Below, piece by piece: positions 1 through 64,000 of a DNA stretch of 64,000 nt; position 1 is the first letter of the stretch; each line of letters begins with the position of its first letter. Made by a program: the position numbers and the translations under genes. Below the pieces are notes generated by a model. That model did not search any database. It saw only the letters and a list, made by a program, of their open reading frames with translations, and was not told the DNA's origin. The stretch covers positions 248,001 to 312,000 of the forward strand of contig AP019755.1 in assembly GCA_006742785.1 (NCBI GenBank), in the 5' to 3' direction. Origin of the DNA: Nitrosomonas stercoris (GTDB taxonomy: Bacteria > Pseudomonadota > Gammaproteobacteria > Burkholderiales > Nitrosomonadaceae).

Positions 1-2
1 CT

Positions 3-1430
3 ACCACAGTTGTACGGCTGCTGGCCTTGTTGCAATCTAACGCTTTAGCTGAAAACCCAACTCGCCCTTTAACTATTCGGCTCGCTGCCCCCACCGGCAA
101 AGCAGCAGCGCGCTTGCAAGAAGCAATTACCGGTGCAATCGACAAATTGCCTGCTTTTGTCCAGGCTAATTCCTTATTACAAGCACATATTCCCAATACT
201 GTCACCACGCTGCATCGCTTGCTCGGTGCTCGCCCCAATACCCGGCTGTTTCGCCATCATGCGCGTAATCCACTGTTGCTTGACGTGCTGGTCATTGATG
301 AAGGTTCTATGATCGATCTGGAAATGATGGCCTCTGTCCTGCTGGCGCTGCCTACGCATGCTCGACTCATTATTTTGGGTGATAAAGATCAACTGGCTTC
401 CGTTGAAGCCGGTTCCGTACTGGGTGCCTTGTGCCAACGTGCACACCAAGGCCATTTTCTGCCCGAAACAATTCGCTGGATTGAAGCAACTACCGGAGAA
501 CATATTGATCCTGCACTGCAAGATGCCAACGGGTTGCCACTTGATCAGCATATCGTGATGTTACGTACAAGTCGGCGCTTTACAGATGACAGTGGAATCG
601 GACAATTGGCACAAGCTGTCAATAGTGGAGATTTGCAAACCATGGCTGCTATCTGGCAGCAAGATTTTCACGATTTATACCGTTACGATTTACCTGATCT
701 GACAGATAAACGCTTGCAAACCATCTTGTTCGGTCAGATGCCTCAACAGAATCGTCCACCTGGCATAATTGATTATTTACATATCATCAAAACAGCACAT
801 CCTCCACTGGAAGCTGACAAAGCTGCGTTCGATGCCTGGGCACAGCAAATATTGCAAACACACAGTCATTTCCAGTTGCTGTGTGTACTTAGAGATGGCC
901 CATTTGGCGTTAGTGGTTTAAATCACCATATTGAAACGTTGCTAGCCAATCAACAAATGATTCAGCCTGATGGCATCTGGTATGAAGGACGCCCTATCCT
1001 TATTACCCGCAACGATTATGCACTTGGCCTGATGAATGGTGACATTGGCATTACACTTAGCTATCCGACACACAACCAGGCTACCAATACGCTGGAATGG
1101 GGTTTGCGCGTTGCCTTTATCAGGGAAGATGGTAGTGACACTATTCGCTGGATTGCTCCCAGCCGTCTTCAAAACAGCGAAACTGTTTTTGCCCTAACGA
1201 TTCACAAATCACAAGGTTCCGAATTCGAGCATTGTGCATTGCTCCTACCCTCAGAACCTAACCCCATCCTGACACGTGAACTTATTTATACCGGTATTAC
1301 CCGTGGCAAACGCTGGCTATCTCTGATCTGTATCAACAATCACAACATCATCAATCAGGCAGTTACCCGCACTGTGCAACGTTCTGGCGGTTTGTTTGCT
1401 GAAAACAGCCATATAACTACTGACTGCTAG
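3..1430 (+). CDS. recD: Exodeoxyribonuclease V subunit alpha RecD (5' truncated by window edge)
   Basis: RecD is the 5'-3' helicase subunit of RecBCD, which resects double-strand breaks in the cytoplasm. The reading frame is open from base 3 (TTVVRLLALL, the residues just after a P-loop GTGKT), so the gene starts upstream of the window. Visible superfamily 1 helicase motifs are APTGKAAARL, TLHRLLG, the Walker B stretch LVIDEGSMID (usually DEASM), GDKDQLASVEAG, and near the C-terminus TIHKSQGSEFEHC and YTGITRGK. The stop codon lies in a CTAG that also holds the stop of convergent ampD. RecB and RecC would be expected upstream but cannot be seen. Confidence 0.93.
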   Translation, partial: TTVVRLLALLQSNALAENPTRPLTIRLAAPTGKAAARLQEAITGAIDKLPAFVQANSLLQAHIPNTVTTLHRLLGARPNTRLFRHHARNPLLLDVLVIDEGSMIDLEMMASVLLALPTHARLIILGDKDQLASVEAGSVLGALCQRAHQGHFLPETIRWIEATTGEHIDPALQDANGLPLDQHIVMLRTSRRFTDDSGIGQLAQAVNSGDLQTMAAIWQQDFHDLYRYDLPDLTDKRLQTILFGQMPQQNRPPGIIDYLHIIKTAHPPLEADKAAFDAWAQQILQTHSHFQLLCVLRDGPFGVSGLNHHIETLLANQQMIQPDGIWYEGRPILITRNDYALGLMNGDIGITLSYPTHNQATNTLEWGLRVAFIREDGSDTIRWIAPSRLQNSETVFALTIHKSQGSEFEHCALLLPSEPNPILTRELIYTGITRGKRWLSLICINNHNIINQAVTRTVQRSGGLFAENSHITTDC

Positions 1431-1978
1431 TTCTCCGCCAGTAATTGGCCATAATATCGCCAATCAAAACAAGGACCGGGATCCGTTTTTCTTTGTGGTG
1501 CAATATCGGCATGCCCAACAATATCGCGAATAGGATAAGCCACCTGTATAGTCTGCGTGAGTTCGGCCAGTTGAGTATACTGCACCGCTTCAAACGGCTG
1601 ATGATCACTGCCTTCCAGCTCAATGCCAATTGAAAAATTATTGCAGCAAATACGCCCTTGCCAGCTAGACGTTCCCGCGTGCCAGGCACGTAGCACACAA
1701 GGAACAAACTGAATTATTTCTCCAGTGCGCCGAATAAAAAAATGACTGGATACCCTCAACCCTTCCAATTGCTGGTAATAAGGATGTGCCTGCGGATCTA
1801 GTTGGTTAGTAAATAGCTCTATCACCCCTTCCCCACCAAATTCCTCCGGCGGCAAACTAATGGCATGAATCACCAACAGGTTAATAGCATGTGGATCTGG
1901 CCGCTCGTCACAATTGGGCGATGGAATATAACGAACCGGAACGAGATAACCTTCATGATTGATTAGCATGGATCGCAC
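1427..1978 (-). CDS. ampD: 1,6-anhydro-N-acetylmuramyl-L-alanine amidase AmpD
   Basis: AmpD is a cytoplasmic zinc amidase that removes the peptide from 1,6-anhydro-muropeptides during cell-wall recycling. The 183-residue protein has the usual family length. It shows the Amidase_2 zinc ligands: His in LLVIHAISLP, His in IVGHADIAP and Asp in KTDPGPCFDW, with the catalytic Lys beside the last one. WHAGTSSWQG and IGIELEGSD are also typical of AmpD. A second Met at residue 4 is an alternative start. It converges on recD with a 4-base overlap. No ampR or ampC gene is nearby, so a link to beta-lactamase control is not implied. Confidence 0.93.
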   Translation of the reverse strand: MRSMLINHEGYLVPVRYIPSPNCDERPDPHAINLLVIHAISLPPEEFGGEGVIELFTNQLDPQAHPYYQQLEGLRVSSHFFIRRTGEIIQFVPCVLRAWHAGTSSWQGRICCNNFSIGIELEGSDHQPFEAVQYTQLAELTQTIQVAYPIRDIVGHADIAPQRKTDPGPCFDWRYYGQLLAEN

Positions 1979-2034
1979 GTTATTAACTCGTAACTAATTT
2001 TCGAATCTGATAGATAGGATGACAACTCCGATCT

Positions 2035-2271
2035 CTATCCCTTTTCCTGCTCGCCTAAAATACATCTATTCCGGACGAGAGTGCAAGCATAGGAAGACGA
2101 CACACCATGAGCGTCATCACGATTGCGAATACAATGAAGCAGGAAGTGATCCAGAAAGATGAGATCTCCGATTGACACGGCACTGACAAAGAACGTGGTA
2201 CTCAGTGCATCGATGTACACATTCATGTTTCCATTAAAGTAATCGATCCAAACACAGGTATCAAATACAAC
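2035..2271 (-). pseudogene. Decayed VapC-type PIN-domain toxin remnant
   Basis: On the minus strand, in one frame from base 2271, the translation begins VVFDTCVWIDYFNG and continues to VSIGDLIFLDHFLLH. This matches the start of VapC PIN-domain ribonucleases (DTxVWIDYF with the first catalytic Asp, then a xxIGDLIxxE segment holding the second acidic residue). No start codon precedes it: a stop lies three codons upstream. Homology is lost after about 50 codons, where the frame runs into unrelated residues and a stop. An intact toxin would have about 130 residues, so this is a truncated, probably frameshifted relic. No antitoxin gene is recognisable upstream. Confidence 0.6.
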
Positions 2272-2532
2272 AGAATATTAATTCTAGATAATTATGTAAC
2301 CAAATGTCATTTTGAATCTTCTTAATAGTATGTTTAGTTGAGAAAAATCGTATATCTATATATTAATTTATTATTTTTATAAGACATATTATAGTTTTAC
2401 GATATATAACACTAACCCTGTTATGTATTATTTATATTCTGTAACACGTATTGTGAAAAGATTTCACGTGTGAATTAGATATGTCATAACAGTGATTATT
2501 TTGTTTATCACTTAACTAATATGGAATTAATC
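2272..2532. other. AT-rich intergenic region upstream of the peroxiredoxin gene
   Basis: About 260 bases of very AT-rich sequence without a convincing ORF. It must contain the promoter of the peroxiredoxin gene, but no single -35/-10 pair stands out and no recognisable OxyR site was found by eye. Confidence 0.5.
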
Positions 2533-3162
2533 ATGAGTTTGCAACTAGGACAGACAGCACCAGATTTCACAGCCGAAACCACTAAAGGCTCCGTTCATTT
2601 CCACGAATGGAAAAAAGGTAAATGGGCAATGCTATTTTCTCACCCTAAAGACTACACACCTATTTGTACGACTGAGATGGGAGCATTTGCTCGCAGAATA
2701 GGAGAATTTGAAAAACGCGATGCCAAAATCATTGGGCTTTCAGTTGATTCGGTAGCGGATCACCATGGGTGGGAGAAAGATATTACTAAGGTAGGGGGCT
2801 CTTCGGTTGGATTCCCAATTATTGCAGATCCAGATCTGAAAATTGCAAAAGAGTATGGCATGTTTCACCCAGAAGCCGATAGTAAAGTTACTGTGCGTAG
2901 TGTGTTTTTAATTGATCCAAATAACAAAGTGCGATTGATTTTAACTTACCCACCCTCAGTCGGTAGAAATGTCGATGAGATTTTGCGCTCATTAGATGCG
3001 CTACAACAAACTGATCGACAGCAGGTTGCAACCCCTGTCGATTGGAAACCAGGCGAAGAAGTTGTAATTCCACCTTCATTATCAGATGCTGAGGCCAAAA
3101 AACTGTATCCAGAAGGCTGGCGAGCTGAAGTTTCATATTTACGCTATGTCGCTGCAAAATAA
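2533..3162 (+). CDS. 1-Cys peroxiredoxin (Prx6 family)
   Basis: Thiol peroxidase that reduces hydrogen and alkyl peroxides in the cytoplasm. The peroxidatic site is HPKDYTPICTTE with Cys45, counting from MSLQLGQ; the usual family motif is PVCTTE. It is the only cysteine in the protein, so this is a 1-Cys enzyme. The length (209 residues) and the C-terminal extension with PPSVGRNVDEILR and LPEGW-like YPEGWR fit the Prx6 group. I chose the ATG at 2533 rather than 2521 because GGA at 2523-2525 is a suitable ribosome binding site and homologues start at MSL. The gene stands alone between two toxin-antitoxin relics. Confidence 0.92.
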   Translation: MSLQLGQTAPDFTAETTKGSVHFHEWKKGKWAMLFSHPKDYTPICTTEMGAFARRIGEFEKRDAKIIGLSVDSVADHHGWEKDITKVGGSSVGFPIIADPDLKIAKEYGMFHPEADSKVTVRSVFLIDPNNKVRLILTYPPSVGRNVDEILRSLDALQQTDRQQVATPVDWKPGEEVVIPPSLSDAEAKKLYPEGWRAEVSYLRYVAAK

Positions 3163-3301
3163 GTTGTTTTTTCTTATGCTTATTAAATAAAACAGCGTGT
3201 ACATAACAAATAACAGCGATCACAGTAGCTGGGTGACGTTTAATAATATTTTGTACCTATCTACCGAACGGCAAGAAAATATCAATCTCAAAATAATATG
3301 T

Positions 3302-3342
3302 TCGTGTGTCAATTTAACGTAAGATAAAGAATCGACACACGA
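3302..3342. repeat. Inverted repeat (9-bp arms) downstream of peroxiredoxin gene
   Basis: TCGTGTGTC at 3302-3310 is the exact reverse complement of GACACACGA at 3334-3342, with a 23-base AT-rich loop. No T-run follows closely, so it is not a textbook terminator. It could be an operator or part of decayed mobile DNA. Confidence 0.5.
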
Positions 3343-3649
3343 TCTTTTGAAATCAGGTGACTTGCCTGCATTAGATACGTGACAAGCTAAATAAACCGAC
3401 TTGGCTCACCGACAATTCGGTGGGTCAGTTCTAAAGTATTGTTCTGGTGGTATTTATCGCGCGCCACTATGTGACTTACTCATCATACACACAGCAAAAC
3501 TGGAACACCTGATTCCAATAATAGCAATGCACACGGTTTATTGGGGGGCCATCAAAAAATGGGTAACTATATTACGCCATTTTAACTAGATCGATGATGT
3601 ACTGGATTGCTTCACTGGCTGCGCCGTTTCGCAAGGACGTTACATCAGA

Positions 3650-3724
3650 CTATGACGTCACGATTACAAATAAAATGCGAAGCAGGAAGTGGCCAAACCA
3701 CTCTGTGGTACTAACCAGTATCAT
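3650..3724 (-). pseudogene. Decayed VapC toxin remnant (second module)
   Basis: Directly after the VapB relic, overlapping it by ATGA, the minus strand starts MILVSTTEWFGHF and stops after 24 codons. Intact VapC proteins commonly begin MILVDTSVWIDHF. The agreement at codon level (ATG ATA CTG GTT, ACC, TGG, CAC TTC) suggests point mutations that destroyed the first catalytic Asp and later frames. Sequence further down to about 3400 may be the rest of the gene but is too degraded to align by eye. Confidence 0.5.
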
Positions 3725-3849
3725 TTTCCCTCTCTCATTTCACCCAGATCGCCTTCCTACTTGAGTTTTCACGAACGGCTTGCTGGTGACTGCGTTGAAT
3801 GATCAGCTTGAGTCATTAGCGCATCATTGATCACCACGCTGATTCTCAT
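3721..3849 (-). pseudogene. Decayed VapB antitoxin remnant
   Basis: The minus strand has GGAG seven bases before an ATG, then MRISVVINDALMTQAD, which matches the N-terminus of VapB antitoxins of the DUF2191 type (MRTxVVINDALMxxA). In another frame the end reads GDLGEMREGK followed by TGA overlapping the vapC ATG, matching the usual VapB C-terminus and the usual ATGA coupling. Only about 42 codons separate the two ends instead of 65-75, so the middle is deleted and frameshifted. The module is dead. Confidence 0.55.
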
Positions 3850-4046
3850 ATTTCCACTCCTAAATCATCTTTAATTTGCTCGATTATTTTATTTTTCACC
3901 TTTTACAGCGCTTGAAAGCCTGTTATATCCATGCCCTATTTTTTTCAGGGGAAACAACAGTTATTTTTACCGATAAATAGGAGCGGTTCGCTCTATTTTT
4001 TGTAGAGACGACACACGTAGATAAAGATAATTAAAAGGAGCAAGAA

Positions 4047-4808
4047 ATGAAAATAACTTTAGAAATGATAGAAGCCAAGAATCCATGTGAAGAAGGATTA
4101 GCTTGGTTCAACAAAAATTATCCTGGTGGAGAAGTTGATTACCAAGAACTGCTTAACACAATTGCCGAGGACAATGAGCTACATTATGGTACATGGCTAC
4201 TGGATAACATAGGGGCCGACATGCAGGCAGAAATAAAGCTTCATTCAGCAAACATCTCTGGTGATCTACTCATAGCAGGAAATTTAACCTGTATTGATTC
4301 ACTTAACGTTGATGGGTACCTTTATGTTGGCGGCACCCTTAATGTAGCTGGCTCTATTGATGTAAAAGGAGAGATTACTGTTAAACGTCAAATCCTTGTT
4401 GGGGCTGATATTGCAGGAGAAGGAATCACAGCAGAAGGTATTACTGCTGGTGGATATATACAAACCTGGCGGGAACTCAATGCAACCAAAGGAGACATTC
4501 AAAGCGGAAAAAGTATCATAGCAAATAATATTGAGTCATATCACAGCATCATTGCTACTGATAATATTTCTGCTGCCTACAGTATTTATGCAGGTGGAGC
4601 CATTAAAGCGGGCAAGGCCATTACAGCTGGCATGAATATACGGGCAGGAGAATATATAGAGGCTGGTGATTATATAAACACTTCCAACGACTACAATATC
4701 TTTGCAGGTGTAAGCTTATCAACAGAAGCTAGAAAAACCTATGGCTATATTGCCTCAAAAAGTAAACCAAGAAATATTGCTAGTGGTGTTTGGATCGAAA
4801 GAAAATAA
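4047..4808 (+). CDS. Repeat-rich beta-solenoid-like protein of unknown function
   Basis: Function not recognised. The 253-residue protein has no signal peptide or membrane segment. Residues about 1-65 form a compact N-terminal region (NPCEEGLAWFNKNYPGGEVDYQ), a motif that I associate with small accessory proteins of phage-like or repeat-protein genes. From about residue 70 to 230 it is built of short repeats rich in Gly, Ala and Ile/Val (GDLLIAGNL, GYLYVGGTLNVAGSI, AGKAITAGMNIRAGEYIEAGDYI), the pattern of a bactofilin-like or other beta-solenoid fold. A strong AGGAG lies 7 bases upstream. A small ORF with its own ribosome binding site follows 15 bases downstream. It sits between toxin-antitoxin relics and core genes, so it may be transferred DNA. 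Confidence 0.7.
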   Translation: MKITLEMIEAKNPCEEGLAWFNKNYPGGEVDYQELLNTIAEDNELHYGTWLLDNIGADMQAEIKLHSANISGDLLIAGNLTCIDSLNVDGYLYVGGTLNVAGSIDVKGEITVKRQILVGADIAGEGITAEGITAGGYIQTWRELNATKGDIQSGKSIIANNIESYHSIIATDNISAAYSIYAGGAIKAGKAITAGMNIRAGEYIEAGDYINTSNDYNIFAGVSLSTEARKTYGYIASKSKPRNIASGVWIERK

Positions 4809-4823
4809 ATATAGGAGATACAA

Positions 4824-4910
4824 ATGAATATAGATATTCGTAGCTATTGGAATAGCCATAATCTGATGTTTAGCTCATTTTTTCAGCAAAGAAAGCCCTC
4901 ACTCTTTTAA
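4824..4910 (+). CDS. Small ORF (28 aa), possibly truncated gene
   Basis: ATG at 4824 follows a good AGGAG (4813-4817) and encodes a 28-residue peptide, MNIDIRSYWNSHNLMFSSFF and 8 more residues, then TAA. It lies 15 bases after the solenoid-like gene and is probably co-transcribed. No family is recognised; it may be the start of a gene whose remainder was lost. Confidence 0.3.
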   Translation: MNIDIRSYWNSHNLMFSSFFQQRKPSLF

Positions 4911-4999
4911 ACTTACTCCTCCATTTTCAACTGACAGTTTTTTCCCGCAAACGCAATAAGTAACTTTCTCATAAAGTTACCATGCTGATTAATTCCCCT

Positions 5000-6307
5000 T
5001 CAACTCAGCAAAAATTGCTTGAGCACTTTGATCATGTATTCGTGATCCTGCACGCCGGCGCTTTCTCGGATGCTGTGCATGGCCCACATCGGGCAGCCGA
5101 CATCGACGCTACGAATGCCTAGTCGGGCGGAGGTCATCGGACCAATTGTGCTGCCACAGGGCAAATCCGAGCGGTGGGAATAGCGTTGATACGGGACTTC
5201 AGCCGCTTCGCACCAGTGAATAAAATGAGCGGCAGAGATGCTTTCCGAGCTATAGCGACGGTTGGCGTTGGATTTTATAACTGGCCCCTGATTCACAAAC
5301 ACTTTGTGGCTGGCATCATAGGCTGATGGAAAATTAGGATGGTAGGCATGCGCCATATCGACGCTAACGAGAAAACTTTGCGCCAGGGCACGCGCTGTAT
5401 CTTCTTGTTCTGGAGAAATGGCTTGGCTGATGCGTTGCAAAATATCAGCCAGAAAACTGCCATCCGCACCGATATGGCTTTTGCTGCCAATTTCTTCATG
5501 ATCAAAAAATGCACAGACGGCCGTTCCTGCTGTCTGATTCAGTACGGTAGTATCCAGCAATGCTTGTAGCCCCGCATGGCAAGATGCCAGATTATCAATT
5601 TGGCTATTGGCATAAAATTCCTGATTCGCGCCCCAAAATGCGCCTTTTTGAGTGTCGCACACAGCCAGATCCCACGACAGGATTTGTGAGCCACCAATAC
5701 CTGTTGCCTGTTCCAGCAAAGCCAGAAAATGTGATTGTGGCAATTGATCAGCTGTCAGCTGTGCAAAAAATGGCGACAATTGATTTTGCTTGTGCAGCTT
5801 CAAACCTTCTTCATTCACTTTACGATTCATGTGAATAGCGAGATTGGAGAGCCGCAGCACTGGTTCTTCCAGGTGCACTCGTTTATGCGCCAGCAATCCA
5901 TCGCCATAGGTATAGCTGATCCGTCCGGCAAGGCTCAGATCACGATCAGTAAATGTAGCGAGAATAGGTCCACCGTAAATCTCGACACCTAGTTGGGCAA
6001 TGCCATCGTTCACTGCAGCGGCATTGGGTCGAATGCGCAGTCCAGGAGAATCTGTATGCGCACCGATAATACGAAAACCGGATTCCGCTGGCGATTTATT
6101 ACCCGGCACAAACAGGATAATGGAAGAATCATCCCGCACAACGTAATAACGCCGGCCAGCTTGCAACTGCCATTTCTCAGTTTCATCCAGACGAATAAAC
6201 TGGAATTTTTCCAGTTCCGCTTCAATTGAAGCAACGGCATGCCACGGGCTGGGACTGTTATCAATGAAATCCAGCAGGTTTTGTACGGAAGTTTGCGCGG
6301 TTGTCAT
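5000..6307 (-). CDS. apeB: M18 family aminopeptidase
   Basis: Cytosolic zinc metallo-aminopeptidase of the aspartyl aminopeptidase family, trimming N-terminal residues from peptides. The 435-residue length is normal. Metal-site motifs are AHTDSPGLRIRPN (His and Asp), FFDHEEIGS (Glu-Glu pair), SVDMAHAYHPNFP (Asp) and the C-terminal CPMWAMHSIRESAG (His). DLPCGSTIGPMTSARLGI is a family signature. It lies downstream of the sensor kinase gene on the same strand with a 42-base gap, so it could be read through from that operon. Confidence 0.93.
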   Translation of the reverse strand: MTTAQTSVQNLLDFIDNSPSPWHAVASIEAELEKFQFIRLDETEKWQLQAGRRYYVVRDDSSIILFVPGNKSPAESGFRIIGAHTDSPGLRIRPNAAAVNDGIAQLGVEIYGGPILATFTDRDLSLAGRISYTYGDGLLAHKRVHLEEPVLRLSNLAIHMNRKVNEEGLKLHKQNQLSPFFAQLTADQLPQSHFLALLEQATGIGGSQILSWDLAVCDTQKGAFWGANQEFYANSQIDNLASCHAGLQALLDTTVLNQTAGTAVCAFFDHEEIGSKSHIGADGSFLADILQRISQAISPEQEDTARALAQSFLVSVDMAHAYHPNFPSAYDASHKVFVNQGPVIKSNANRRYSSESISAAHFIHWCEAAEVPYQRYSHRSDLPCGSTIGPMTSARLGIRSVDVGCPMWAMHSIRESAGVQDHEYMIKVLKQFLLS

Positions 6308-6349
6308 GAGATATGTTTACTTGATATTTTATGAATAACGAATGAGCGA

Positions 6350-7699
6350 TCAGCCAAGAAATCTCTGATTAAAACATAAGGTTACACAAAGCCCCTGCTT
6401 CGCACAATTTTCAAGCAACAGTTCGCCTTCATAGACCTGCATGATGTCACGCACAACTGCCAGGCCAATCCCGTGGCCAGAAGTAGATTGATCAGCACGG
6501 GCACCCCGTTCCAGAATACGTGCAATTTCGTGTGATGGAATACCGGGGCCATCATCTTCAACCTTGATCAACACTTGATCACCCTGATAACTCGCTGCTA
6601 TCTGGATACGATGACGGCACCATTTGAATGCGTTATCAATTAAATTGCCCAGCAATTCCATCAGATCGCCTTCATCAATACGCAAGTAAAGTTTGCGCTC
6701 CACTGCCACTGTCACCTCAGGTTGTTTGACTCGATACGCACTGGCAACGGTGCGCACAATGCGATCAACCATGGGTGCTAGCTGAATCAAACTCATCCCC
6801 GGCGAGCTTCCCGCTGTTGCAGCACGCCGCAATTGATACTGGACGACATTATCCATGCGCTCAATTTGCTCTTGTATTGTTTGATGACGAGCGCTTATTG
6901 CTTTGTCTTGATCGTGCAATGCACCTTGCAGGATTGCCAGTGGTGTTTTCAAGCTATGCGCCAAATCGGCTAAGCCATTACGATAGCGTTTTTGCTGTTT
7001 ATGTTCATGCGTGATCAGGGAATTGATGCTGTCGGTCAACACTTTAAGTTCTCTGGGATAGTTGCCTTTGAGATTTTCTTGCTGGCCAGATTCAATTGCC
7101 GCCAATTCTACCGAAACCTTGCGTAGCGGCCGCAATCCCCAGCGCAACACCAACAACTGTGCTATCAACAAAAGCACTGCCAATACGCCTAACCAACCCC
7201 ATAAATCTCTACGATAATGCTTTATTTGCGCATCCAGCAAGGTGGTATCGGTCACCACATTGAAAGCCAACGGATAACTACCGGCTGGCGCCTCCCAAAC
7301 AACACTGTAACGATAGATAAAATGCGGTTTGCGATTGAGTTGAATCTGCTCGAAAATCTTTTCTCCCTGATCCAGTAGCGTAAGAATCGGTATATGTTTG
7401 TTCAGCGATGAGGTGGTTTGCCAAACAATGGCTCCGGTGGCATCGGTAATAAAAGCGTAAGTATGTGAATCAGCCAGCTCAAATTCCACATCCTGTTGAT
7501 TAGGCAATACCCTCAACTCGCCGAACTCCTCTACTTCAGTATCGCCCATCAATAACAGCAATTTTGCAAACAGATGATCTTCCACGCCGATACGGGCACT
7601 ATCATAGAAAGCGCGATCCAACGTAAATGTCATCCCCGCAATAAAGATTAATAATACAAACGACGTGCTGAGTAGAACACGCCGATTCAGCGACATCAT
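6350..7699 (-). CDS. PhoQ-like sensor histidine kinase
   Basis: Inner-membrane sensor kinase of a two-component pair. Transmembrane segments lie at about residues 8-26 and 167-187 with a periplasmic sensor region between them, followed by a HAMP-like linker. The phosphoacceptor His248 sits in GLADLAHSLKTPLAI. The ATP-binding domain shows NLIDNAFKW (N box), EDDGPGIP (G1) and GHGIGLAVV (G2). The start overlaps the stop of the regulator gene by 4 bases (ATGA), so the two are translationally coupled. Domain order and motifs resemble PhoQ, but the ligand cannot be read from the sequence. Confidence 0.92.
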   Translation of the reverse strand: MMSLNRRVLLSTSFVLLIFIAGMTFTLDRAFYDSARIGVEDHLFAKLLLLMGDTEVEEFGELRVLPNQQDVEFELADSHTYAFITDATGAIVWQTTSSLNKHIPILTLLDQGEKIFEQIQLNRKPHFIYRYSVVWEAPAGSYPLAFNVVTDTTLLDAQIKHYRRDLWGWLGVLAVLLLIAQLLVLRWGLRPLRKVSVELAAIESGQQENLKGNYPRELKVLTDSINSLITHEHKQQKRYRNGLADLAHSLKTPLAILQGALHDQDKAISARHQTIQEQIERMDNVVQYQLRRAATAGSSPGMSLIQLAPMVDRIVRTVASAYRVKQPEVTVAVERKLYLRIDEGDLMELLGNLIDNAFKWCRHRIQIAASYQGDQVLIKVEDDGPGIPSHEIARILERGARADQSTSGHGIGLAVVRDIMQVYEGELLLENCAKQGLCVTLCFNQRFLG

Positions 7700-8385
7700 G
7701 ACGATGGAGTATTACAGACTAAATTAAAACGGTAACCACGGCCACGCAAGGTTTCAATGGGTTTGAGCTTGCCAGTAGGATCTAATTTGCGCCGCAAACG
7801 ACCAATCAAAACTTCAATGACATTGCTATCACGTTCTTCATCGCGTGGATAAAGCGCATCTGCCAATGCATCTTTAGACAAGACTTTACCATGATGGCGC
7901 ATCAATTCTTCCAGCAGCCGATATTCAAACGCGGTCAATTCAATATTTTTATCATTAATTAGTAATTGCTGCGTGACGACATCCAGCACAATTGCATCAC
8001 ATTCCAAACGGGTTTGTGGAATGCCGGTAGCACGGCGCAACAAGGCTTTGAGGCGCGCCTGCAATTCCTCCATCTGGAATGGCTTGGTCAGATAATCATC
8101 CGCGCCTGTTTCCAGACCATGTACTTTGTCTTGCCAGCTACTACGCGCGGTTAAAATTAACACCGGTAACAAACTACCTTGCTGACGCAGTGCATTGATT
8201 ACTTCCAGACCAGATTTTCCGGGTAACCCTATATCAATAATTACTGCATCAGGACGATATTCTGTGGCAAGAAACAAACCCTCTTCACCATCACTGCTGG
8301 TATCGACCAGATAACCGCTTGCTTCCAATTGCTGCCGGATCTGGTTTTGTAAATGCGGTTCGTCCTCAATCACCAAAATGCGCAT
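7696..8385 (-). CDS. OmpR/PhoP-family response regulator
   Basis: DNA-binding regulator paired with the kinase immediately downstream. The receiver domain has the acidic pocket (VIEDEP), phosphoacceptor Asp51 in VIIDIGLPG, Thr79 in LILTA and Lys101 in LTKPF. The C-terminal winged helix contains LTAFEYRLLEELMRHHGKVLSK and a recognition region ending RGRGYRFNL. Two adjacent ATGs exist; I prefer the second (MRILVIEDE) because the AAGGAG upstream is then 5 rather than 2 bases away. The PepSY gene 67 bases upstream is probably in the same operon. Confidence 0.93.
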   Translation of the reverse strand: MRILVIEDEPHLQNQIRQQLEASGYLVDTSSDGEEGLFLATEYRPDAVIIDIGLPGKSGLEVINALRQQGSLLPVLILTARSSWQDKVHGLETGADDYLTKPFQMEELQARLKALLRRATGIPQTRLECDAIVLDVVTQQLLINDKNIELTAFEYRLLEELMRHHGKVLSKDALADALYPRDEERDSNVIEVLIGRLRRKLDPTGKLKPIETLRGRGYRFNLVCNTPSS

Positions 8386-8452
8386 CATGTCTCCTTATTG
8401 TGCAAGATGACAATAAAGTGTCCAGATCGAATCATGAAATTTAGTTTGTAGA

Positions 8453-8743
8453 TTAACGAGTAGAAATGACTGCGCCTGTTTGCGCATCGATCGAGACAGC
8501 ATGGACGCTGCCGCGATCACTCAATATTTTGATGCGATACTGATTGCCTGCTCGGTTAATCGCCAGTACTCGCCCTCGAAAATGGCGCTGAGCAATTGCC
8601 ATTGCCTGCTGTTGCGAAATGGCATTAGTAGCACTATTGGCACGGTTGTGCCCTCTGGTTGTATCATGCCCACGGGCAAAAACATTGGTCATGGCAGCTG
8701 TCATGATTAAGCCAATCAATAACATTTGCTGCCATTTTTTCAT
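8453..8743 (-). CDS. PepSY-domain periplasmic protein
   Basis: A 96-residue exported protein with an N-terminal signal peptide (MKKWQQMLLIGLIMTAAMTN, cleavage probably after VFA). The mature part is one PepSY domain: ISQQQAMAIAQRHFRGRVLAINRAGNQYRIKILSDRG ends in the typical VSIDAQTGAVIS strand pair. PepSY domains are thought to bind or inhibit proteins, often peptidases, outside the cytoplasm. The gene leads the regulator-kinase pair, an arrangement common for PepSY genes next to PhoPQ-like systems, so it may feed back on the sensor or be a target of the regulator. Confidence 0.85.
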   Translation of the reverse strand: MKKWQQMLLIGLIMTAAMTNVFARGHDTTRGHNRANSATNAISQQQAMAIAQRHFRGRVLAINRAGNQYRIKILSDRGSVHAVSIDAQTGAVISTR

Positions 8744-8827
8744 TGTTTTTTCCTCGTGTGTTCATCGTCATTAAAACCAGGTAAGTGCAAATAAATTTTA
8801 ATCTGTATCTGCTCTCACCCGGTGTTA

Positions 8828-9157
8828 TTAAAATCGTAACCTAAGATCCACATTGCCGGAATGAATGCCCATGTTGACTTGTGGCGGCACAACATACACC
8901 GGCGCTGGAGAATAATAATTATATTGGGGTTGCGGATAATATTGCTGATAATAAATGGATGGTTGTCTATAAACAGGCACTGGCACGTATTTTTTGACAT
9001 GGTGGTGTCTATGCTGATTGACATGTCGTTTGGGCTGCTTATAGTGTTGATGATGTGAGTAACGTTTACCCGCATGTGCTACAGAGGGCATAGCCAGGCC
9101 AACAGCCAACAACAAACTTAACGCCAGAGCAATCTGTTTTTTTATTTTAATGTTCAT
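8828..9157 (-). CDS. His/Tyr/Pro-rich exported protein
   Basis: Hypothetical exported protein of 109 residues. A signal peptide (IALALSLLLAVGLAMPSVAHA) precedes a His/Lys-rich stretch (HHQHYKQPKRHVNQHRHHHVKK) and a Tyr/Pro/Gln-rich segment ending in SGNVDLRLRF, a terminal aromatic residue as in outer-membrane-associated proteins. I chose the ATG at 9157 because AAGGAG is then 7 bases away; the ATG at 9163 abuts it. The histidines suggest metal binding, but this is inference. It faces the DUF924 gene across a 96-base divergent promoter region. Confidence 0.65.
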   Translation of the reverse strand: MNIKIKKQIALALSLLLAVGLAMPSVAHAGKRYSHHQHYKQPKRHVNQHRHHHVKKYVPVPVYRQPSIYYQQYYPQPQYNYYSPAPVYVVPPQVNMGIHSGNVDLRLRF

Positions 9158-9253
9158 GATCATTCTCCTTGGTACTGTATTTTCAGGCTGATTCCTGATG
9201 CTGATAAATGTAACGCACCCTGCCTGAACCCGAGCTGAACGGAAAATTAGCGT

Positions 9254-9844
9254 ATGAAAACAATTACACCCGCCGAAATACTATCGTTTTGGTTCCAGGA
9301 AACTGAAGAGAAACAATGGTTTTCTGCCACAAAACACTTTGATGAACTCATCCGCCAACGTTTCTCCGGATTAATCCAGCAAGCTGCAGCTGCTGAGCTG
9401 TTCACATGGCGATCAACTCTTGAAGGTCGGCTGGCTGAGATTATTGTGCTGGATCAATTTCCACGTAACGCTTATCGCCATACACCACAAGCATTTGCGC
9501 AAGATGCCATGGCGCTGACACTCGCCCAGGAAGCTATCGCAGCCGGTGCCCTAGATTCACTTAACCAGAAACAACGAGGGTTTTTGCTGCTACCCTACAT
9601 GCACAGCGAATCCAAACAAATACATATTGTGGCAGAAACACTGCACAGAGATTTTGCTTCAAAAAGCAGCTATCGCTATGAGTTACGCCACAAAGCTATT
9701 ATTGATCGCTTTGGCCGCTATCCGCGTAGAAATAAAATTCTGGGACGAATCTCCACGCCGGAAGAACAAGCATTTCTGCGACAACCACTATCACATTTTT
9801 ATCAGCATCTTGAAAAAGACCAGAACGGTTGGAATAAGATATAG
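9254..9844 (+). CDS. DUF924 family protein
   Basis: The 196-residue protein matches the DUF924 family over its whole length: the start AEILSFWFQETEEKQWFSATKHFDELIRQRF, the central LAEIIVLDQFPRNAYR, and LLPYMHSES. The family is all-helical with a TPR-like fold and no proven function. It has no signal peptide. It is the last core-type gene before the defence island on its right. Confidence 0.88.
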   Translation: MKTITPAEILSFWFQETEEKQWFSATKHFDELIRQRFSGLIQQAAAAELFTWRSTLEGRLAEIIVLDQFPRNAYRHTPQAFAQDAMALTLAQEAIAAGALDSLNQKQRGFLLLPYMHSESKQIHIVAETLHRDFASKSSYRYELRHKAIIDRFGRYPRRNKILGRISTPEEQAFLRQPLSHFYQHLEKDQNGWNKI

Positions 9845-10086
9845 CACAAGCATAAATCCTAATCCTACAGAACTATATTGCTGTATACACATCTATCTCT
9901 GTTTTTTTGCTACTCTCAAAAGAGTAATATTTTTAACGATCGTTAAAATATCAACCAAAAGATACACGATACACATTCAGTTCCAGAATAAAGTTCGATT
10001 CCAGCGGAGGCTCCATAATAAATGTTTTGAGATTCATGTCTCAATCATATGATTTCAAAATTCAGAAGTGATTCTGCGCTTCCTCA
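9845..10086. other. Non-coding boundary segment left of the defence island
   Basis: No supported gene. The stretch is AT-rich and holds a short inverted repeat around 10026-10043 (TTGAGA...TCTCAA) and a doubled GATACAC near 9961-9974. It separates the DUF924 gene from the IS remnant that borders the island. Confidence 0.4.
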
Positions 10087-10163
10087 GAGTCTGTTCAAGT
10101 TGTTCGCGACTAATGCCGCTCAGGTAATTGTTTCTCATATTCCCAGAGATTTTAAACAGGCTC
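10087..10163 (-). mobile_element. 77-bp internally deleted IS5-family remnant
   Basis: Begins GAGTCTGTTCAA and ends TTTAAACAGGCTC, imperfect copies of the terminal repeats of the element at 45221-46064. The bases between (TGTTCGCGACTAATGCCGCT and onward) match the 5' part of that element's orfA read on the minus strand (an N-terminus like MRNNYLSGISREQ). The rest of the transposase is gone, leaving both ends and a short piece, a MITE-like derivative. Flanks are TCA on the left and TAA on the right, so no intact target duplication remains. It lies 24 bases from the last codon of the island gene res. Confidence 0.65.
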
Positions 10164-10186
10164 TAAAAAGCCACCACATTATTTAA

Positions 10187-13100
10187 TTATTTCACCATCT
10201 CCATCAGCCGCCCGAAGCTCTCCACCACGTCATACTTGACGTTTTCAGGGGCAAAGCGGCGATTCATCTCATCGAAGAATTTTCGGGCGCATTTGATCTT
10301 AGTTTTCTCGATCTCGCGCAGATCCATCGACGACATAGAACCTTTGGTTTCCGCCACGAAATAGATGTGCTTGACCGTGCCTTCCTTGAAGCTGATCGCC
10401 CAGTCTGGGTTGTAGTCGCCCACGGGCGTGGGAATCAGGAAGCCGCGTGGCAACTTGGCATAGACCACCACTTCATTGGCCGTATCCAGCTCTTTCACGA
10501 ACTCCCGCTCGACCTTCGAGTCCGTCAGCACATAGTCGTAGATATGTCGCTGGAGCTTGTCACCGGCATTGCTGAAATCCTGCTTGGATTGTCCAGCGGT
10601 GAAAATATCCAGATCGAATTTTTCCTCGACCGAATCGTAGGCCAGGTGTTCGATGATGACTGTCGCCTTCTGTTCGTTGATCAGGCGTATCGCCTCGGCG
10701 ATGAAGCTCTCGGGGTTGGTCTTGAACTGCGCAAAAACCGCGACGTTGATACCCTTGAGGATTTCCGCCACCGTGCGGCGTGTCAGTTGCGTTCCCTCGG
10801 CCAGCTTGCCGATCAGGTCGTATTTGACTGCAGAATGAATCGACTGCTTGTTATACTTGATCTCTGTTTCCGAAATCTTGAAACCGTCTCCGCGCTTGAG
10901 CGTCTCATCGGTCACCTGTTCAATCTGCTCGCCTGCCTGGATCATGTACTGCAACGGCGTGACGCGCAGGGTGGTGTCCAGCTCCTTGACAGCCTTCTGC
11001 ACGAGTTCATCCGAATCGAAATCGACGCTGTAGGCCGCCTTGCGGTTGATGCGATTCCACAGCACCTTGAACTCTTGCTTGTCGAAGTTGGCGTTGAGCG
11101 GATTCTTCTTCGGTTTGCGGTCGTCACCGATGTCTGGCAGCTGGCTCTCGCTGAATACACTGTCGATGAGCTGGAACACCTGCTCAGCGTGCGGTAGCAA
11201 CTCTTCCGGCAGATCCTCCAGAGCGCCGTCTTTCTTCGCCTGATGGTACTTCTCGGTGATGGTGCGCTTCCTATCCACGTAGCCGTTCTGGATCAGATAA
11301 AACTCGATGTCCGCCGCTTGGTCATCCGATACCGTGACCGTGCCTTCAGCCGTGTTCAGTGTCTTACCGGTGAAATAAGCCTTGTCTGCTACACGTGGAC
11401 GTGCAGACAGCGAATCGCTGATGTCCTTTTGCAGCGCTGTCACGAAGTCTTTGTAGCTTTCACTCGCCACCACCGTCAGCACGTTCACATCGTGCACCGT
11501 GGCCGGGTGATCCATCCGGTCGCCATTTTGATTGACGGACAAGCGCAGGCCGCGCCCCACCTCTTGGCGACGGGATATGGTGTTGTCGCTGTGCTTGAGC
11601 GCGCAGATGACGAAGACGTTGGGGTTGTCCCAGCCTTCACGCAAGGCCGAGTGGGAAAAGATGAAGCGCACCGGCTCATGCAGCGACAGCAACCGCTCCT
11701 TGTCCTTGAGGATTAGATCGTAGGCATCCACGTCCTCCGAAAGCCCGGCATTCTCGCCGCGCTTGATGACCTTGGGGTCAGTGAGTTTTTTACTCCGTTT
11801 GTCGATGGAAAAGTAGCCGCTGTGGGTTTTATCGGCCGCGATGTCTTTGAGGTATTTGACGTAGGGCGTTTCATCGAGATCAAGCATTTCGTTGAGGTAC
11901 AGCTTGTACTCCTGTTCGAAGACACGAGCGTACTCGCCTTTCTCGTCGGTAGCGGAATAGTCCCGGTACTTGGCCACCTCATCAATGAAGAACAAGGTGA
12001 GCACCTTGATGCCCTGCTGGAACAACACCTGCTCCTTGTCAAAGTGCGCCTTGATCGCCTCGCGGATCTGGATTCGACGCATTGCTTCTTCGGTCACATC
12101 ACCGGTCGCATCCCCGACGGTGAGCTCAACGCCATTGGTAAAGCTCAGCGTATCGGTATTGGCATTGATGTCGGAGACGACGAAACCATCGCGGTACTGA
12201 TCCAGCCCGTTGGAAAGCTCAAACAGATTGTCGCCTTTGCCCAGCTTGCGAACGACACGCTTGATATTGCCACCGGCCAGCTTCTGCTCAAACTCCACCC
12301 GCGCCTCGGGCGGTTTCTTACTGGAAATCTCGATGGATTGCAGGTAAAGATAGCCCGCCGTACCCGCCAGCCCTTTCACGGCGATGCCACGCACGGCGAT
12401 CTTCTTCACCAGCTTCTGATTGTAGGCATCCAGCGCATCCAGCCGGTGAATCTTGTTGTGCGTGGTCTTGTGGGTGGCCGAGTAACGCAGCACCATCAGT
12501 GGCTTGAAATTGACCAGCGAATCCAGGGTCTTGCCGCCTTCCATCTTCTGCGGCTCATCCAGGATCAGGATCGGACGGTTGGCACTGATGACGTCGATGG
12601 GTCTGCGCGACTGGAAGTCGTCCAGCTCCTCGTAAATGCGCCGGTTATCCTTGCCGGTAGCGTTGAACGCCTGCACGTTGATGCCCGCGTCCGACGAGAA
12701 GCTCTCCAGGTGGTGCAGTTGCTTGGAGTTGTAGATGAAGAAGCGCGCCTTCTTCTGATAGCTCTCCAGGAAGTGTTCGGCGGTAATCTCCAGCGACTTG
12801 GCCACGCCCTCGCGGATAGCGATGCTGGGCACCACGATGATGAACTTGCTCCAGCCATACCGCTTGTTCAGCTCGAAAATGGTCTTGATATAGCAGTACG
12901 TCTTGCCTGTGCCCGTTTCCATCTCGATATCCAGATGAATATTCGAGATAGCGGTTGCTGATTTGATGTAGGCCGGCCTTGCAGGGGTAGACTCCCCTTT
13001 GGCATTCGAGGTGTAAAAGTCCGTCAAAGAGGCAGAAACCAGCAGGTTCTGCTGACGCTGCACTTCCTGAATATTGCTGAGCAGAGCCTGATCCGACAGC

Positions 13101-13327
13101 GTCAGGTCGGCATTGCGAAAGGCTGCTTCCTTCTCTTCCGCACTGACGGAGGACGGTACTGCCATCTCTGCGAATGACGACTGGGGGCTTGTCGGCACCG
13201 CCTTTGAGACACCCGGATCAAGGCGGTAACGGACACCACCGTGGTGGGGCGGCTGCCCCTTGAAGCAATCCACCACCGCCTGCACGGCGGCGGTCTGGTA
13301 GGCCTGGGTTTTGAATTTGAGTTTCAT
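10187..13327 (-). CDS. res: Type III restriction endonuclease subunit Res
   Basis: Translocase/nuclease subunit of a type III restriction-modification enzyme; it acts only in complex with Mod. From [11 protein letters not shown] the protein has 1046 residues, usual for Res. Walker A ETGTGKT is at 137-143, Walker B DEPQ at 257-260, then [23 protein letters not shown] and the arginine-finger motif QEVGRGLRL. The C-terminus carries a PD-(D/E)XK nuclease: Pro974-Asp975 in NPDWAI and Glu993-Thr-Lys995 in VAETKG. I reject the upstream ATG at 13396 because homologues start at MKLKF. The ORF appears intact, although Mod is disrupted. The upstream region is rich in palindromes. Confidence 0.93.
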
Positions 13328-13352
13328 CGCGATCCGCGCCTCGTTTGAGAAA

Positions 13353-13371
13353 GTGCCACGGCTTGTGGCAC
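13353..13371. promoter_or_regulatory. Palindrome GTGCCAC-N5-GTGGCAC upstream of res
   Basis: Perfect 7-bp arms at 13353-13359 and 13365-13371, 26 bases before the res start. The same palindrome, with longer arms, occurs upstream of fic at 14784-14806. This makes it a candidate operator shared by both genes; the binding protein is unknown. Confidence 0.45.
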
Positions 13372-13381
13372 AAATTCCATG

Positions 13382-13395
13382 TGCGGATATCCGCA
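13382..13395. promoter_or_regulatory. 14-bp perfect palindrome upstream of res
   Basis: TGCGGATATCCGCA reads the same on both strands and lies 11 bases from the previous palindrome. It may be an operator, but could also be chance. Confidence 0.3.
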
Positions 13396-13415
13396 AAGGA
13401 TTTTATGGTGATTCC

Positions 13416-13496
13416 ACGATACACAAGTCGAGTTGTGTATCGTTATGCTAAAAATTCGATACACAAAATTCATAGAGACTGGCAGACGATACACAA
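13416..13496. promoter_or_regulatory. Cluster of four CGATACACAA sites between fic and res
   Basis: A perfect inverted repeat ACGATACACAA (13416-13426), 6-base spacer, TTGTGTATCGT (13433-13443) is followed by two more direct copies of CGATACACAA at 13457-13466 and 13487-13496. The cluster lies within the 175-base gap between the fic stop and the res start. The arrangement suggests cooperative binding of a regulator controlling res. Candidates are the winged helix of Fic or the HTH protein at 26229-26450, but neither link is shown. Confidence 0.5.
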
Positions 13497-13502
13497 ACTG
13501 AT

Positions 13503-14606
13503 TCACAGAATACGTCTCCCTTCCGCGATGTTCACCAGCTTTGGAAAGCACAACACGGCGGCACGCCTGCCGCTGCCTGCCCTCAGTTCTTGTAGAATGC
13601 CTGCTGCTTTGAGCTGACGAATCAGGCTCATGGCCGTTGGCTTGTGAATTTGTGTACGTGCAATCAGGTCCGTCGTGGAAAAAATCGGGCGGTCAAAAAT
13701 GGCATCCAGCACATGGACGGTAAACTGGGAATGGGTCGCTTCATGGATCGCCTGCTTCATCTCTTCATACAGCACCTGAATGGCCGCCACACGAGCACTG
13801 TTTTGTGAAGCTTGCGCCGTGACTGCTCGCAGAAAAAACGCGATCCAGCCATTCCAGTCATCTTCTGCGGAAATAGCCTTAAGCCGTTGATAATATTCTT
13901 CACGATGACTTTCCAGATATTCCGACAGGTAAAACATCGGCTGTGACAAAGCCCTTTTTTGGTACAGAAACAACGGGATCAGAATGCGACCGATACGCCC
14001 GTTACCATCCTTGAATGGGTGCAGCAGTTCAAACTGGGCATGAACAACCGCTGTTTGCAGCAGAAAATCCACATCGTCGCTGTCCAGATACAGCTCCCAC
14101 GCCTGTAAAAAATCGGGCAGCTGCAAAGGGTTCGGTGGCACAAAGGTGGCCTGTTCCATTGTGCAACCGTATCGGCCTATCCAGTTCTGATCCTTACGGA
14201 ATTCACCGGGCGTCTTATCCTGTCCGCGTACACTGTTCAATAGAATACGGTGCAACTCCCTCACAAAAGACAAGCGAATCGGGTAGTCCTGCAAATACTC
14301 ACGCGCCGAATACAAGGCTTGCCGGTAGTTGGAAATCTCCAGGATATCCTTGTACTTCTCACCTTCTTTAAGCAGCCCCGCTTCTTGCTCCAGCACTTCA
14401 TCGACCGTAGCCTGAGTGCCTTCGATTTTGGAAGACAGCACCGCTTCTTGGGTAGTCAGCGGCGACAGCATCACCGCCGGATTGGGAATACCCTGCAACA
14501 GCCCGTCATAACGCGCCAGCGACGCATTGGCTTGGCCCACCAGCGGCAAAAGCAAGCGGTAATCCAGATCGGCCAATGGCAAGGCGCTGGGTATGTAAGG
14601 CTGCAT
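13503..14606 (-). CDS. Fic family AMP-transferase-like protein
   Basis: Cytoplasmic Fic protein of 367 residues; such enzymes usually transfer AMP to target proteins. The full catalytic motif HPFKDGNGRIGR is at 196-207 with the reactive His196. An N-terminal inhibitory helix motif SSKIEG (58-63, the S/T-xxx-E-G/N pattern) shows it is self-inhibited (class II). Its C-terminal part (about 300-367) looks like a winged helix (STTDLIARTQIHKPTAMSLIRQLKAAGIL), as in many Fic proteins with a DNA-binding tail. AAAGGGAG precedes the ATG. It sits inside the type III restriction locus, between the DUF1016 gene and res; targets are unknown. Confidence 0.9.
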   Translation of the reverse strand: MQPYIPSALPLADLDYRLLLPLVGQANASLARYDGLLQGIPNPAVMLSPLTTQEAVLSSKIEGTQATVDEVLEQEAGLLKEGEKYKDILEISNYRQALYSAREYLQDYPIRLSFVRELHRILLNSVRGQDKTPGEFRKDQNWIGRYGCTMEQATFVPPNPLQLPDFLQAWELYLDSDDVDFLLQTAVVHAQFELLHPFKDGNGRIGRILIPLFLYQKRALSQPMFYLSEYLESHREEYYQRLKAISAEDDWNGWIAFFLRAVTAQASQNSARVAAIQVLYEEMKQAIHEATHSQFTVHVLDAIFDRPIFSTTDLIARTQIHKPTAMSLIRQLKAAGILQELRAGSGRRAAVLCFPKLVNIAEGRRIL

Positions 14607-14619
14607 GCTGTTTCTCCCT

Positions 14620-14682
14620 TTAGATGCTCTTTACTTCCGTACCCAGCGATAGCAAGGCCTGCGTCTTGAATTTGAGTTTCAT
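14620..14682 (-). CDS. 20-codon chimeric mini-ORF (res start joined to mod end)
   Basis: The ORF reads [20 protein letters not shown] then TAA. Its first nine residues equal the start of Res and its last ten nearly equal the end of Mod (LLSPGTEVKSI). It ends 13 bases before the fic ATG, and the fic ribosome binding site overlaps its end. I read it as a recombination scar in which the start of a res copy was joined to the end of a mod copy. It may act as a leader for fic by translational coupling, but this is inference. Confidence 0.45.
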   Translation of the reverse strand: MKLKFKTQALLSLGTEVKSI

Positions 14683-14932
14683 AAGATACCCTCAAGCCTT
14701 GTGGAGTCCGTAGGCGCCACAAAACGGATTACAGAGTGCGGCGCTGGTTCTGCGCTCCACAAGCAGCGTATGCTGTTTGTCATTTGTGCCACAAGCTGTG
14801 GCACAACATTTGGACGTAAGCCGTATGGCCCGATTAAAAAACCAGAAGGTTTGTGGCTTTTTGAAAAGTTGGCAAATGGTGCAATCGGCGCTTGCACAAA
14901 TGCCCAGCGTGGATGTTGCTTGGTCTTGAACG
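14683..14932. other. Non-coding gap between DUF1016 gene and fic
   Basis: An 85-codon minus-strand ORF (14679-14936) spans this gap but resembles no family and overlaps the DUF1016 stop, so I do not call it. The gap holds the palindrome at 14784-14806 and probably the fic promoter. Confidence 0.4.
14784..14806. promoter_or_regulatory. Palindrome TTGTGCCAC-N5-GTGGCACAA upstream of fic
   Basis: Perfect 9-bp arms around AAGCT. It is the second copy of the palindrome found 26 bases upstream of res. Because the following DNA also contains a copy of the res start, the palindrome was probably duplicated together with it. Confidence 0.5.
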
Positions 14933-15952
14933 TCATTCTTTCTCTACCTTACGCAAGGTTTGTTCAATTTCGCGTTGCAGTTCTTCGCGGTCAGGCAGAT
15001 AGAGCTGGTACTTCTGCACAAAAAGCTGGCTGTTCATCTGGTAGGTTGCATACTCAACCAATAGTTCGTCCTTATCTCTGCTCAGGATGATGCCAATGGG
15101 TGGGTTATCGTCTGGCTGATTTTCTTCTTTGGCAAAATAGCCCAGATAAAGATTCATCTGCCCGATGTCGTGGTGCTGCACATTGCCCAGCTTCAAATCA
15201 ATCAGCACAAAGCAGCGCAATATACGGTGATAAAACACCAAATCGACCCGATAATGCGTGCCGCCCATGGTAATGCGGTACTGCCGCCCCACAAAGGTAA
15301 AACCCTTGCCAAGCTCCAGCAAGAACTGCTGCAAATGCTGGCTAAGTGCAGCTTCCAGCTGCGATTCAGACACTAACCCAGTCTCAGGAATCTTCAGAAA
15401 CTCAAACACATAGGGCTCACGCAGTAAATCTTCGGGTTGTGCGACGACCTGGCCTTGCTGTGCTAATTGCAGAATGCTCGCTTTATCCTTGCTGGCTGCT
15501 AGACGCAAGAATAGAGAAGAGGCCTTTTGCCGCTTTAGCTCTGCTACTGACCAACGTTCGATAATGGCTTGTTGTTCGTAGAACCCGCGCTCCAGCGGGT
15601 CATCCAGCATCAAAAGCTCCACATAGTGTGACCAGCTCAATAAGTCAGACGGCGTCTGACCTATTGGGTAACGCAGATACAGCAAGCGCATGTAGATCAA
15701 GTTACTACGGCTGAACCCCCTGCCGTGGCGCAGGCGCAAGTCAGCAGACAGCTTGGTGATTAGCCCCGCGCCGTACTCGGCCCGGTCTTTGCCCCCCTGT
15801 TCGAACTCCACAATGTGCTGCCCCACCTGCCAATAGGTCTTCACCAACTGAGTATTGACTGCTTGCAGCGCCGCAGCACGGCCTGCTGTATAGGTGCTGG
15901 AGATATGCTCTAGCAGCTCTTGGTAGTTGTCGTCTGGTATGAGTTTTGACAT
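14933..15952 (-). CDS. DUF1016 (YhcG-type) PD-(D/E)XK nuclease-like protein
   Basis: The 339-residue protein has the two-part DUF1016 architecture. The N-terminal helical domain (about 10-150) includes TYWQVGQHIVEFEQGGKDRAEYGAGLITKLS and RSNLIYMRLLY. The C-terminal nuclease-like domain has GTHYRVDLVFYHRILRCFV with Asp237, then IDLKLG with Asp252 and Lys254, the PD-(D/E)XK core. Members of this family often accompany type I and III restriction genes, but their activity is not settled. It starts 8 bases after the mod stop, so it belonged to the mod operon. Confidence 0.88.
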   Translation of the reverse strand: MSKLIPDDNYQELLEHISSTYTAGRAAALQAVNTQLVKTYWQVGQHIVEFEQGGKDRAEYGAGLITKLSADLRLRHGRGFSRSNLIYMRLLYLRYPIGQTPSDLLSWSHYVELLMLDDPLERGFYEQQAIIERWSVAELKRQKASSLFLRLAASKDKASILQLAQQGQVVAQPEDLLREPYVFEFLKIPETGLVSESQLEAALSQHLQQFLLELGKGFTFVGRQYRITMGGTHYRVDLVFYHRILRCFVLIDLKLGNVQHHDIGQMNLYLGYFAKEENQPDDNPPIGIILSRDKDELLVEYATYQMNSQLFVQKYQLYLPDREELQREIEQTLRKVEKE

Positions 15953-16556
15953 AGGCGGCCTCAGATGCTCTTCACTTCAGTGCCCGGCGAGAGCAGTTTG
16001 AAGATCTGTTCCACGTTGATTTTCACATCATCGCTTTTGAATCCCGCGTCGCGGAATACCACGCGCAGCGGCTTATGGGTGGCCAATTCCTTAACGAAGG
16101 CTTCGTCGATGCCGCCGTGCGCGTCAAAGCAGGCGGCGAGCGCGTCGCCGTCCACGAAGAACACATCCTTGCCCTGGATGATCTTCCTCTCAATGGGCAG
16201 GGCAAGATCAACGCCCCAGTCCAGCATGACTTGAAACAGCAGATCTTCCGCTGTGCGGTCGGGCTTGATGTTGTCGACGAACAGATCGAGGTTGGACTTG
16301 TCCAGCGCGTCGGGGGCGTAGTAGACGTCGGCCATGTTCGAGGTATCGACTTTGAGAACACGAAAGCCAGTGTCTACATCCATCTTGCCACCGCTAACTT
16401 TCTTGCCGGCTCGACGGATACGCTCCTTGCTTATTTCGGAAATTGTGTTGTATCCGACTTTATGAGCTGTTGAGTCACTAGGGGTGTCCTCATCAATTTG
16501 AATCATAATAAATCGGCGCTTACCGCCATCTTCCGCATTTTTCTCTAAGAGCCTGT

Positions 16557-17033
16557 TTACGATCTTCTGAGTAATAGTGCCAAGAAAGCCAAATGAATGA
16601 GCTGCAAGCTGGTATCAAGTTTACGTTCGCAGTTTTTCCATAATCTTCGGCACTTTTCCAGCCAGGCGAAACTACGTTCCACTATCCAGCGCCTGGGCAT
16701 AACCTTGAAGGTATGCAGTTTGCTGCGTTTGGCGATCTGCACGGTGACAGGTTTGCCCAGAATTTCTTGCACACTTTCGGCAAATGGTGCTCCAGTATAG
16801 CCACCGTCACACAGCAAACCTTGCACTTGTCCCAAACTCGATCTGCAACGCTTCAAGGCCTGCAATGCACCGTTACGGTCAGTCACTTCCGCTGTCGTCA
16901 CTGCAATGGCGTGCGGCAACCCCAAGGTATCAACAGCGATATGGCGCTTGATGCCCGACACCTTCTTGCCGGCGTCATAGCCTTTCTGGTCAGCCGTGTC
17001 TGTATTCTTCACGCTTTGCGCGTCCACAATCAA
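16557..17033 (-). CDS. IS5-family transposase orfB (copy 1)
   Basis: Catalytic part of the DDE transposase: Asp in LIVDAQSVKNT, Asp in LLCDGGYTG and Glu in RWIVERSFAWLEK. The 158-residue ORF starts at an internal Met; the natural product is more likely an orfA-orfB fusion made by -1 frameshifting, since the orfB frame stays open back to the A7 run (NQVGAAREKLGRNACSTFL). Confidence 0.9.
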   Translation of the reverse strand: MIVDAQSVKNTDTADQKGYDAGKKVSGIKRHIAVDTLGLPHAIAVTTAEVTDRNGALQALKRCRSSLGQVQGLLCDGGYTGAPFAESVQEILGKPVTVQIAKRSKLHTFKVMPRRWIVERSFAWLEKCRRLWKNCERKLDTSLQLIHLAFLALLLRRS

Positions 17034-17355
17034 GAACGTGCTGCAAGCGTTGCGCCCCAGTTTCTCTCGGGCCGCGCCAACCTGATTTTTTTAATGCCTG
17101 CTCCAGCACGCTCACGCCGTGCTGGTCAGGCTCATTCCATTTGCGCCAATAGGCATATACACTCTGCCATTTGGGAAACTCTCCGGGCAAAAATCTCCAC
17201 TGGCAACCAGTACGCAGCAGATACAGCACAGCACAAAATACTTCATACAAATCTATTGTCGTGGGTTTGGTGCTGCGCCTCACGCTACGCAATAGCGGCT
17301 CTATCTCGGCAAACTTCTCTTTGCTAATATCACTGGCATATTTTGTTCTCTTCAT
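16990..17355 (-). CDS. IS5-family transposase orfA (copy 1)
   Basis: N-terminal, DNA-binding part of the transposase (121 residues; DUF4096-type: ISKEKFAEIEPLL, YEVFCAVLYLLRTGCQWRFLP, FPKWQSVYAYWRKW). It overlaps orfB by 44 bases and contains the A7 frameshift site at its LKKSG codons. Confidence 0.9.
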   Translation of the reverse strand: MKRTKYASDISKEKFAEIEPLLRSVRRSTKPTTIDLYEVFCAVLYLLRTGCQWRFLPGEFPKWQSVYAYWRKWNEPDQHGVSVLEQALKKSGWRGPRETGAQRLQHVLDCGRAKREEYRHG

Positions 17356-17408
17356 CCACGTATCGTAAGGAATAATGATGAGATCGTAAACGGGCTCTAA
17401 GAGCCTGT

Positions 17409-17885
17409 TTACGATCTTCTGAGTAATAGTGCCAAGAAAGCCAAATGAATGAGCTGCAAGCTGGTATCAAGTTTACGTTCGCAGTTTTTCCATAATCTTC
17501 GGCACTTTTCCAGCCAGGCGAAACTACGTTCCACTATCCAGCGCCTGGGCATAACCTTGAAGGTATGCAGTTTGCTGCGTTTGGCGATCTGCACGGTGAC
17601 AGGTTTGCCCAGAATTTCTTGCACACTTTCGGCAAATGGTGCTCCAGTATAGCCACCGTCACACAGCAAACCTTGCACTTGTCCCAAACTCGATCTGCAA
17701 CGCTTCAAGGCCTGCAATGCACCGTTACGGTCAGTCACTTCCGCTGTCGTCACTGCAATGGCGTGCGGCAACCCCAAGGTATCAACAGCGATATGGCGCT
17801 TGATGCCCGACACCTTCTTGCCGGCGTCATAGCCTTTCTGGTCAGCCGTGTCTGTATTCTTCACGCTTTGCGCGTCCACAATCAA
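17409..17885 (-). CDS. IS5-family transposase orfB (copy 2)
   Basis: Identical at protein level to orfB of copy 1, with an intact DDE triad, so this copy looks active. Confidence 0.9.
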   Translation of the reverse strand: MIVDAQSVKNTDTADQKGYDAGKKVSGIKRHIAVDTLGLPHAIAVTTAEVTDRNGALQALKRCRSSLGQVQGLLCDGGYTGAPFAESVQEILGKPVTVQIAKRSKLHTFKVMPRRWIVERSFAWLEKCRRLWKNCERKLDTSLQLIHLAFLALLLRRS

Positions 17886-18207
17886 GAACGTGCTGCAAGC
17901 GTTGCGCCCCAGTTTCTCTCGGGCCGCGCCAACCTGATTTTTTTAATGCCTGCTCCAGCACGCTCACGCCGTGCTGGTCAGGCTCATTCCATTTGCGCCA
18001 ATAGGCATATACACTCTGCCATTTGGGAAACTCTCCGGGCAAAAATCTCCACTGGCAACCAGTACGCAGCAGATACAGCACAGCACAAAATACTTCATAC
18101 AAATCTATTGTCGTGGGTTTGGTGCTGCGCCTCACGCTACGCAATAGCGGCTCTATCTCGGCAAACTTCTCTTTGCTAATATCACTGGCATATTTTGTTC
18201 TCTTCAT
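17842..18207 (-). CDS. IS5-family transposase orfA (copy 2)
   Basis: Same 121-residue orfA as copy 1, starting MKRTKYASD. Because the IS end is open in this frame, orfA is also the C-terminal part of a hybrid ORF that begins with the mod N-terminus at 19545. Confidence 0.88.
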   Translation of the reverse strand: MKRTKYASDISKEKFAEIEPLLRSVRRSTKPTTIDLYEVFCAVLYLLRTGCQWRFLPGEFPKWQSVYAYWRKWNEPDQHGVSVLEQALKKSGWRGPRETGAQRLQHVLDCGRAKREEYRHG

Positions 18208-19565
18208 CCACGTATCGTAAGGAATAATGATGAGATCGTAAACGGGCTCTAAGACTGCATGAGCCATACTTCCCGAGCCTGCAAAGAAATCAAGAACGAT
18301 CGAATCCTGTGTGGTTGCATGCTCCAGGATGCGTTTCATCAGTTGAACAGGCTTAGGGTTATCAAAAACTTTACTTCCGAACAGGGATGAAACGTCACGC
18401 GTCCCATCGTCTGTATTTCCAGCGTAGGCGTGATCCCAAAAGTTAATTGGAGTTAATCCGCGAGCCTCGGAAAGAAACATTTTTATTGAGGGGATGGCCG
18501 CATCGCCATTACTTCCCCAGTAAAGGAGACCTTCATTCTGAAGCCGCTCGAACTCGTCTTTCGAGCGACGCCAAGCGTTGGTCGTGGGTGTAGTAGTCTG
18601 CCCAGTATTTGGATTCTTTATGGGGTAACAAAGATTAGGGCGTTGCTCCGGGGTTGCAGGATTCAGGAAGGATGCGCCTTTCCACGGGCCGCGAGTATCA
18701 TTGTCTGGGTTTGAATAGCGGCCATCAGCTTCATCTGTGCGAGGCAAAAGATTTACCCTAAATGCATCAGACTGACTATATACAAGGATATGCTCAACGA
18801 CCGTAGTAAAATCCTGTGTATTGTTGCTTCGCGTATATCGCTTCTGCCATGAAATATCAGCCTGGAAATTCTGCTCACCAAAAATCTCGTCACAAATCTT
18901 GCGAAGGTTCGCGGACTCATGATAATCGGCAGAGACAAATAGCACGCCATCTTCAGCAAGTAAATTGCGTCCTATTTTAAGGCGCGGATATACCATGCTC
19001 AACCAATCAGAGTGGAAACGACCATTAGCTAAAGTATTTGCAATGAGTCGATTGCCTTCTTCGTCGACTTGATTGGATCGGCGGAAATATGCAGCCACTT
19101 CCTCAGAAAAATCGTCTTCGTAGATGAAGTCATTGCCCGTGTTATACGGCGGGTCAATATAAATCATCTTCACTTTACCCAGGTACGTCTCCTGCAACAG
19201 CTTCAACGCATCCAGGTTGTCACCTTCGATAAACAGGTTCTTCGTCGTATCAAAGTCCACACTTTCCTCGCGCACTGGCCGCAGCGTCTTGGCAATCGGC
19301 GCATTGGCCGTCAGCAGCGCTTCGCGCTTGCCGGGCCAGTTGAGGTGATAGCGTTCTTGCGGGCCTTCCACAATGGCATCGGACAGCTCCTGCCGAAGCT
19401 GGTCAAAATCCACCATCAGCTTCACGCTGCCATCTTCGCCTTGCGCTTCCGTTACGCAGCCGGGGAACATATCGCGAATGCGGGCGATGTTCTCTTCAGT
19501 CAGGTTGGGGGAGTGCATTTTTAATTTGTTCATCGTATTTTTCACGTTTGATTCTCAATACTATT

Positions 19566-21767
19566 TCAAGCGACACCCATATGGGCCTCGTAATGTTGCT
19601 GAAAACCCGCTTCGTCGAACACGGCTTTAAATTTTTCCAAGTAATATGCGAGATCATAGTCTGCGTAGTCCATGACGCTGAAGTTGATGCCGTCCTTATG
19701 CGACCCTCTATCCAGGAATCGAGCCAACGCCACGAATCGGTTATCTTGCTGCTCCAGCTTTCCTAAAGCCGCTTTGAATTCTTCGTTCTTGTTGTTGAAC
19801 GAGAAGAAGTGCTCAAGGATGCAGCGCATGGTGTTCGGCACAATGTGAGCTGGCAATTGTTGATCTCGTGCTTTTCGGAGGATGAACCAAAGAGCGTCAT
19901 AATCGTTCATCAGTTCGCTGGATTTTATCAAGCCAACTTGGGTGTGTGGATTCTTGGTCACTCTGAATAGCTGGCACTTTCTGTTCTTATCGGTCACACC
20001 AAGCTGCTTCATCAGCTCGTGTAAGAAGAACAGGTTATGCGTCAGCACAATGACTTGGCGAACCTTTGGGCCGCCAGCCGGTGCGATCAATTCCTTGCAA
20101 ATTAAAGCTGCGATGTCAAAAACATAGTTGACCGAAAGACTGGAAATTGGATCATCTATAACAACGATGGTCTTGTCTAGTTGGAACGTCTCGCCTTCTT
20201 TCTCTGATCCTTTCAGCAGCTCCATGTAGTAGAGAAAGGAAATCAGGGTTTTCTCCCCCTCGCTCAATGACTTCAATTCACCACTGTTTTGCCCTTGTCG
20301 ATTTAGGCAATACAGGCTTTCTTGCTCTGACTTTCTGGCGATTGAAAAAGCGAAAATGCCCATGTTGCAAAGCCGCTGATTGATAGCAACCATCGCCGCA
20401 TCCACACCTGTCTGCTTTTGGCGGAGCTCGGTCAGAGTTACGTTAAGCGACCCTAACTTTGACTCTAGCTCACGGTCTTCTTTGTCGTATTCAGCCTTTT
20501 GGTCGAGAAGCGGCGCGGTCATGGCGTCGTATGTAGAAAATGCTGCAGCTCTGTCTCGGCGGAGAATCTTCCAAAATTCGGCCGTGATGCGGCGTTTTTC
20601 CGCATCACGGTCAGAGATGCGCTGATTGAATCCCGAAATTCGCTGGTTGATTTCGGCGAGCTTATTCAGCAAGTCACCCAGACTGGATTCAGCAATACTG
20701 GCAAGCTCGCTTGGTTTTTCAGTTTTCGCTTTCATTGCGACCAGATTGGTCTGCAAGACCAACTTGAGCGCAGACCATGCGCTTGCTAGCCCAGCATCTT
20801 CCTTGGCAAACGGGTCTTGAAGTGCTTGATTGACCGATGCCTCTAATGCAGAAATTGCGGCCTCATACCTCTGGGCGAGGCTTTGTATATGATCAATTTT
20901 TGTTTGCCTGTCACCATCCAATAATTGGGAGAGCTCGGCGAGCAAGTCATGCGGTATTGTCTGCTGGCAAAAAGGACACTCCGGGTCATGTGCAAACTCC
21001 CGTCCTTTGTTGACCCAGTCGCTGTTCCCCCACTTTTCGATAAGCGGAGCCAACCTACTTTGCCCCGATACAACGATGCGCTCCTGCCAGATTGCGTCAA
21101 GCTCTATCGCTTGGAATCCCGGCTGGCTCAAACTCAGCGTGGACTTCTGGGGTTCAGTCCCTGATGCCTCTGCCAATCGTTTCTTTAAATTTTCAATCGT
21201 ATCCAGCTCTTCATCTTCGGCAACCTGGATAGCCTTCAGTGCGTCAAAAAATTTCTGTCGATTATTCCCATAGCCTTGTATCAACGGCTGCAGCTCTCCG
21301 CTGCTATAGGCGGCATGAGCTTTCCAAACCTCGGTCAAGGCAGTATCTTTCGCAGCAGTCAACGAGCTCGCCGTTGATGCCGTTAGATCCTTTAACTCTT
21401 CGCGCCGCGCTTCAATAGCGGCAATCTCTGGTGTTATTTCTTCAATTTTCTTTTGCGACTGCGTATCCAGTTCGCCCAAAGTGAAGATGCCCGGCATTCC
21501 AGCTACACCACCAATCACACGATCAACGAAGTCACTGTTGTAGACCACGGGGCGATACACCCCCTGACCTGTAGTCTCAACAGCGCAATGAGCGAAATCT
21601 GGACTTTTCTCGCCCCAACCATGGATTACTTCGCCGATGGACGACTTACCAGCACCGTTCAGACCGTAGAAGAACACGGGCTTCTGGGTACTCGTCTCGA
21701 GTTCAATTTCGACCGCTTCGGTCGGGTGAAAGCTCTTGTAGTTAGAAATCGAAATCTTCTTTAGCAT
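19566..21767 (-). CDS. RloC/PrrC-like AAA_13 ATPase, candidate anticodon nuclease
   Basis: A 733-residue ABC/SMC-type ATPase. Walker A GLNGAGKSS is at 35-43, the ABC signature LSEGEK at 501-506 and Walker B TIVVIDDP at 533-540, followed by the D-loop SSLS. Between the halves lies a coiled-coil region with a zinc-hook-like CPFC (264-267), as in RloC. Near the C-terminus Arg648-x3-Glu652 (NTMRCILEHF) and His690 (DRGSHKD) match the Arg/Glu/His triad of PrrC-type tRNA anticodon nucleases in order and spacing. PrrC and RloC are kept silent by, or linked to, a restriction enzyme and cut tRNA when phage disable it. The gene lies 20 bases upstream of mod. The nuclease role is inferred from motifs. 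Confidence 0.8.
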   Translation of the reverse strand: MLKKISISNYKSFHPTEAVEIELETSTQKPVFFYGLNGAGKSSIGEVIHGWGEKSPDFAHCAVETTGQGVYRPVVYNSDFVDRVIGGVAGMPGIFTLGELDTQSQKKIEEITPEIAAIEARREELKDLTASTASSLTAAKDTALTEVWKAHAAYSSGELQPLIQGYGNNRQKFFDALKAIQVAEDEELDTIENLKKRLAEASGTEPQKSTLSLSQPGFQAIELDAIWQERIVVSGQSRLAPLIEKWGNSDWVNKGREFAHDPECPFCQQTIPHDLLAELSQLLDGDRQTKIDHIQSLAQRYEAAISALEASVNQALQDPFAKEDAGLASAWSALKLVLQTNLVAMKAKTEKPSELASIAESSLGDLLNKLAEINQRISGFNQRISDRDAEKRRITAEFWKILRRDRAAAFSTYDAMTAPLLDQKAEYDKEDRELESKLGSLNVTLTELRQKQTGVDAAMVAINQRLCNMGIFAFSIARKSEQESLYCLNRQGQNSGELKSLSEGEKTLISFLYYMELLKGSEKEGETFQLDKTIVVIDDPISSLSVNYVFDIAALICKELIAPAGGPKVRQVIVLTHNLFFLHELMKQLGVTDKNRKCQLFRVTKNPHTQVGLIKSSELMNDYDALWFILRKARDQQLPAHIVPNTMRCILEHFFSFNNKNEEFKAALGKLEQQDNRFVALARFLDRGSHKDGINFSVMDYADYDLAYYLEKFKAVFDEAGFQQHYEAHMGVA

Positions 21768-21808
21768 CGTCGCCCCAAAGATGAGTCAAATCACATAGCT
21801 CTAATTTT

Positions 21809-22474
21809 TTAGCGTGTTAATACTTCAATCTTGTTTTTCAAAGCACGCAATTGAGCATTAATCTCCACCTTGCGGTTGAATTGTTTTTCTTTAGTTAGCC
21901 GCGCTGTGATTCTGTCTAGCTCGCGCTGTTTTGCCTGCACCTGCTCGACTCGGGCTATCAGCTCAATCAGCGTTTCTTGCGGCCGCGCGGGCAGCGGGAT
22001 TAATCGCTGGAGCAATTGCTCATACAGGCTTCCTAGGTGTAAGGCTACAGGTATTGCCGAGCGCTTGCTATCAATTGGCCACCAATTTGACGCAAAGTAA
22101 TCTGAGAGCACCCAGCGGCTGGTGTCGGCTTCGTTCGGGCGTTTGTAGGCGGCTATTATCTGCGTTTTGCCCTCGAAGGTCAGTTCAAACACGATAGGGA
22201 AAGGAATGGCCCGGTCGATGCTGCGCAATACGTCCTGATGTAGTTCCGGTCCTTTGAGCTGGATAGTGAATATCTGAATCTCTGGCACACCGGGCCGCGC
22301 TGGCAGGTGGATCGTCTCCGGAGCGAGCTTGTATTGCCAGACGATCTGCTCGACCTGCTCAACGAACAGATCCTTCAGTCGGGTGTTGGCTCCGCTGTGC
22401 TCGTAGATCTTGGCTTTAGGGATAACCTTTCCAAACTCTGCAGCCGCAGGATATTGAAGAAATGCGCTATTCAT
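21809..22474 (-). CDS. DUF4391 domain protein
   Basis: A 221-residue protein matching DUF4391, a family of unknown function that I know mainly from helicase-methyltransferase restriction loci. Recognisable stretches are FGKVIPKAKIYEHSGANTRLKDLFVEQVEQIVWQYKLAPETIHLP, VFELTFEGKTQIIAAYKR and the middle SLYEQLLQRLIPLPAR. The last 50 residues form a coiled coil (ARVEQVQAKQRELDRITARL). The start at 22474 (MNSAFLQYP) is preferred over the ORF start at 22546, whose extra 24 residues lie inside the upstream gene. It overlaps that gene by 8 bases, so the two are co-translated. Confidence 0.8.
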   Translation of the reverse strand: MNSAFLQYPAAAEFGKVIPKAKIYEHSGANTRLKDLFVEQVEQIVWQYKLAPETIHLPARPGVPEIQIFTIQLKGPELHQDVLRSIDRAIPFPIVFELTFEGKTQIIAAYKRPNEADTSRWVLSDYFASNWWPIDSKRSAIPVALHLGSLYEQLLQRLIPLPARPQETLIELIARVEQVQAKQRELDRITARLTKEKQFNRKVEINAQLRALKNKIEVLTR

Positions 22475-22874
22475 GGTTATCCGCAGATTGCGCGGATTCG
22501 CGCAGATTGAAGACCAATCTTTTGTGCTGGAGGCTGCTGGCGCCAAAATTTAGGAGCAACGCCTTGTTCAGGCCGGATGCCTTGAGGTAGTTAATGACCT
22601 GCGCTTCTTCTACTCCCGATAGTTGCTTCAGCGCCTTCAGCTCAACAATAGTGGTGTCAAAGCAAACGAAATCGGCTTTGTAGAATGCTTGCAGAGGCGT
22701 GCCACGATAAAGAATAGGCAGAGCCTTTTCCCGGTGGTGCGGGATATTCAGAGCAATTAACTCAAGCTCCAGCGCTTCTTGATAGACGGCCTCCAAAAAG
22801 CCACTGCCAAGCGCGCGATGGACCGTCATTGCGGCCCCAATTATTCGGTAGGTTTGCTCATCCGTAGTCATCAT
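22467..22874 (-). CDS. GxxExxY family protein (PD-(D/E)XK_3)
   Basis: The 135-residue protein carries the family name motif as GSGFLEAVYQEAL (G-x-x-E-x-x-Y). It also has a nuclease-like core: Asp in FYKADFVCFDTTIVELKAL with ELK as the (D/E)XK element. The family has a PD-(D/E)XK fold but no proven function. Its start overlaps the helicase stop by 4 bases and its end overlaps the DUF4391 start. It may be an accessory nuclease of the helicase. Confidence 0.85.
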   Translation of the reverse strand: MMTTDEQTYRIIGAAMTVHRALGSGFLEAVYQEALELELIALNIPHHREKALPILYRGTPLQAFYKADFVCFDTTIVELKALKQLSGVEEAQVINYLKASGLNKALLLNFGASSLQHKRLVFNLRESAQSADNHE

Positions 22875-25800
22875 CTGCGTTCTTCTGCGTAATCTGCGGA
22901 TTGAATCACTAAAAAAGCGATCAGTTCAAAGTCGTCCAGCCCCGAGATGGTGTTGGTCAGCGCTGTGGTTCTGCCACCGCTAAACAGGCTGTCCAGATCC
23001 TTTTCTTCCTTCACGTCGATCATTGACCGGATAGATGGGCCCAGAAGGTCGGAATAGGTCTGCATCTGGCGACCCTCGACCGTTTCCCGATTGAAGCGCT
23101 GGCAGGCGTCGACGATGGGTTTGTCCTGCCCCTTGCAGCAGCTACGCACCAGGTCGAGCAGGCGCTTGACCTCGGTGTGATCGTGAATGACCTCGCCCTC
23201 ACGACTGATATAGACGAGGTAATACGGGTGCAGGCGGTTGTGCTGGTTGAGATTGATGTCGCCTGTTTTGGAAGAAAGGGCGCGGTTGCGCAAGGTGAAG
23301 ATCGCCCCTGGCGGCAGCCCTATCTCGGGCCTGGCAGGAACCACGGCGTGCATACCATTGGGCGCACTGCTTAGTTCGCCGTGGGCTTTGACGTAGTTGA
23401 GCAGGTCCATGCGGAAGTCGTTCAGCCCCAGGTCGGTGATGGAGACGCCGGTTTTCAAATCTTCCAACTCGATGACTTCTTCCTGGAGGCGGCGCAGTTG
23501 CTCCTTGCGGTACGACACGTCGTTGGCCTGCGCGGACAGCACATTGTCGTCGCCGGTGGCGGTAACGTCGGCGATCATCATCCGGCTCTCGACGCGCTCC
23601 TTGAGGTTGATGTATTCGTCGAGCGAAATGTCGGGCCAGTAGTTGACAAGCTGGATGCTGCTGTTGGGCGAGCCGATACGATCCACCCGACCAAAGCGCT
23701 GAATGATGCGCACCGGGTTCCAGTGGATGTCATAGTTGATCAGGTAGTCGCAGTCCTGCAGGTTCTGGCCTTCGGAGATGCAGTCGGTACCGATCAGCAG
23801 ATCGACTTCGTGTGGTTCGTCCGGCAGCACCACGGCCTTCTCTTTCGAGCGAGGGGAGAATAGGGTTAGCAGTTCCTGGAAGTCGTAGCCGCGCTTGTGT
23901 GTGCCGCTCTTGATGGTGGACTGCGGTGCACCCTTGCCGGTGACCTTGGCGGTGTGGGTGGCATGCCTGGCCAGCAGCTCTGGCGCAAGATTGGCGTACA
24001 GGTAATCAGCGGTGTCAGCAAAGGCGGTAAAGATCAATACCTTTTTGTTGCCTGGATTGATGGGGTTGGAAATCTTGTTTAATACATGTGCTTTCAGGTG
24101 TTGAAGCTTGGCGTCATGCTCTGGAGTAACGGGCTGCATTGCCTCCAACAGGCTCTCTATTTCTTCCAGATCCTGGTTCAAATCAAACTGCCAGCTGGGC
24201 AAGTCCATGTCCGCCAAGCTCACTTTTATTTTTCCGCCAATATCGGCGTCTGTCTCCAGCTCAAGTAGCTCATCACCTTCAGCTTCAAGCTCTGCCAAAA
24301 TTTCGGTTATGTCTTCGACGCTAGCCCCATCACCCAACTGACGAAAATCGACTATCTTGTCCAGCGTGCGTATATGGTTATCACGCAACGCTTCCAGCGT
24401 CAGACGAAATGCAGCCACCGAACTTTCCAGACGCTTGAGCAGGTTGGTCGTCATCAATGCTTGAAGGCTTTTTTCCCGATCTGCTTGGCGCAAAGTACCC
24501 CTGCTGCCTACCTGGGTATCGTAGAGTTCTTCGTACTTGCTTAAGCGGCTCGGGAGTATGTAACTGACAGGTGCATAGACTGCGAGTTTGAGCCGTGAAA
24601 GGTGTTCAAAAATCTCGTTGAAGCCCATTACCTCCGGCCGCTCGCTTAATGGACAATGAAATGACAAAGGCTTGCGGCGTTCGGGGAATGGGCCAATATC
24701 CTTGGTGTCGTAGAAGGTCTGGATGTGTTTGCGCGAGCGGGCGATAGTGACGCTGTCGAGCAGTTCAAAAAAATCAAAGTCCAGCGAATCGAGAATTGCC
24801 CGTGCGGTACGCTCTTCAATAGGCAGTTTTGACCACATATTAAAGGCAGTTTGAGCACTGCGAAAAATTTCCTCAACACTTCTGCTGGTGCGCAGTTTTT
24901 TGCTGAGCTTTTCCGAATCACCCTCGTAAGCCAACGCCAGCTGATTGCGCAGATCAGTAAAGCGGTTGTTGACCGGCGTAGCCGACAGCATCAACACTTT
25001 GGTCTTGACCCCTTCCTTAATCACCTTGCGCATAAGCATCTGATAGCGCGTTTCCCTATCCTTAAAGGCGTCGTTGTTGCGGAAGTTATGGGACTCATCA
25101 ATAACAACTAAATCATAGTTACCCCAGTTGACACGGTTTAACGGCATACCGAAGGATTCGCCACTGGTGCGGGACAGATCGGTATGGCACAGCACATCGT
25201 AGTTGAACCGGTCACGGGCAAAGATATTGGTTTTGAGGTTGCGGTTATAGTTGAGCCAGTTGTCAGCCAACTTTTTGGGGCAGAGCACCAGTACCGAGCG
25301 GTTGCGCAGCTCGTAATACTTGACGACCGCAAGCGCGGTGAAGGTTTTGCCCAGGCCAACGCTATCAGCGAGGATGCAGCCGCTGTAGGTTTCCAGCTTG
25401 TTGATGATGCCGGTAGCCGCGTCCTTCTGATAATTGAAGAGTTTGTTCCAGATCAGGGTGTCTTGGTAGCCGGTGCGGTCGTTGGGTAATACGTCTTCGT
25501 CAATGTCGTCGAGGAACTCGTTGAAGATGTTGTAGAGCATCAGGAAGTAGATGCTCTCGGGCGAGTTCTCCTGATAGACCGAGGCGATGTGCTCGCAGAT
25601 CTGTACAGTCACATCCTCCAGCTTCTCGGGATCACTCCAGATTTGATCGAACAGGCTCAGGTAGGTGGCGGCAAAGGGGGCATCGTCCGTCTTGTTCACA
25701 AGGTTGGAGACCGCATTGCCTTGCTGGTAGCCCAGATCAACGGCAGTGAAACCGTGCAGCGGCATATAGGCGATATTGGTGCCACCCGCCTGCACGCAGG

Positions 25801-26191
25801 CGAACTGCTGCATGGGCGCTTTAGTGCGATTGCTTTTGAACGTGGCCTTGCGCTGTATCCAGTCGGCACACTCCCTGGCCACCGCCCGCTGGGTGAGCTT
25901 ATTGCGCAGCTGGATCTCAAATTCGCTGCCGTAGAGGCTGCGCTCTCGGTCGAGCCTAGGGATATGGAACTCTTTGCGCTCCTTGCGGATTTTGTCAGTG
26001 ACTTCGTTTGTCACGAAGGTCGGCGAGGTGAAAATGAAACTCAATCCGTCAATTTTCTCCAGTTCTGCTTTCAGTGCTTCGAAAGCATACATAGAAAAGC
26101 ATGAGGCAGCGATCTTTAAGCGCGCGCCGGGCCTGAGGGTCTGCTTAAGATCGTCGCCCAGCAAACGATTGATGTTATCGATCAGCTCCAT
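22871..26191 (-). CDS. Large SNF2-type helicase of the defence island
   Basis: An 1106-residue superfamily 2 ATPase that probably translocates on DNA. Residues 1-250 form an N-terminal region without visible HKD phospholipase motifs. Then come ADSVGLGKT (Walker A, 275-283), LVLCPKKLADNW, VVIDESHNF (DESH, 365-368), LMLSATPVNNR, and in the C-terminal lobe KKVLIFTAFADTADYL, DLLIGTDCISEGQNLQ and RIIQRFGRVDRIGS. DESH plus GRxDRIG groups it with SNF2/RapA-like helicases found in defence loci. The stop overlaps the next start (ATGA). It probably forms the core of a subsystem with the next two small genes. Confidence 0.88.
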   Translation of the reverse strand: MELIDNINRLLGDDLKQTLRPGARLKIAASCFSMYAFEALKAELEKIDGLSFIFTSPTFVTNEVTDKIRKERKEFHIPRLDRERSLYGSEFEIQLRNKLTQRAVARECADWIQRKATFKSNRTKAPMQQFACVQAGGTNIAYMPLHGFTAVDLGYQQGNAVSNLVNKTDDAPFAATYLSLFDQIWSDPEKLEDVTVQICEHIASVYQENSPESIYFLMLYNIFNEFLDDIDEDVLPNDRTGYQDTLIWNKLFNYQKDAATGIINKLETYSGCILADSVGLGKTFTALAVVKYYELRNRSVLVLCPKKLADNWLNYNRNLKTNIFARDRFNYDVLCHTDLSRTSGESFGMPLNRVNWGNYDLVVIDESHNFRNNDAFKDRETRYQMLMRKVIKEGVKTKVLMLSATPVNNRFTDLRNQLALAYEGDSEKLSKKLRTSRSVEEIFRSAQTAFNMWSKLPIEERTARAILDSLDFDFFELLDSVTIARSRKHIQTFYDTKDIGPFPERRKPLSFHCPLSERPEVMGFNEIFEHLSRLKLAVYAPVSYILPSRLSKYEELYDTQVGSRGTLRQADREKSLQALMTTNLLKRLESSVAAFRLTLEALRDNHIRTLDKIVDFRQLGDGASVEDITEILAELEAEGDELLELETDADIGGKIKVSLADMDLPSWQFDLNQDLEEIESLLEAMQPVTPEHDAKLQHLKAHVLNKISNPINPGNKKVLIFTAFADTADYLYANLAPELLARHATHTAKVTGKGAPQSTIKSGTHKRGYDFQELLTLFSPRSKEKAVVLPDEPHEVDLLIGTDCISEGQNLQDCDYLINYDIHWNPVRIIQRFGRVDRIGSPNSSIQLVNYWPDISLDEYINLKERVESRMMIADVTATGDDNVLSAQANDVSYRKEQLRRLQEEVIELEDLKTGVSITDLGLNDFRMDLLNYVKAHGELSSAPNGMHAVVPARPEIGLPPGAIFTLRNRALSSKTGDINLNQHNRLHPYYLVYISREGEVIHDHTEVKRLLDLVRSCCKGQDKPIVDACQRFNRETVEGRQMQTYSDLLGPSIRSMIDVKEEKDLDSLFSGGRTTALTNTISGLDDFELIAFLVIQSADYAEERR

Positions 26192-26228
26192 CAGACGGTC
26201 ATTCTCTCAGGCTTTATGCAGTCGCCAC

Positions 26229-26450
26229 TCATTTCGCCCCCGGCTTTTCCGATTGGGCGGCGATCCAGCCGTCGATGTCAGCCTGTCGGAAGCGCCACAT
26301 CCCGCCCACCTTGAAGCCGGGGATCTTCTTGGCTGCAGCGAGCCGGTAGATCGTCCGCTCAGTTACCTTCAAGTACCCGGCAACTTCCTTTATCGTAAGA
26401 ACAGTGCTTTCGCTGGTGCTCATGGCCATAGAGTAACTTATTGATGACAA
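26229..26450 (-). CDS. Excisionase-family helix-turn-helix protein
   Basis: A 73-residue MerR/excisionase-like DNA-binding protein. The HTH is LTIKEVAGYLKVTERTIYRL, followed by the family signature IPGFKVGGMWRFRQADIDGWI. Such proteins act as regulators or recombination directionality factors. It is the first gene of the island, 37 bases before the helicase. The true start may be Met8 or Met10 (MAMSTSES). It could autoregulate the operon; no integrase gene accompanies it. Confidence 0.8.
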   Translation of the reverse strand: MSSISYSMAMSTSESTVLTIKEVAGYLKVTERTIYRLAAAKKIPGFKVGGMWRFRQADIDGWIAAQSEKPGAK

Positions 26451-26571
26451 AGAATAATAGAACAGTTCAGAGTTTTCATATTATCGACCAAAAACGACAT
26501 GATCTTTAGCAAAGCTGAGGTAACATAATGCAAGAAGAACTCACAAGTATATTGCTGTTGATTTGAATTCC

Positions 26572-28566
26572 ATGCTTCCTCAAACTGAACTGACGTTACG
26601 CGGTATTGTTATTGGCATTTTTATTACGCTGATCTTTACTGCTGCCAATATCTATTTTGGATTAAAGGCGGGACTTACGTTTGCCACATCGATTCCAGCT
26701 GCTGTCATTTCAATGGCCATACTGCGTAAATTTCAGCATGTCACTATTCAGGAAAACAATATCGTACAAACGATCGCATCGGCGGCAGGTACGTTATCAG
26801 CTATTATTTTTGTGCTGCCTGGTTTGATCATGATCGGCTGGTGGCAAGATTTTCCATTCTGGATGACATTTGGCATTTGTTTAACAGGAGGCGTGCTGGG
26901 AGTGATGTACACCATTCCGCTACGTCGAGCGCTGGTAACCGATTCGGAGTTGCCTTACCCAGAAGGAGTAGCGTGCGCCGAAGTATTGAAGGTCGGTGCC
27001 ATTACTCATCAATCCGACAATGGTCACGGCCACGCCATATATCGCCTTGGATTACGCGCCGTTATCATCGGCAGTATCAGTTCCGCTATATTTGCTGTTA
27101 TTGAAGCCAGTAAACTATTTGCTGCTTCTATTTCCTACTACTTTAACGTAGGAATGCGTAGCGTTACAGGGTTCAATTTCAGCTTATCACTGGCGTTATT
27201 CGCGATTGGTCATTTAGTTGGTTTGTGGGTCGGGTTAGCGATGTTAGTAGGGGCATTGGTGGGATGGGGTTGGGCAGTACCCTATTACAGCGCTTTGCTT
27301 GATGCGGCAGATAGCTCAGCAATGCAACTGGCACAAACTGTCTGGTCGGAAAAGGTTCGTTTTCTGGGGGCAGGTGCTATTGGCGTAGCGGCAATCTGGG
27401 CACTGATCAAACTGGTACAACCAGTCATCCAAGGCTTGCAAGATGCCTGGCGAGCTACTCGTTTACGCAAGAGTGGATACTCGGCAACCTTGCCGCGTAC
27501 TGAGTTCGATATTCCGATTTCCATTGTCGCGCTGGTGATTATCGTCACGACCATTCCCATTATCTGGCTGTTGTTACACTTTATTCACACCAGCGAACTC
27601 CATGCGCACGCAATACCGCTTGTGATTGGCACAACGCTTTTTATCTTGCTGATTACCATTCTGGTAGCCGCTGTATGTGGCTATATGGCTGGCTTGATTG
27701 GTTCCAGCAACAGCCCATTGTCAGGCATAGGCATTTTGGTCATTATTATCGTTGCATCATTGCTAATGCTCGGCCTGGGGCAGGTATATCCCGATGATGC
27801 AGCACGTGCATTGGTAGCATATGCATTGTTTGCTACTGCGATCATTTTTGCTGGTGCAACCATCGCCAACGATAATCTGCAAGATCTCAAAACTGGACAA
27901 TTAGTAGGTGCTACACCCTGGAAGCAACAAGTGGCGCTGCTGATTGGCGTGGCAGCAGGTGCAATCATCATCCCACCTGTGCTGGATTTGCTGCAAGCAG
28001 CTTATGGCTTTGTGGGCACGCCGGGAAGCGATCCAACACGCGCACTTCCTGCACCGCAAGCTGGCCTGATTACAGCACTGGCGCAAGGGGTGATTACAAG
28101 CAACATTGACTGGCAGTTGCTCGCAATGGGTGCATTGATTGGAGTCGTGGCTGTTGTCATAGATGAGTTCCTGACACGCACGCAAACAGCTATTCGACTG
28201 CCTCCTCTGGGGGTGGGGTTAGGTATCTATCTGCCAACTGCTACCACACTAATGGTGGTGGCTGGGGCGCTTGCAGGAGCATGCTTCAATTACTACACAA
28301 CACGTAAATTCCACCAGCATGCTGACGCAATCAAGCAACTAAGTGTGCTACTGGCTTCAGGCTTGATCGTGGGTGAAAGTCTGATAGGCGTGGTGCTAGC
28401 AGCTATTATCACTTTCTCCGGCAATGACGACGTATTAGCTATGGCAGATGATAACTTCGCTACAACCGCATTATGGTTGGGAGGCATTGCGTTTGTCACA
28501 CTGCTCATTGCGCTCTATTACTGGGTGGCTCATGCTGGCTCACGAGCAATAACACCGGAAAAATAG
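26572..28566 (+). CDS. OPT family oligopeptide transporter
   Basis: Inner-membrane secondary transporter of the oligopeptide transporter superfamily, likely taking up peptides or metal chelates. It has 664 residues and about 14-16 hydrophobic segments. Family stretches are TAANIYFGLKAGLTFATSIPAAVISM, ENNIVQTIASAAGTLS, and the conserved SELPYPEGVACAEVLK. The ATG at 26572 is taken as start; TTG at 26563 is in the same frame. A 12-codon reading frame (26528-26566) precedes it. The gene marks the return to core-like DNA to the right of the island. Confidence 0.9.
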   Translation: MLPQTELTLRGIVIGIFITLIFTAANIYFGLKAGLTFATSIPAAVISMAILRKFQHVTIQENNIVQTIASAAGTLSAIIFVLPGLIMIGWWQDFPFWMTFGICLTGGVLGVMYTIPLRRALVTDSELPYPEGVACAEVLKVGAITHQSDNGHGHAIYRLGLRAVIIGSISSAIFAVIEASKLFAASISYYFNVGMRSVTGFNFSLSLALFAIGHLVGLWVGLAMLVGALVGWGWAVPYYSALLDAADSSAMQLAQTVWSEKVRFLGAGAIGVAAIWALIKLVQPVIQGLQDAWRATRLRKSGYSATLPRTEFDIPISIVALVIIVTTIPIIWLLLHFIHTSELHAHAIPLVIGTTLFILLITILVAAVCGYMAGLIGSSNSPLSGIGILVIIIVASLLMLGLGQVYPDDAARALVAYALFATAIIFAGATIANDNLQDLKTGQLVGATPWKQQVALLIGVAAGAIIIPPVLDLLQAAYGFVGTPGSDPTRALPAPQAGLITALAQGVITSNIDWQLLAMGALIGVVAVVIDEFLTRTQTAIRLPPLGVGLGIYLPTATTLMVVAGALAGACFNYYTTRKFHQHADAIKQLSVLLASGLIVGESLIGVVLAAIITFSGNDDVLAMADDNFATTALWLGGIAFVTLLIALYYWVAHAGSRAITPEK

Positions 28567-28606
28567 CATCGCTTTGTTCATAACAAACAAGCACGCATGA
28601 TTGTGC

Positions 28607-29665
28607 TCATTCTTGCATGGTTTCCATATATTGCGCATGCAAATGTCGCAGTAAAACCAACAACACGGCACTGATTGGCAAAGCCAATAAAATACCAATG
28701 AAGCCAAATAATTGACCAAATGCTAATAATGCAAAAATTACTGCTACCGGATGCAGACCAATACGCTCTCCTACCAAATGCGGTGTAATCAGCATGCCCT
28801 CCAGCAATTGTCCTGATCCAACCACTGCCCAAACGATGAAAACGCTGCTCCAATCCTGGAATTGTATAATTGCCGCAAATGTTGCCAATGCCAGCCCGGT
28901 GATAGTGCCCAAATAGGGCACAAAAACCAAAATGCCCGATATCAACCCGATGGGTAATGCAAATTCCAACTTGACCAACCACAGTCCCACTACGTAGTAA
29001 ATGCTCATGATTGTCATGACAGCTATTTCTCCACGCATGAATTCAGCCAGCACGCTATCTGTTTCCTTGGCGAGTGCAAAAACTTGTTGTTGCCAGACAG
29101 GTGGAACCAGCTCACTCACGTGTTTGATCAGATTATTCCAGTCACGTAACAGATAAAACAACACGACTGGCACCAATATCAAATTCATCAAAAAAGCCAG
29201 CACCAGCATGCCACCACTTTTGAGCGAAGGCAGCAATTGTGCGGCAACTCCCCCCGCGCTTTTCCAGTTTTCTGTCAGCATTTGCTTGAGCGAAGCAATA
29301 TCAATCTGCAATTCAACATTGAAATGTTCCTCTACCCAGGGGATAAATTGATTTTTGACTAGATCCAGAAAAAATGGAATGCGCTCAAACAGTCGTGTCA
29401 CTTCTCTTTCAAATAACGGAAATAAAATCAACGCGACAGTGGTAAAAATAGCCACTGTCAAACACATGACAAAGATAGTGCTCAACGTCCTGGGTATTTT
29501 CTTGATCTCAAGCCAAGTCACCAGCGGATTGCAAATATAGGCAATCACCGCCGCCAGCAGAAAAGGCGTAAGAATGGGATTTAATAGATAAATCAAAGCA
29601 CTTGTCGCGCCGACAAGAGCTAAATACCAAACGAATCGAGTATCTACAGAGTGATGATTATTCAT
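28607..29665 (-). CDS. AI-2E/PerM family permease
   Basis: Inner-membrane protein of 352 residues with the AI-2E transporter (PerM) layout: two N-terminal membrane segments (LALVGATSALIYLLNPILTPFLLAAVIAYICNPLV), a soluble stretch of about 100 residues, and a C-terminal membrane bundle with GLISGILVFVPYLGTITG and HPVAVIFALLAFGQLFGFIGILLALP. The substrate is unknown. It is divergent from purM, with which PerM genes are often paired in proteobacteria. Confidence 0.9.
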   Translation of the reverse strand: MNNHHSVDTRFVWYLALVGATSALIYLLNPILTPFLLAAVIAYICNPLVTWLEIKKIPRTLSTIFVMCLTVAIFTTVALILFPLFEREVTRLFERIPFFLDLVKNQFIPWVEEHFNVELQIDIASLKQMLTENWKSAGGVAAQLLPSLKSGGMLVLAFLMNLILVPVVLFYLLRDWNNLIKHVSELVPPVWQQQVFALAKETDSVLAEFMRGEIAVMTIMSIYYVVGLWLVKLEFALPIGLISGILVFVPYLGTITGLALATFAAIIQFQDWSSVFIVWAVVGSGQLLEGMLITPHLVGERIGLHPVAVIFALLAFGQLFGFIGILLALPISAVLLVLLRHLHAQYMETMQE

Positions 29666-29745
29666 GATGCGGTAAATTATGCCTCAATACGGTAAAATTG
29701 CGCTTTCAAAATTGCACTCTAGCCTTAACATTGTGAGAACTCAAC

Positions 29746-30804
29746 TTGACTGCCTCTGATTCTGCCCATTCTGATAAAAACCAGATTTCCTACCGTACTG
29801 CCGGCGTTGATATAGATGCAGGAAACCATTTGGTGGAAATGATTAAACCTTTCGCACAGCGAACCTTACGGCCAGGGGCACTGCGAGGAATCGGCGGATT
29901 TGGTTCGTTATTTGAGCTACCTGCCCATTATCGACAACCAGTTCTGGTATCCGGTACAGATGGCGTGGGGACCAAACTTAAACTGGCATTCCAGTACGCC
30001 CGCCATGCCACAATTGGTATTGATTTGGTGGCTATGAGTGTCAACGATATTCTGGTGCAAGGTGCGGAACCTTTATTTTTTCTGGATTATTTTGCCTGCG
30101 GCAAATTAGATGTGGAAACCGCTGCGCAAGTCATTCAAGGGATCGCACAAGGATGTGAGCAAGCTGGCTGTACACTGATTGGTGGTGAAACAGCTGAGAT
30201 GCCCGGCATGTATCCGGAAGGTGAATACGATTTGGCTGGTTTTGCGGTCGGGGTTGTGGAAAAAGAGCAAATTATTGACGGTTCCACTATTCAAGCCGGC
30301 GATGTGATATTGGGCATCGCTTCCAGCGGCCCACATGCCAACGGATTCTCCTTGATCCGCAAAATACTGGATTACCATGCGGCACAACCAGACACTGAAC
30401 TGGATGAAACCTGGTTGATTGATGCACTACTAGCACCTACCCGTATTTACGTAAAATCCATACTAACCCTGTTGTCTCAACTACCTGTCAAAGGGTTGGC
30501 GCATATCACAGGCGGCGGATTATTAGAAAATATCCCTCGTATTCTGTCGGAGCAGGTCATGGCACATCTTGATCGTAGTACCTGGGTGCGTCCGCCATTA
30601 TTTGATTGGCTGCAACAGCATGGCAACGTTGCAGATGAAGAGATGTTGCGTGTGTTTAATTGCGGCATTGGCATGATTGTCGTAATTGCACCGGAACACG
30701 CGGCGACGGCTATTGATAGCCTGCACACGAGCAACGAAACGGTGTGGCAAATTGGTGAAATCAAGCAGCGTCAACCAGAAACACCGGCTATTGTCATCGC
30801 CTGA
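29746..30804 (+). CDS. purM: Phosphoribosylformylglycinamidine cyclo-ligase
   Basis: Catalyses the ATP-dependent closure of FGAM to aminoimidazole ribotide, the fifth step of purine synthesis, in the cytoplasm. The 352 residues show [64 protein letters not shown] and [11 protein letters not shown]. The start is TTG at 29746: an in-frame stop lies close upstream and no ATG fits the conserved N-terminus. purN follows after 11 bases. Confidence 0.95.
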
Positions 30805-30815
30805 AAACGGATCTT

Positions 30816-31448
30816 ATGCAATCAATCGTCATCCTTATTTCCGGTCGTGGTAGTAATATGCAGGCGCTGCTGGCAGCAGAACTCCCGGTAGCTGCCGTCA
30901 TCAGCAATAACCCACAGGCAGCAGGATTAGCTTTTGCTCACGCACAAGGCATCCCGACACACGCATTGAATCATCGTGATTTTTCTGATCGTGAGACATT
31001 TGATCGTGCTTTGATGGAAATCATTGATACTTACCAACCCGCTTTGGTTGTTCTGGCTGGTTTTATGCGTATTTTGTCCGAGCCATTCGTCAGTCATTAC
31101 CAAGGGCAGCTACTTAATATTCACCCTTCTTTACTACCAGCATTCCCCGGCCTGAATACACATGAACAGGCATTGCAGGAGGGTGTCAAGATTCATGGCT
31201 GCACCGTGCATTTGGTAACTTCACAACTGGATCGTGGCCCGATCATCATCCAGGCAGCTGTACCGGTGCTGGCAAATGATACACCGGAAACTTTAGCAGC
31301 CAGAGTACTGGCACAGGAACATCGTATTTATCCACAAGCAATCAAGTGGGTTTTACAAGACAAACTGAACCTTACAGCGCAACCTGCTGCAACTATCGCC
31401 TCTTGTAATAGTCAGAGCGTTCTCTATTCCCCGGAGATTACACAATGA
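30816..31448 (+). CDS. purN: Phosphoribosylglycinamide formyltransferase
   Basis: Transfers a formyl group from 10-formyl-THF to GAR in purine synthesis. Motifs are ISGRGSNMQALL (phosphate binding), the catalytic Asn-His in LLNIHPSLLPAFPGLNTHEQAL and the Asp in QLDRGPII. The C-terminal tail after VLQDKL is about 25 residues longer than in typical enzymes. It overlaps the next gene by 4 bases. Confidence 0.95.
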   Translation: MQSIVILISGRGSNMQALLAAELPVAAVISNNPQAAGLAFAHAQGIPTHALNHRDFSDRETFDRALMEIIDTYQPALVVLAGFMRILSEPFVSHYQGQLLNIHPSLLPAFPGLNTHEQALQEGVKIHGCTVHLVTSQLDRGPIIIQAAVPVLANDTPETLAARVLAQEHRIYPQAIKWVLQDKLNLTAQPAATIASCNSQSVLYSPEITQ

Positions 31449-32155
31449 AGTTGTTACCATCCATTCTGCTTGTTTTCTGGATAAGCTGTAGTGTTTACGC
31501 CACCGATTTACCTGAAAGGATAGATATTGATTACACACTCAGTGGCGTCATCGGACAAGGCAAAGCGCGTGAAACTTTGTTACAACAGAACAAAAATGGT
31601 GCGCAACACTACACTATCGACAGCGAAATTAAAGCCAGCGGATTTCTCAAACTCTTCAAACGTGGCAGCATTTCGCGCCATAGTGAAGGAATAATTACAC
31701 CGGACAAGGGAATGCAATCGTTATATTTCTCTGATCAACGTAGTGAAAAGCCAGCCCGGACCGTCCAATTTGACTGGGATAACAAACAGCTGGTTTATCA
31801 TCGTAAAGGACGAGAAATCATAGACAAACTTACACCGGGTACACTGGATGAACTCAGCCTTGTCTATCACTTTGCCTTCACCGATCCTCCCAAACAAGCA
31901 ATTACCATACACGAGACTGATTACCGCGTTCAGCATACCGGACATTATATTGTCAGTCATGAAACACTGGATACCCCGCTAGGCAAACTGGATACCATTG
32001 TGCTTACCAAGCAACAAGAGCCAGATGACACATTTAAAAAGAAAATATGGCTATCACCAGAACATTTCATGTTGCCAGTGCGAATTATTTCAACTGAAAA
32101 AGATGGAATGGAAATTGATCAGATGGTAAGAAAAATAACCTACACAGCCAGATAA
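31445..32155 (+). CDS. DUF3108 periplasmic protein
   Basis: Exported protein of 236 residues with a signal peptide (MKLLPSILLVFWISCSVYA). The mature part matches DUF3108 (DYTLSGVIGQGKARETLLQQ, FKRGSISRHSEGIITP, DELSLVYHFAF, TIVLTKQQEPDDTFKKKIWLSPEHFMLPVRI). Its function is unknown; a beta-rich lipid- or envelope-related fold is plausible. The ATGA overlap with purN shows translational coupling, common in betaproteobacteria. Confidence 0.85.
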   Translation: MKLLPSILLVFWISCSVYATDLPERIDIDYTLSGVIGQGKARETLLQQNKNGAQHYTIDSEIKASGFLKLFKRGSISRHSEGIITPDKGMQSLYFSDQRSEKPARTVQFDWDNKQLVYHRKGREIIDKLTPGTLDELSLVYHFAFTDPPKQAITIHETDYRVQHTGHYIVSHETLDTPLGKLDTIVLTKQQEPDDTFKKKIWLSPEHFMLPVRIISTEKDGMEIDQMVRKITYTAR

Positions 32156-32188
32156 CGCTGCACAATAATTTACTCTGGTTCGTTCCCT

Positions 32189-33472
32189 ATGTCTCTCACA
32201 CCTGAAAGATTAGATATGCTGGTGACAGCTGCACGCAGAATACTTCCCTTGCAAGCACCAGCAGATGTGTTATTGCGACAATTCTTCCAAGATCGACCAC
32301 AGTTAGGTCAAAATGATCGAAGAATGATTACAGAAATGCTGTTTGGTATGCTACGGCGCCGTTTTTTCCTGGAAATATTGACAGAAAAAGGTACGGTTCG
32401 CGAACTAGTGTTGGCCTACCTGAGTAGATTCCAGGGTATGAATCTGCGCCAGCTGCAGCCTCTTATACGAGACAAAGAATCCAAATGGCTTTCTCAAATC
32501 AAGGTAACCAAGCTGGAAACACAATCGTTGTTTGTACAGGCGGAATTACCTGAATGGTTAGTGGAAAAACTACAGATTTCTTATTCTGACGAAGAAATTT
32601 TGCATATGGGCCAATCTTTTCAGCAAGCTGCTCCACTTGATATTCGCGTGAATAGCTTACTGAGCAAACGTGAAGAAGTTCTAACTGCATTACAACAGGA
32701 GGGGATAGCTGCTGAACCAACCCCCTACTCCCCTGTTGGTATCCGTCTCAAAGATAAGCCAACGCTTAAACGACATCAGTTATTTCTTACCGGAAAAATT
32801 GAGATACAAGATGAAGGCAGCCAGCTCTTGGGGTTTTTGCTTGCTCCCAAACGAGGTGAAATGGTAGTTGATTTTTGTGCAGGTGCAGGGGGGAAAACGC
32901 TATTGCTGGGAGCACTCATGCATTCCCGTGGCCGCCTGTATGCTTTTGATATCTCCGAAAAGCGACTGAATAATCTTAAACCTCGTCTTAAACGCTCCGG
33001 ACTATCAAACATTCACCCACAACGCATTAACCATGAAAACGATAACAAGTTAAAACGCTTGGCCGGAAAAATTGATCGCGTGCTGGTTGATGCACCTTGC
33101 AGCGGATTAGGTACGCTACGCCGTAATCCAGATTTGAAATGGCGTCAAAGCCTAGAAAAGATAGAGGAATTCCAGAAAAAACAGCAGTCAATTCTTGCTG
33201 CTGCAGCAAAATTACTCAAACCAGGAGGACGTCTGGTTTATGCAACTTGCAGCCTATTGCCGGAAGAAAATCAGCAGATAGTTGCACAATTCTTAACAGT
33301 TCATCCACAATTCTCTATCCTCGATTGTGCGCAACTGCTCGCGCAACAAAAAATAAACCTACCTAATCCACCCGATGCAAGTGAATTCTTACAGCTTTCT
33401 CCCCTGCACCACAACACGGACGGTTTTTTTGCGGCTGCCCTAGAATTGTCATCAACGATAAATCAACCATAA
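32189..33472 (+). CDS. rsmB: RsmB/NOP family 16S rRNA m5C methyltransferase
   Basis: SAM-dependent cytosine-5 methyltransferase acting on rRNA. The N-terminal NusB-like helical part (1-150) is followed by a Rossmann domain. Motifs are VVDFCAGAGGKTLLLG (SAM binding), VLVDAPCSGLGTLRRNPDLKW (PC motif) and LVYATCSLLPEEN (catalytic TC motif). At 427 residues it has RsmB length. It ends the purM-purN-DUF3108 run, 33 bases after DUF3108. Another member of the NOP family cannot be excluded. Confidence 0.88.
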   Translation: MSLTPERLDMLVTAARRILPLQAPADVLLRQFFQDRPQLGQNDRRMITEMLFGMLRRRFFLEILTEKGTVRELVLAYLSRFQGMNLRQLQPLIRDKESKWLSQIKVTKLETQSLFVQAELPEWLVEKLQISYSDEEILHMGQSFQQAAPLDIRVNSLLSKREEVLTALQQEGIAAEPTPYSPVGIRLKDKPTLKRHQLFLTGKIEIQDEGSQLLGFLLAPKRGEMVVDFCAGAGGKTLLLGALMHSRGRLYAFDISEKRLNNLKPRLKRSGLSNIHPQRINHENDNKLKRLAGKIDRVLVDAPCSGLGTLRRNPDLKWRQSLEKIEEFQKKQQSILAAAAKLLKPGGRLVYATCSLLPEENQQIVAQFLTVHPQFSILDCAQLLAQQKINLPNPPDASEFLQLSPLHHNTDGFFAAALELSSTINQP

Positions 33473-33473
33473 A

Positions 33474-33501
33474 TCAAAAAGGGGCTTTGCAAGAAAGCCC
33501 C
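33474..33501 (-). terminator. Rho-independent terminator of the thioredoxin-fold gene
   Basis: On the minus strand GGGGCTTT, loop CTTGC, AAAGCCCC forms an 8-bp stem (33481-33501) followed by TTTTT. It lies 60 bases after the stop of the gene at 33561-33797 and just after the convergent rsmB stop. Confidence 0.8.
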
Positions 33502-33560
33502 TCCAAGATACATAAGTAACCACCACCCTAAGGTTAGTTACCTACAAATAATTATTGTTA

Positions 33561-33797
33561 TTATTTAAGGTCGTCAATACCAGCACCAAAATTGATGTGG
33601 AATGCCGCTCCATCAATTACCAGCGCAGGAACTGATTTTACTCCTGCTGCTTCAGCTTCAGCGATGCGCCCTTTATCTGTTCCAAGATGAACTTTTTCAA
33701 CGCTATATTTAGAAGTATCAATTGCATCAGCAACCGTATTTTCTGCTGACACACAAACCGGACAACCTGCATGATAAAAAATAGCTTTTGACGCCAT
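33561..33797 (-). CDS. Small thioredoxin-fold (glutaredoxin-like) protein
   Basis: A 78-residue protein with a CxxC redox motif near the start (FYHAGCPVCVSAE) and a cis-proline region (GVKSVPALVID). This is a minimal glutaredoxin/thioredoxin fold, without signal peptide. It ends early compared with true glutaredoxins. Strong AAGGAG upstream and a clear terminator downstream make it a single-gene unit. Partner proteins are not evident. Confidence 0.8.
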   Translation of the reverse strand: MASKAIFYHAGCPVCVSAENTVADAIDTSKYSVEKVHLGTDKGRIAEAEAAGVKSVPALVIDGAAFHINFGAGIDDLK

Positions 33798-33954
33798 GTA
33801 TTTCTCCTTAAATAAGATTTATCAGGATGATTTTTTTAAGAATTGAAACTCTTGATTTTGCTCATAATCGCTATCTTAGAACATAGCCAAGCCTTCACTC
33901 TAACTTACTATTTTAACACATAAAATCAATGCAATACATCCCACACACAAACTA

Positions 33955-34506
33955 TTAATAGGGTGGCGGAGCAGGTGGATAACCGGCAGGGGGAGGTGGG
34001 ATGTTTCTACCCGACGAAGTAGCTGGCGAGTAGGAATAAGCACCTTGATTAACATTGCCACCTGATCCTTCAACTAACCCTGCAGCGACTGGGACACGAT
34101 GACCATTGGCATACATACATTGTATATAAGCAATGTCGTAACGCTCCTGACTAATAGTACTGGATGATTGTGCTGTACCACTGCCCGCCAATCCCCCCCC
34201 CAATAAACCAGCACCAGCACCAACAGCAGCGCCCCGCCCGCCACCAAACGCTGCACCAGCGGCAGCTCCCAAAGCGGTGCCAATAGCCGCACTTTCTATT
34301 CCACTGAAAGCACCTGAGCCCTTGGGTGTTTGAAAATCAGTCTGTTGACTGGCAAATTGTCGACATAAGTAGTCATCACTGCGAAACTGATCGAAATTCT
34401 TGCCATTACCTGGTAGCACCATCACACTAGGCCCAGAGGGTATGTTTACACAAGCCGTCAACAAAATTGTAGCCGGAAAAATAACGAATTTAGATACATA
34501 AGACAT
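33955..34506 (-). CDS. Glycine-zipper lipoprotein
   Basis: Predicted outer-membrane lipoprotein of 183 residues. The signal peptide ends in a lipobox, FPATILLTAC. The centre is a glycine zipper (IGTALGAAAGAAFGGGRGAAVGAGAGLLGGGLAG), typical of membrane-associated Gly-zipper proteins, and the C-terminus is Pro/Tyr-rich (IPPPPAGYPPAPPPY). I chose the ATG at 34506 because AGGAG is 6 bases upstream. It lies 16 bases after the Tyr/His-rich gene and is probably co-transcribed. Confidence 0.8.
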   Translation of the reverse strand: MSYVSKFVIFPATILLTACVNIPSGPSVMVLPGNGKNFDQFRSDDYLCRQFASQQTDFQTPKGSGAFSGIESAAIGTALGAAAGAAFGGGRGAAVGAGAGLLGGGLAGSGTAQSSSTISQERYDIAYIQCMYANGHRVPVAAGLVEGSGGNVNQGAYSYSPATSSGRNIPPPPAGYPPAPPPY

Positions 34507-34522
34507 TACATGCTCCTGCATT

Positions 34523-35152
34523 TTATTGTGTCGGAGTGGGTGGGACTTTTATCCATTCACTCGAGCAACGCTCTACTTCCGGATAATAGCCGGCTGGATT
34601 TTCACAATAATACCAGTAATTAATGGTAGCCGAAGTAGAGGGAGCTGGTGAAGTCTGTGGTGCTGGTCGTTGCTGAATATAAACGGAAGGCTCAGAGGGC
34701 ACCACTACCACTGGAGGATATACAACTGACGGGTAGGGTGACCAATAATAGCTGTCTAAATAGTAGTTATAAGGTCGATAATAAGGCCGGTAGTAAGAAT
34801 GGCGGTAACGTGGATAATATCCTCGACCATAGCCAAAACTCCCATAAACACCAATATTTCGACCAGAATAGCCCAAATGGCCATATGATCCGAACGTACT
34901 GGCTACTCCAATCCCCAAAGACAAATTGGATCGGCCTGAATAATGACGATGTGTGCGATGCGTATTATGGCCGCGATATCCATAAGCACGTCCTCCATGA
35001 TTGTGACGTGTAAAGTTATTGCTATGTCTATAGTTGCTACTGCTACTATGGTTATGGTTATGGCTGCGGCTATGCCTATCGCTCCATGTGGTAGTGCTCA
35101 TGGTCATCCCTACTAGAAGTAACGATAAGTAAAGCCAGATGGTTTTTCTCAC
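34523..35152 (-). CDS. Tyr/His/Gly-rich exported protein
   Basis: Exported protein of 209 residues with a His/Ser/Asn-rich segment after the signal peptide, a Gly/Tyr/Arg-rich middle (GYSGRNIGVYGSFGYGRGYY) and a conserved C-terminal module YWYYCENPAGYYPEVERCSSEWIKVPP with two cysteines. I recognise this tail from many proteobacterial exported proteins without known function. GTG at 35152 is chosen because GAGG precedes it and it gives a clean signal peptide (MRKTIWLYLSLLLVGMTMS). Confidence 0.7.
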   Translation of the reverse strand: MRKTIWLYLSLLLVGMTMSTTTWSDRHSRSHNHNHSSSSNYRHSNNFTRHNHGGRAYGYRGHNTHRTHRHYSGRSNLSLGIGVASTFGSYGHLGYSGRNIGVYGSFGYGRGYYPRYRHSYYRPYYRPYNYYLDSYYWSPYPSVVYPPVVVVPSEPSVYIQQRPAPQTSPAPSTSATINYWYYCENPAGYYPEVERCSSEWIKVPPTPTQ

Positions 35153-35380
35153 GCATTGTTCCTCATATATCCATTCTACATTCACTTTTGAAATACGCGC
35201 CCTATACTCTGATAAGATTCTTAAATAATGGTTGCAATTCTCATTTCTTTACCACTTAATCAGAGCACAATTATTAGCGAATTACAGAAAGTATCGTATT
35301 CTTCTCAATTCTCAGCCAGCATCATCCTACCCATGGCCCCTCTGAACTTGGAACTTAACCACTAATTTGGGAGATTCTTG

Positions 35381-36109
35381 ATGACCGATCTGCTCAAAGC
35401 GCTTTCAAGAGCTTTAATCAATCTTCTCAACCCACGCATGTTATGGCTATGGAGCTGGCCTATACTTATTTCGGCTGTTTTTTGGTGGTCAATTGGTATA
35501 TTTTTATGGACACCATCAGATTGGCTATTAACAGCGATTCCCGCTGATTCACTACAAAATTGGCTGGAAACTTCACGTTTGCAAATGATTGCTAACGGAG
35601 TAGAAACAACTGTGAATCTGGTTGCCTTTATTATCCTAACCATCACAACCAGTCTGATCCTCACCGCACTCTTTACCATGCAGGAATTGGTGCGCTTCGT
35701 CGTAAAGCGTTACTACCCTGACCTGACACCTATGCAAGGAGGAACAATTACCGGCAGCTTGCGCAATATCACTGTAGCTGTTGGCGTCTTTATCATTATC
35801 TGGGTCGTGACGATACCTTTATGGTTTATTGGAATCGGTCCTTTAATTCCCTTGATAGCAGCTGCCTACCTCAACCAACGCTTATTTTTTTACGATGCAC
35901 TTTCAGAACATGCCAACCATACTGAGCTGACCAAGCTATCCAGCACTGATCGTTCTGCACGCTGGAGTTTAGGTTTTATAACAGGTTTGGTGCAATTCAT
36001 ACCACTGCTCAATTTTTTCGCACCAACCCTGACTGCGCTGGTGTTTGTACACTTTGAACTGGCACGATTGGCAAAATTGCGTTACACAACCAACCACAAA
36101 ACCAGTTGA
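35381..36109 (+). CDS. EI24 domain-containing membrane protein
   Basis: Inner-membrane protein of 242 residues with about four membrane segments, including the opening MLWLWSWPILISAVFWWSIGIFLW and IIIWVVTIPLWFIGIGPLIPLIAAAYLNQRLFFYDAL. The latter resembles the EI24/CysZ-like signature, so sulfate or another small solute is a possible substrate; this is not certain. ATG at 35381 follows TTGGGAG. Confidence 0.75.
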   Translation: MTDLLKALSRALINLLNPRMLWLWSWPILISAVFWWSIGIFLWTPSDWLLTAIPADSLQNWLETSRLQMIANGVETTVNLVAFIILTITTSLILTALFTMQELVRFVVKRYYPDLTPMQGGTITGSLRNITVAVGVFIIIWVVTIPLWFIGIGPLIPLIAAAYLNQRLFFYDALSEHANHTELTKLSSTDRSARWSLGFITGLVQFIPLLNFFAPTLTALVFVHFELARLAKLRYTTNHKTS

Positions 36110-36133
36110 TCTGAGTCATCACACATCACAACC

Positions 36134-37170
36134 TAGAGCATTTCTCGTTTAGTTAGATACATAGCCGGAGTTGGTGAAGTAGTTACGGCATTCCTGGGGC
36201 CGGATGGTTTCAATGATGCTGCCGATAGCGGTCCAGAGAGCATCAAAGGATCGTTCGGCGGCTTTACGCAGGAGGGTTTTGATTTTGGAGAAGACCTGTT
36301 CAATGGAGTTGAGGTCGGGAGAATAAGGCGGCAGATAAAGGATTTCTGCACCTTTCTTTGTCCTTGATCATCTCCCGGACACCGGCAACCTTGTGGCTGC
36401 TCAGGTTGTCGCAGATGACGATATCACCTGGCTTGAGTGCAGGGCAGAGCTGGGTTTCCACATAAACCAGGAAAGCTGCGCCATTCATGGGCGCATCCAG
36501 ACACCACGGCGCAAGCAAACCGTCAAGATGCAATCCGGCAACGAAAGTCATGGTTTTGTGACTGCCGGGAGCATGGTCATAGCATCGCTCTCCCACAGGA
36601 CAGCGGCCATACTGCCTCGTCATGTCCGTGCTTGCTCCCGTTTCATCGAGAAAGATCAGGCGAGCGGGATCGCAGGTCTTTTGCCAGTCTCGCCAAATGA
36701 GCCTTGCCGCCGCCACGTCAGCACGCTCTTGTTCGCTGGCCTTCAGTGTTTTTTTTATAACTGTATCCCAGCGAGCGGATAAATCGGTCAACCGAGGAAA
36801 CGTGGACACGAACCCCCAAAGTCTCTTCAATCCAATCGCGCAGCTGCGCAAGCGTTATGTCCTTATCCTCCAGAAGCTTGCCCTTGACCTCTGCAGCATG
36901 GGCGCTCAACGCATGACGCCGGTAACCTCCAATCTTGCGCGGGGAAACGCTCCCTTCCCGTCTCCACAGGCAGGTTATCTTCGATACAAATGAGGGGCTG
37001 ACTGAATATTTATCGGCCACGGCCCTGATACTCAGACCCTTTTCTGTGTCCGCCACTACCCGCCAGCGCAAATCCTCTGAATAAGCTTTCGGCATCTCTC
37101 ACCTCCTATCCTTTCTTATTTTAACGTACAGGGGAATTCCAGTGATTCTAATTAAAAGAAAAACGCTCTA
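36134..37170 (-). mobile_element. IS630-family element, inactivated (about 1.04 kb)
   Basis: Bounded by imperfect terminal repeats TAGAGCATTTCTCGTTTAGTT on the left and AATTAAAAGAAAAACGCTCTA on the right. The outermost TA at each end (36134-36135, 37169-37170) fits the TA target duplication of IS630 elements. It encodes a transposase broken by two frame changes. It lies between the EI24-type gene and the TauE/SafE gene. Confidence 0.8.
36149..37095 (-). pseudogene. IS630-family transposase, frameshifted
   Basis: Three frames carry one protein. 36718-37095: N-terminal HTH (YSEDLRWRVVADTEKGLSIRAVADKYSVS). 36300-36851: catalytic core with Asp in IFLDETGAST and Asp in IVICDNLSSHK. The last part, in another frame down to 36149, has [19 protein letters not shown] with the third acidic residue. 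The first change falls on a run of eight A and could be programmed. The second is an apparent 4-base insertion (AAAGAAAGGTGC, where AAAGGTGC is expected) and is a true disruption. Confidence 0.8.
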
Positions 37171-37234
37171 ATATGGGTGTAGCCCACTATAAAAATTTTG
37201 ATGGCACCTTGCCATCTGACTTACTAATCGTATT

Positions 37235-38293
37235 TCATTTTGCTGTCAAAATGGATTCAAAATCCATTTTGGTCAGTACGCCATTTTTATAACAATAGAA
37301 TTCATAGCTTGATACTCCTCGAAACTTGAAAGCTTTTTCAAGCAATATTTTGTCATATTGATCCTTCAATTCATCAAAATATTGTTGCAAATCCTGGGGC
37401 AAATCTTCATAACCAACTGGCCATTCAATTGCCAGCCCCCCATCCTTGATATCATATTCAAGTATAAAATGACTGTTGCGCCATGAAACTGCAAGCTCAC
37501 TTTCATACTCATTACGTTGTAACACAAAGCTCAGATTATCCTGCTCAATGATATGTGACGACGTACTAAACAGCATGACAAAGCCTGACACCACCATTGC
37601 CCCATATCCAACTTTTCTAAAAACAAAATTGCTGATCAGTGGCAAGATAAACTTTATGGAAAAAGAAGATACGATAGCTGCCAATGCTATTAACAAGCCC
37701 AAGTGCAAAGCTGTTTCTGAGTACAGATCAAGTGAAGCATAGACAATTAGCTTTATCAGATGCAGATATACTTCATTGGCTGCCCGGGTTGCGATAATTT
37801 CTTCTTTGCTTAATCCATACCGCAAATAAAAGCGATTAAAAAGCAACCCTACTGCCCCAATCACTCCTGAAACAAAACCACAAAGAAAACCGACAAGTGC
37901 CAGTACATAATTTGGGTAAGGTTTTTCGTCTTTTTGTAACTCTTGCTCGGATTGAAATAACTGCGGAATATTAAGTAAGAGAAAAAAAGCCACTCCAAAC
38001 TGAAGATACAAGGGATTCATAAACTTGATCAACCATGCCCCCAAAACCACTGCAGGAATAGAGAATGGTATAAACCAAAGAAGTATCTGAGTATTAACAT
38101 GTTTTCTAAAAACAATAATACGTGATGCTGTACTGGCAAATGTACCTAAGGTCAGTGAAAAAGGAACCAGAGAAGCAGGAAGAAACCAACTAAGTAGAGG
38201 AATCAAAATCAGGCTGGCGCCCCCTCCACATATAGCACTCACCCAGAAAATCAAGACTATGCCAGGAAAAACAAGTCCTATCTTCAGTAACAT
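37235..38293 (-). CDS. TauE/SafE (TSUP) family membrane transporter
   Basis: Inner-membrane protein of 352 residues. Residues 1-260 contain about eight membrane segments with the duplicated TSUP motif (ICGGGASLILIPLLSWF and CGFVSGVIGAVGLLFNRFYLRYGLSKEEIIATRA). TSUP proteins export sulfite or other sulfur or organic anions. The last about 90 residues (IEQDNLSFVLQRNEYESELAVSW onward) are soluble and unusual for the family. The gene lies between the IS630 element and the single IS5-family copy. Confidence 0.8.
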   Translation of the reverse strand: MLLKIGLVFPGIVLIFWVSAICGGGASLILIPLLSWFLPASLVPFSLTLGTFASTASRIIVFRKHVNTQILLWFIPFSIPAVVLGAWLIKFMNPLYLQFGVAFFLLLNIPQLFQSEQELQKDEKPYPNYVLALVGFLCGFVSGVIGAVGLLFNRFYLRYGLSKEEIIATRAANEVYLHLIKLIVYASLDLYSETALHLGLLIALAAIVSSFSIKFILPLISNFVFRKVGYGAMVVSGFVMLFSTSSHIIEQDNLSFVLQRNEYESELAVSWRNSHFILEYDIKDGGLAIEWPVGYEDLPQDLQQYFDELKDQYDKILLEKAFKFRGVSSYEFYCYKNGVLTKMDFESILTAK

Positions 38294-38644
38294 GAATTAG
38301 CCTTGGATAAATCGATTGTTCTGGATCAAAATGAACCTGGCAACATCCAGGTTTTAATTATTGCACTTGGGCACTGAATCTCACTTTGCCACGGTATAGA
38401 TTGATAATAAAGCGCCCCAGTTCGTTTTGCCAATGGTTGATGGTTTACTTGTAAGGAGGTGTTTTTGCAAAATTTGGAATTGTCTGACAGAGCTGCAGGT
38501 ATTCAGTAGATTGTAGAAATAGCTATTCTCGCATCTTTTGATCATTATGAGAATACTAAGCAGGTAGGATTCGCTTTGTTCTACGCGTACTTCGGTGAGG
38601 CTGATATGAAAATAGCCAGTGGGATTTTGGCAAATCTTCTCTTA
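38294..38644. other. Intergenic region with a hairpin and a truncated ORF
   Basis: A hairpin AACCTGG-CAACAT-CCAGGTT (38334-38353) is followed by TTTAATTATT, terminator-like on the plus strand. From 38570 an open frame FALFYAYFGEADMKIASGILANLL runs into the IS5-family copy and is cut off by it; it has a possible AAGGAGG far upstream (38455). I do not recognise it. No counterpart continues on the far side of the IS. Confidence 0.35.
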
Positions 38645-38686
38645 GAGCCCGTTTACGATCTCATCATTATTCCTTACGATACGTGG

Positions 38687-39052
38687 ATGAAGAGAATAAA
38701 ATATGCCAGTGATATTAGCAAAGAGAAGTTTGCCGAGATAGAGCCGCTATTGCGTAGCGTGAGGCGCAGCACCAAACCCACGACAATAGATTTGTATGAA
38801 GTATTTTGTGCTGTGCTGTATCTGCTGCGTACTGGTTGCCAGTGGAGATTTTTGCCCGGAGAGTTTCCCAAATGGCAGAGTGTATATGCCTATTGGCGCA
38901 AATGGAATGAGCCTGACCAGCACGGCGTGAGCGTGCTGGAGCAGGCATTAAAAAAATCAGGTTGGCGCGGCCCGAGAGAAACTGGGGCGCAACGCTTGCA
39001 GCACGTTCTTGATTGTGGACGCGCAAAGCGTGAAGAATACAGACACGGCTGA
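38687..39052 (+). CDS. IS5-family transposase orfA (single copy)
   Basis: 121 residues, one change from the other copies (MKRIKYASD instead of MKRTKYASD). An open frame from 38576 runs into it from outside the element. A7 frameshift site near its end as in the other copies. Confidence 0.88.
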   Translation: MKRIKYASDISKEKFAEIEPLLRSVRRSTKPTTIDLYEVFCAVLYLLRTGCQWRFLPGEFPKWQSVYAYWRKWNEPDQHGVSVLEQALKKSGWRGPRETGAQRLQHVLDCGRAKREEYRHG

Positions 39053-39485
39053 CCAGAAAGGCTATGACGCCGGCAAGAAGGTGTCGGGCATCAAGCGCCA
39101 TATCGCTGTTGATACCTTGGGGTTGCCGCACGCCATTGCAGTGACGACAGCGGAAGTGACTGACCGTAACGGTGCATTGCAGGCCTTGAAGCGTTGCAGA
39201 TCGAGTTTGGGGCAAGTACAAGGTTTGCTGTGTGACGGTGGCTATACTGGAGCACCATTTGCCGAAAGTGTGCAAGAAATTCTGGGCAAACCTGTCACCG
39301 TGCAGATCGCCAAACGCAGCAAACTGCATACCTTCAAGGTTATGCCCAGGCGCTGGATAGTGGAACGTAGTTTCGCCTGGCTGGAAAAGTGCCGAAGATT
39401 ATGGAAAAACTGCGAACGTAAACTTGATACCAGCTTGCAGCTCATTCATTTGGCTTTCTTGGCACTATTACTCAGAAGATCGTAA
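39009..39485 (+). CDS. IS5-family transposase orfB (single copy)
   Basis: 158 residues with complete DDE motifs (LIVDAQS, LLCDGGYTG, IVERSFAW). Expressed as a frameshift fusion with orfA by inference. Confidence 0.9.
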   Translation: MIVDAQSVKNTDTADQKGYDAGKKVSGIKRHIAVDTLGLPHAIAVTTAEVTDRNGALQALKRCRSSLGQVQGLLCDGGYTGAPFAESVQEILGKPVTVQIAKRSKLHTFKVMPRRWIVERSFAWLEKCRRLWKNCERKLDTSLQLIHLAFLALLLRRS

Positions 39486-39695
39486 ACAGGCTCTAAGTGG
39501 ATTGCTTGATTCCTGCCTCTACAAACAAGCTACTATTATAGCAATGATCAGAGCAAGGCAGCCATTCTGTTTTGCGGCTGATACTGATAATTGAACTCAA
39601 AACACTGCATACTTTGAGCAAGTTTTACTTGCTTATTCAATTTTACTTTCCTCGTAACGCTAGGTCAAAACCTTGAACAGATTCCTAGTGCTTGA

Positions 39696-40403
39696 TTAGA
39701 TCAGCTTACGACGACGGATCAAGCCCAGACCTAACAACCCAGCACCTAACAACAATATACTGGCAGGCTCAGGTACTTCGCTGCTACCACCACCGCCATT
39801 GCCATCTTCTACACTCCGTACGTCACGAACAAATATGTCAAAGTTGGAGAGTCCCGGGTTGTTCCCCCCATTGTTCTTAAATTTGATCTCGAAAGTACTC
39901 GTACCGTCGGCACCATTTTCTGCTTCAATTTTCCTGTCATCAAAAAAATAAAAGGCGTTACTATTTCCACCATGCATGTGAACCAAAAAATCCATTGTGA
40001 ATGGAATAGATGGCAAAGTATTCGGATCGTTATCTGAAACTGTTAGCTCCCATAAACCTGCTTTCTGACCTGTCTCAGCAGAAAGTGTGAAAGTTAAACC
40101 CTCATAATCCTCAGTATTATTTTTGCCATCATTCCTTACCAAAAATTCCCATTCAGCTCCGATATCGAAAGTAGTGGAGGTTTCCGAATTCGTATATATA
40201 GTATTGTTGTTCACAAAAGGTGTAATACCCTTATCTGGATCCTGATTACCAAGCTCATCCCCCGGGACATGAAGGTAACCATTTGACGCCAGCCCATTAA
40301 ATGTCACATCAGCGTTATTCAGAACTACATCTGCCTGCGAAGTGGCGGCTGCAAACACGAGCATTGCACCCGCAACACCTGTTACCCACCGTATTGATTT
40401 CAT
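39696..40403 (-). CDS. PEP-CTERM sorting domain protein
   Basis: Secreted or surface protein of 235 residues destined for exosortase processing. A signal peptide (WVTGVAGAMLVFAAATSQA) precedes a beta-rich, low-cysteine mature part (DVVLNNADVTFNGLASNGYL, FTLSAETGQKAGLWELTVSDNDP). The C-terminus is the standard sorting signal: VPEPASILLLGAGLLGLGL and the basic end IRRRKLI, preceded by a glycine-rich linker. Such proteins are linked to exopolysaccharide and floc or biofilm formation. A sigma-54 promoter candidate lies 58 bases upstream and two 18-base repeats lie further upstream. Confidence 0.92.
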   Translation of the reverse strand: MKSIRWVTGVAGAMLVFAAATSQADVVLNNADVTFNGLASNGYLHVPGDELGNQDPDKGITPFVNNNTIYTNSETSTTFDIGAEWEFLVRNDGKNNTEDYEGLTFTLSAETGQKAGLWELTVSDNDPNTLPSIPFTMDFLVHMHGGNSNAFYFFDDRKIEAENGADGTSTFEIKFKNNGGNNPGLSNFDIFVRDVRSVEDGNGGGGSSEVPEPASILLLGAGLLGLGLIRRRKLI

Positions 40404-40460
40404 TTTTTCTCCAGGTTAATTTCATTAATAAAAATATTTTGCATTAAGCAGTATAAATAC

Positions 40461-40477
40461 AAGCACGAAGCATGCCA
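40461..40477 (-). promoter_or_regulatory. Sigma-54 (-24/-12) promoter candidate of the PEP-CTERM gene
   Basis: Minus strand TGGCATGCTTCGTGCTT. It matches the consensus TGGCAC-N5-TTGCW with the invariant GG-N10-GC spacing. Transcription would start about 45-50 bases before the PEP-CTERM ATG at 40403. The sigma factor gene rpoN is in this window. Confidence 0.6.
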
Positions 40478-40540
40478 TCAATAATACTTGATTGATTTTA
40501 TTAATATCTCACAGAGAGAGGAAAAAAGAGAAGTAAATAG

Positions 40541-40558
40541 TGTAAGATTTTCCGACAA
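40541..40558. promoter_or_regulatory. 18-base repeat, candidate activator site (proximal)
   Basis: TGTAAGATTTTCCGACAA, one mismatch to the copy at 40763-40780. It lies about 65 bases upstream of the sigma-54 promoter candidate, a suitable place for an enhancer-binding protein. Confidence 0.5.
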
Positions 40559-40762
40559 AAGAATGCATGTTTACTGCGACAAACTCCTACCACTAATTCT
40601 TAGATTCACGGCTCGCAGAGTGACACGCGCGAACTGGAGTTCCATGGTACTACTACAAGCTAATCACACCAGCAAAGCGAAACGAGCTAATGAGATTTAT
40701 ATCACACCACCCTACCCAGATTGATCCAGTTGCTTGATCCATGACAGGAACGCTGAATACTC
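40559..40762. other. Divergent intergenic region, central part
   Basis: The 628-base gap between the PEP-CTERM gene and the GGDEF-EAL gene holds the promoter and the two repeats listed separately. A 78-codon plus-strand ORF (40488-40724) spans part of it, but it includes the proximal repeat, has no good ribosome binding site and matches no family, so it is not called. Confidence 0.4.
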
Positions 40763-40780
40763 TGTAAAATTTTCCGACAA
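40763..40780. promoter_or_regulatory. 18-base repeat, candidate activator site (distal)
   Basis: TGTAAAATTTTCCGACAA, second copy in the same orientation, 222 bases from the first. It lies between the PEP-CTERM gene and the divergent GGDEF-EAL gene, so it could serve either. Confidence 0.5.
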
Positions 40781-41031
40781 GAAGTCAACGAATTAAATAA
40801 TTCCATTAGGAACGCAATAACCACTATTCAACGCAATTTGTTTTCCCAAAGAAACGCTATCTTAAAAGAACATATAAGCAGTCATTGGTGACAATCGCTT
40901 GTAATCTACACTACATACCTTATCAGCCAATTGCAATGCAGCCAGATTTTTTTCTCGCCTCTTTACGTAATTAAGTTTTATCTAATTCAGCCGATATGAG
41001 ATAACATGCCCATAGAAACATAAACACCACT

Positions 41032-42756
41032 ATGTTATTCGAGAAACTCAAGATTTTGATCATTGGTTATTCCAAAGCGGAGATCAAGCAGCTCAGCGTT
41101 GATTTTGATCGTTGCCAAAAACAATTGGTTTATCAACAAGCTAACAATTTGTCTGATATCCAATCGCTACTAGATACATCCAGTTGGGATGCCATCATCG
41201 CGGAATATTCAATGGTTGGGTTTGATGCCCTACAAGTATTGCAATTGCTAAAATCTCGCCACCAAACAATCCCTTTCATTCTGTATACCTCAGTAACAGA
41301 TGAGCAAATTACACTTGCGGCATTACGTCATGGCGCAAGTGATTGCATACCCAAGGGGCACTCGGAACGCTTGATGCTAGCAATTGACCGCTGCATGGAG
41401 CTTGTCGATTTGCAGCGTAGAAAGCGACAGGCCGATAGTCATATTTACCGCATGACCTATTATGATGAATTGACAGGCTTACCTAGACACAACTTATTTT
41501 GTGAGAAGGCGAATTTGCTTCTGACAAGTGGTGCACTTACTGATCAACCAGTGGCGGCCACTTACTTCATCAATATCAATCGTTTATCGCGTATCAACAG
41601 CAAACATGGCTACAATGTCGGCAATCAATTAATACAACAGCTTGCAGGCCGTTTGTCTGTTCACTCAAATAATAATTGCCTCCTGGCCCGCTCTGAAGGT
41701 GGTAATTTTATTTTCTTCAGATCTGAATTGGCCGATACGGAACAAGCAGAAGCATTTGCTGGCCAACTATTGGCGCTCGCTGCCACTCCATTTGTTATTA
41801 ACAGCCTCGAATTCTATATTACGTTGACCATCGGAATCAGCCTGTATCCACATGATGGTAAAGAAATTGGAAAATTGCTGGCCAATGCTGAAGATGCGCT
41901 CTCCTTTATGAAAAAAAGCTGGCCCAACACCTATCGATTTTACATACAAAAAACTAGTCAGCCTTTATTACAAAGAATCAAAATTGAACAGTCACTGCAA
42001 AAAACCATTAATGACAAAGAGTTGGTGTTGCACTACCAACCGATTATTGATCTCACCACAGGAAAAATCATTGGTGCTGAAGCATTGGTACGCTGGAACC
42101 ATCCAGAACTCGGGTTACTGACCCCGGATCAATTTATCCCACTAGCTGTCGAATCCGGTTCTATTATCAAAATTGGTAAATGGGTATTGCATGAAGCTTG
42201 CAGACAAGCCAAATACTGGCATAGCATTCACTTTAAATCTATCTTCATTGCGATCAATCTTTCTGCTATCGAACTAGATCAATTTCAGCTCACCAACCAT
42301 GTTGCTGAAGCACTACACGTCACAGAATTGCCTCCCGCAAAACTGGAGCTGGAAATCAATGAATCAGTATTGATGCAAGATATTGACGGTAGTACCAAAA
42401 TTCTGAATGAATTGAAGAGGATAGGGGTAAAAATTGTCATGGATAACTTTGGCAGTAGTTATTCTTCTCTTAATTATCTGCGCCGACTTCCCATTGATGT
42501 CATCAAGATGGATCACTCGCTGATACAAAACATCACCGATGAAATCGATAATACTGCAATGATTACAGCCATTCTCGCACTAGCTAAGGAGCTAAACATG
42601 CAAGTACGCGCTGGAGGCGTTCAATCACAAACACAGCTCGATTTTCTGCAACAGATCAATTGCCATCATGCCCAAGGATTCTTACTCACTCCTCCCGTCC
42701 CACTGGAACATTTTTTATCACTGATTAAACATCGTAAAACCGGGACATTCGCTTAA
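41032..42756 (+). CDS. Receiver-GGDEF-EAL protein with degenerate catalytic motifs
   Basis: A 574-residue cytoplasmic protein: receiver domain (1-125), GGDEF (142-310), EAL (315-565). All three signatures are altered. The phosphoacceptor position is Glu58 (IIAEYSMVGFDAL; normally Asp), a possible phospho-mimic. The GGDEF motif is EGGNF (222-226), so cyclase activity is unlikely. In the EAL domain EAL (350-352), Asn409, Glu441 and Lys492 remain, but DDFG is DNFG (471-474) and the usual AEGVET is AGGVQS (527-532). It is more likely a c-di-GMP sensor or protein-binding regulator than an enzyme. It is divergent from the PEP-CTERM gene. Confidence 0.88.
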   Translation: MLFEKLKILIIGYSKAEIKQLSVDFDRCQKQLVYQQANNLSDIQSLLDTSSWDAIIAEYSMVGFDALQVLQLLKSRHQTIPFILYTSVTDEQITLAALRHGASDCIPKGHSERLMLAIDRCMELVDLQRRKRQADSHIYRMTYYDELTGLPRHNLFCEKANLLLTSGALTDQPVAATYFININRLSRINSKHGYNVGNQLIQQLAGRLSVHSNNNCLLARSEGGNFIFFRSELADTEQAEAFAGQLLALAATPFVINSLEFYITLTIGISLYPHDGKEIGKLLANAEDALSFMKKSWPNTYRFYIQKTSQPLLQRIKIEQSLQKTINDKELVLHYQPIIDLTTGKIIGAEALVRWNHPELGLLTPDQFIPLAVESGSIIKIGKWVLHEACRQAKYWHSIHFKSIFIAINLSAIELDQFQLTNHVAEALHVTELPPAKLELEINESVLMQDIDGSTKILNELKRIGVKIVMDNFGSSYSSLNYLRRLPIDVIKMDHSLIQNITDEIDNTAMITAILALAKELNMQVRAGGVQSQTQLDFLQQINCHHAQGFLLTPPVPLEHFLSLIKHRKTGTFA

Positions 42757-42992
42757 TTCCAATCTGCTGTTATATCAGCTCTTTCTCGCTTAGAATCTGT
42801 TCAAAATTTCAATTACAGAAGGCACTAAACGGATTTTTGTTCATCAATAACTACCCCACTTTATCCATTTCCAGTAACAAGCAAGTGGGAATTGCTTTAT
42901 TATCTCTTGCTCACGGGCACTTACCAAGAATAGCTCGTTCTGAATATTGAATCATTGATTCAACTCAACCAAACATTGCCAAGGGATAATTA

Positions 42993-43448
42993 ATGAAAGC
43001 AAAAAAACTATTAGGAATCGTTCTTTCTGGTTGTCTGCTGCTAACGCTTAATGTTCAAGCTGAGGAGCATGCAGTACCTCATTACGTCAATATTGACGAT
43101 GTCACCGCACTGGAAAAAATCGATACTCAAATCGGCACAGGCGAAGAAGCTGATATCGGCAAAACCGCTCAAGTTCACTACACAGGCTGGCTATACGATC
43201 CAACTATAGAAGATCATAAAGGCATAAAGTTTGACAGCTCGCACAACCACGGTGCTCCTTTCTCATTTATGCTCGGTGCAGGGCGTGTGATCAAAGGATG
43301 GGATCAAGGCGTATTGGGCATGAAAGTTGGTGGGAAACGTACTTTAATTATTCCTTCCTCCATGGCCTACGGCGCACAAGGAGCAGGTGGCGTGATCCCC
43401 CCCAATTCAGCACTGATATTTGATGTGGAATTAATTGATCTGAAATAA
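42993..43448 (+). CDS. Periplasmic FKBP-type peptidyl-prolyl isomerase
   Basis: A 151-residue protein with a signal peptide (LLGIVLSGCLLLTLNVQA) and one FKBP domain: AQVHYTGWLYD, KFDSS, FSFMLGAGRVIKGWDQGVLGMKVGGKRTLIIPSSMAYGAQG and IPPNSALIFDVELID. It catalyses prolyl isomerisation to aid folding of exported proteins. The Cys in the signal region (LSGC) could be a lipobox, so lipid anchoring is possible. A strong hairpin follows 20 bases after the stop. Confidence 0.9.
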   Translation: MKAKKLLGIVLSGCLLLTLNVQAEEHAVPHYVNIDDVTALEKIDTQIGTGEEADIGKTAQVHYTGWLYDPTIEDHKGIKFDSSHNHGAPFSFMLGAGRVIKGWDQGVLGMKVGGKRTLIIPSSMAYGAQGAGGVIPPNSALIFDVELIDLK

Positions 43449-43467
43449 TCTTCCACTATTTTCCAAG

Positions 43468-43511
43468 AATCTCTGAAAAACTACCCGCTTTATTAATGTT
43501 TTTCAGAGATT
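43468..43511 (+). terminator. Hairpin terminator after the FKBP gene
   Basis: AATCTCTGAAAAAC (43468-43481) and GTTTTTCAGAGATT (43498-43511) are perfect 14-bp arms around a 16-base loop. A U-run lies inside the 3' arm rather than after it. The IS array begins 5 bases further on. Confidence 0.5.
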
Positions 43512-43524
43512 ACTTAGAGCCTGT

Positions 43525-44001
43525 TTACGATCTTCTGAGTAATGGTGCCAAGAAAGCCAAATGAATGAGCTGCAAGCTGGTATCAAGTTTACGTTCGCAG
43601 TTTTTCCATAATCTTCGGCACTTTTCCAGCCAGGCGAAACTACGTTCCACTATCCAGCGCCTGGGCATAACCTTGAAGGTATGCAGTTTGCTGCGTTTGG
43701 CGATCTGCACGGTGACAGGTTTGCCCAGAATTTCTTGCACACTTTCGGCAAATGGTGCTCCAGTATAGCCACCGTCACACAGCAAACCTTGTACTTGCCC
43801 CAAACTCGATCTGCAACGCTTCAAGGCCTGCAATGCACCGTTACGGTCAGTCACTTCCGCTGTCGTCACTGCAATGGCGTGCGGCAACCCCAAGGTATCA
43901 ACAGCGATATGGCGCTTGATGCCCGACACCTTCTTGCCGGCGTCATAGCCTTTCTGGTCAGCCGTGTCTGTATTCTTCACGCTTTGCGCGTCCACAATCA
44001 A
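43525..44001 (-). CDS. IS5-family transposase orfB (array copy 1)
   Basis: 158 residues, DDE motifs intact, one C-terminal Leu-to-Pro change relative to the other copies. Confidence 0.9.
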   Translation of the reverse strand: MIVDAQSVKNTDTADQKGYDAGKKVSGIKRHIAVDTLGLPHAIAVTTAEVTDRNGALQALKRCRSSLGQVQGLLCDGGYTGAPFAESVQEILGKPVTVQIAKRSKLHTFKVMPRRWIVERSFAWLEKCRRLWKNCERKLDTSLQLIHLAFLAPLLRRS

Positions 44002-44323
44002 GAACGTGCTGCAAGCGTTGCGCCCCAGTTTCTCTCGGGCCGCGCCAACCTGATTTTTTTAATGCCTGCTCCAGCACGCTCACGCCGTGCTGGTCAGGCT
44101 CATTCCATTTGCGCCAATAGGCATATACACTCTGCCATTTGGGAAACTCTCCGGGCAAAAATCTCCACTGGCAACCAGTACGCAGCAGATACAGCACAGC
44201 ACAAAATACTTCATACAAATCTATTGTCGTGGGTTTGGTGCTGCGCCTCACGCTACGCAATAGCGGCTCTATCTCGGCAAACTTCTCTTTGCTAATATCA
44301 CTGGCATATTTTGTTCTCTTCAT
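43958..44323 (-). CDS. IS5-family transposase orfA (array copy 1)
   Basis: 121 residues, same as in the mod copies; A7 frameshift site within the overlap with orfB region. Confidence 0.9.
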   Translation of the reverse strand: MKRTKYASDISKEKFAEIEPLLRSVRRSTKPTTIDLYEVFCAVLYLLRTGCQWRFLPGEFPKWQSVYAYWRKWNEPDQHGVSVLEQALKKSGWRGPRETGAQRLQHVLDCGRAKREEYRHG

Positions 44324-44376
44324 CCACGTATCGTAAGGAATAATGATGAGATCGTAAACGGGCTCTTAGAGCCTGT

Positions 44377-44853
44377 TTACGATCTTCTGAGTAATAGTGC
44401 CAAGAAAGCCAAATGAATGAGCTGCAAGCTGGTATCAAGTTTACGTTCGCAGTTTTTCCATAATCTTCGGCACTTTTCCAGCCAGGCGAAACTACGTTCC
44501 ACTATCCAGCGCCTGGGCATAACCTTGAAGGTATGCAGTTTGCTGCGTTTGGCGATCTGCACGGTGACAGGTTTGCCCAGAATTTCTTGCACACTTTCGG
44601 CAAATGGTGCTCCAGTATAGCCACCGTCACACAGCAAACCTTGCACTTGTCCCAAACTCGATCTGCAACGCTTCAAGGCCTGCAATGCACCGTTACGGTC
44701 AGTCACTTCCGCTGTCGTCACTGCAATGGCGTGCGGCAACCCCAAGGTATCAACAGCGATATGGCGCTTGATGCCCGACACCTTCTTGCCGGCGTCATAG
44801 CCTTTCTGGTCAGCCGTGTCTGTATTCTTCACGCTTTGCGCGTCCACAATCAA
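44377..44853 (-). CDS. IS5-family transposase orfB (array copy 2)
   Basis: 158 residues identical to orfB of the mod copies; catalytic triad intact. Confidence 0.9.
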   Translation of the reverse strand: MIVDAQSVKNTDTADQKGYDAGKKVSGIKRHIAVDTLGLPHAIAVTTAEVTDRNGALQALKRCRSSLGQVQGLLCDGGYTGAPFAESVQEILGKPVTVQIAKRSKLHTFKVMPRRWIVERSFAWLEKCRRLWKNCERKLDTSLQLIHLAFLALLLRRS

Positions 44854-45175
44854 GAACGTGCTGCAAGCGTTGCGCCCCAGTTTCTCTCGGGCCGCGCCAA
44901 CCTGATTTTTTTAATGCCTGCTCCAGCACGCTCACGCCGTGCTGGTCAGGCTCATTCCATTTGCGCCAATAGGCATATACACTCTGCCATTTGGGAAACT
45001 CTCCGGGCAAAAATCTCCACTGGCAACCAGTACGCAGCAGATACAGCACAGCACAAAATACTTCATACAAATCTATTGTCGTGGGTTTGGTGCTGCGCCT
45101 CACGCTACGCAATAGCGGCTCTATCTCGGCAAACTTCTCTTTGCTAATATCACTGGCATATTTTGTTCTCTTCAT
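44810..45175 (-). CDS. IS5-family transposase orfA (array copy 2)
   Basis: 121 residues identical to orfA of the mod copies. Confidence 0.9.
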   Translation of the reverse strand: MKRTKYASDISKEKFAEIEPLLRSVRRSTKPTTIDLYEVFCAVLYLLRTGCQWRFLPGEFPKWQSVYAYWRKWNEPDQHGVSVLEQALKKSGWRGPRETGAQRLQHVLDCGRAKREEYRHG

Positions 45176-45228
45176 CCACGTATCGTAAGGAATAATGATG
45201 AGATCGTAAACGGGCTCTTAGAGCCTGT

Positions 45229-45705
45229 TCAAAATCTTTTAAGCAAAAGAGCCAGGAATGCCAGCTGAATGAATTGCAAGCTGGTATTGAGTTTACGCTC
45301 GCAGTTTTTCCACAACCGTCGATTCTTCTCCAGCCAGGCAAAGCTGCGCTCCACCACCCAACGCTTGGGGATAACGGCGAAGGTATGCAATTCACTGCGC
45401 TTGGCAATCTGCACCGTAACCAGTTTTCCTAGAATTTCTCGCACGCCTTCAGCAAATGGTTCTCCGGTATAGCCGCTATCGCACAGCAGACTTTGTACTT
45501 TTCCCAAGCTTGGTCTGCAGTGCTCCAGGGCTTGCAACGCCCCTTTGCGGTCAGTCACTTCTGCCGTCGTCACCGCAATGGCATGCGGCAAGCCCTGGGT
45601 ATCAACTGCGATGTGACGCTTGATACCAGAGATCTTCTTGCCAGCGTCATAACCCTTCTGGCCCGCCGTGTCCGTGTTTTTCACGCTCTGCGCGTCCACG
45701 ATCAA
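45229..45705 (-). CDS. IS5-family transposase orfB (second IS species)
   Basis: 158 residues with Asp in MIVDAQSVKNT, Asp in LLCDSGYTG and Glu in WVVERSFAWLEK. Probably fused to orfA by frameshifting on a run of eight A. Confidence 0.88.
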   Translation of the reverse strand: MIVDAQSVKNTDTAGQKGYDAGKKISGIKRHIAVDTQGLPHAIAVTTAEVTDRKGALQALEHCRPSLGKVQSLLCDSGYTGEPFAEGVREILGKLVTVQIAKRSELHTFAVIPKRWVVERSFAWLEKNRRLWKNCERKLNTSLQFIQLAFLALLLKRF

Positions 45706-46024
45706 GAACGTGCTGCAAGCGCTGCGCCCCTGTCTGGTACGAACCGCGCCAACGGATTTTTTTTAACGCCCGCTCCAGCAGGCTCACTCCCTCCGCATCT
45801 GGCTCACTCCAGATGGCCCAGTACGAGTGCACTGTGCGCCACTTCGGAAAACTGTCCGGCAACAGACGCCACTGGCAGCCACTCTTGAGCAAATATAGCA
45901 CCGCACAAAACACCTCGTACAGATCCACGGTGCGCGGACGTGTCTTCTTCCTCGCACCCTCCAACAACAGGCGAACCTGCTCAAATTGTTCTCGACTAAT
46001 GTCGCTAGGATAGTATTTTCTCAT
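45647..46024 (-). CDS. IS5-family transposase orfA (second IS species)
   Basis: 125 residues starting MRKYYPSDISREQFEQ; contains YEVFCAVLYLLKSGCQWRLLP. An upstream in-frame ATG (46042) exists but homology begins at MRKYY. Confidence 0.85.
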   Translation of the reverse strand: MRKYYPSDISREQFEQVRLLLEGARKKTRPRTVDLYEVFCAVLYLLKSGCQWRLLPDSFPKWRTVHSYWAIWSEPDAEGVSLLERALKKIRWRGSYQTGAQRLQHVLDRGRAEREKHGHGGPEGL

Positions 46025-46074
46025 CCAGAGAGTATCTACCAAAAAAAAGATTTTGAACAGGCTCTTAGAACAAG

Positions 46075-47016
46075 TTATCTGATTGACTTGTTTCTCTCCG
46101 GTATAAAATCTTTTATACCCCTTACTAGCTTATGGTAGACAGTCAATCGGCGTGCATCGAACAAACCATCTTGAGCAGCCTGACGTAATTCGCAACCTGG
46201 CTCGATGATATGGCGACAGTTACGGAATCGACATTGTTGTAAAAAAGGACGAAACTCAACAAATCCCCACGCTAATGAAGTCGCATCCAGTTGCTGTACC
46301 CCAAACTCCTGAAAACCTGGAGAATCAATCATGCTACTGTTCGCATCGAAATGAAACAGACGAGCATGAGTAGTTGTGTGACGTCCGCTATCCAGCGCTT
46401 CAGAAATTTCCTCAACAGCTTGTTGAGCAGAGGGAATCAACGTATTCAGCAAGGTAGATTTACCTACACCAGATTGCCCAGCCAGCAAACTGATTTGTCC
46501 GGCCAGTAACGGAACAAGTGACTGAGCATTAGTTTCTGCACTGATTTCTAACACGGTGTAGCCCAATTCCCGATAAAACATCAATTTTTGCACAGCTGCC
46601 TGCCCGGCTGGGTGCTGATCCAGTAGATCGATTTTGTTTAGTACAATGAGCGATCTAATTCCTTGATCTTCAGCTACGATCAGACAACGATCCAGCAATT
46701 CAAAATTGCAAGTGGGTGTTACTGCCAGTACAAAAATCAGCTGGGTAACATTGGCAGCAATTAGTTTTTCGCGAAAGTGATCACTACGATAGAACAGGCT
46801 TGAACGTGGCAAAATGATTTCGATAATCCCCTGCCCTGCTGTGGTTGGTAACATTTCAACCAAATCACCACATACCACTCCTTTCCTTTTGCCACGAACC
46901 ACACAGGAATAAACCGCATGAGCAGTTTCTACTTCAAAATGGCGACCATAAGCAGCAACTACTCTGCCGATCAATAACGTATTAAGCTTATTTTTATCGG
47001 TATGCTTTACTTTCAA
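46075..47016 (-). CDS. rsgA: Ribosome small subunit biogenesis GTPase RsgA
   Basis: Circularly permuted GTPase that checks late 30S assembly and is stimulated by ribosomes. The N-terminal OB fold (LIGRVVAAYGRHFEVE) is followed by G4 first (IVLNKIDLLDQ), then G1 GQSGVGKSTLLN and G3 DSPGFQEFG, the permuted order. The zinc-binding tail has Cys, Cys, His, Cys in QQCRFRNCRHIIEPGCEL. 313 residues is normal. It overlaps phhB by 4 bases. An IS array ends 10 bases after its stop without damaging it. Confidence 0.95.
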   Translation of the reverse strand: MKVKHTDKNKLNTLLIGRVVAAYGRHFEVETAHAVYSCVVRGKRKGVVCGDLVEMLPTTAGQGIIEIILPRSSLFYRSDHFREKLIAANVTQLIFVLAVTPTCNFELLDRCLIVAEDQGIRSLIVLNKIDLLDQHPAGQAAVQKLMFYRELGYTVLEISAETNAQSLVPLLAGQISLLAGQSGVGKSTLLNTLIPSAQQAVEEISEALDSGRHTTTHARLFHFDANSSMIDSPGFQEFGVQQLDATSLAWGFVEFRPFLQQCRFRNCRHIIEPGCELRQAAQDGLFDARRLTVYHKLVRGIKDFIPERNKSIR

Positions 47017-47354
47017 GATCCAAGCAACATATCAACTTTCGCCGCACAGATAAAATCGTTTTCTGACAAGCCACCAATGGCATGAGTGGTATATTCCACA
47101 CGACATTGGTTATAACCAACCAGCATGTCAGGATGATGATCTTCCTGGTGAGAAATCCACGCAACCGCATTGACGAAAGCCATCGTCTGGTAATAATTCT
47201 TGAAAGATAGCGTGCGGCTAATTTTATTATCCATCAGCTGCCAATCTTGTCCCAATTGCTGCAACAAGTTATTCGCTTCTTCCTCTGTCAAAGGAGGTAC
47301 TCCTCCTTCACAGGGCTTACACTTTCGCGCGGTTAAATCACACACATCGGTCAT
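47013..47354 (-). CDS. phhB: Pterin-4-alpha-carbinolamine dehydratase
   Basis: Regenerates dihydropterin cofactor, classically for phenylalanine hydroxylase. The family core is visible: TEEEANNLLQQLGQDWQL, FVNAVAWISHQEDHHPDMLVGYNQCRVEYTTHAIGGLSENDF with the catalytic His pair. The N-terminus has two extra CxxC-like cysteines (ARKCKPCEGG), found in many bacterial members. It sits between the M48 peptidase gene and rsgA, overlapping both by 4 bases. No phhA is seen, so its substrate here is uncertain. Confidence 0.92.
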   Translation of the reverse strand: MTDVCDLTARKCKPCEGGVPPLTEEEANNLLQQLGQDWQLMDNKISRTLSFKNYYQTMAFVNAVAWISHQEDHHPDMLVGYNQCRVEYTTHAIGGLSENDFICAAKVDMLLGS

Positions 47355-48619
47355 GCTGCAGCTCCTGTTGCTAATATCCGCTTAAGATGCGCAATCCGGA
47401 TAGCGGCAGGCGGATGAGAATCATAAAAAGCAGAATGTAATGGATCCGGCGTCAAGGTGGCAGCATTATCCTGATACATCTTGACCAAAGCTCGAATCAT
47501 ATCCACAGCAGAGGCTTGTTGTGCCGCATAAGCATCTGCTTCGAACTCATGTTTGCGGGAATAAATACTGGATAATGGCTGCAACAAGAAGGTAAATACC
47601 GGCACTACCAGAAAGAATAGCAGTAATGCCATAGCAACCGATGGAATTTCATCTACTTGTACGCCCAAACCACTATAAAACCATGGTTGTTGCATTAAAT
47701 AGCTAAGTACCCACAGAAATAACAAACTCACCGCAAATGACAATGCAATGCGCTTGATTACGTGATGACGCTTGAAATGACCCAATTCATGCGCTAGCAC
47801 CGCTTCTATCTCAGCACCTTCTAAACGGTCCAACAAAGTATCAAAAAACACGATGCGCTTGGTTTTGCCAAACCCAGTGAAATAGGCATTACCATGACTG
47901 CTACGGCGTGAGCCATCCATCACAAACAATCCACTGGCTTCAAAACCACATTTTTGCAACAAATTTTCAATGCGGGTTTTCAGTGCGTCATTTTCCAGCG
48001 GCGAAAATTTATTGAACAGGGGGGCAATCCAGTTGGGATAAACCGCCAGCAAAAACAGATTAAAGCCAATCCAGGTGAACCAGGTATACAACCACCAGTG
48101 ACCTCCTGTTTTTTCCATTAACCACAAAACACAAAGCAATAACGGCGTGCCCAATAGTACACTTAGCGTATATTGCTTAATCAGATCGGTAAAAAACATG
48201 GCAGGAGTCATCTTGTTGAAACCATACTGCTCTTCAACCACAAAGGTACGGTAATACCTGAAAGGAATCTCAACTATACTTAATAGCGCAAAAGTGCTAA
48301 AAATAAGGGCGATTCCATGCCATAGCGGATCAGTTAGCCAAGTAGACCAAAAATCAGATAGCCATTCTAATCCACCGCCCAGAGTCAATAACAATAACAA
48401 ACCGGCGCCCAGTAAAATACTCGGGTAACTCAACCGTACTTTCGCACAGGTATAATCAGCTGCTTTCTGGTGCGCAGACAAATCTATTTGGGCAGCAAAC
48501 GCTTCGGGAACCTGGTCACGATTGACTGCAATATGACGTACATGTCGTCTGGCTAACCATAGCTGAATCAGCGTTGTTAGCGTTAATACAAGAATAAAAA
48601 CAATTGTGAAAATATGCAT
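47351..48619 (-). CDS. M48 family (Ste24/HtpX-like) membrane metallopeptidase
   Basis: Inner-membrane zinc peptidase of 422 residues related to CAAX prenyl protease 1. Several membrane segments surround the active site HELGHFKRHH (HExxH); the third zinc ligand is the Glu in KHEFEADAYAAQ. AYFTGFGKTKRIVFFDTLL is also conserved. The bacterial role is probably membrane-protein quality control. First gene of the operon with phhB and rsgA, divergent from orn. Confidence 0.92.
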   Translation of the reverse strand: MHIFTIVFILVLTLTTLIQLWLARRHVRHIAVNRDQVPEAFAAQIDLSAHQKAADYTCAKVRLSYPSILLGAGLLLLLTLGGGLEWLSDFWSTWLTDPLWHGIALIFSTFALLSIVEIPFRYYRTFVVEEQYGFNKMTPAMFFTDLIKQYTLSVLLGTPLLLCVLWLMEKTGGHWWLYTWFTWIGFNLFLLAVYPNWIAPLFNKFSPLENDALKTRIENLLQKCGFEASGLFVMDGSRRSSHGNAYFTGFGKTKRIVFFDTLLDRLEGAEIEAVLAHELGHFKRHHVIKRIALSFAVSLLFLWVLSYLMQQPWFYSGLGVQVDEIPSVAMALLLFFLVVPVFTFLLQPLSSIYSRKHEFEADAYAAQQASAVDMIRALVKMYQDNAATLTPDPLHSAFYDSHPPAAIRIAHLKRILATGAAA

Positions 48620-48789
48620 ACACCACCTGAAAATTAAATAGCTGTATCAAATATATTGAAATTTTATCTTTATACGGCTTGCCGGCAGCGTAGAAAACAG
48701 CTGTAACAGTCGTTTTATCATGATCAATTTAACACGATAATACGACAACGGCTTTACCTTAAAAATTCACACAAACAATAGTCAAAATT

Positions 48790-49335
48790 ATGGCAGAAAA
48801 CAACAACGATCTTATTTGGATCGATATGGAAATGACCGGATTGAATCCAAATACGGATTGTATTATAGAAGTAGCACTCGTCATCACCGATGCACAACTC
48901 AATACATTGGCTGAAGCGCCGGTACTGGTTGTTTCACAACCAGATCATATACTGGATGGTATGGATAAATGGAACCAATCTACGCACAGCAAATCCGGTT
49001 TGATTGATAAGGTAAAGGCCTCCACCTTAAACGAAGCCGATGTGGAAAACCGTATGTTGGAATTTCTAAAACAACATATACCTTCTGGTGTTTCACCGAT
49101 GTGTGGCAATTCCATCTGTCAGGATCGGCGCTTTTTAGCGCGATGTATGCCACAGCTAGAAACCTATTTCCACTATCGTAATCTGGATGTCAGTACACTA
49201 AAAGAATTAGCTAAACGCTGGAAACCTGAAATTATTCAGGGGATAAGTAAGCAAAGCAAGCATGAAGCACTGGCTGATATCTATGATTCAATCGAAGAAC
49301 TCAAGTATTATCGACAACACTTGTTTAATATCTGA
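48790..49335 (+). CDS. orn: Oligoribonuclease
   Basis: 3'-5' exoribonuclease that degrades 2-5-nt RNAs and pGpG. DEDDh motifs are all present: [12 protein letters not shown] (Asp, Glu), SICQDRRFL (Asp), and [18 protein letters not shown] (His, Asp). 181 residues is the standard length. The orn-M48 divergent pair is typical of beta- and gammaproteobacteria. Confidence 0.95.
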
Positions 49336-49379
49336 ACGTTTATAATTAGCATCATTTATTTACTACGAGAGTGTAACCA

Positions 49380-51935
49380 ATGACCCAACGCACAGCGTTT
49401 ACGCTTACCGTCAGCCCTAAAATTCCTGAACGCCTACATCGCCTGGAAGAGCTAGCCAATAATCTCTGGTACAGTTGGGATCGCGCAACTCGTGCCCTGT
49501 TTTCACGACTGGATCCACATTTATGGGAAATTGTAGGACATAGCCCCAAGGCATTCCTCAGGCGTGTAAATGAATCTGATCTACTTAAGGCCTCGAAAGA
49601 TTTGACCTTTCTCAGCCACTACAATAGCGTCTTGTCAGCTTACGATTCATACCATTCAGAGCCTTCTCGCTATCAGCCGATTAAGGATCTCAATCCGCGC
49701 GACCAGGTTGCCTATTTTTGTTTTGAATTCGGCTTTCACGAAAGCCTACCAGTTTATTCTGGTGGTCTTGGCATTCTGGCAGGCGATCATTGCAAAGCTG
49801 CTAGTGATTTGAATCTCCCCTTTGTGGCGGTTGGTCTACTTTATCGCCAAGGTTACTTCACCCAAACAATTGACGAGCAAGGTAACCAGCAATCTCATTA
49901 CTACGATTCAGATTTCGAAGATTTACCAATAAAGCCGGTGTTGAACGATGATGGCTCTGAGATAAGAACATCCATTCAACTGCCTGGGCGAACAGTTATT
50001 ATCAAGATATGGCGCGCTCAAATAGGGCATGTCAACTTATACTTGCTCGACACCGATCTGCCAGAAAATTCTGAAAATGACCGTCTAGTCACGCATCAAT
50101 TATATGGTGGCAACAAGACCATGCGTATCGAACAGGAAATTGTGCTCGGTATCGGAGGGGTGGCAGCATTAGACACAATGGGCATCAAGCCTACTATCTG
50201 GCACAGTAATGAAGGCCATGCTGCATTCATGATGTTGGCACGTGCTCTCAAGCTAGTGCGGCAAGGTTTGGATTTTGCCAGTGCAATGGAAGCTGTTGCT
50301 GCATGCACCATCTTCACCACGCACACAGCGGTTCCAGCCGGCCATGATCATTTTCCGGAAGACATGATGCACCACTATTTCCGGGATATTTACAGCGAAC
50401 TGAAGCTTTCTCCTGAAGAATTCATGACATTGGGCCATACACCACAATGTAATGATTTTAATATGACTGCTCTTGCTATTCGTATGTCCCGGATGCAAAA
50501 CGGTGTTAGCAGAATACATCGAGATGTCTCTGCCAATATTTGTAGTTACATGTGGCCACAAATTGAACCGGAAGAAAATCCAATCGGCTATGTTACCAAT
50601 GGCGTACATGTACCGACATTTCTAGCTCAAGAATGGATCGATCTATTTGATCGCCAGCTCGGACCACAGTGGCGCACCACACAGCATGACCCAGAATTCT
50701 GGGCAAAAATCCACGATATTCCAGATCATATTTTCTGGAGCATACGACAAAGCCTGAAGTCACAGATGTTTCATGGCATCCGTACACGACTGACCGAACA
50801 AAATATACGCAATCATGGCTCTGAAGCGCATTTGGATCGTCTGCTCAAATTTGCCGATCCTCTCAAACCAAATATATTAACCCTGGGATTTGCACGCCGT
50901 TTTGCCACCTATAAGCGTGCCACCTTACTCCTTCGCGATCTGGATCGTCTGCGCAAATTACTACTCAATCCAGAACGTCCTGTCGTGCTGATTTTTGCTG
51001 GTAAAGCACATCCTGCTGATCAACCCGGGCAAGAACTTATTCGCCGTATTTACCACATTGCCAACATGCCAGAATTTAGAGGGCATATTCTACTAGTGGA
51101 AGGATATGATTTACGCCTTGCCCGACGGTTAGTATCTGGGGTAGACATCTGGCTCAACAACCCAATTTATCCACTAGAAGCCAGTGGCACTTCTGGCATG
51201 AAAGCAGGAATCAACGGTACACTTAATCTGAGTATCCTAGATGGATGGTGGGGAGAAGGTCACGACGGCAAAAATGGTTGGGGAATTAAACCTGTTTCAG
51301 AAAATATGGAAGCATCACTACGTGATGCCGAAGAAGGACGCTCTCTCTATGAAATTCTCCAAGATCAGGTCATCCCACTTTATTACGATCATGGTAAATC
51401 TGGCTATTCTGTTGAATGGGTGAATATGGCCAAACATTCAATGGCTTCACTGCTACCACAATACAGCACTAGACGCATGGTAGGAGAATATATCCAGAAA
51501 TATTACACACTCGCCAGTCAACAAGGCGCAGGTTACAGTCAAGACAACTTCGCAATTGCAAAAAATGTTTCTGCCTGGAAGGCGCGAATTAATACAGCAT
51601 GGAACGGTGTTAGCTCACGCCGTCTAGATATCCCCTGTGAACACCTAGAATTCGGACATACCCTGCACTTCAAAGTTGCCGTGAAATTAAATGGGCTGCA
51701 ACCGACAGATGTTATTGTTGAATTACTACTGGCAAGACAGCATAAAAAAATCAGACTGAATGAATTTCAGCATTTTAAACTGGAATATACTGGCACCATT
51801 GGCTCCCAGGAGCACCAGTTTGAACTGAAACATCAACCGGAATTATGCGGCAAACAGCAATACTATCTACGTGTTTACCCTTATCATCCCTTACTGACTC
51901 ACCCTTTGGAAATGGGCAAGATGATATGGCTTTAA
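49380..51935 (+). CDS. glgP: Alpha-glucan (glycogen/maltodextrin) phosphorylase
   Basis: GT35 phosphorylase of 851 residues that releases glucose-1-phosphate from glycogen or maltodextrins. An N-terminal DUF3417 segment (LEELANNLWYSWDRATRALFSRLDPHLWE) identifies the alpha-glucan phosphorylase subgroup. Then come YFCFEFGFHESLPVYSGGLGILAGDHCKAASDL, WHSNEGHAAFM, and the PLP-site region ASGTSGMKAGINGTLNLSILDGWW with the cofactor Lys. The C-terminal 150 residues are a beta-rich extension. No other glycogen gene is adjacent. Confidence 0.92.
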   Translation: MTQRTAFTLTVSPKIPERLHRLEELANNLWYSWDRATRALFSRLDPHLWEIVGHSPKAFLRRVNESDLLKASKDLTFLSHYNSVLSAYDSYHSEPSRYQPIKDLNPRDQVAYFCFEFGFHESLPVYSGGLGILAGDHCKAASDLNLPFVAVGLLYRQGYFTQTIDEQGNQQSHYYDSDFEDLPIKPVLNDDGSEIRTSIQLPGRTVIIKIWRAQIGHVNLYLLDTDLPENSENDRLVTHQLYGGNKTMRIEQEIVLGIGGVAALDTMGIKPTIWHSNEGHAAFMMLARALKLVRQGLDFASAMEAVAACTIFTTHTAVPAGHDHFPEDMMHHYFRDIYSELKLSPEEFMTLGHTPQCNDFNMTALAIRMSRMQNGVSRIHRDVSANICSYMWPQIEPEENPIGYVTNGVHVPTFLAQEWIDLFDRQLGPQWRTTQHDPEFWAKIHDIPDHIFWSIRQSLKSQMFHGIRTRLTEQNIRNHGSEAHLDRLLKFADPLKPNILTLGFARRFATYKRATLLLRDLDRLRKLLLNPERPVVLIFAGKAHPADQPGQELIRRIYHIANMPEFRGHILLVEGYDLRLARRLVSGVDIWLNNPIYPLEASGTSGMKAGINGTLNLSILDGWWGEGHDGKNGWGIKPVSENMEASLRDAEEGRSLYEILQDQVIPLYYDHGKSGYSVEWVNMAKHSMASLLPQYSTRRMVGEYIQKYYTLASQQGAGYSQDNFAIAKNVSAWKARINTAWNGVSSRRLDIPCEHLEFGHTLHFKVAVKLNGLQPTDVIVELLLARQHKKIRLNEFQHFKLEYTGTIGSQEHQFELKHQPELCGKQQYYLRVYPYHPLLTHPLEMGKMIWL

Positions 51936-51991
51936 CAATCTGCCAATTACTTCGGGCCTGACTCCTCGAGGCGAGGTTGTTTATTCTTATA

Positions 51992-52828
51992 TCAAGGTAA
52001 TGTAAACAGGCAATTATCAATTAGTCGCGTCTGATCCAGCCACGCAGCACCTAATATAACCAAACTGGAATGACAGTTTGCAGCCGCCGGTAACAAAGTG
52101 TGCTGCTGGCGTACCGCAATATAATCCACTTTCCACCTAAGTGTATGCAGCTTTTCACTTGCTGAACGTTCCAACTGCGCAAAATCTCGTTCACCTGCGA
52201 TAATACTTGCTCGGATCTCCTGCAAACTTTCAGCCAATTCAGTTGCTTTTTCCTGCTGCTCGATTGTCAGATATTTGTTACGCGAGCTCAGTGCTAAACC
52301 GCTCTCAGTCCGTATTATCTGGCCTGCCACAATTTCTATTGGCAGATTCAGTTGATTGACCATCTCGCGAATAATTTGTAATTGTTGATAATCCTTTTCA
52401 CCAAATACTGCAAACTGCGGTTGCACAATATTAAACAACTTTAATACAACAGTAGTGACACCATGAAAAAAGCCAGGACGGCAGGCACCTTCCAGGATAT
52501 CTGCCACAGGAGGTAATTTTAATTGGAATTGCTGCGGTACGGGATAAAGTGTTTCTTCGCTTGGTAGGAATACAACTTCAACACCCAATTCTTCCAGCAC
52601 ACAACAATCATCTTGCGGGGTACGAGGATAGCGTTCATAGTCCTCATGCGGGGCAAATTGCAATCGGTTGACAAAAATACTGACAACCACGCAACTGGCG
52701 CGCTGTTGTGCAAGTTGCACCAAAGATAAATGACCCGCATGTAGATTACCCATGGTCGGCACAAAAGCAATGGAAGTTTCTTCCTGTAGGCGCTCACGTA
52801 GCGCCGTGATATCAGTAATAATTTCCAC
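51992..52828 (-). CDS. panC: Pantothenate synthetase
   Basis: Joins pantoate and beta-alanine with ATP, last step of pantothenate synthesis. Motifs: [17 protein letters not shown] (HIGH-type site), [36 protein letters not shown] and [11 protein letters not shown]. 278 residues is normal. IFVNRLQF has Arg where Pro is usual. It is 124 bases downstream of panB on the same strand. Confidence 0.95.
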
Positions 52829-52952
52829 TCAGGAATCCCTAACAATTGATTCCTATGAAAAAACACCCAATTTTATACTGCATGATCTGTATTACCTTCT
52901 AGATTCGTTTCCGATTTTCTGTAGCAGCTCGCAATAACTGGTAATACATCTA

Positions 52953-53762
52953 TCAAAATATATGTTCGTGCGCTGGAAATTCACCAGATTTAACAGCTGC
53001 CACATAATTTTCGACTGCTGTCTGAATACTATCTGCTCCCTGCATGAAATTTCTGACAAAGCGTGGTGGACGACCACAGGTCAGCCCTAACATATCATGC
53101 AACACCAACACTTGACCCGAGCAAGCTGCTCCAGCACCAATACCAATAGTAGGAATAGCAAGTGAACGGGTAATTTCTTCTCCTAGAATTGCTGGAATAA
53201 GCTCCATAACCAGCATAGCCGCGCCCGCATCCTGCAGTAACAAGGCATCTTCGCGCAGTTGTCGGGCACTATCAGGTGTTTTTCCCTGAATTTTGTACCC
53301 GCCCAATTGATGGACTGATTGCGGCGCCAACCCAATATGAGCGCAAACTGGAATACCACGTTGCGTTAAGAACTCAATGGTGGCAGCCATATGCCGCCCT
53401 CCTTCGATCTTGACCATCTGTGCGCCAGCAGCCATGAGCTGAACAGCATTACTAAAAGCCTGCTGGGGAGACACTTGAAAGGTTCCAAACGACATATCAG
53501 CAAGAATAAAGGCGTTGCTGACTCCTCGCGCAACACACTGAACATGGTAAACCATTTCATTCAGCGTGACCGGCAAGGTACTGGATTGGCCTTGTATCAC
53601 GTTTCCTAGCGAATCCCCTACTAATAAAATATCGACACCTGCTTCCTCTAAAACAGTTGCAAATGTTGCGTCATAACAGGTTAAAACTGCTATTTTTTCT
53701 TTTTCCCGATACGCATCTTGCAACGTTGATACGGTAATTTGCTTAATAGCTACCTGCCCCAT
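52953..53762 (-). CDS. panB: 3-methyl-2-oxobutanoate hydroxymethyltransferase
   Basis: First step of pantoate synthesis, using methylene-THF. Motifs include TCYDATFATVLEEAGVDILLVGDSLGNVIQG, ILADMSFGTF, VKIEGG, CAHIGLAPQSVHQLGG and GIGAGAACSGQVLVLHDMLG. 269 residues. It overlaps the deoxynucleoside kinase gene by one base, so it is part of the pcnB-folK-dNK-panB-panC cluster. Confidence 0.95.
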   Translation of the reverse strand: MGQVAIKQITVSTLQDAYREKEKIAVLTCYDATFATVLEEAGVDILLVGDSLGNVIQGQSSTLPVTLNEMVYHVQCVARGVSNAFILADMSFGTFQVSPQQAFSNAVQLMAAGAQMVKIEGGRHMAATIEFLTQRGIPVCAHIGLAPQSVHQLGGYKIQGKTPDSARQLREDALLLQDAGAAMLVMELIPAILGEEITRSLAIPTIGIGAGAACSGQVLVLHDMLGLTCGRPPRFVRNFMQGADSIQTAVENYVAAVKSGEFPAHEHIF

Positions 53763-54406
53763 TACCTACCTCCCACATTAAAATATTCTCGCGCACTACG
53801 CATCTGATCTATACGCGCTAGCAATAAATCCAGATCAGTCATACTATGCGCCAGATCGATATGTTCGCTATTGACTATCATAATGGGAGCACGATCGTAC
53901 TCATGAAAAAATTGCATGTATCGTTCTGATAAACGATACAAGTAGTCTTCTGATATATATTGCTCCAAAGCATTACCACGCTGTTTAATGCGCTTAATAA
54001 GCACTTCGGGAGCCACTTGCAGATAAATGACCAGATCAGGAACTGGTATATCGAATGGAATTTGTGTCTGTATTTGCTGATACAGATCATGCTCAACTTT
54101 ATTTAAAGTTACATCAGCAAACAGCTGCCCTTTTTCAAATAAAAAATCGCTGACAACAGATTGAGCAAAGCCATTTTGTTGTTTTACTACCTGTAATTGT
54201 TGTTTACGTTGTAGAAGAAAAGATAGTTGAGTGGGCAATGCATAGCGAGACAAATCTTCATAAAATTTTTCCAAAAACGGGTTAGTTTCTAATTCTTCCA
54301 GCATCAACGCACAATTCAAACGTGTAGCCACGTTGCGCGCGAGGCTGGTTTTGCCTGCACCGATCGGCCCTTCCACAACGATATAGCGACAATGTTCAAG
54401 ATTCAT
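53762..54406 (-). CDS. Deoxynucleoside kinase
   Basis: Salvage kinase phosphorylating deoxynucleosides (dGK/dAK type). P-loop VVEGPIGAGKTSLARNVA near the N-terminus, then LEELETNPFLEKFYEDLSRYALPTQLSFLLQRKQQL, QSVVSDFLFEKGQLFA (the DRS-like position reads SDF) and a lid region RIKQRGNALEQYI. 214 residues. Genes of this family between folK and panB are usual in betaproteobacteria. Substrate specificity cannot be read. Confidence 0.88.
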   Translation of the reverse strand: MNLEHCRYIVVEGPIGAGKTSLARNVATRLNCALMLEELETNPFLEKFYEDLSRYALPTQLSFLLQRKQQLQVVKQQNGFAQSVVSDFLFEKGQLFADVTLNKVEHDLYQQIQTQIPFDIPVPDLVIYLQVAPEVLIKRIKQRGNALEQYISEDYLYRLSERYMQFFHEYDRAPIMIVNSEHIDLAHSMTDLDLLLARIDQMRSAREYFNVGGR

Positions 54407-54911
54407 GATGCAAGATACTTAATGATTGTTCGGTACAAGTTGCTAGACATTCAGCTACAGAACCATGCCCAGGAATGACACAATCAGCCTCAATTTCCAG
54501 CAAAGGTTGTAATACAAACGCTCGTTGATGCATGCGAGGATGTGGCAATATCAATTTTTCATCATGATATTGTAAATTCTCAAACAGCAGTATATCCAGA
54601 TCCAAAATACGTGGGGCATTGGGAAAAGTACGTACGCGTCCGCAAGTGTGCTCGATATCCAACAACGCATCCAGCAGATGATGAGGTGTCAAACTGGTTT
54701 CCAGCTGTACCACTGCATTGATGAAATCAGGTTGATTCAAGTTTCCCATAGGAGCGGTACGATAAAGTGAGGAACGTTTCACCAGGCGCGAATGCTCTAA
54801 TCCAGCCAACAGCAACATGCCGCGTCTGACTTGAGAAAGCGGATTTTCCAGATTACTGCCCAGCGCAATAAAAACACGATGAATAGGTTTGGAATATGAG
54901 GTTGATGTCAT
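54396..54911 (-). CDS. folK: 2-amino-4-hydroxy-6-hydroxymethyldihydropteridine diphosphokinase
   Basis: HPPK, which activates the pterin with ATP before dihydropteroate synthesis. Motifs: FIALGSNLENPLSQVRRGMLLL, SSLYRTAPMGNLNQPDFINAVVQLET and the metal site NAPRILDLDILLFE, then LPHPRMHQRAFVLQPL. 171 residues. It overlaps pcnB by 4 bases and the kinase gene by 11. Confidence 0.95.
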   Translation of the reverse strand: MTSTSYSKPIHRVFIALGSNLENPLSQVRRGMLLLAGLEHSRLVKRSSLYRTAPMGNLNQPDFINAVVQLETSLTPHHLLDALLDIEHTCGRVRTFPNAPRILDLDILLFENLQYHDEKLILPHPRMHQRAFVLQPLLEIEADCVIPGHGSVAECLATCTEQSLSILHHES

Positions 54912-56293
54912 GCAATATCCTGCTGTGCGGAAGCAGTTGTTTGAGTATTTTCAATTTTCTTGGGGCGACGTTTCCTACGACGTTTTTTGGCAGGTTCCTG
55001 TAATAACATAGTTCTTCTGGCAGTTTCGCTAGCATCTTTAAACGTACGCCACCATTGTCCTAACTCTTCATCTATCTCGCCACTTTGGCAACGTAATAAC
55101 ATAAAATCATAAGCGGCTCGGAAATGTGCATGCTCCAGCAAACGAAAAGGCTTGCGGCCTGCCCGTGATAAAAATCTTGGCTGCATGGACCAAATATCAT
55201 AAATCATGCCGTCATGTCTACGCGGAATAGCTAATCGGCTACGTTGTGCTGCCAACACACTCATCATTGCCTTGTGTAGCGCAGGCATATTTTTTTCGCC
55301 TTTTTTCACGGACGCACCCCATACTGCCAATACTTCATGCCACAGTAATGCCGCAAATAAAAATCCTGGCGAAACCGGTTTGCCTTGTTGTACCCGTTCA
55401 TCTGTGTTCTTTAATACTAAGCAAACAAAACGTTTGCTTAACGGCTGCTGTAGAACACGATCCAATATCGGAAGCAATCCTCGATGCAACTCGCGTGTGT
55501 GCAGATCCGTTACCGCTGTTAACGCGTGACCACAAAACAGTAATTTCTGTATTTCATCGAATAAACGCGCCGCTGGCACGTTCTTCAAGAGTGGAGCCAG
55601 CGCTCCGATCGGTGCTGCCGTTCTGGCGTCAATCTGTATCCCCAATTTTGCAGCAAGGCGTACTGCACGCAGCATGCGTACGGGATCTTCTCGGTAGCGC
55701 CGTTCAGGTTCTCCAATAACGCTGAGTCGTTTTGCAACAATATCTTCGAAACCATTTAAATAATCAATGATTTCTTCTGTTGCCGGATCATAAAATAAAG
55801 CATTAATAGTGAAATCGCGCCGTTTTACATCTTCTTCCTGATTACCAAAAAAGTTATCGTGCAATACACGACCGGTCGCATCAACATAAACATTTGCTTG
55901 CTCTGATTCAGCTACATTATGTGTCGCGGCTTTGCCACGAAAGGTGGATACTTCAACGATTTCCCCTTTGCTCATGACATGTACCAACCGGAAACGGCGC
56001 CCAATAATACGCGAACGACGAAAGATTGCACGCACTTCCTCAGGCTTGGCATTGGTAGCAACATCGTAATCTTTGGGTTTAATGCCCAGCAGCAAATCAC
56101 GCACCGCCCCCCCTACAATATAAGCAGAGTAGCCAGCTTGTTGTAATGTCAACGCCACTTTCAGTGATCCAGAACTGATTTTGTTACGCGATATCCCATG
56201 CCGTTCGCAGGCAATTACGCGAAATTTTTGATCAGCCGTAACTGAGGTAGTGGAACCGAAGAAAAAAATATAATGCAGAAATTTACGAATCAT
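54908..56293 (-). CDS. pcnB: Poly(A) polymerase I
   Basis: Adds 3' poly(A) tails that promote RNA decay. The nucleotidyltransferase core is AYIVGGAVRDLLLGIKPKDYDVATNAKPEEVRAIF with the Asp pair, followed by RRFRLVHV, the RRDFTINALFYD motif and EDPVRMLRAVRLAAKLGIQID. The last 35 residues are strongly basic (PAKKRRRKRRPKK), an RNA-binding tail typical of PcnB and not of CCA-adding enzymes. 461 residues. First gene of its cluster. Confidence 0.94.
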   Translation of the reverse strand: MIRKFLHYIFFFGSTTSVTADQKFRVIACERHGISRNKISSGSLKVALTLQQAGYSAYIVGGAVRDLLLGIKPKDYDVATNAKPEEVRAIFRRSRIIGRRFRLVHVMSKGEIVEVSTFRGKAATHNVAESEQANVYVDATGRVLHDNFFGNQEEDVKRRDFTINALFYDPATEEIIDYLNGFEDIVAKRLSVIGEPERRYREDPVRMLRAVRLAAKLGIQIDARTAAPIGALAPLLKNVPAARLFDEIQKLLFCGHALTAVTDLHTRELHRGLLPILDRVLQQPLSKRFVCLVLKNTDERVQQGKPVSPGFLFAALLWHEVLAVWGASVKKGEKNMPALHKAMMSVLAAQRSRLAIPRRHDGMIYDIWSMQPRFLSRAGRKPFRLLEHAHFRAAYDFMLLRCQSGEIDEELGQWWRTFKDASETARRTMLLQEPAKKRRRKRRPKKIENTQTTASAQQDIA

Positions 56294-56523
56294 GCCTAGG
56301 TATAATACCTGTGAACGACAGATTATACACTTGGCAATAAAATTAGAACCAAATAGAACTGTATTTTTTATAGAAAAAGATTAATGAGACCAAAGATAAT
56401 GCTGGGGAGACAAATATTATATCTGACTCCTACAGCAAAATTTTGACGCATATAACCGACACACAACGCGGATTACAATATGATGCTCCCTAAAGACGTT
56501 GTCAATCTGTGATTCCACAATGA

Positions 56524-57624
56524 TTATTTCGAGATCGCGAGCATCCTTTCCAACGTTAGTTTCGCTAAGTCCGCTTGAGATTCTGGCACACTAATCTGGT
56601 TAACCACATTCCCCTCTACCAGATTTTCAAGCGACCAAGCCAAATGCTGTGGATCAATTCTTGCCATAGTGGAGCACATGCAAACCATAGGTGACATGAA
56701 CTGAATAATTTTACCTTCCGCTTTAAACTCCTCAGCAATTCGCCCCACCAGATTCAATTCTGTTCCAACAAGCCAGCGAGTACCAGGTTCTGCTTCCCGA
56801 ATAGTATTAATAATGTATTCAGTTGATCCCACAAAATCAGAGGCATTGCATACTTCAAAACTACATTCTGGATGTGAAATCACCAATCCATCTGGATACT
56901 GATTACGAAAGCGAATAATGTGTTGTGGCTGAAACATTTGATGCACTGAGCAATGCCCCTTCCATAGCAATATTTTTGCTTTTTTAATCTGCTCTGGCGT
57001 TAAGCCTCCCATTGGCTCATCAAAATCCCACACTTGCATTGCATCTTGTGACAATCCTAACTTGTACCCACTCCAACGTCCTAGATGCTGATCTGGAAAA
57101 AACAGCACCTTTTCACGACGATCAAATGCCCATTGCAACACCTTTACTGCATTACTGGAAGTACAAACGATTCCACCATGTTGCCCACAAAAAGCCTTCA
57201 AATCAGCACTGGAATTAATATAGGTAACCGGTGTGACCATTTCGTCCGGATCCAGTACTTCAGCCAATTCTCGCCAAGCGCGCTCTACTTTGGTTAAATT
57301 GGCCATATCTGCCATGGAACAACCTGCAGACAAATCTGGCAAGATAACGGTTTGCTCGGCACTGGAAAGAATATCAGCTACTTCTGCCATGAAATGTACG
57401 CCACAAAATATTAGAAAATCAGCATCAGTCTGTGCCGCAAGGTATGAAAGCTTGAGAGAATCTCCCGTTAAATCAGCATGGCGATAAACATCCGCGCGTT
57501 GATAGTGATGCGCCAATATAATGGCGCGCTTTCCTAGTTTTTCCTTGGCAGTCACAATACGTTGCGCACATATCTCATCTTGCAGTAATTCGTAGTTTTC
57601 AAAATTAATTGCGTTTGCTTGCAT
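56524..57624 (-). CDS. nadA: Quinolinate synthase A
   Basis: 4Fe-4S enzyme that condenses iminoaspartate with DHAP to quinolinate in NAD synthesis. Cluster cysteines lie in GGIVCTSSNA, SHPECSFEVC and MVCMCSTMARI. Other motifs: AIILAHHYQRADV, DLTGDSLKLSYLA, LLWKGHCSVHQMF. I start at MQANAINFENYELLQDE (57624, 366 residues) because the 35 residues upstream in the longer frame are Cys/Ile/Lys-rich and not conserved. It stands alone, without nadB or nadC nearby. Confidence 0.94.
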   Translation of the reverse strand: MQANAINFENYELLQDEICAQRIVTAKEKLGKRAIILAHHYQRADVYRHADLTGDSLKLSYLAAQTDADFLIFCGVHFMAEVADILSSAEQTVILPDLSAGCSMADMANLTKVERAWRELAEVLDPDEMVTPVTYINSSADLKAFCGQHGGIVCTSSNAVKVLQWAFDRREKVLFFPDQHLGRWSGYKLGLSQDAMQVWDFDEPMGGLTPEQIKKAKILLWKGHCSVHQMFQPQHIIRFRNQYPDGLVISHPECSFEVCNASDFVGSTEYIINTIREAEPGTRWLVGTELNLVGRIAEEFKAEGKIIQFMSPMVCMCSTMARIDPQHLAWSLENLVEGNVVNQISVPESQADLAKLTLERMLAISK

Positions 57625-57922
57625 AAGTCGATCCAGCTTTATATTTATGTGAAATATGACCTTAATCACATTAAGATACTTATTCAAGCAAAAAGTGCAA
57701 ATCAGGCATTTATCTTGCAGAATCGTCAATATTTAACATGCAGCTACCCTTAGCACTAAAAGCACACATCATATTTATAAGACATAGCAACTGTTATAAT
57801 TTCAATTCTAAAAAAACCACGTATTAACAATATGTTGCTGACTTCAAATATGGCCACTTAATCAAGACAACTAAAAAAACAGCCGATACTCATCATCAAG
57901 CACATGTATAAAATAGCCTAAC

Positions 57923-58492
57923 ATGACACAATTATTTTCAAGACCATCAATCTGGTTGATCGTCTTGCTGTTACTCACTTTCTGGCTAGATAATATTCTG
58001 CAGAATCAGAACCGGCCACACAGCAACGCATTACAGCAGGAAATTGATTACATCATTGAAAATCTTAATGGGGTGCAAGTTAATCACCCACTTAAAAGAA
58101 ACCGCTTTTTTTCAGCAGAAAAACTAACCCATTACCCGGTAGAAGATAAAACATTATTGAAACATGTCCACTTTACCAGCACCGAACCTGATAAACCGCT
58201 ACTTAGGGTCGTTTCTGACCAAGCCGAATTAACCCAGGATGGAGAAGATATTTTTCTAACCGATAACATTACAGTTATCCGTGGAGAAGATACAGACAAA
58301 GATAAAGTCACCCTGCTCACTGACTTTCTGCATCTTATTCCGGATGCAGATATTGCCCAAACCGATCAAGCTGTCACTGTGATCAGAATGAAAAGCACGC
58401 TTAGTGCAACTGGTATGTTTATGAACAATCAAACTGGAGAAATACTGATGCAATCTCGAGTCAAAGCACATGATGAACGTTCGGCTCGCTAA
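57923..58492 (+). CDS. lptC: LPS export protein LptC
   Basis: Bitopic inner-membrane protein that passes LPS from LptB2FG to LptA. It has one N-terminal membrane helix (IWLIVLLLLTFWLDNIL) and a periplasmic beta-jellyroll (HYPVEDKTLLKHVHFTSTEPDKPLLRVVSDQAELTQDGEDIFLTDNI). 189 residues. First gene of the lpt-rpoN-hpf-ptsN-hprK run. The gap to lptA is 190 bases, unusually long for this pair. Confidence 0.9.
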   Translation: MTQLFSRPSIWLIVLLLLTFWLDNILQNQNRPHSNALQQEIDYIIENLNGVQVNHPLKRNRFFSAEKLTHYPVEDKTLLKHVHFTSTEPDKPLLRVVSDQAELTQDGEDIFLTDNITVIRGEDTDKDKVTLLTDFLHLIPDADIAQTDQAVTVIRMKSTLSATGMFMNNQTGEILMQSRVKAHDERSAR

Positions 58493-58682
58493 GAGCTTGC
58501 TCACTGATTTAAAGGATATATCACAGCATCAAAATTGAACTCAACATGCTCATATACTTCAAATACGCCTCACTTTTCTGTTTGATTTTTTCTGTTACTG
58601 CTGCTCTATGATTGAAATCTCGAACAAATCACTATTTTGGTTCTTATGTACTCTTGTTACAGCCACGTACAGCTATTAACTT

Positions 58683-59306
58683 ATGCCATTTCATTCCTTT
58701 CTATCCAGTCTGTTTCTCATATTGCTATCTACTTGTGCTCAAGCTGAACGTGCTGATCGTAACAAACCAATTCACCTGGAAGCTGATCGGGCAACAGTTG
58801 AAGACTATAAGCAAAAGGGAACATTTCGCACCAGCATATTTACTGGCAACGTGATACTAACCCAAGGCACGTTGATCCTACGCGCGGATAAAGTCATCAT
58901 GAAAGAAGATAACACTGGATATCGGCATGCTACTGCTCATGGCAATTTGGTGAGTTACCGACAAAAACGTGATGGTGTCAATGAATACGTTGAAGCCTGG
59001 AGTCGGCGAGCAGAATACGACAATAAAACCGATAAAATAGAATTATTCGGTAGTGCACGTTTAAAACGAGGCATGGACGAGGTAGAAGGAGACTATATTT
59101 CTTATGACATAAGTAGCGACTTTTTTCAGGTACAAGGCCAACCTCAACCGGAAAATGACAAACATTCTGATCACAGGGTACGCGTTATCATCCAACCAAA
59201 AGCAAAACAAGCAGATACAGATACAGATACAGATACAGATACAGATACAGATACAGATACAGATACAGATACAGATACAGATACAGATACAGATACAAAA
59301 AAATAA
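58683..59306 (+). CDS. lptA: LPS transport periplasmic protein LptA with Asp-Thr repeat tail
   Basis: Periplasmic bridge protein for LPS. A signal peptide (FLSSLFLILLSTCAQA) precedes the OstA/LptA domain: PIHLEADRATVEDYKQKGTFRTSIFTGNVILTQGTLILRADKVIM, YVEAWSRRAEYDNKTDKIELFGSARL and VEGDYISYDI. After residue 177 the protein ends in 14 Asp-Thr pairs and two Lys, coded by a perfect hexanucleotide repeat. Tails of this kind are not part of the LptA fold and should be flexible and acidic. Start at 58683 by signal peptide; the ribosome binding site is weak. Confidence 0.9.
   Translation: MPFHSFLSSLFLILLSTCAQAERADRNKPIHLEADRATVEDYKQKGTFRTSIFTGNVILTQGTLILRADKVIMKEDNTGYRHATAHGNLVSYRQKRDGVNEYVEAWSRRAEYDNKTDKIELFGSARLKRGMDEVEGDYISYDISSDFFQVQGQPQPENDKHSDHRVRVIIQPKAKQADTDTDTDTDTDTDTDTDTDTDTDTDTDTKK
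59214..59297 (+). repeat. Microsatellite (GATACA)14 inside lptA
   Basis: Fourteen perfect tandem copies of GATACA (84 bp), each coding Asp-Thr. The unit is a multiple of three, so slippage would change tail length but not frame. Confidence 0.97.
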
Positions 59307-59342
59307 CACCATCAACACTATTCCAGTTGATCTGAACGGCAT

Positions 59343-60065
59343 ATGAGCAAATTAATCGCCAGAAATCTGAAAAAAACCTACCAATCACGTACAGTTGTGA
59401 CAGATGTTTCCTTTTCTGTACAAAGCGGAGAAGTTACAGGGTTACTCGGTCCCAACGGCGCCGGAAAAACAACCAGTTTCTACATGATCGTAGGATTAAT
59501 TCCACTAAATGGTGGTGAGGTATTCCTAGATGAACATAATCTGAGTCGGCTACCCATCCACAAGCGCGCCCAATTAGGATTAAGTTACCTTCCCCAGGAA
59601 GCTTCTATCTTCCGCCGGCTGACAGTAGCGGAAAATATTCAGGCTGTATTGGAGCTGCAACCCTTTACAAAAAACGAAATACAACAACACCTGGACAAAC
59701 TATTACACGATTTGCATATCAGCCATCTGCGCGACAGTCTGGGCATGAGTTTGTCGGGAGGTGAACGCAGACGCACCGAAATTGCGCGTGCACTTGCCTC
59801 ACAACCTCGATTTATCTTGCTAGATGAGCCGTTTGCTGGTGTCGATCCTATTGCTATTATGGACATTCAAAGAGTCATCAGCTTTCTAAAGGCACGCGGA
59901 ATTGGTGTGTTGATTTCAGATCATAACGTTCGGGAAACACTCCGAATTTGCGATCACGCTTATATTATTAGCGAAGGTGCCGTATTAGCTAATGGTGTAC
60001 CCAGCGAAATTATTAACAATGAACGCGTTAGGGAAGTTTATCTGGGTGAACACTTTCAGCTTTGA
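59343..60065 (+). CDS. lptB: LPS export ABC transporter ATP-binding protein LptB
   Basis: Cytoplasmic ATPase of the LptB2FG extractor. Walker [15 protein letters not shown]-loop [16 protein letters not shown], signature [15 protein letters not shown], Walker [14 protein letters not shown] and H-loop ISDHNV are all intact. 240 residues. It starts 37 bases after lptA; lptF and lptG are not in the window. Confidence 0.96.
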
Positions 60066-60070
60066 ATCAT

Positions 60071-61504
60071 ATGAAACCAACACTACAGCTCAAACTTTCC
60101 ACTGGCCTCATTCTCACGCCACAGCTGAAGCAATCAATCGAGCTCCTTCAGCTCTCAACACTTGAACTTAATCAGGAAATTTCACGTATTCTGCAAGAAA
60201 ATCCATTGCTTGAGCGCGACGAAAGCATGGGCCGCGAAGAGATCGTGACAAACCAGGAAGAAGCACTGTCTTCCATAGAAACAAACGCTCATCAAGAAGA
60301 TGAAGAGCATGCAGAAATGCTCTCTGACTGGCCCGATGATAATCTATATACCAATCAAGAATCTTTTTTCTCCTATCATTCAAGTGACGAAGAGCATGAC
60401 TATACCTCTTTGATTAGCAAACCAACTAGTCTACGGGAGCATCTGCTGATGCAAATTAGCACCAGACAATGTAGTGATCAAGAAAAAAAGATGGCCGAAC
60501 TGTTAATAGACAGCTTGGATGACGATGGTTATTTCACTCAAGATATACAAGAGCTTGCTGAATTGCTTCCTAACGAACTTAACATCAGCACGACTGATCT
60601 TGAGTCAACTTTGCTACTTATTCAACAATTAGATCCTCTTGGCGTAGGCGCACGTAATCTACAAGAATGCCTAACGATTCAACTTGCAGCATTACCCGAT
60701 AGTACGCCATTACGTGCGGAAGCACTCAGACTGATTCGTGATCACCTGGAAAGTGTCGCGACCAAAAATTTTGCTTTGCTCAAAAAAATTATCAACTGTG
60801 ATGATGATCAATTACAGTCTATCTATCAACTCATTACCCAGCTTAACCCCAAGCCAGGCGATGCCTTTAATGCCACAACTGCACGCTATGTTATTCCCGA
60901 TATTATTATCAGCAAAATAAACGATGAATGGGTAGTACAACTCAATCCTGATGCGGTTCCTCGTATACGCGTCAATCATTTATACGCTGACATCCTGAAA
61001 CAAAACCACAGTGACACTAGTCAATTATTAAAAGAGCAGCTAAAAGAAGCACGTTGGTTTATTAGAAATATCGGACAACGCATGTTGACCATACTCCGCG
61101 TCAGTCAGGCAATTATTGAGCATCAGCAAGCATTTCTGGAAGAAGGCGAAATAGCTATCCGTCCGCTTGTCATGCGAGAAATTGCCGAAACCTTAAAATT
61201 GCACGAATCCACCATCTCCCGTGTTACCACTCAAAAATATATGCGGACGCCTCACGGTATTTTTGAACTCAAATATTTCTTTGGTAGTCATATTCCCAAT
61301 CAAAACGGAGAAGCACAATCAGCCATAGCCATTCGTAGTCTGATTAAGCAATTGATTCAAAACGAAGATCGTAAAAAACCACTCAGTGACAGCTCAATTT
61401 CAAAAATGCTCGCACAGCAAGATATTGTCATCGCGCGCCGTACTGTTGCAAAATACCGGGAGTTAATGCATATTCCACCAACAAATTTGCGTAAAACACT
61501 CTGA
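60071..61504 (+). CDS. rpoN: RNA polymerase sigma-54 factor RpoN
   Basis: Sigma factor for -24/-12 promoters, dependent on enhancer-binding ATPases. Region I is Gln/Leu-rich (LQLKLSTGLILTPQLKQSIELLQLSTLELNQEI), region II acidic, and the C-terminus has the HTH and the RpoN box ARRTVAKYRE. 477 residues from the ATG at 60071; the in-frame TTG at 60062 overlaps lptB and is less likely. It may act on the promoter at 40461-40477. Confidence 0.96.
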   Translation: MKPTLQLKLSTGLILTPQLKQSIELLQLSTLELNQEISRILQENPLLERDESMGREEIVTNQEEALSSIETNAHQEDEEHAEMLSDWPDDNLYTNQESFFSYHSSDEEHDYTSLISKPTSLREHLLMQISTRQCSDQEKKMAELLIDSLDDDGYFTQDIQELAELLPNELNISTTDLESTLLLIQQLDPLGVGARNLQECLTIQLAALPDSTPLRAEALRLIRDHLESVATKNFALLKKIINCDDDQLQSIYQLITQLNPKPGDAFNATTARYVIPDIIISKINDEWVVQLNPDAVPRIRVNHLYADILKQNHSDTSQLLKEQLKEARWFIRNIGQRMLTILRVSQAIIEHQQAFLEEGEIAIRPLVMREIAETLKLHESTISRVTTQKYMRTPHGIFELKYFFGSHIPNQNGEAQSAIAIRSLIKQLIQNEDRKKPLSDSSISKMLAQQDIVIARRTVAKYRELMHIPPTNLRKTL

Positions 61505-61665
61505 AAAATTTTTGCAAATAGCTATTTATGATAATGTTCATCCAGACAAAGCAAATGAACGCGCTCATCACAAAATTTAACTTTAAAACAGCAGCACCCA
61601 GCTAACTACTTTCAACTGTTTTCTATAGTACTCTTGAACATAATCCTCTCAGATAAGGAGAAATA

Positions 61666-62001
61666 ATGAATTTAAATCTCACTGGTAAACATGTAGAAAT
61701 CACCCCCGCCATGCGCGAGTATGTTTCATCCAAAATTGAGAGAGCTACCCGCTATTTTGATAATATCATTACGATCAACGTTACTCTTTCGGTTGATAAG
61801 CTTAAACAAAAAGCTGAAGCAGCAGTACATCTGCGCGGCAAAGAAATTTTTGTCGAAGCAGATAGCGCTGATATGTATGCATCAATTGACAGTCTGGCAG
61901 ATAAGCTGACACGTCACATCCGCAAACATAAGGAAAGAAACATCAGACAACGTAACGACCAAGGCGGGTTGAAAGATCAGGAATTTGAGCTACCTGAATA
62001 A
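61666..62001 (+). CDS. hpf: Ribosome hibernation promoting factor
   Basis: Binds the 30S decoding region of idle ribosomes. Short form, 111 residues: LTGKHVEITPAMREYVSSKIERATRYFDNIITINVTLSVDKLKQKAEAAVHLRGKEIFVEA and YASIDSLADKLTRHIRKHKER. Strong AAGGAG at 7 bases. The rpoN-hpf-ptsN order is standard in proteobacteria. Confidence 0.95.
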   Translation: MNLNLTGKHVEITPAMREYVSSKIERATRYFDNIITINVTLSVDKLKQKAEAAVHLRGKEIFVEADSADMYASIDSLADKLTRHIRKHKERNIRQRNDQGGLKDQEFELPE

Positions 62002-62027
62002 ATTCTATCCATTTCTCTCCTCATATA

Positions 62028-62066
62028 TACCTACTTACAAGCACAAAAAACTCTAGTAAGTAGGTA
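62028..62066. repeat. 10-bp inverted repeat between hpf and ptsN
   Basis: TACCTACTTA (62028-62037) and TAAGTAGGTA (62057-62066) are perfect arms with a 19-base loop. No T-run follows, so it may be a weak terminator, an RNA processing hairpin or an operator. Confidence 0.45.
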
Positions 62067-62187
62067 TGATGTATTTATATAAGCAAATCACTGCTTAAAA
62101 TACTACCCATCATCAAATAAAAAATACTTCTGTTTCCAACAGACAGAAATTTATCCACTTAAATTTTCTAAAGTAGCTCAAAGTTCC

Positions 62188-62658
62188 ATGAATCTCATTA
62201 CCCAATTACTACCAGAATCCAATATCTTGATCGATCTGGATGCGACCAGTAAAAAACGTATATTTGAACAAGTTGGTCTGCTCTTTGAAAACAAACTACA
62301 CATCGCGCGCAGCCAGGTTTTTGATAGCTTGTTCGCACGAGAAAAATTGGGTTCAACTGGTTTGGGTCAAGGTGTTGCAATCCCACACGGTCGAATCAAA
62401 GGATTGCGCGAAGCTGCAGCGGCACTTGTTCGGATGAAAGAAGCCATACCTTTCGATGCGCCTGACGGTCAACCAGTCAATATCGCTTGCGTTTTACTGG
62501 TACCAGAAAAAGCAACTGATCAACATTTGATGATACTAAGCGAGCTGGCACAAATGTTCAGCAACAAAAATTTCCGAGAGAAATTACTGCAAAGTAAAAA
62601 TACTAAGGAAATTCATCAACTTATTTCTCAATGGACTCCTGAACATGTCTCAGGTTAG
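62188..62658 (+). CDS. ptsN: Nitrogen PTS IIA component
   Basis: EIIA-Ntr regulatory phosphocarrier. The phosphorylated His lies in GVAIPHGRIKG; KAIPFDAPDGQPVNIACVLLVPE-like residues follow (EAIPFDAPDGQPVN). 156 residues. It overlaps hprK by 14 bases, a hallmark of the betaproteobacterial incomplete PTS in which HPr is controlled by HprK. Confidence 0.95.
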   Translation: MNLITQLLPESNILIDLDATSKKRIFEQVGLLFENKLHIARSQVFDSLFAREKLGSTGLGQGVAIPHGRIKGLREAAAALVRMKEAIPFDAPDGQPVNIACVLLVPEKATDQHLMILSELAQMFSNKNFREKLLQSKNTKEIHQLISQWTPEHVSG

Positions 62659-63619
62659 CGTGACACAACTGTTCGAAGAAAATAAAGAAAAATTATGTCT
62701 ACAGTGGGGAGAATCCCCTCCAGTGATTGATCGTCAACTTGAAAATCACTTAATCACTCACACAACACAAGAACTGATCGGCCACCTCAATTTTGTTCAT
62801 CCTAATTGGATACAGGTACTCAACCAGACTTCAGTCAAATATCTTGAACAGCTGGATGATTTCTCCTTGCAAAAGAAACTTGGTCAACTGGCAAAAAGTC
62901 AGTTGACTTGCTTGATCATAACGGATGGCGCCCCTATTCCGTATGCAATTAAACAATTCACCAGTGAACAATCCATCCCTCTGATTTGTTCCAAAATTGC
63001 CAGCCTTGAGATTATCTGGAGATTACAAACCTATCTTGCACGCGTGCTTGCTCCCGTTATCAGCCGACATGGCGTGTTGCTTGACGTGCTGGGCATGGGT
63101 GTCATGATTACAGGAGAAAGCGGTATCGGAAAAAGTGAACTTGCTTTGGAGCTTATCAGTCGTGGGCACGGCTTAGTTGCAGATGATGTGGTTGAACTAC
63201 GCCGGATTGGCCCTGAAACGCTAGAAGGAAAATGTCCGCCATTATTGCGCGATTTCCTGGAAGTGCGAGGGTTAGGTATGCTGAACATCCGCACCATATT
63301 TGGTGAAACTGCAATTCGACGCCACAAAAATATGAAGTTGATTGTACATCTTGAAAAATCAGCTGATCATAAAAAGAATACTTATGAGCGCCTCCCGCTT
63401 GGCAATCTGGATGAAGTTATTTTGAATGTCAGCATACGCAAAGTCACTATCCCTGTAGATGCTGGTCGCAACTTAGCCGTATTGGTAGAAGCTGCAGTCC
63501 GCAATTATGTCTTGCAGTTACGCGGAATTGACAGTACCCAGGAATTTGTGCGTCGCCATGAATTCGCTATGAACAAGCATGCTTTAGAAAATCAGGATGA
63601 TTCCTCCGCAGAGGAATAA
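62645..63619 (+). CDS. hprK: HPr kinase/phosphorylase
   Basis: Phosphorylates HPr on serine with ATP and reverses it. Walker A GESGIGKSELALEL, the VADDVVELRR segment and the signature LEVRGLGMLNI are present, with IRRHKNMKLIVHLE after them. 324 residues. In proteobacteria it acts with PtsN in a regulatory, non-transport PTS. Confidence 0.95.
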   Translation: MSQVSVTQLFEENKEKLCLQWGESPPVIDRQLENHLITHTTQELIGHLNFVHPNWIQVLNQTSVKYLEQLDDFSLQKKLGQLAKSQLTCLIITDGAPIPYAIKQFTSEQSIPLICSKIASLEIIWRLQTYLARVLAPVISRHGVLLDVLGMGVMITGESGIGKSELALELISRGHGLVADDVVELRRIGPETLEGKCPPLLRDFLEVRGLGMLNIRTIFGETAIRRHKNMKLIVHLEKSADHKKNTYERLPLGNLDEVILNVSIRKVTIPVDAGRNLAVLVEAAVRNYVLQLRGIDSTQEFVRRHEFAMNKHALENQDDSSAEE

Positions 63620-63796
63620 GGATCACTAACTGCTACTGGCTATACTGCTTTTCTGTGGATAGCAACAAACTACTATTATTCACAAAAACAACCATATTCA
63701 ATATCGATGCAACTAATAAACCTGGATTACACACAAACTTGATCTACTCGACGAATCATCCATCGTTAACTATCCTGATCCTTTTCCAACAACACA

Positions 63797-64000
63797 ATGA
63801 AAGCTAACCAAACAATTACTGTTGCGCTCACTGGTGCATCAGGTATGGCATACGGTATGCGCCTACTAGAAATATTATTACAGCAAAAACACCGCGTCTA
63901 CTTGCTCTATTCTCAAGCTGCTCAAATTGTTGCGCAGCACGAAATGGCACTAGCATTATCTTCTCGCCCCAAAGAAGCAGAGACATTTCTCAACAATTAT
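63797..64000 (+). CDS. ubiX: Flavin prenyltransferase UbiX (3' truncated by window edge)
   Basis: The first 68 codons are visible: ITVALTGASGMAYGMRLLEILL is the FMN-binding start of UbiX/Pad1, followed by VYLLYSQAAQIVAQHE. UbiX makes prenylated FMN for UbiD in ubiquinone synthesis. The gene continues beyond the window. Start ATG at 63797; 177 bases of non-coding DNA separate it from hprK. Confidence 0.88.
   Translation, partial: MKANQTITVALTGASGMAYGMRLLEILLQQKHRVYLLYSQAAQIVAQHEMALALSSRPKEAETFLNNY

Follow-up and report, generated by a model that had tools for sequence, protein, structure and literature searches.

An intact RloC-type anticodon nuclease candidate beside an insertion-disrupted type III methyltransferase gene in Nitrosomonas stercoris

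The window, a 64,000-nucleotide stretch of Nitrosomonas stercoris contig AP019755.1, contains a type III restriction-modification (R-M) island whose genes all lie on the minus strand, in the order SNF2 helicase, GxxExxY, DUF4391, RloC, mod with two insertion sequence (IS) copies inside it, YhcG, Fic, and Res. The SNF2-family helicase (22871..26191) and the DUF4391 protein (21809..22546) are conserved parts of the module, with a GxxExxY/PDDEXK_3 protein (22467..22874) encoded between them. Downstream of the RloC gene (19566..21767) come the N-terminal part of a type III Mod (18256..19545; 430 codons, with an N6_N4_Mtase domain), the C-terminal part of the same Mod (15961..16506), and two cargo genes encoding a YhcG/DUF1016 PDDEXK nuclease (14933..15952) and a SoFic-like Fic protein (13503..14606). 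The last gene is an open type III Res of 1069 aa (10187..13396). The locus as a whole is modular, combining SNF2, DUF4391, Mod, and Res with cargo that varies.

An earlier, sequence-only reading placed a type III mod 20 bases downstream of the nuclease candidate. Both the type and the distance hold: mod starts with a GTG at 19545, leaving a gap of 20 nt to the upstream, co-directional RloC gene, but it is split by two IS copies and is not whole. The break comes after about 430 codons; the N-terminal part, within an open reading frame (17842-19545) that continues into the IS, covers positions 2-428 of profile PDLC03634, and the C-terminal part (15961-16506) covers positions 441-621 of 621. With Res open and Mod split, the locus lacks the intact Mod and Res pair of a type III R-M system. 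When the N-terminal part of Mod was used as a query, only the window locus was matched in the host genome, with no second relative. The contig also encodes two PF02384 N6-methylases, at distances of about 500 and 540 kb.

The interrupting sequence consists of two tandem copies of an IS5-type element on the minus strand (16543..17402 and 17395..18254), exact 860-bp repeats that overlap by 8 bp and carry inverted ends of 22-23 nt. The 2.38 Mb genome holds at least 42 copies at 99-100% identity and four more at 78%, a count for which 40 of 71 candidates were scored and one 22-bp end match was not counted. In three places, including 16543-18254 and 43513-45925 (the latter converted from genome coordinates), the element abuts another copy or the 78%-identical kind head to tail.

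The RloC gene itself is intact and encodes 733 aa from an ATG start. The ABC-ATPase motifs, proposed earlier to be split by a coiled coil with a CPFC motif, are all present: Walker A (GLNGAGKS, residues 35-42, 21642..21665), the ABC signature (LSEGE, residues 501-505, 20253..20267), and the end of Walker B (DDP, residues 538-540, 20148..20156), with the CPFC zinc-hook motif at the residues claimed (264-267, 20967..20978), between long predicted helices. Near the C-terminus, motif and alignment point to a putative anticodon nuclease (ACNase) triad of R648 (19824..19826), E652 (19812..19814), and H690 (19698..19700), spaced R648-x3-E652-x37-H690 with S689 directly before the His.

These features agree with the published description of RloC, a known anti-phage family that couples a sensor of DNA breaks to a domain for tRNA cleavage. 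Its members have 658-897 aa, a coiled-coil insert with CX2C that separates the ABC motifs, and a C-proximal signature, R-X3-E-X36-52-H, where Ser often precedes the His (PMC2610378). At 733 aa, the window protein falls within this size range; it has the Walker A, ABC signature, and Walker B motifs, the coiled-coil insert with a CXXC, and the C-terminal signature with its Ser, and it is homologous to PrrC, the two triads aligning. The earlier assignment to an RloC-like family with a PrrC-related C-terminal domain is therefore backed by published sequence criteria as well as by profile alignment. Characterised RloCs resemble the window protein in size, motifs, insert, and triad, and in being linked at times to type I or III R-M genes (PMC2610378, PMC3874168); what sets the window gene apart is its position in an SNF2-DUF4391 type III island with an IS-disrupted mod.

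Profile searches gave the same assignment. Pfam AAA_13 (PF13166) matches residues 32-718 (E 2.5e-105, 354 bits against a cut-off of 36), and this is the one AAA_13 gene found in the host genome. A similarity scan of genome contigs with the window RloC as the single query found one locus. The PADLOC model PDLC04886 matches the protein over its full length (752.8 bits), placing it in PDC-S06, a phage defence candidate class that is defined by sequence and not by mechanism. The PADLOC PrrC model covers residues 391-727 with 52 bits. Among PDB chains, a phmmer search with the window RloC returned only two FtsY rows (E 0.41 and 0.58), and profile searches with the RloC and PrrC alignments yielded no chain named RloC or PrrC among the best 60 of 72 and all 4 of 4 matches, respectively.

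To relate the protein to PrrC, we aligned 11 of the proteins matched by the PADLOC PrrC model, which hit 13 of 249 genomes; two partial proteins were left out. Comparison of these 11 PrrCs (A2) with 21 RloC-like proteins (A1) by hhalign gave a probability of 97.6% (E 3.4e-12) and set R648, E652, and H690 opposite R315, E319, and H351 of the PrrC from L062. The claim that Arg648, Glu652, and His690 follow the order and approximate spacing of the PrrC triad is borne out by this register. When the C-terminal domains were aligned alone, the triads were again in register with a score of 29.1 (E 2.4e-4, probability 43.7%); as controls, 60 column shuffles reached at most 17.4, a reversed profile 12.1, and the best of 30 decoy slices from Mod, Res, SNF2, HsdM, and HsdR alignments 24.1.

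The window protein is related to PrrC yet is not a PrrC, because size, zinc hook, and R-M type differ. The two share an ABC ATPase and a C-terminal R-E-H domain, but PrrCs are described as proteins of 341-416 aa without a zinc-hook insert that are invariably linked to type Ic hsd genes (PMC2610378, PMC3874168); in contrast, the window protein has 733 aa and a CPFC motif and is surrounded by type III genes. A CXXC motif was absent from all 12 PrrC-model open reading frames examined.

We modelled the window RloC with AlphaFold2, using an alignment of 50 proteins (A3) as input. The model (mean pLDDT 84.3, pTM 0.53) has three parts: the ATPase head, the long helices on either side of the hook, and a C-terminal domain that is helical. 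In a Foldseek search the best match was the Mre11-Rad50-Nbs1 chain 7zr1_D (E 3.5e-8), with a low whole-chain TM-score of 0.23. In VIA-align 2 the top rows were Rad50 heads with Z 17.5 (9bi4_C, rmsd 12.4 over 351 residues; 5da9_B, rmsd 5.8 over 290 residues); further ABC ATPases followed near Z 14-15. These alignments cover residues 1 to about 620. As modelled, then, the ATPase half is Rad50-like. Rad50 and SbcC share with the window RloC an ATPase head carrying a zinc-hook coiled coil; unlike RloC, they are described as having no C-terminal nuclease-like domain (PMC2610378).

Residues 640-657 of the model form a helix containing both R648 and E652; H690 is the last residue of a short one (687-690), after which comes a low-confidence stretch (692-698). 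Modelled alone, the C-terminal domain is all-helical (pLDDT 85.5, pTM 0.78). Foldseek searches of PDB and BFVD with this domain gave no match at E <= 0.001, and VIA-align 2 gave no row at Z >= 5, the top row having Z 4.2. The nuclease domains of RloC and PrrC have been assigned to the HEPN superfamily (PMC3710099), and the HEPN toxin 7ae2_A aligns weakly with our model (VIA-align 2, Z 2.4, rmsd 5.0, 82 residues); the missing strong HEPN match is no argument against a HEPN fold.

We examined conservation in A1, which comprises the window RloC, one protein from a plasmid, and 19 from genomes, and in A3, which comprises the window RloC and 49 IMG/VR proteins. The Walker A lysine, K41, is invariant (21/21 and 50/50), as are the hook residues: C264, P265, and C267 are each present in 21/21 proteins in A1, and the three CPxC residues in 50/50 in A3. 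Within A1 the triad is well kept (R648 in 20/21, E652 in 21/21, H690 in 19/21), along with S689 (21/21). In A3, R648 (50/50) and E652 (49/50) are retained but H690 is found in only 28/50. Identity to the window RloC is 21-25% for the 22 proteins without this His, though some of those with it are no closer. These His-less rows, which fall among L117-L164 on viral contigs, retain the Arg and Glu, one of them with Asp in place of Glu.

A wider set gave a similar picture: of 77 non-redundant proteins that reach 600 aa or more, 30 have no His within two columns of H690, three of them being truncated or unaligned there. Given these 22/50 and 30/77 proteins, not every member of the wider family carries the full triad. 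Another histidine, H725 in the window numbering, is invariant in both alignments (21/21 and 50/50). R-M linkage was seen for 8 of the 30 proteins lacking the triad His and for 5 of the 47 having it, a difference that is not significant (Fisher p 0.12).

We then compared the island with related loci. DUF4391 is present in 19 of 299 genomes sampled from the phylum, the host genome included. Nineteen regions from the other 18 genomes, together with nine loci similar to mod (six plasmid regions and three from the same genus), formed a comparison set of 28. Mod profiles matched 26 of these loci, Mod and Res together 22, and SNF2 as well in 17; the three profiles were built from the compared loci and so are not independent evidence. 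The recurring gene order is SNF2-DUF4391-Mod-Res. The variable genes ahead of Mod encode an OLD-type ATPase with DUF2130, a UvrD-like protein, or GmrSD; those separating Mod from Res encode RhuM, Fic, AAA with DUF4276, or YhcG. Earlier work noted that RloC-like genes occur together with Doc-like or RhuM-like ones near R-M genes (PMC3710099); our full-text literature search for RloC or PrrC with type III R-M returned no title on this SNF2-DUF4391 type of island, and a search for AAA_13 with anti-phage found no paper.

One of the 28 loci, L219 from the same genus, also carries an RloC. Its SNF2, DUF4391, Mod, and Res genes are all open, and its Mod is 64% identical to that of the window. The L219 RloC (13089-15476, plus strand) begins 24 nt after Res and encodes 795 aa with an AAA_13 match of 440 bits, a CAFC hook, and the sequence R677-x3-E-x45-H, the His following a Ser; the broad AAA_13 profile used for the survey contained this protein and so is not independent of it, unlike its Pfam match. 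It is only 21% identical to the window RloC. Because the two proteins differ in subfamily and in slot, we infer that they were acquired separately. We disregarded weak matches to the AAA_13 profile (12-15 bits), which occurred in four of the 28 loci and include two OLD-type ATPases. On a Methylotuvimicrobium plasmid (L206), an AAA_13-like gene after Res (14220-16328, plus strand; 702 aa, 45 bits) encodes a CPFC motif and R552-x3-E-x16-H, a C-terminal spacing that lies outside both the PrrC and the RloC definitions.

The closest relatives of the window RloC adjoin a type I locus or no detected R-M gene, not a type III system. A homologue that is 50% identical (L086) lies on a 7.8-kb contig with no R-M gene detected; a Luteimonas homologue (L002, 10001-12220; 49% identical) is frameshifted and follows a type I hsd locus; one on a Xanthomonas plasmid (L009, 44%) lies near Tn7-like transposition genes, with no R-M gene detected; and that in L021/L045 (42%) likewise has no detected R-M gene.

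We counted linkage more broadly in 102 RloC-bearing loci, excluding the window; removal of 18 redundant ones left 84. Within 6 kb of RloC, no R-M gene was detected at 68 loci, HsdM and HsdR were both present at four, Mod and Res at two, and one gene at ten. L002 is among the ten, its HsdM being 8 kb away, and the Mod and Res of L162 lie beyond the 6-kb limit. These counts are lower bounds because the profiles are home-made and many of the contigs are short; L002, L055, L057, and L060 supplied the sequences for the HsdM and HsdR profiles, whose matches there are not independent evidence, and the type I genes of all four loci were then confirmed with Pfam. Davidov and Kaufmann reported in 2008 that 8 of 73 RloCs were linked to type I or III R-M genes and mentioned one as type III-linked (PMC2610378). 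Since PrrC is known beside type I enzymes, the sequence-only reading had implied that a type III partner was new; the 2008 report rules out such novelty. The additional interest here is modest and comes from the natural disruption of mod and the second acquisition of an RloC.

The question at stake is how RloCs linked to R-M genes are controlled: by R-M enzymes that restrain them, as for PrrC, or by self-activation at DNA ends. We think that the window protein is probably an RloC of the second kind, in which a Rad50-like ABC ATPase with a zinc-hook coiled coil would control an R-E-H ribonuclease domain, and tRNA cleavage would be triggered by DNA ends without regard to Mod. The ATPase would most likely sense linear DNA ends, arising from host DNA breaks, phage attack, or cuts made by the island's own Res; the C-terminal domain would then be released to cleave tRNA anticodons, translation would stop, and infection would be aborted. 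The gene would be one of several exchangeable cargo genes in the SNF2-DUF4391-Mod-Res island, kept silent independently of the linked Mod. The nuclease activity, trigger, and tRNA target are proposed by analogy with characterised RloCs, whose hallmarks include excision of the wobble nucleotide and DNA-dependent activation. In Geobacillus RloC, alanine at any triad residue abolishes ACNase activity (PMC2610378), and in mutants deficient in R-M, DNA breaks activate Acinetobacter baylyi RloC (PMC3874168). Activation of the window RloC by DNA damage is plausible on this analogy; the authors of the Acinetobacter study do not rule out R-M control of RloC during phage infection (PMC3874168).

The sequence-only reading had proposed a guard that cuts tRNA when Mod/Res or DNA is disturbed. 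In such a PrrC-like arrangement, the island's Mod and Res would keep RloC silent, and phage anti-restriction or the loss of Mod would release it. PrrC is indeed silenced by its linked type Ic R-M system and unleashed by T4 Stp (PMC2610378, PMC3874168, PMC12707154), and the 2008 paper suggested that the state of the restriction enzyme may be what R-M-linked RloCs react to (PMC2610378). The co-directional placement of RloC 20 nt before mod would suit this arrangement, as would L219, where RloC follows Res by 24 nt and both Mod and Res are open. However, mod is broken in the window, no second Mod relative was found in the genome, and RloC is intact, which argues against a toxin silenced only by its linked Mod. 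Type I genes, or no detected R-M genes at all, adjoin the closest homologues, and activation of Acinetobacter RloC by DNA breaks needs no R-M system (PMC3874168). We therefore judge control by the island's Mod and Res to be improbable. The combination of a broken mod and an intact RloC fits self-controlled activation and speaks against silencing by the linked Mod alone, but is not proof: the IS insertion may be too recent for decay of RloC to show, RloC may be unexpressed, or other R-M enzymes may act on it in trans, the two distant PF02384 N6-methylase genes being candidates.

Just as unlikely, in our judgement, is that the gene is an inactive passenger, cargo of a decaying island that is unexpressed or no longer encodes a nuclease, with the IS as the only decay visible so far. 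The disruption of mod by a highly multiplied element and the frameshift in the Luteimonas homologue are consistent with this, and the PrrC orthologues examined were active except where their linked R-M system was cryptic (PMC3874168), which is also what control by R-M enzymes would predict; against it, the window open reading frame is full length with all of its motifs intact. That the protein is some other ABC-ATPase defence effector, with a helical C-terminal domain not meant for anticodon cleavage, is very improbable: the C-terminal model has no significant fold match and distant relatives lack H690 while keeping H725, but R648, E652, and H690 align with the PrrC triad and the near relatives in A1 keep the His in 19/21.

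Building on the preferred reading of a DNA-end-triggered RloC, we tentatively offer a broader one that we regard as possible, if doubtful: SNF2-DUF4391 type III islands may have acquired RloC more than once, in different slots, as a plug-in effector, a Mod-independent sensor of DNA ends that would cleave tRNA in response to restriction cuts or phage DNA breakage. The mod::IS allele would then be a natural experiment in which the supposedly guarded enzyme was lost and the host survived. The window locus, with RloC intact and mod broken, and L219, with RloC, Mod, and Res all open, form a pair for a direct test of the guard model.
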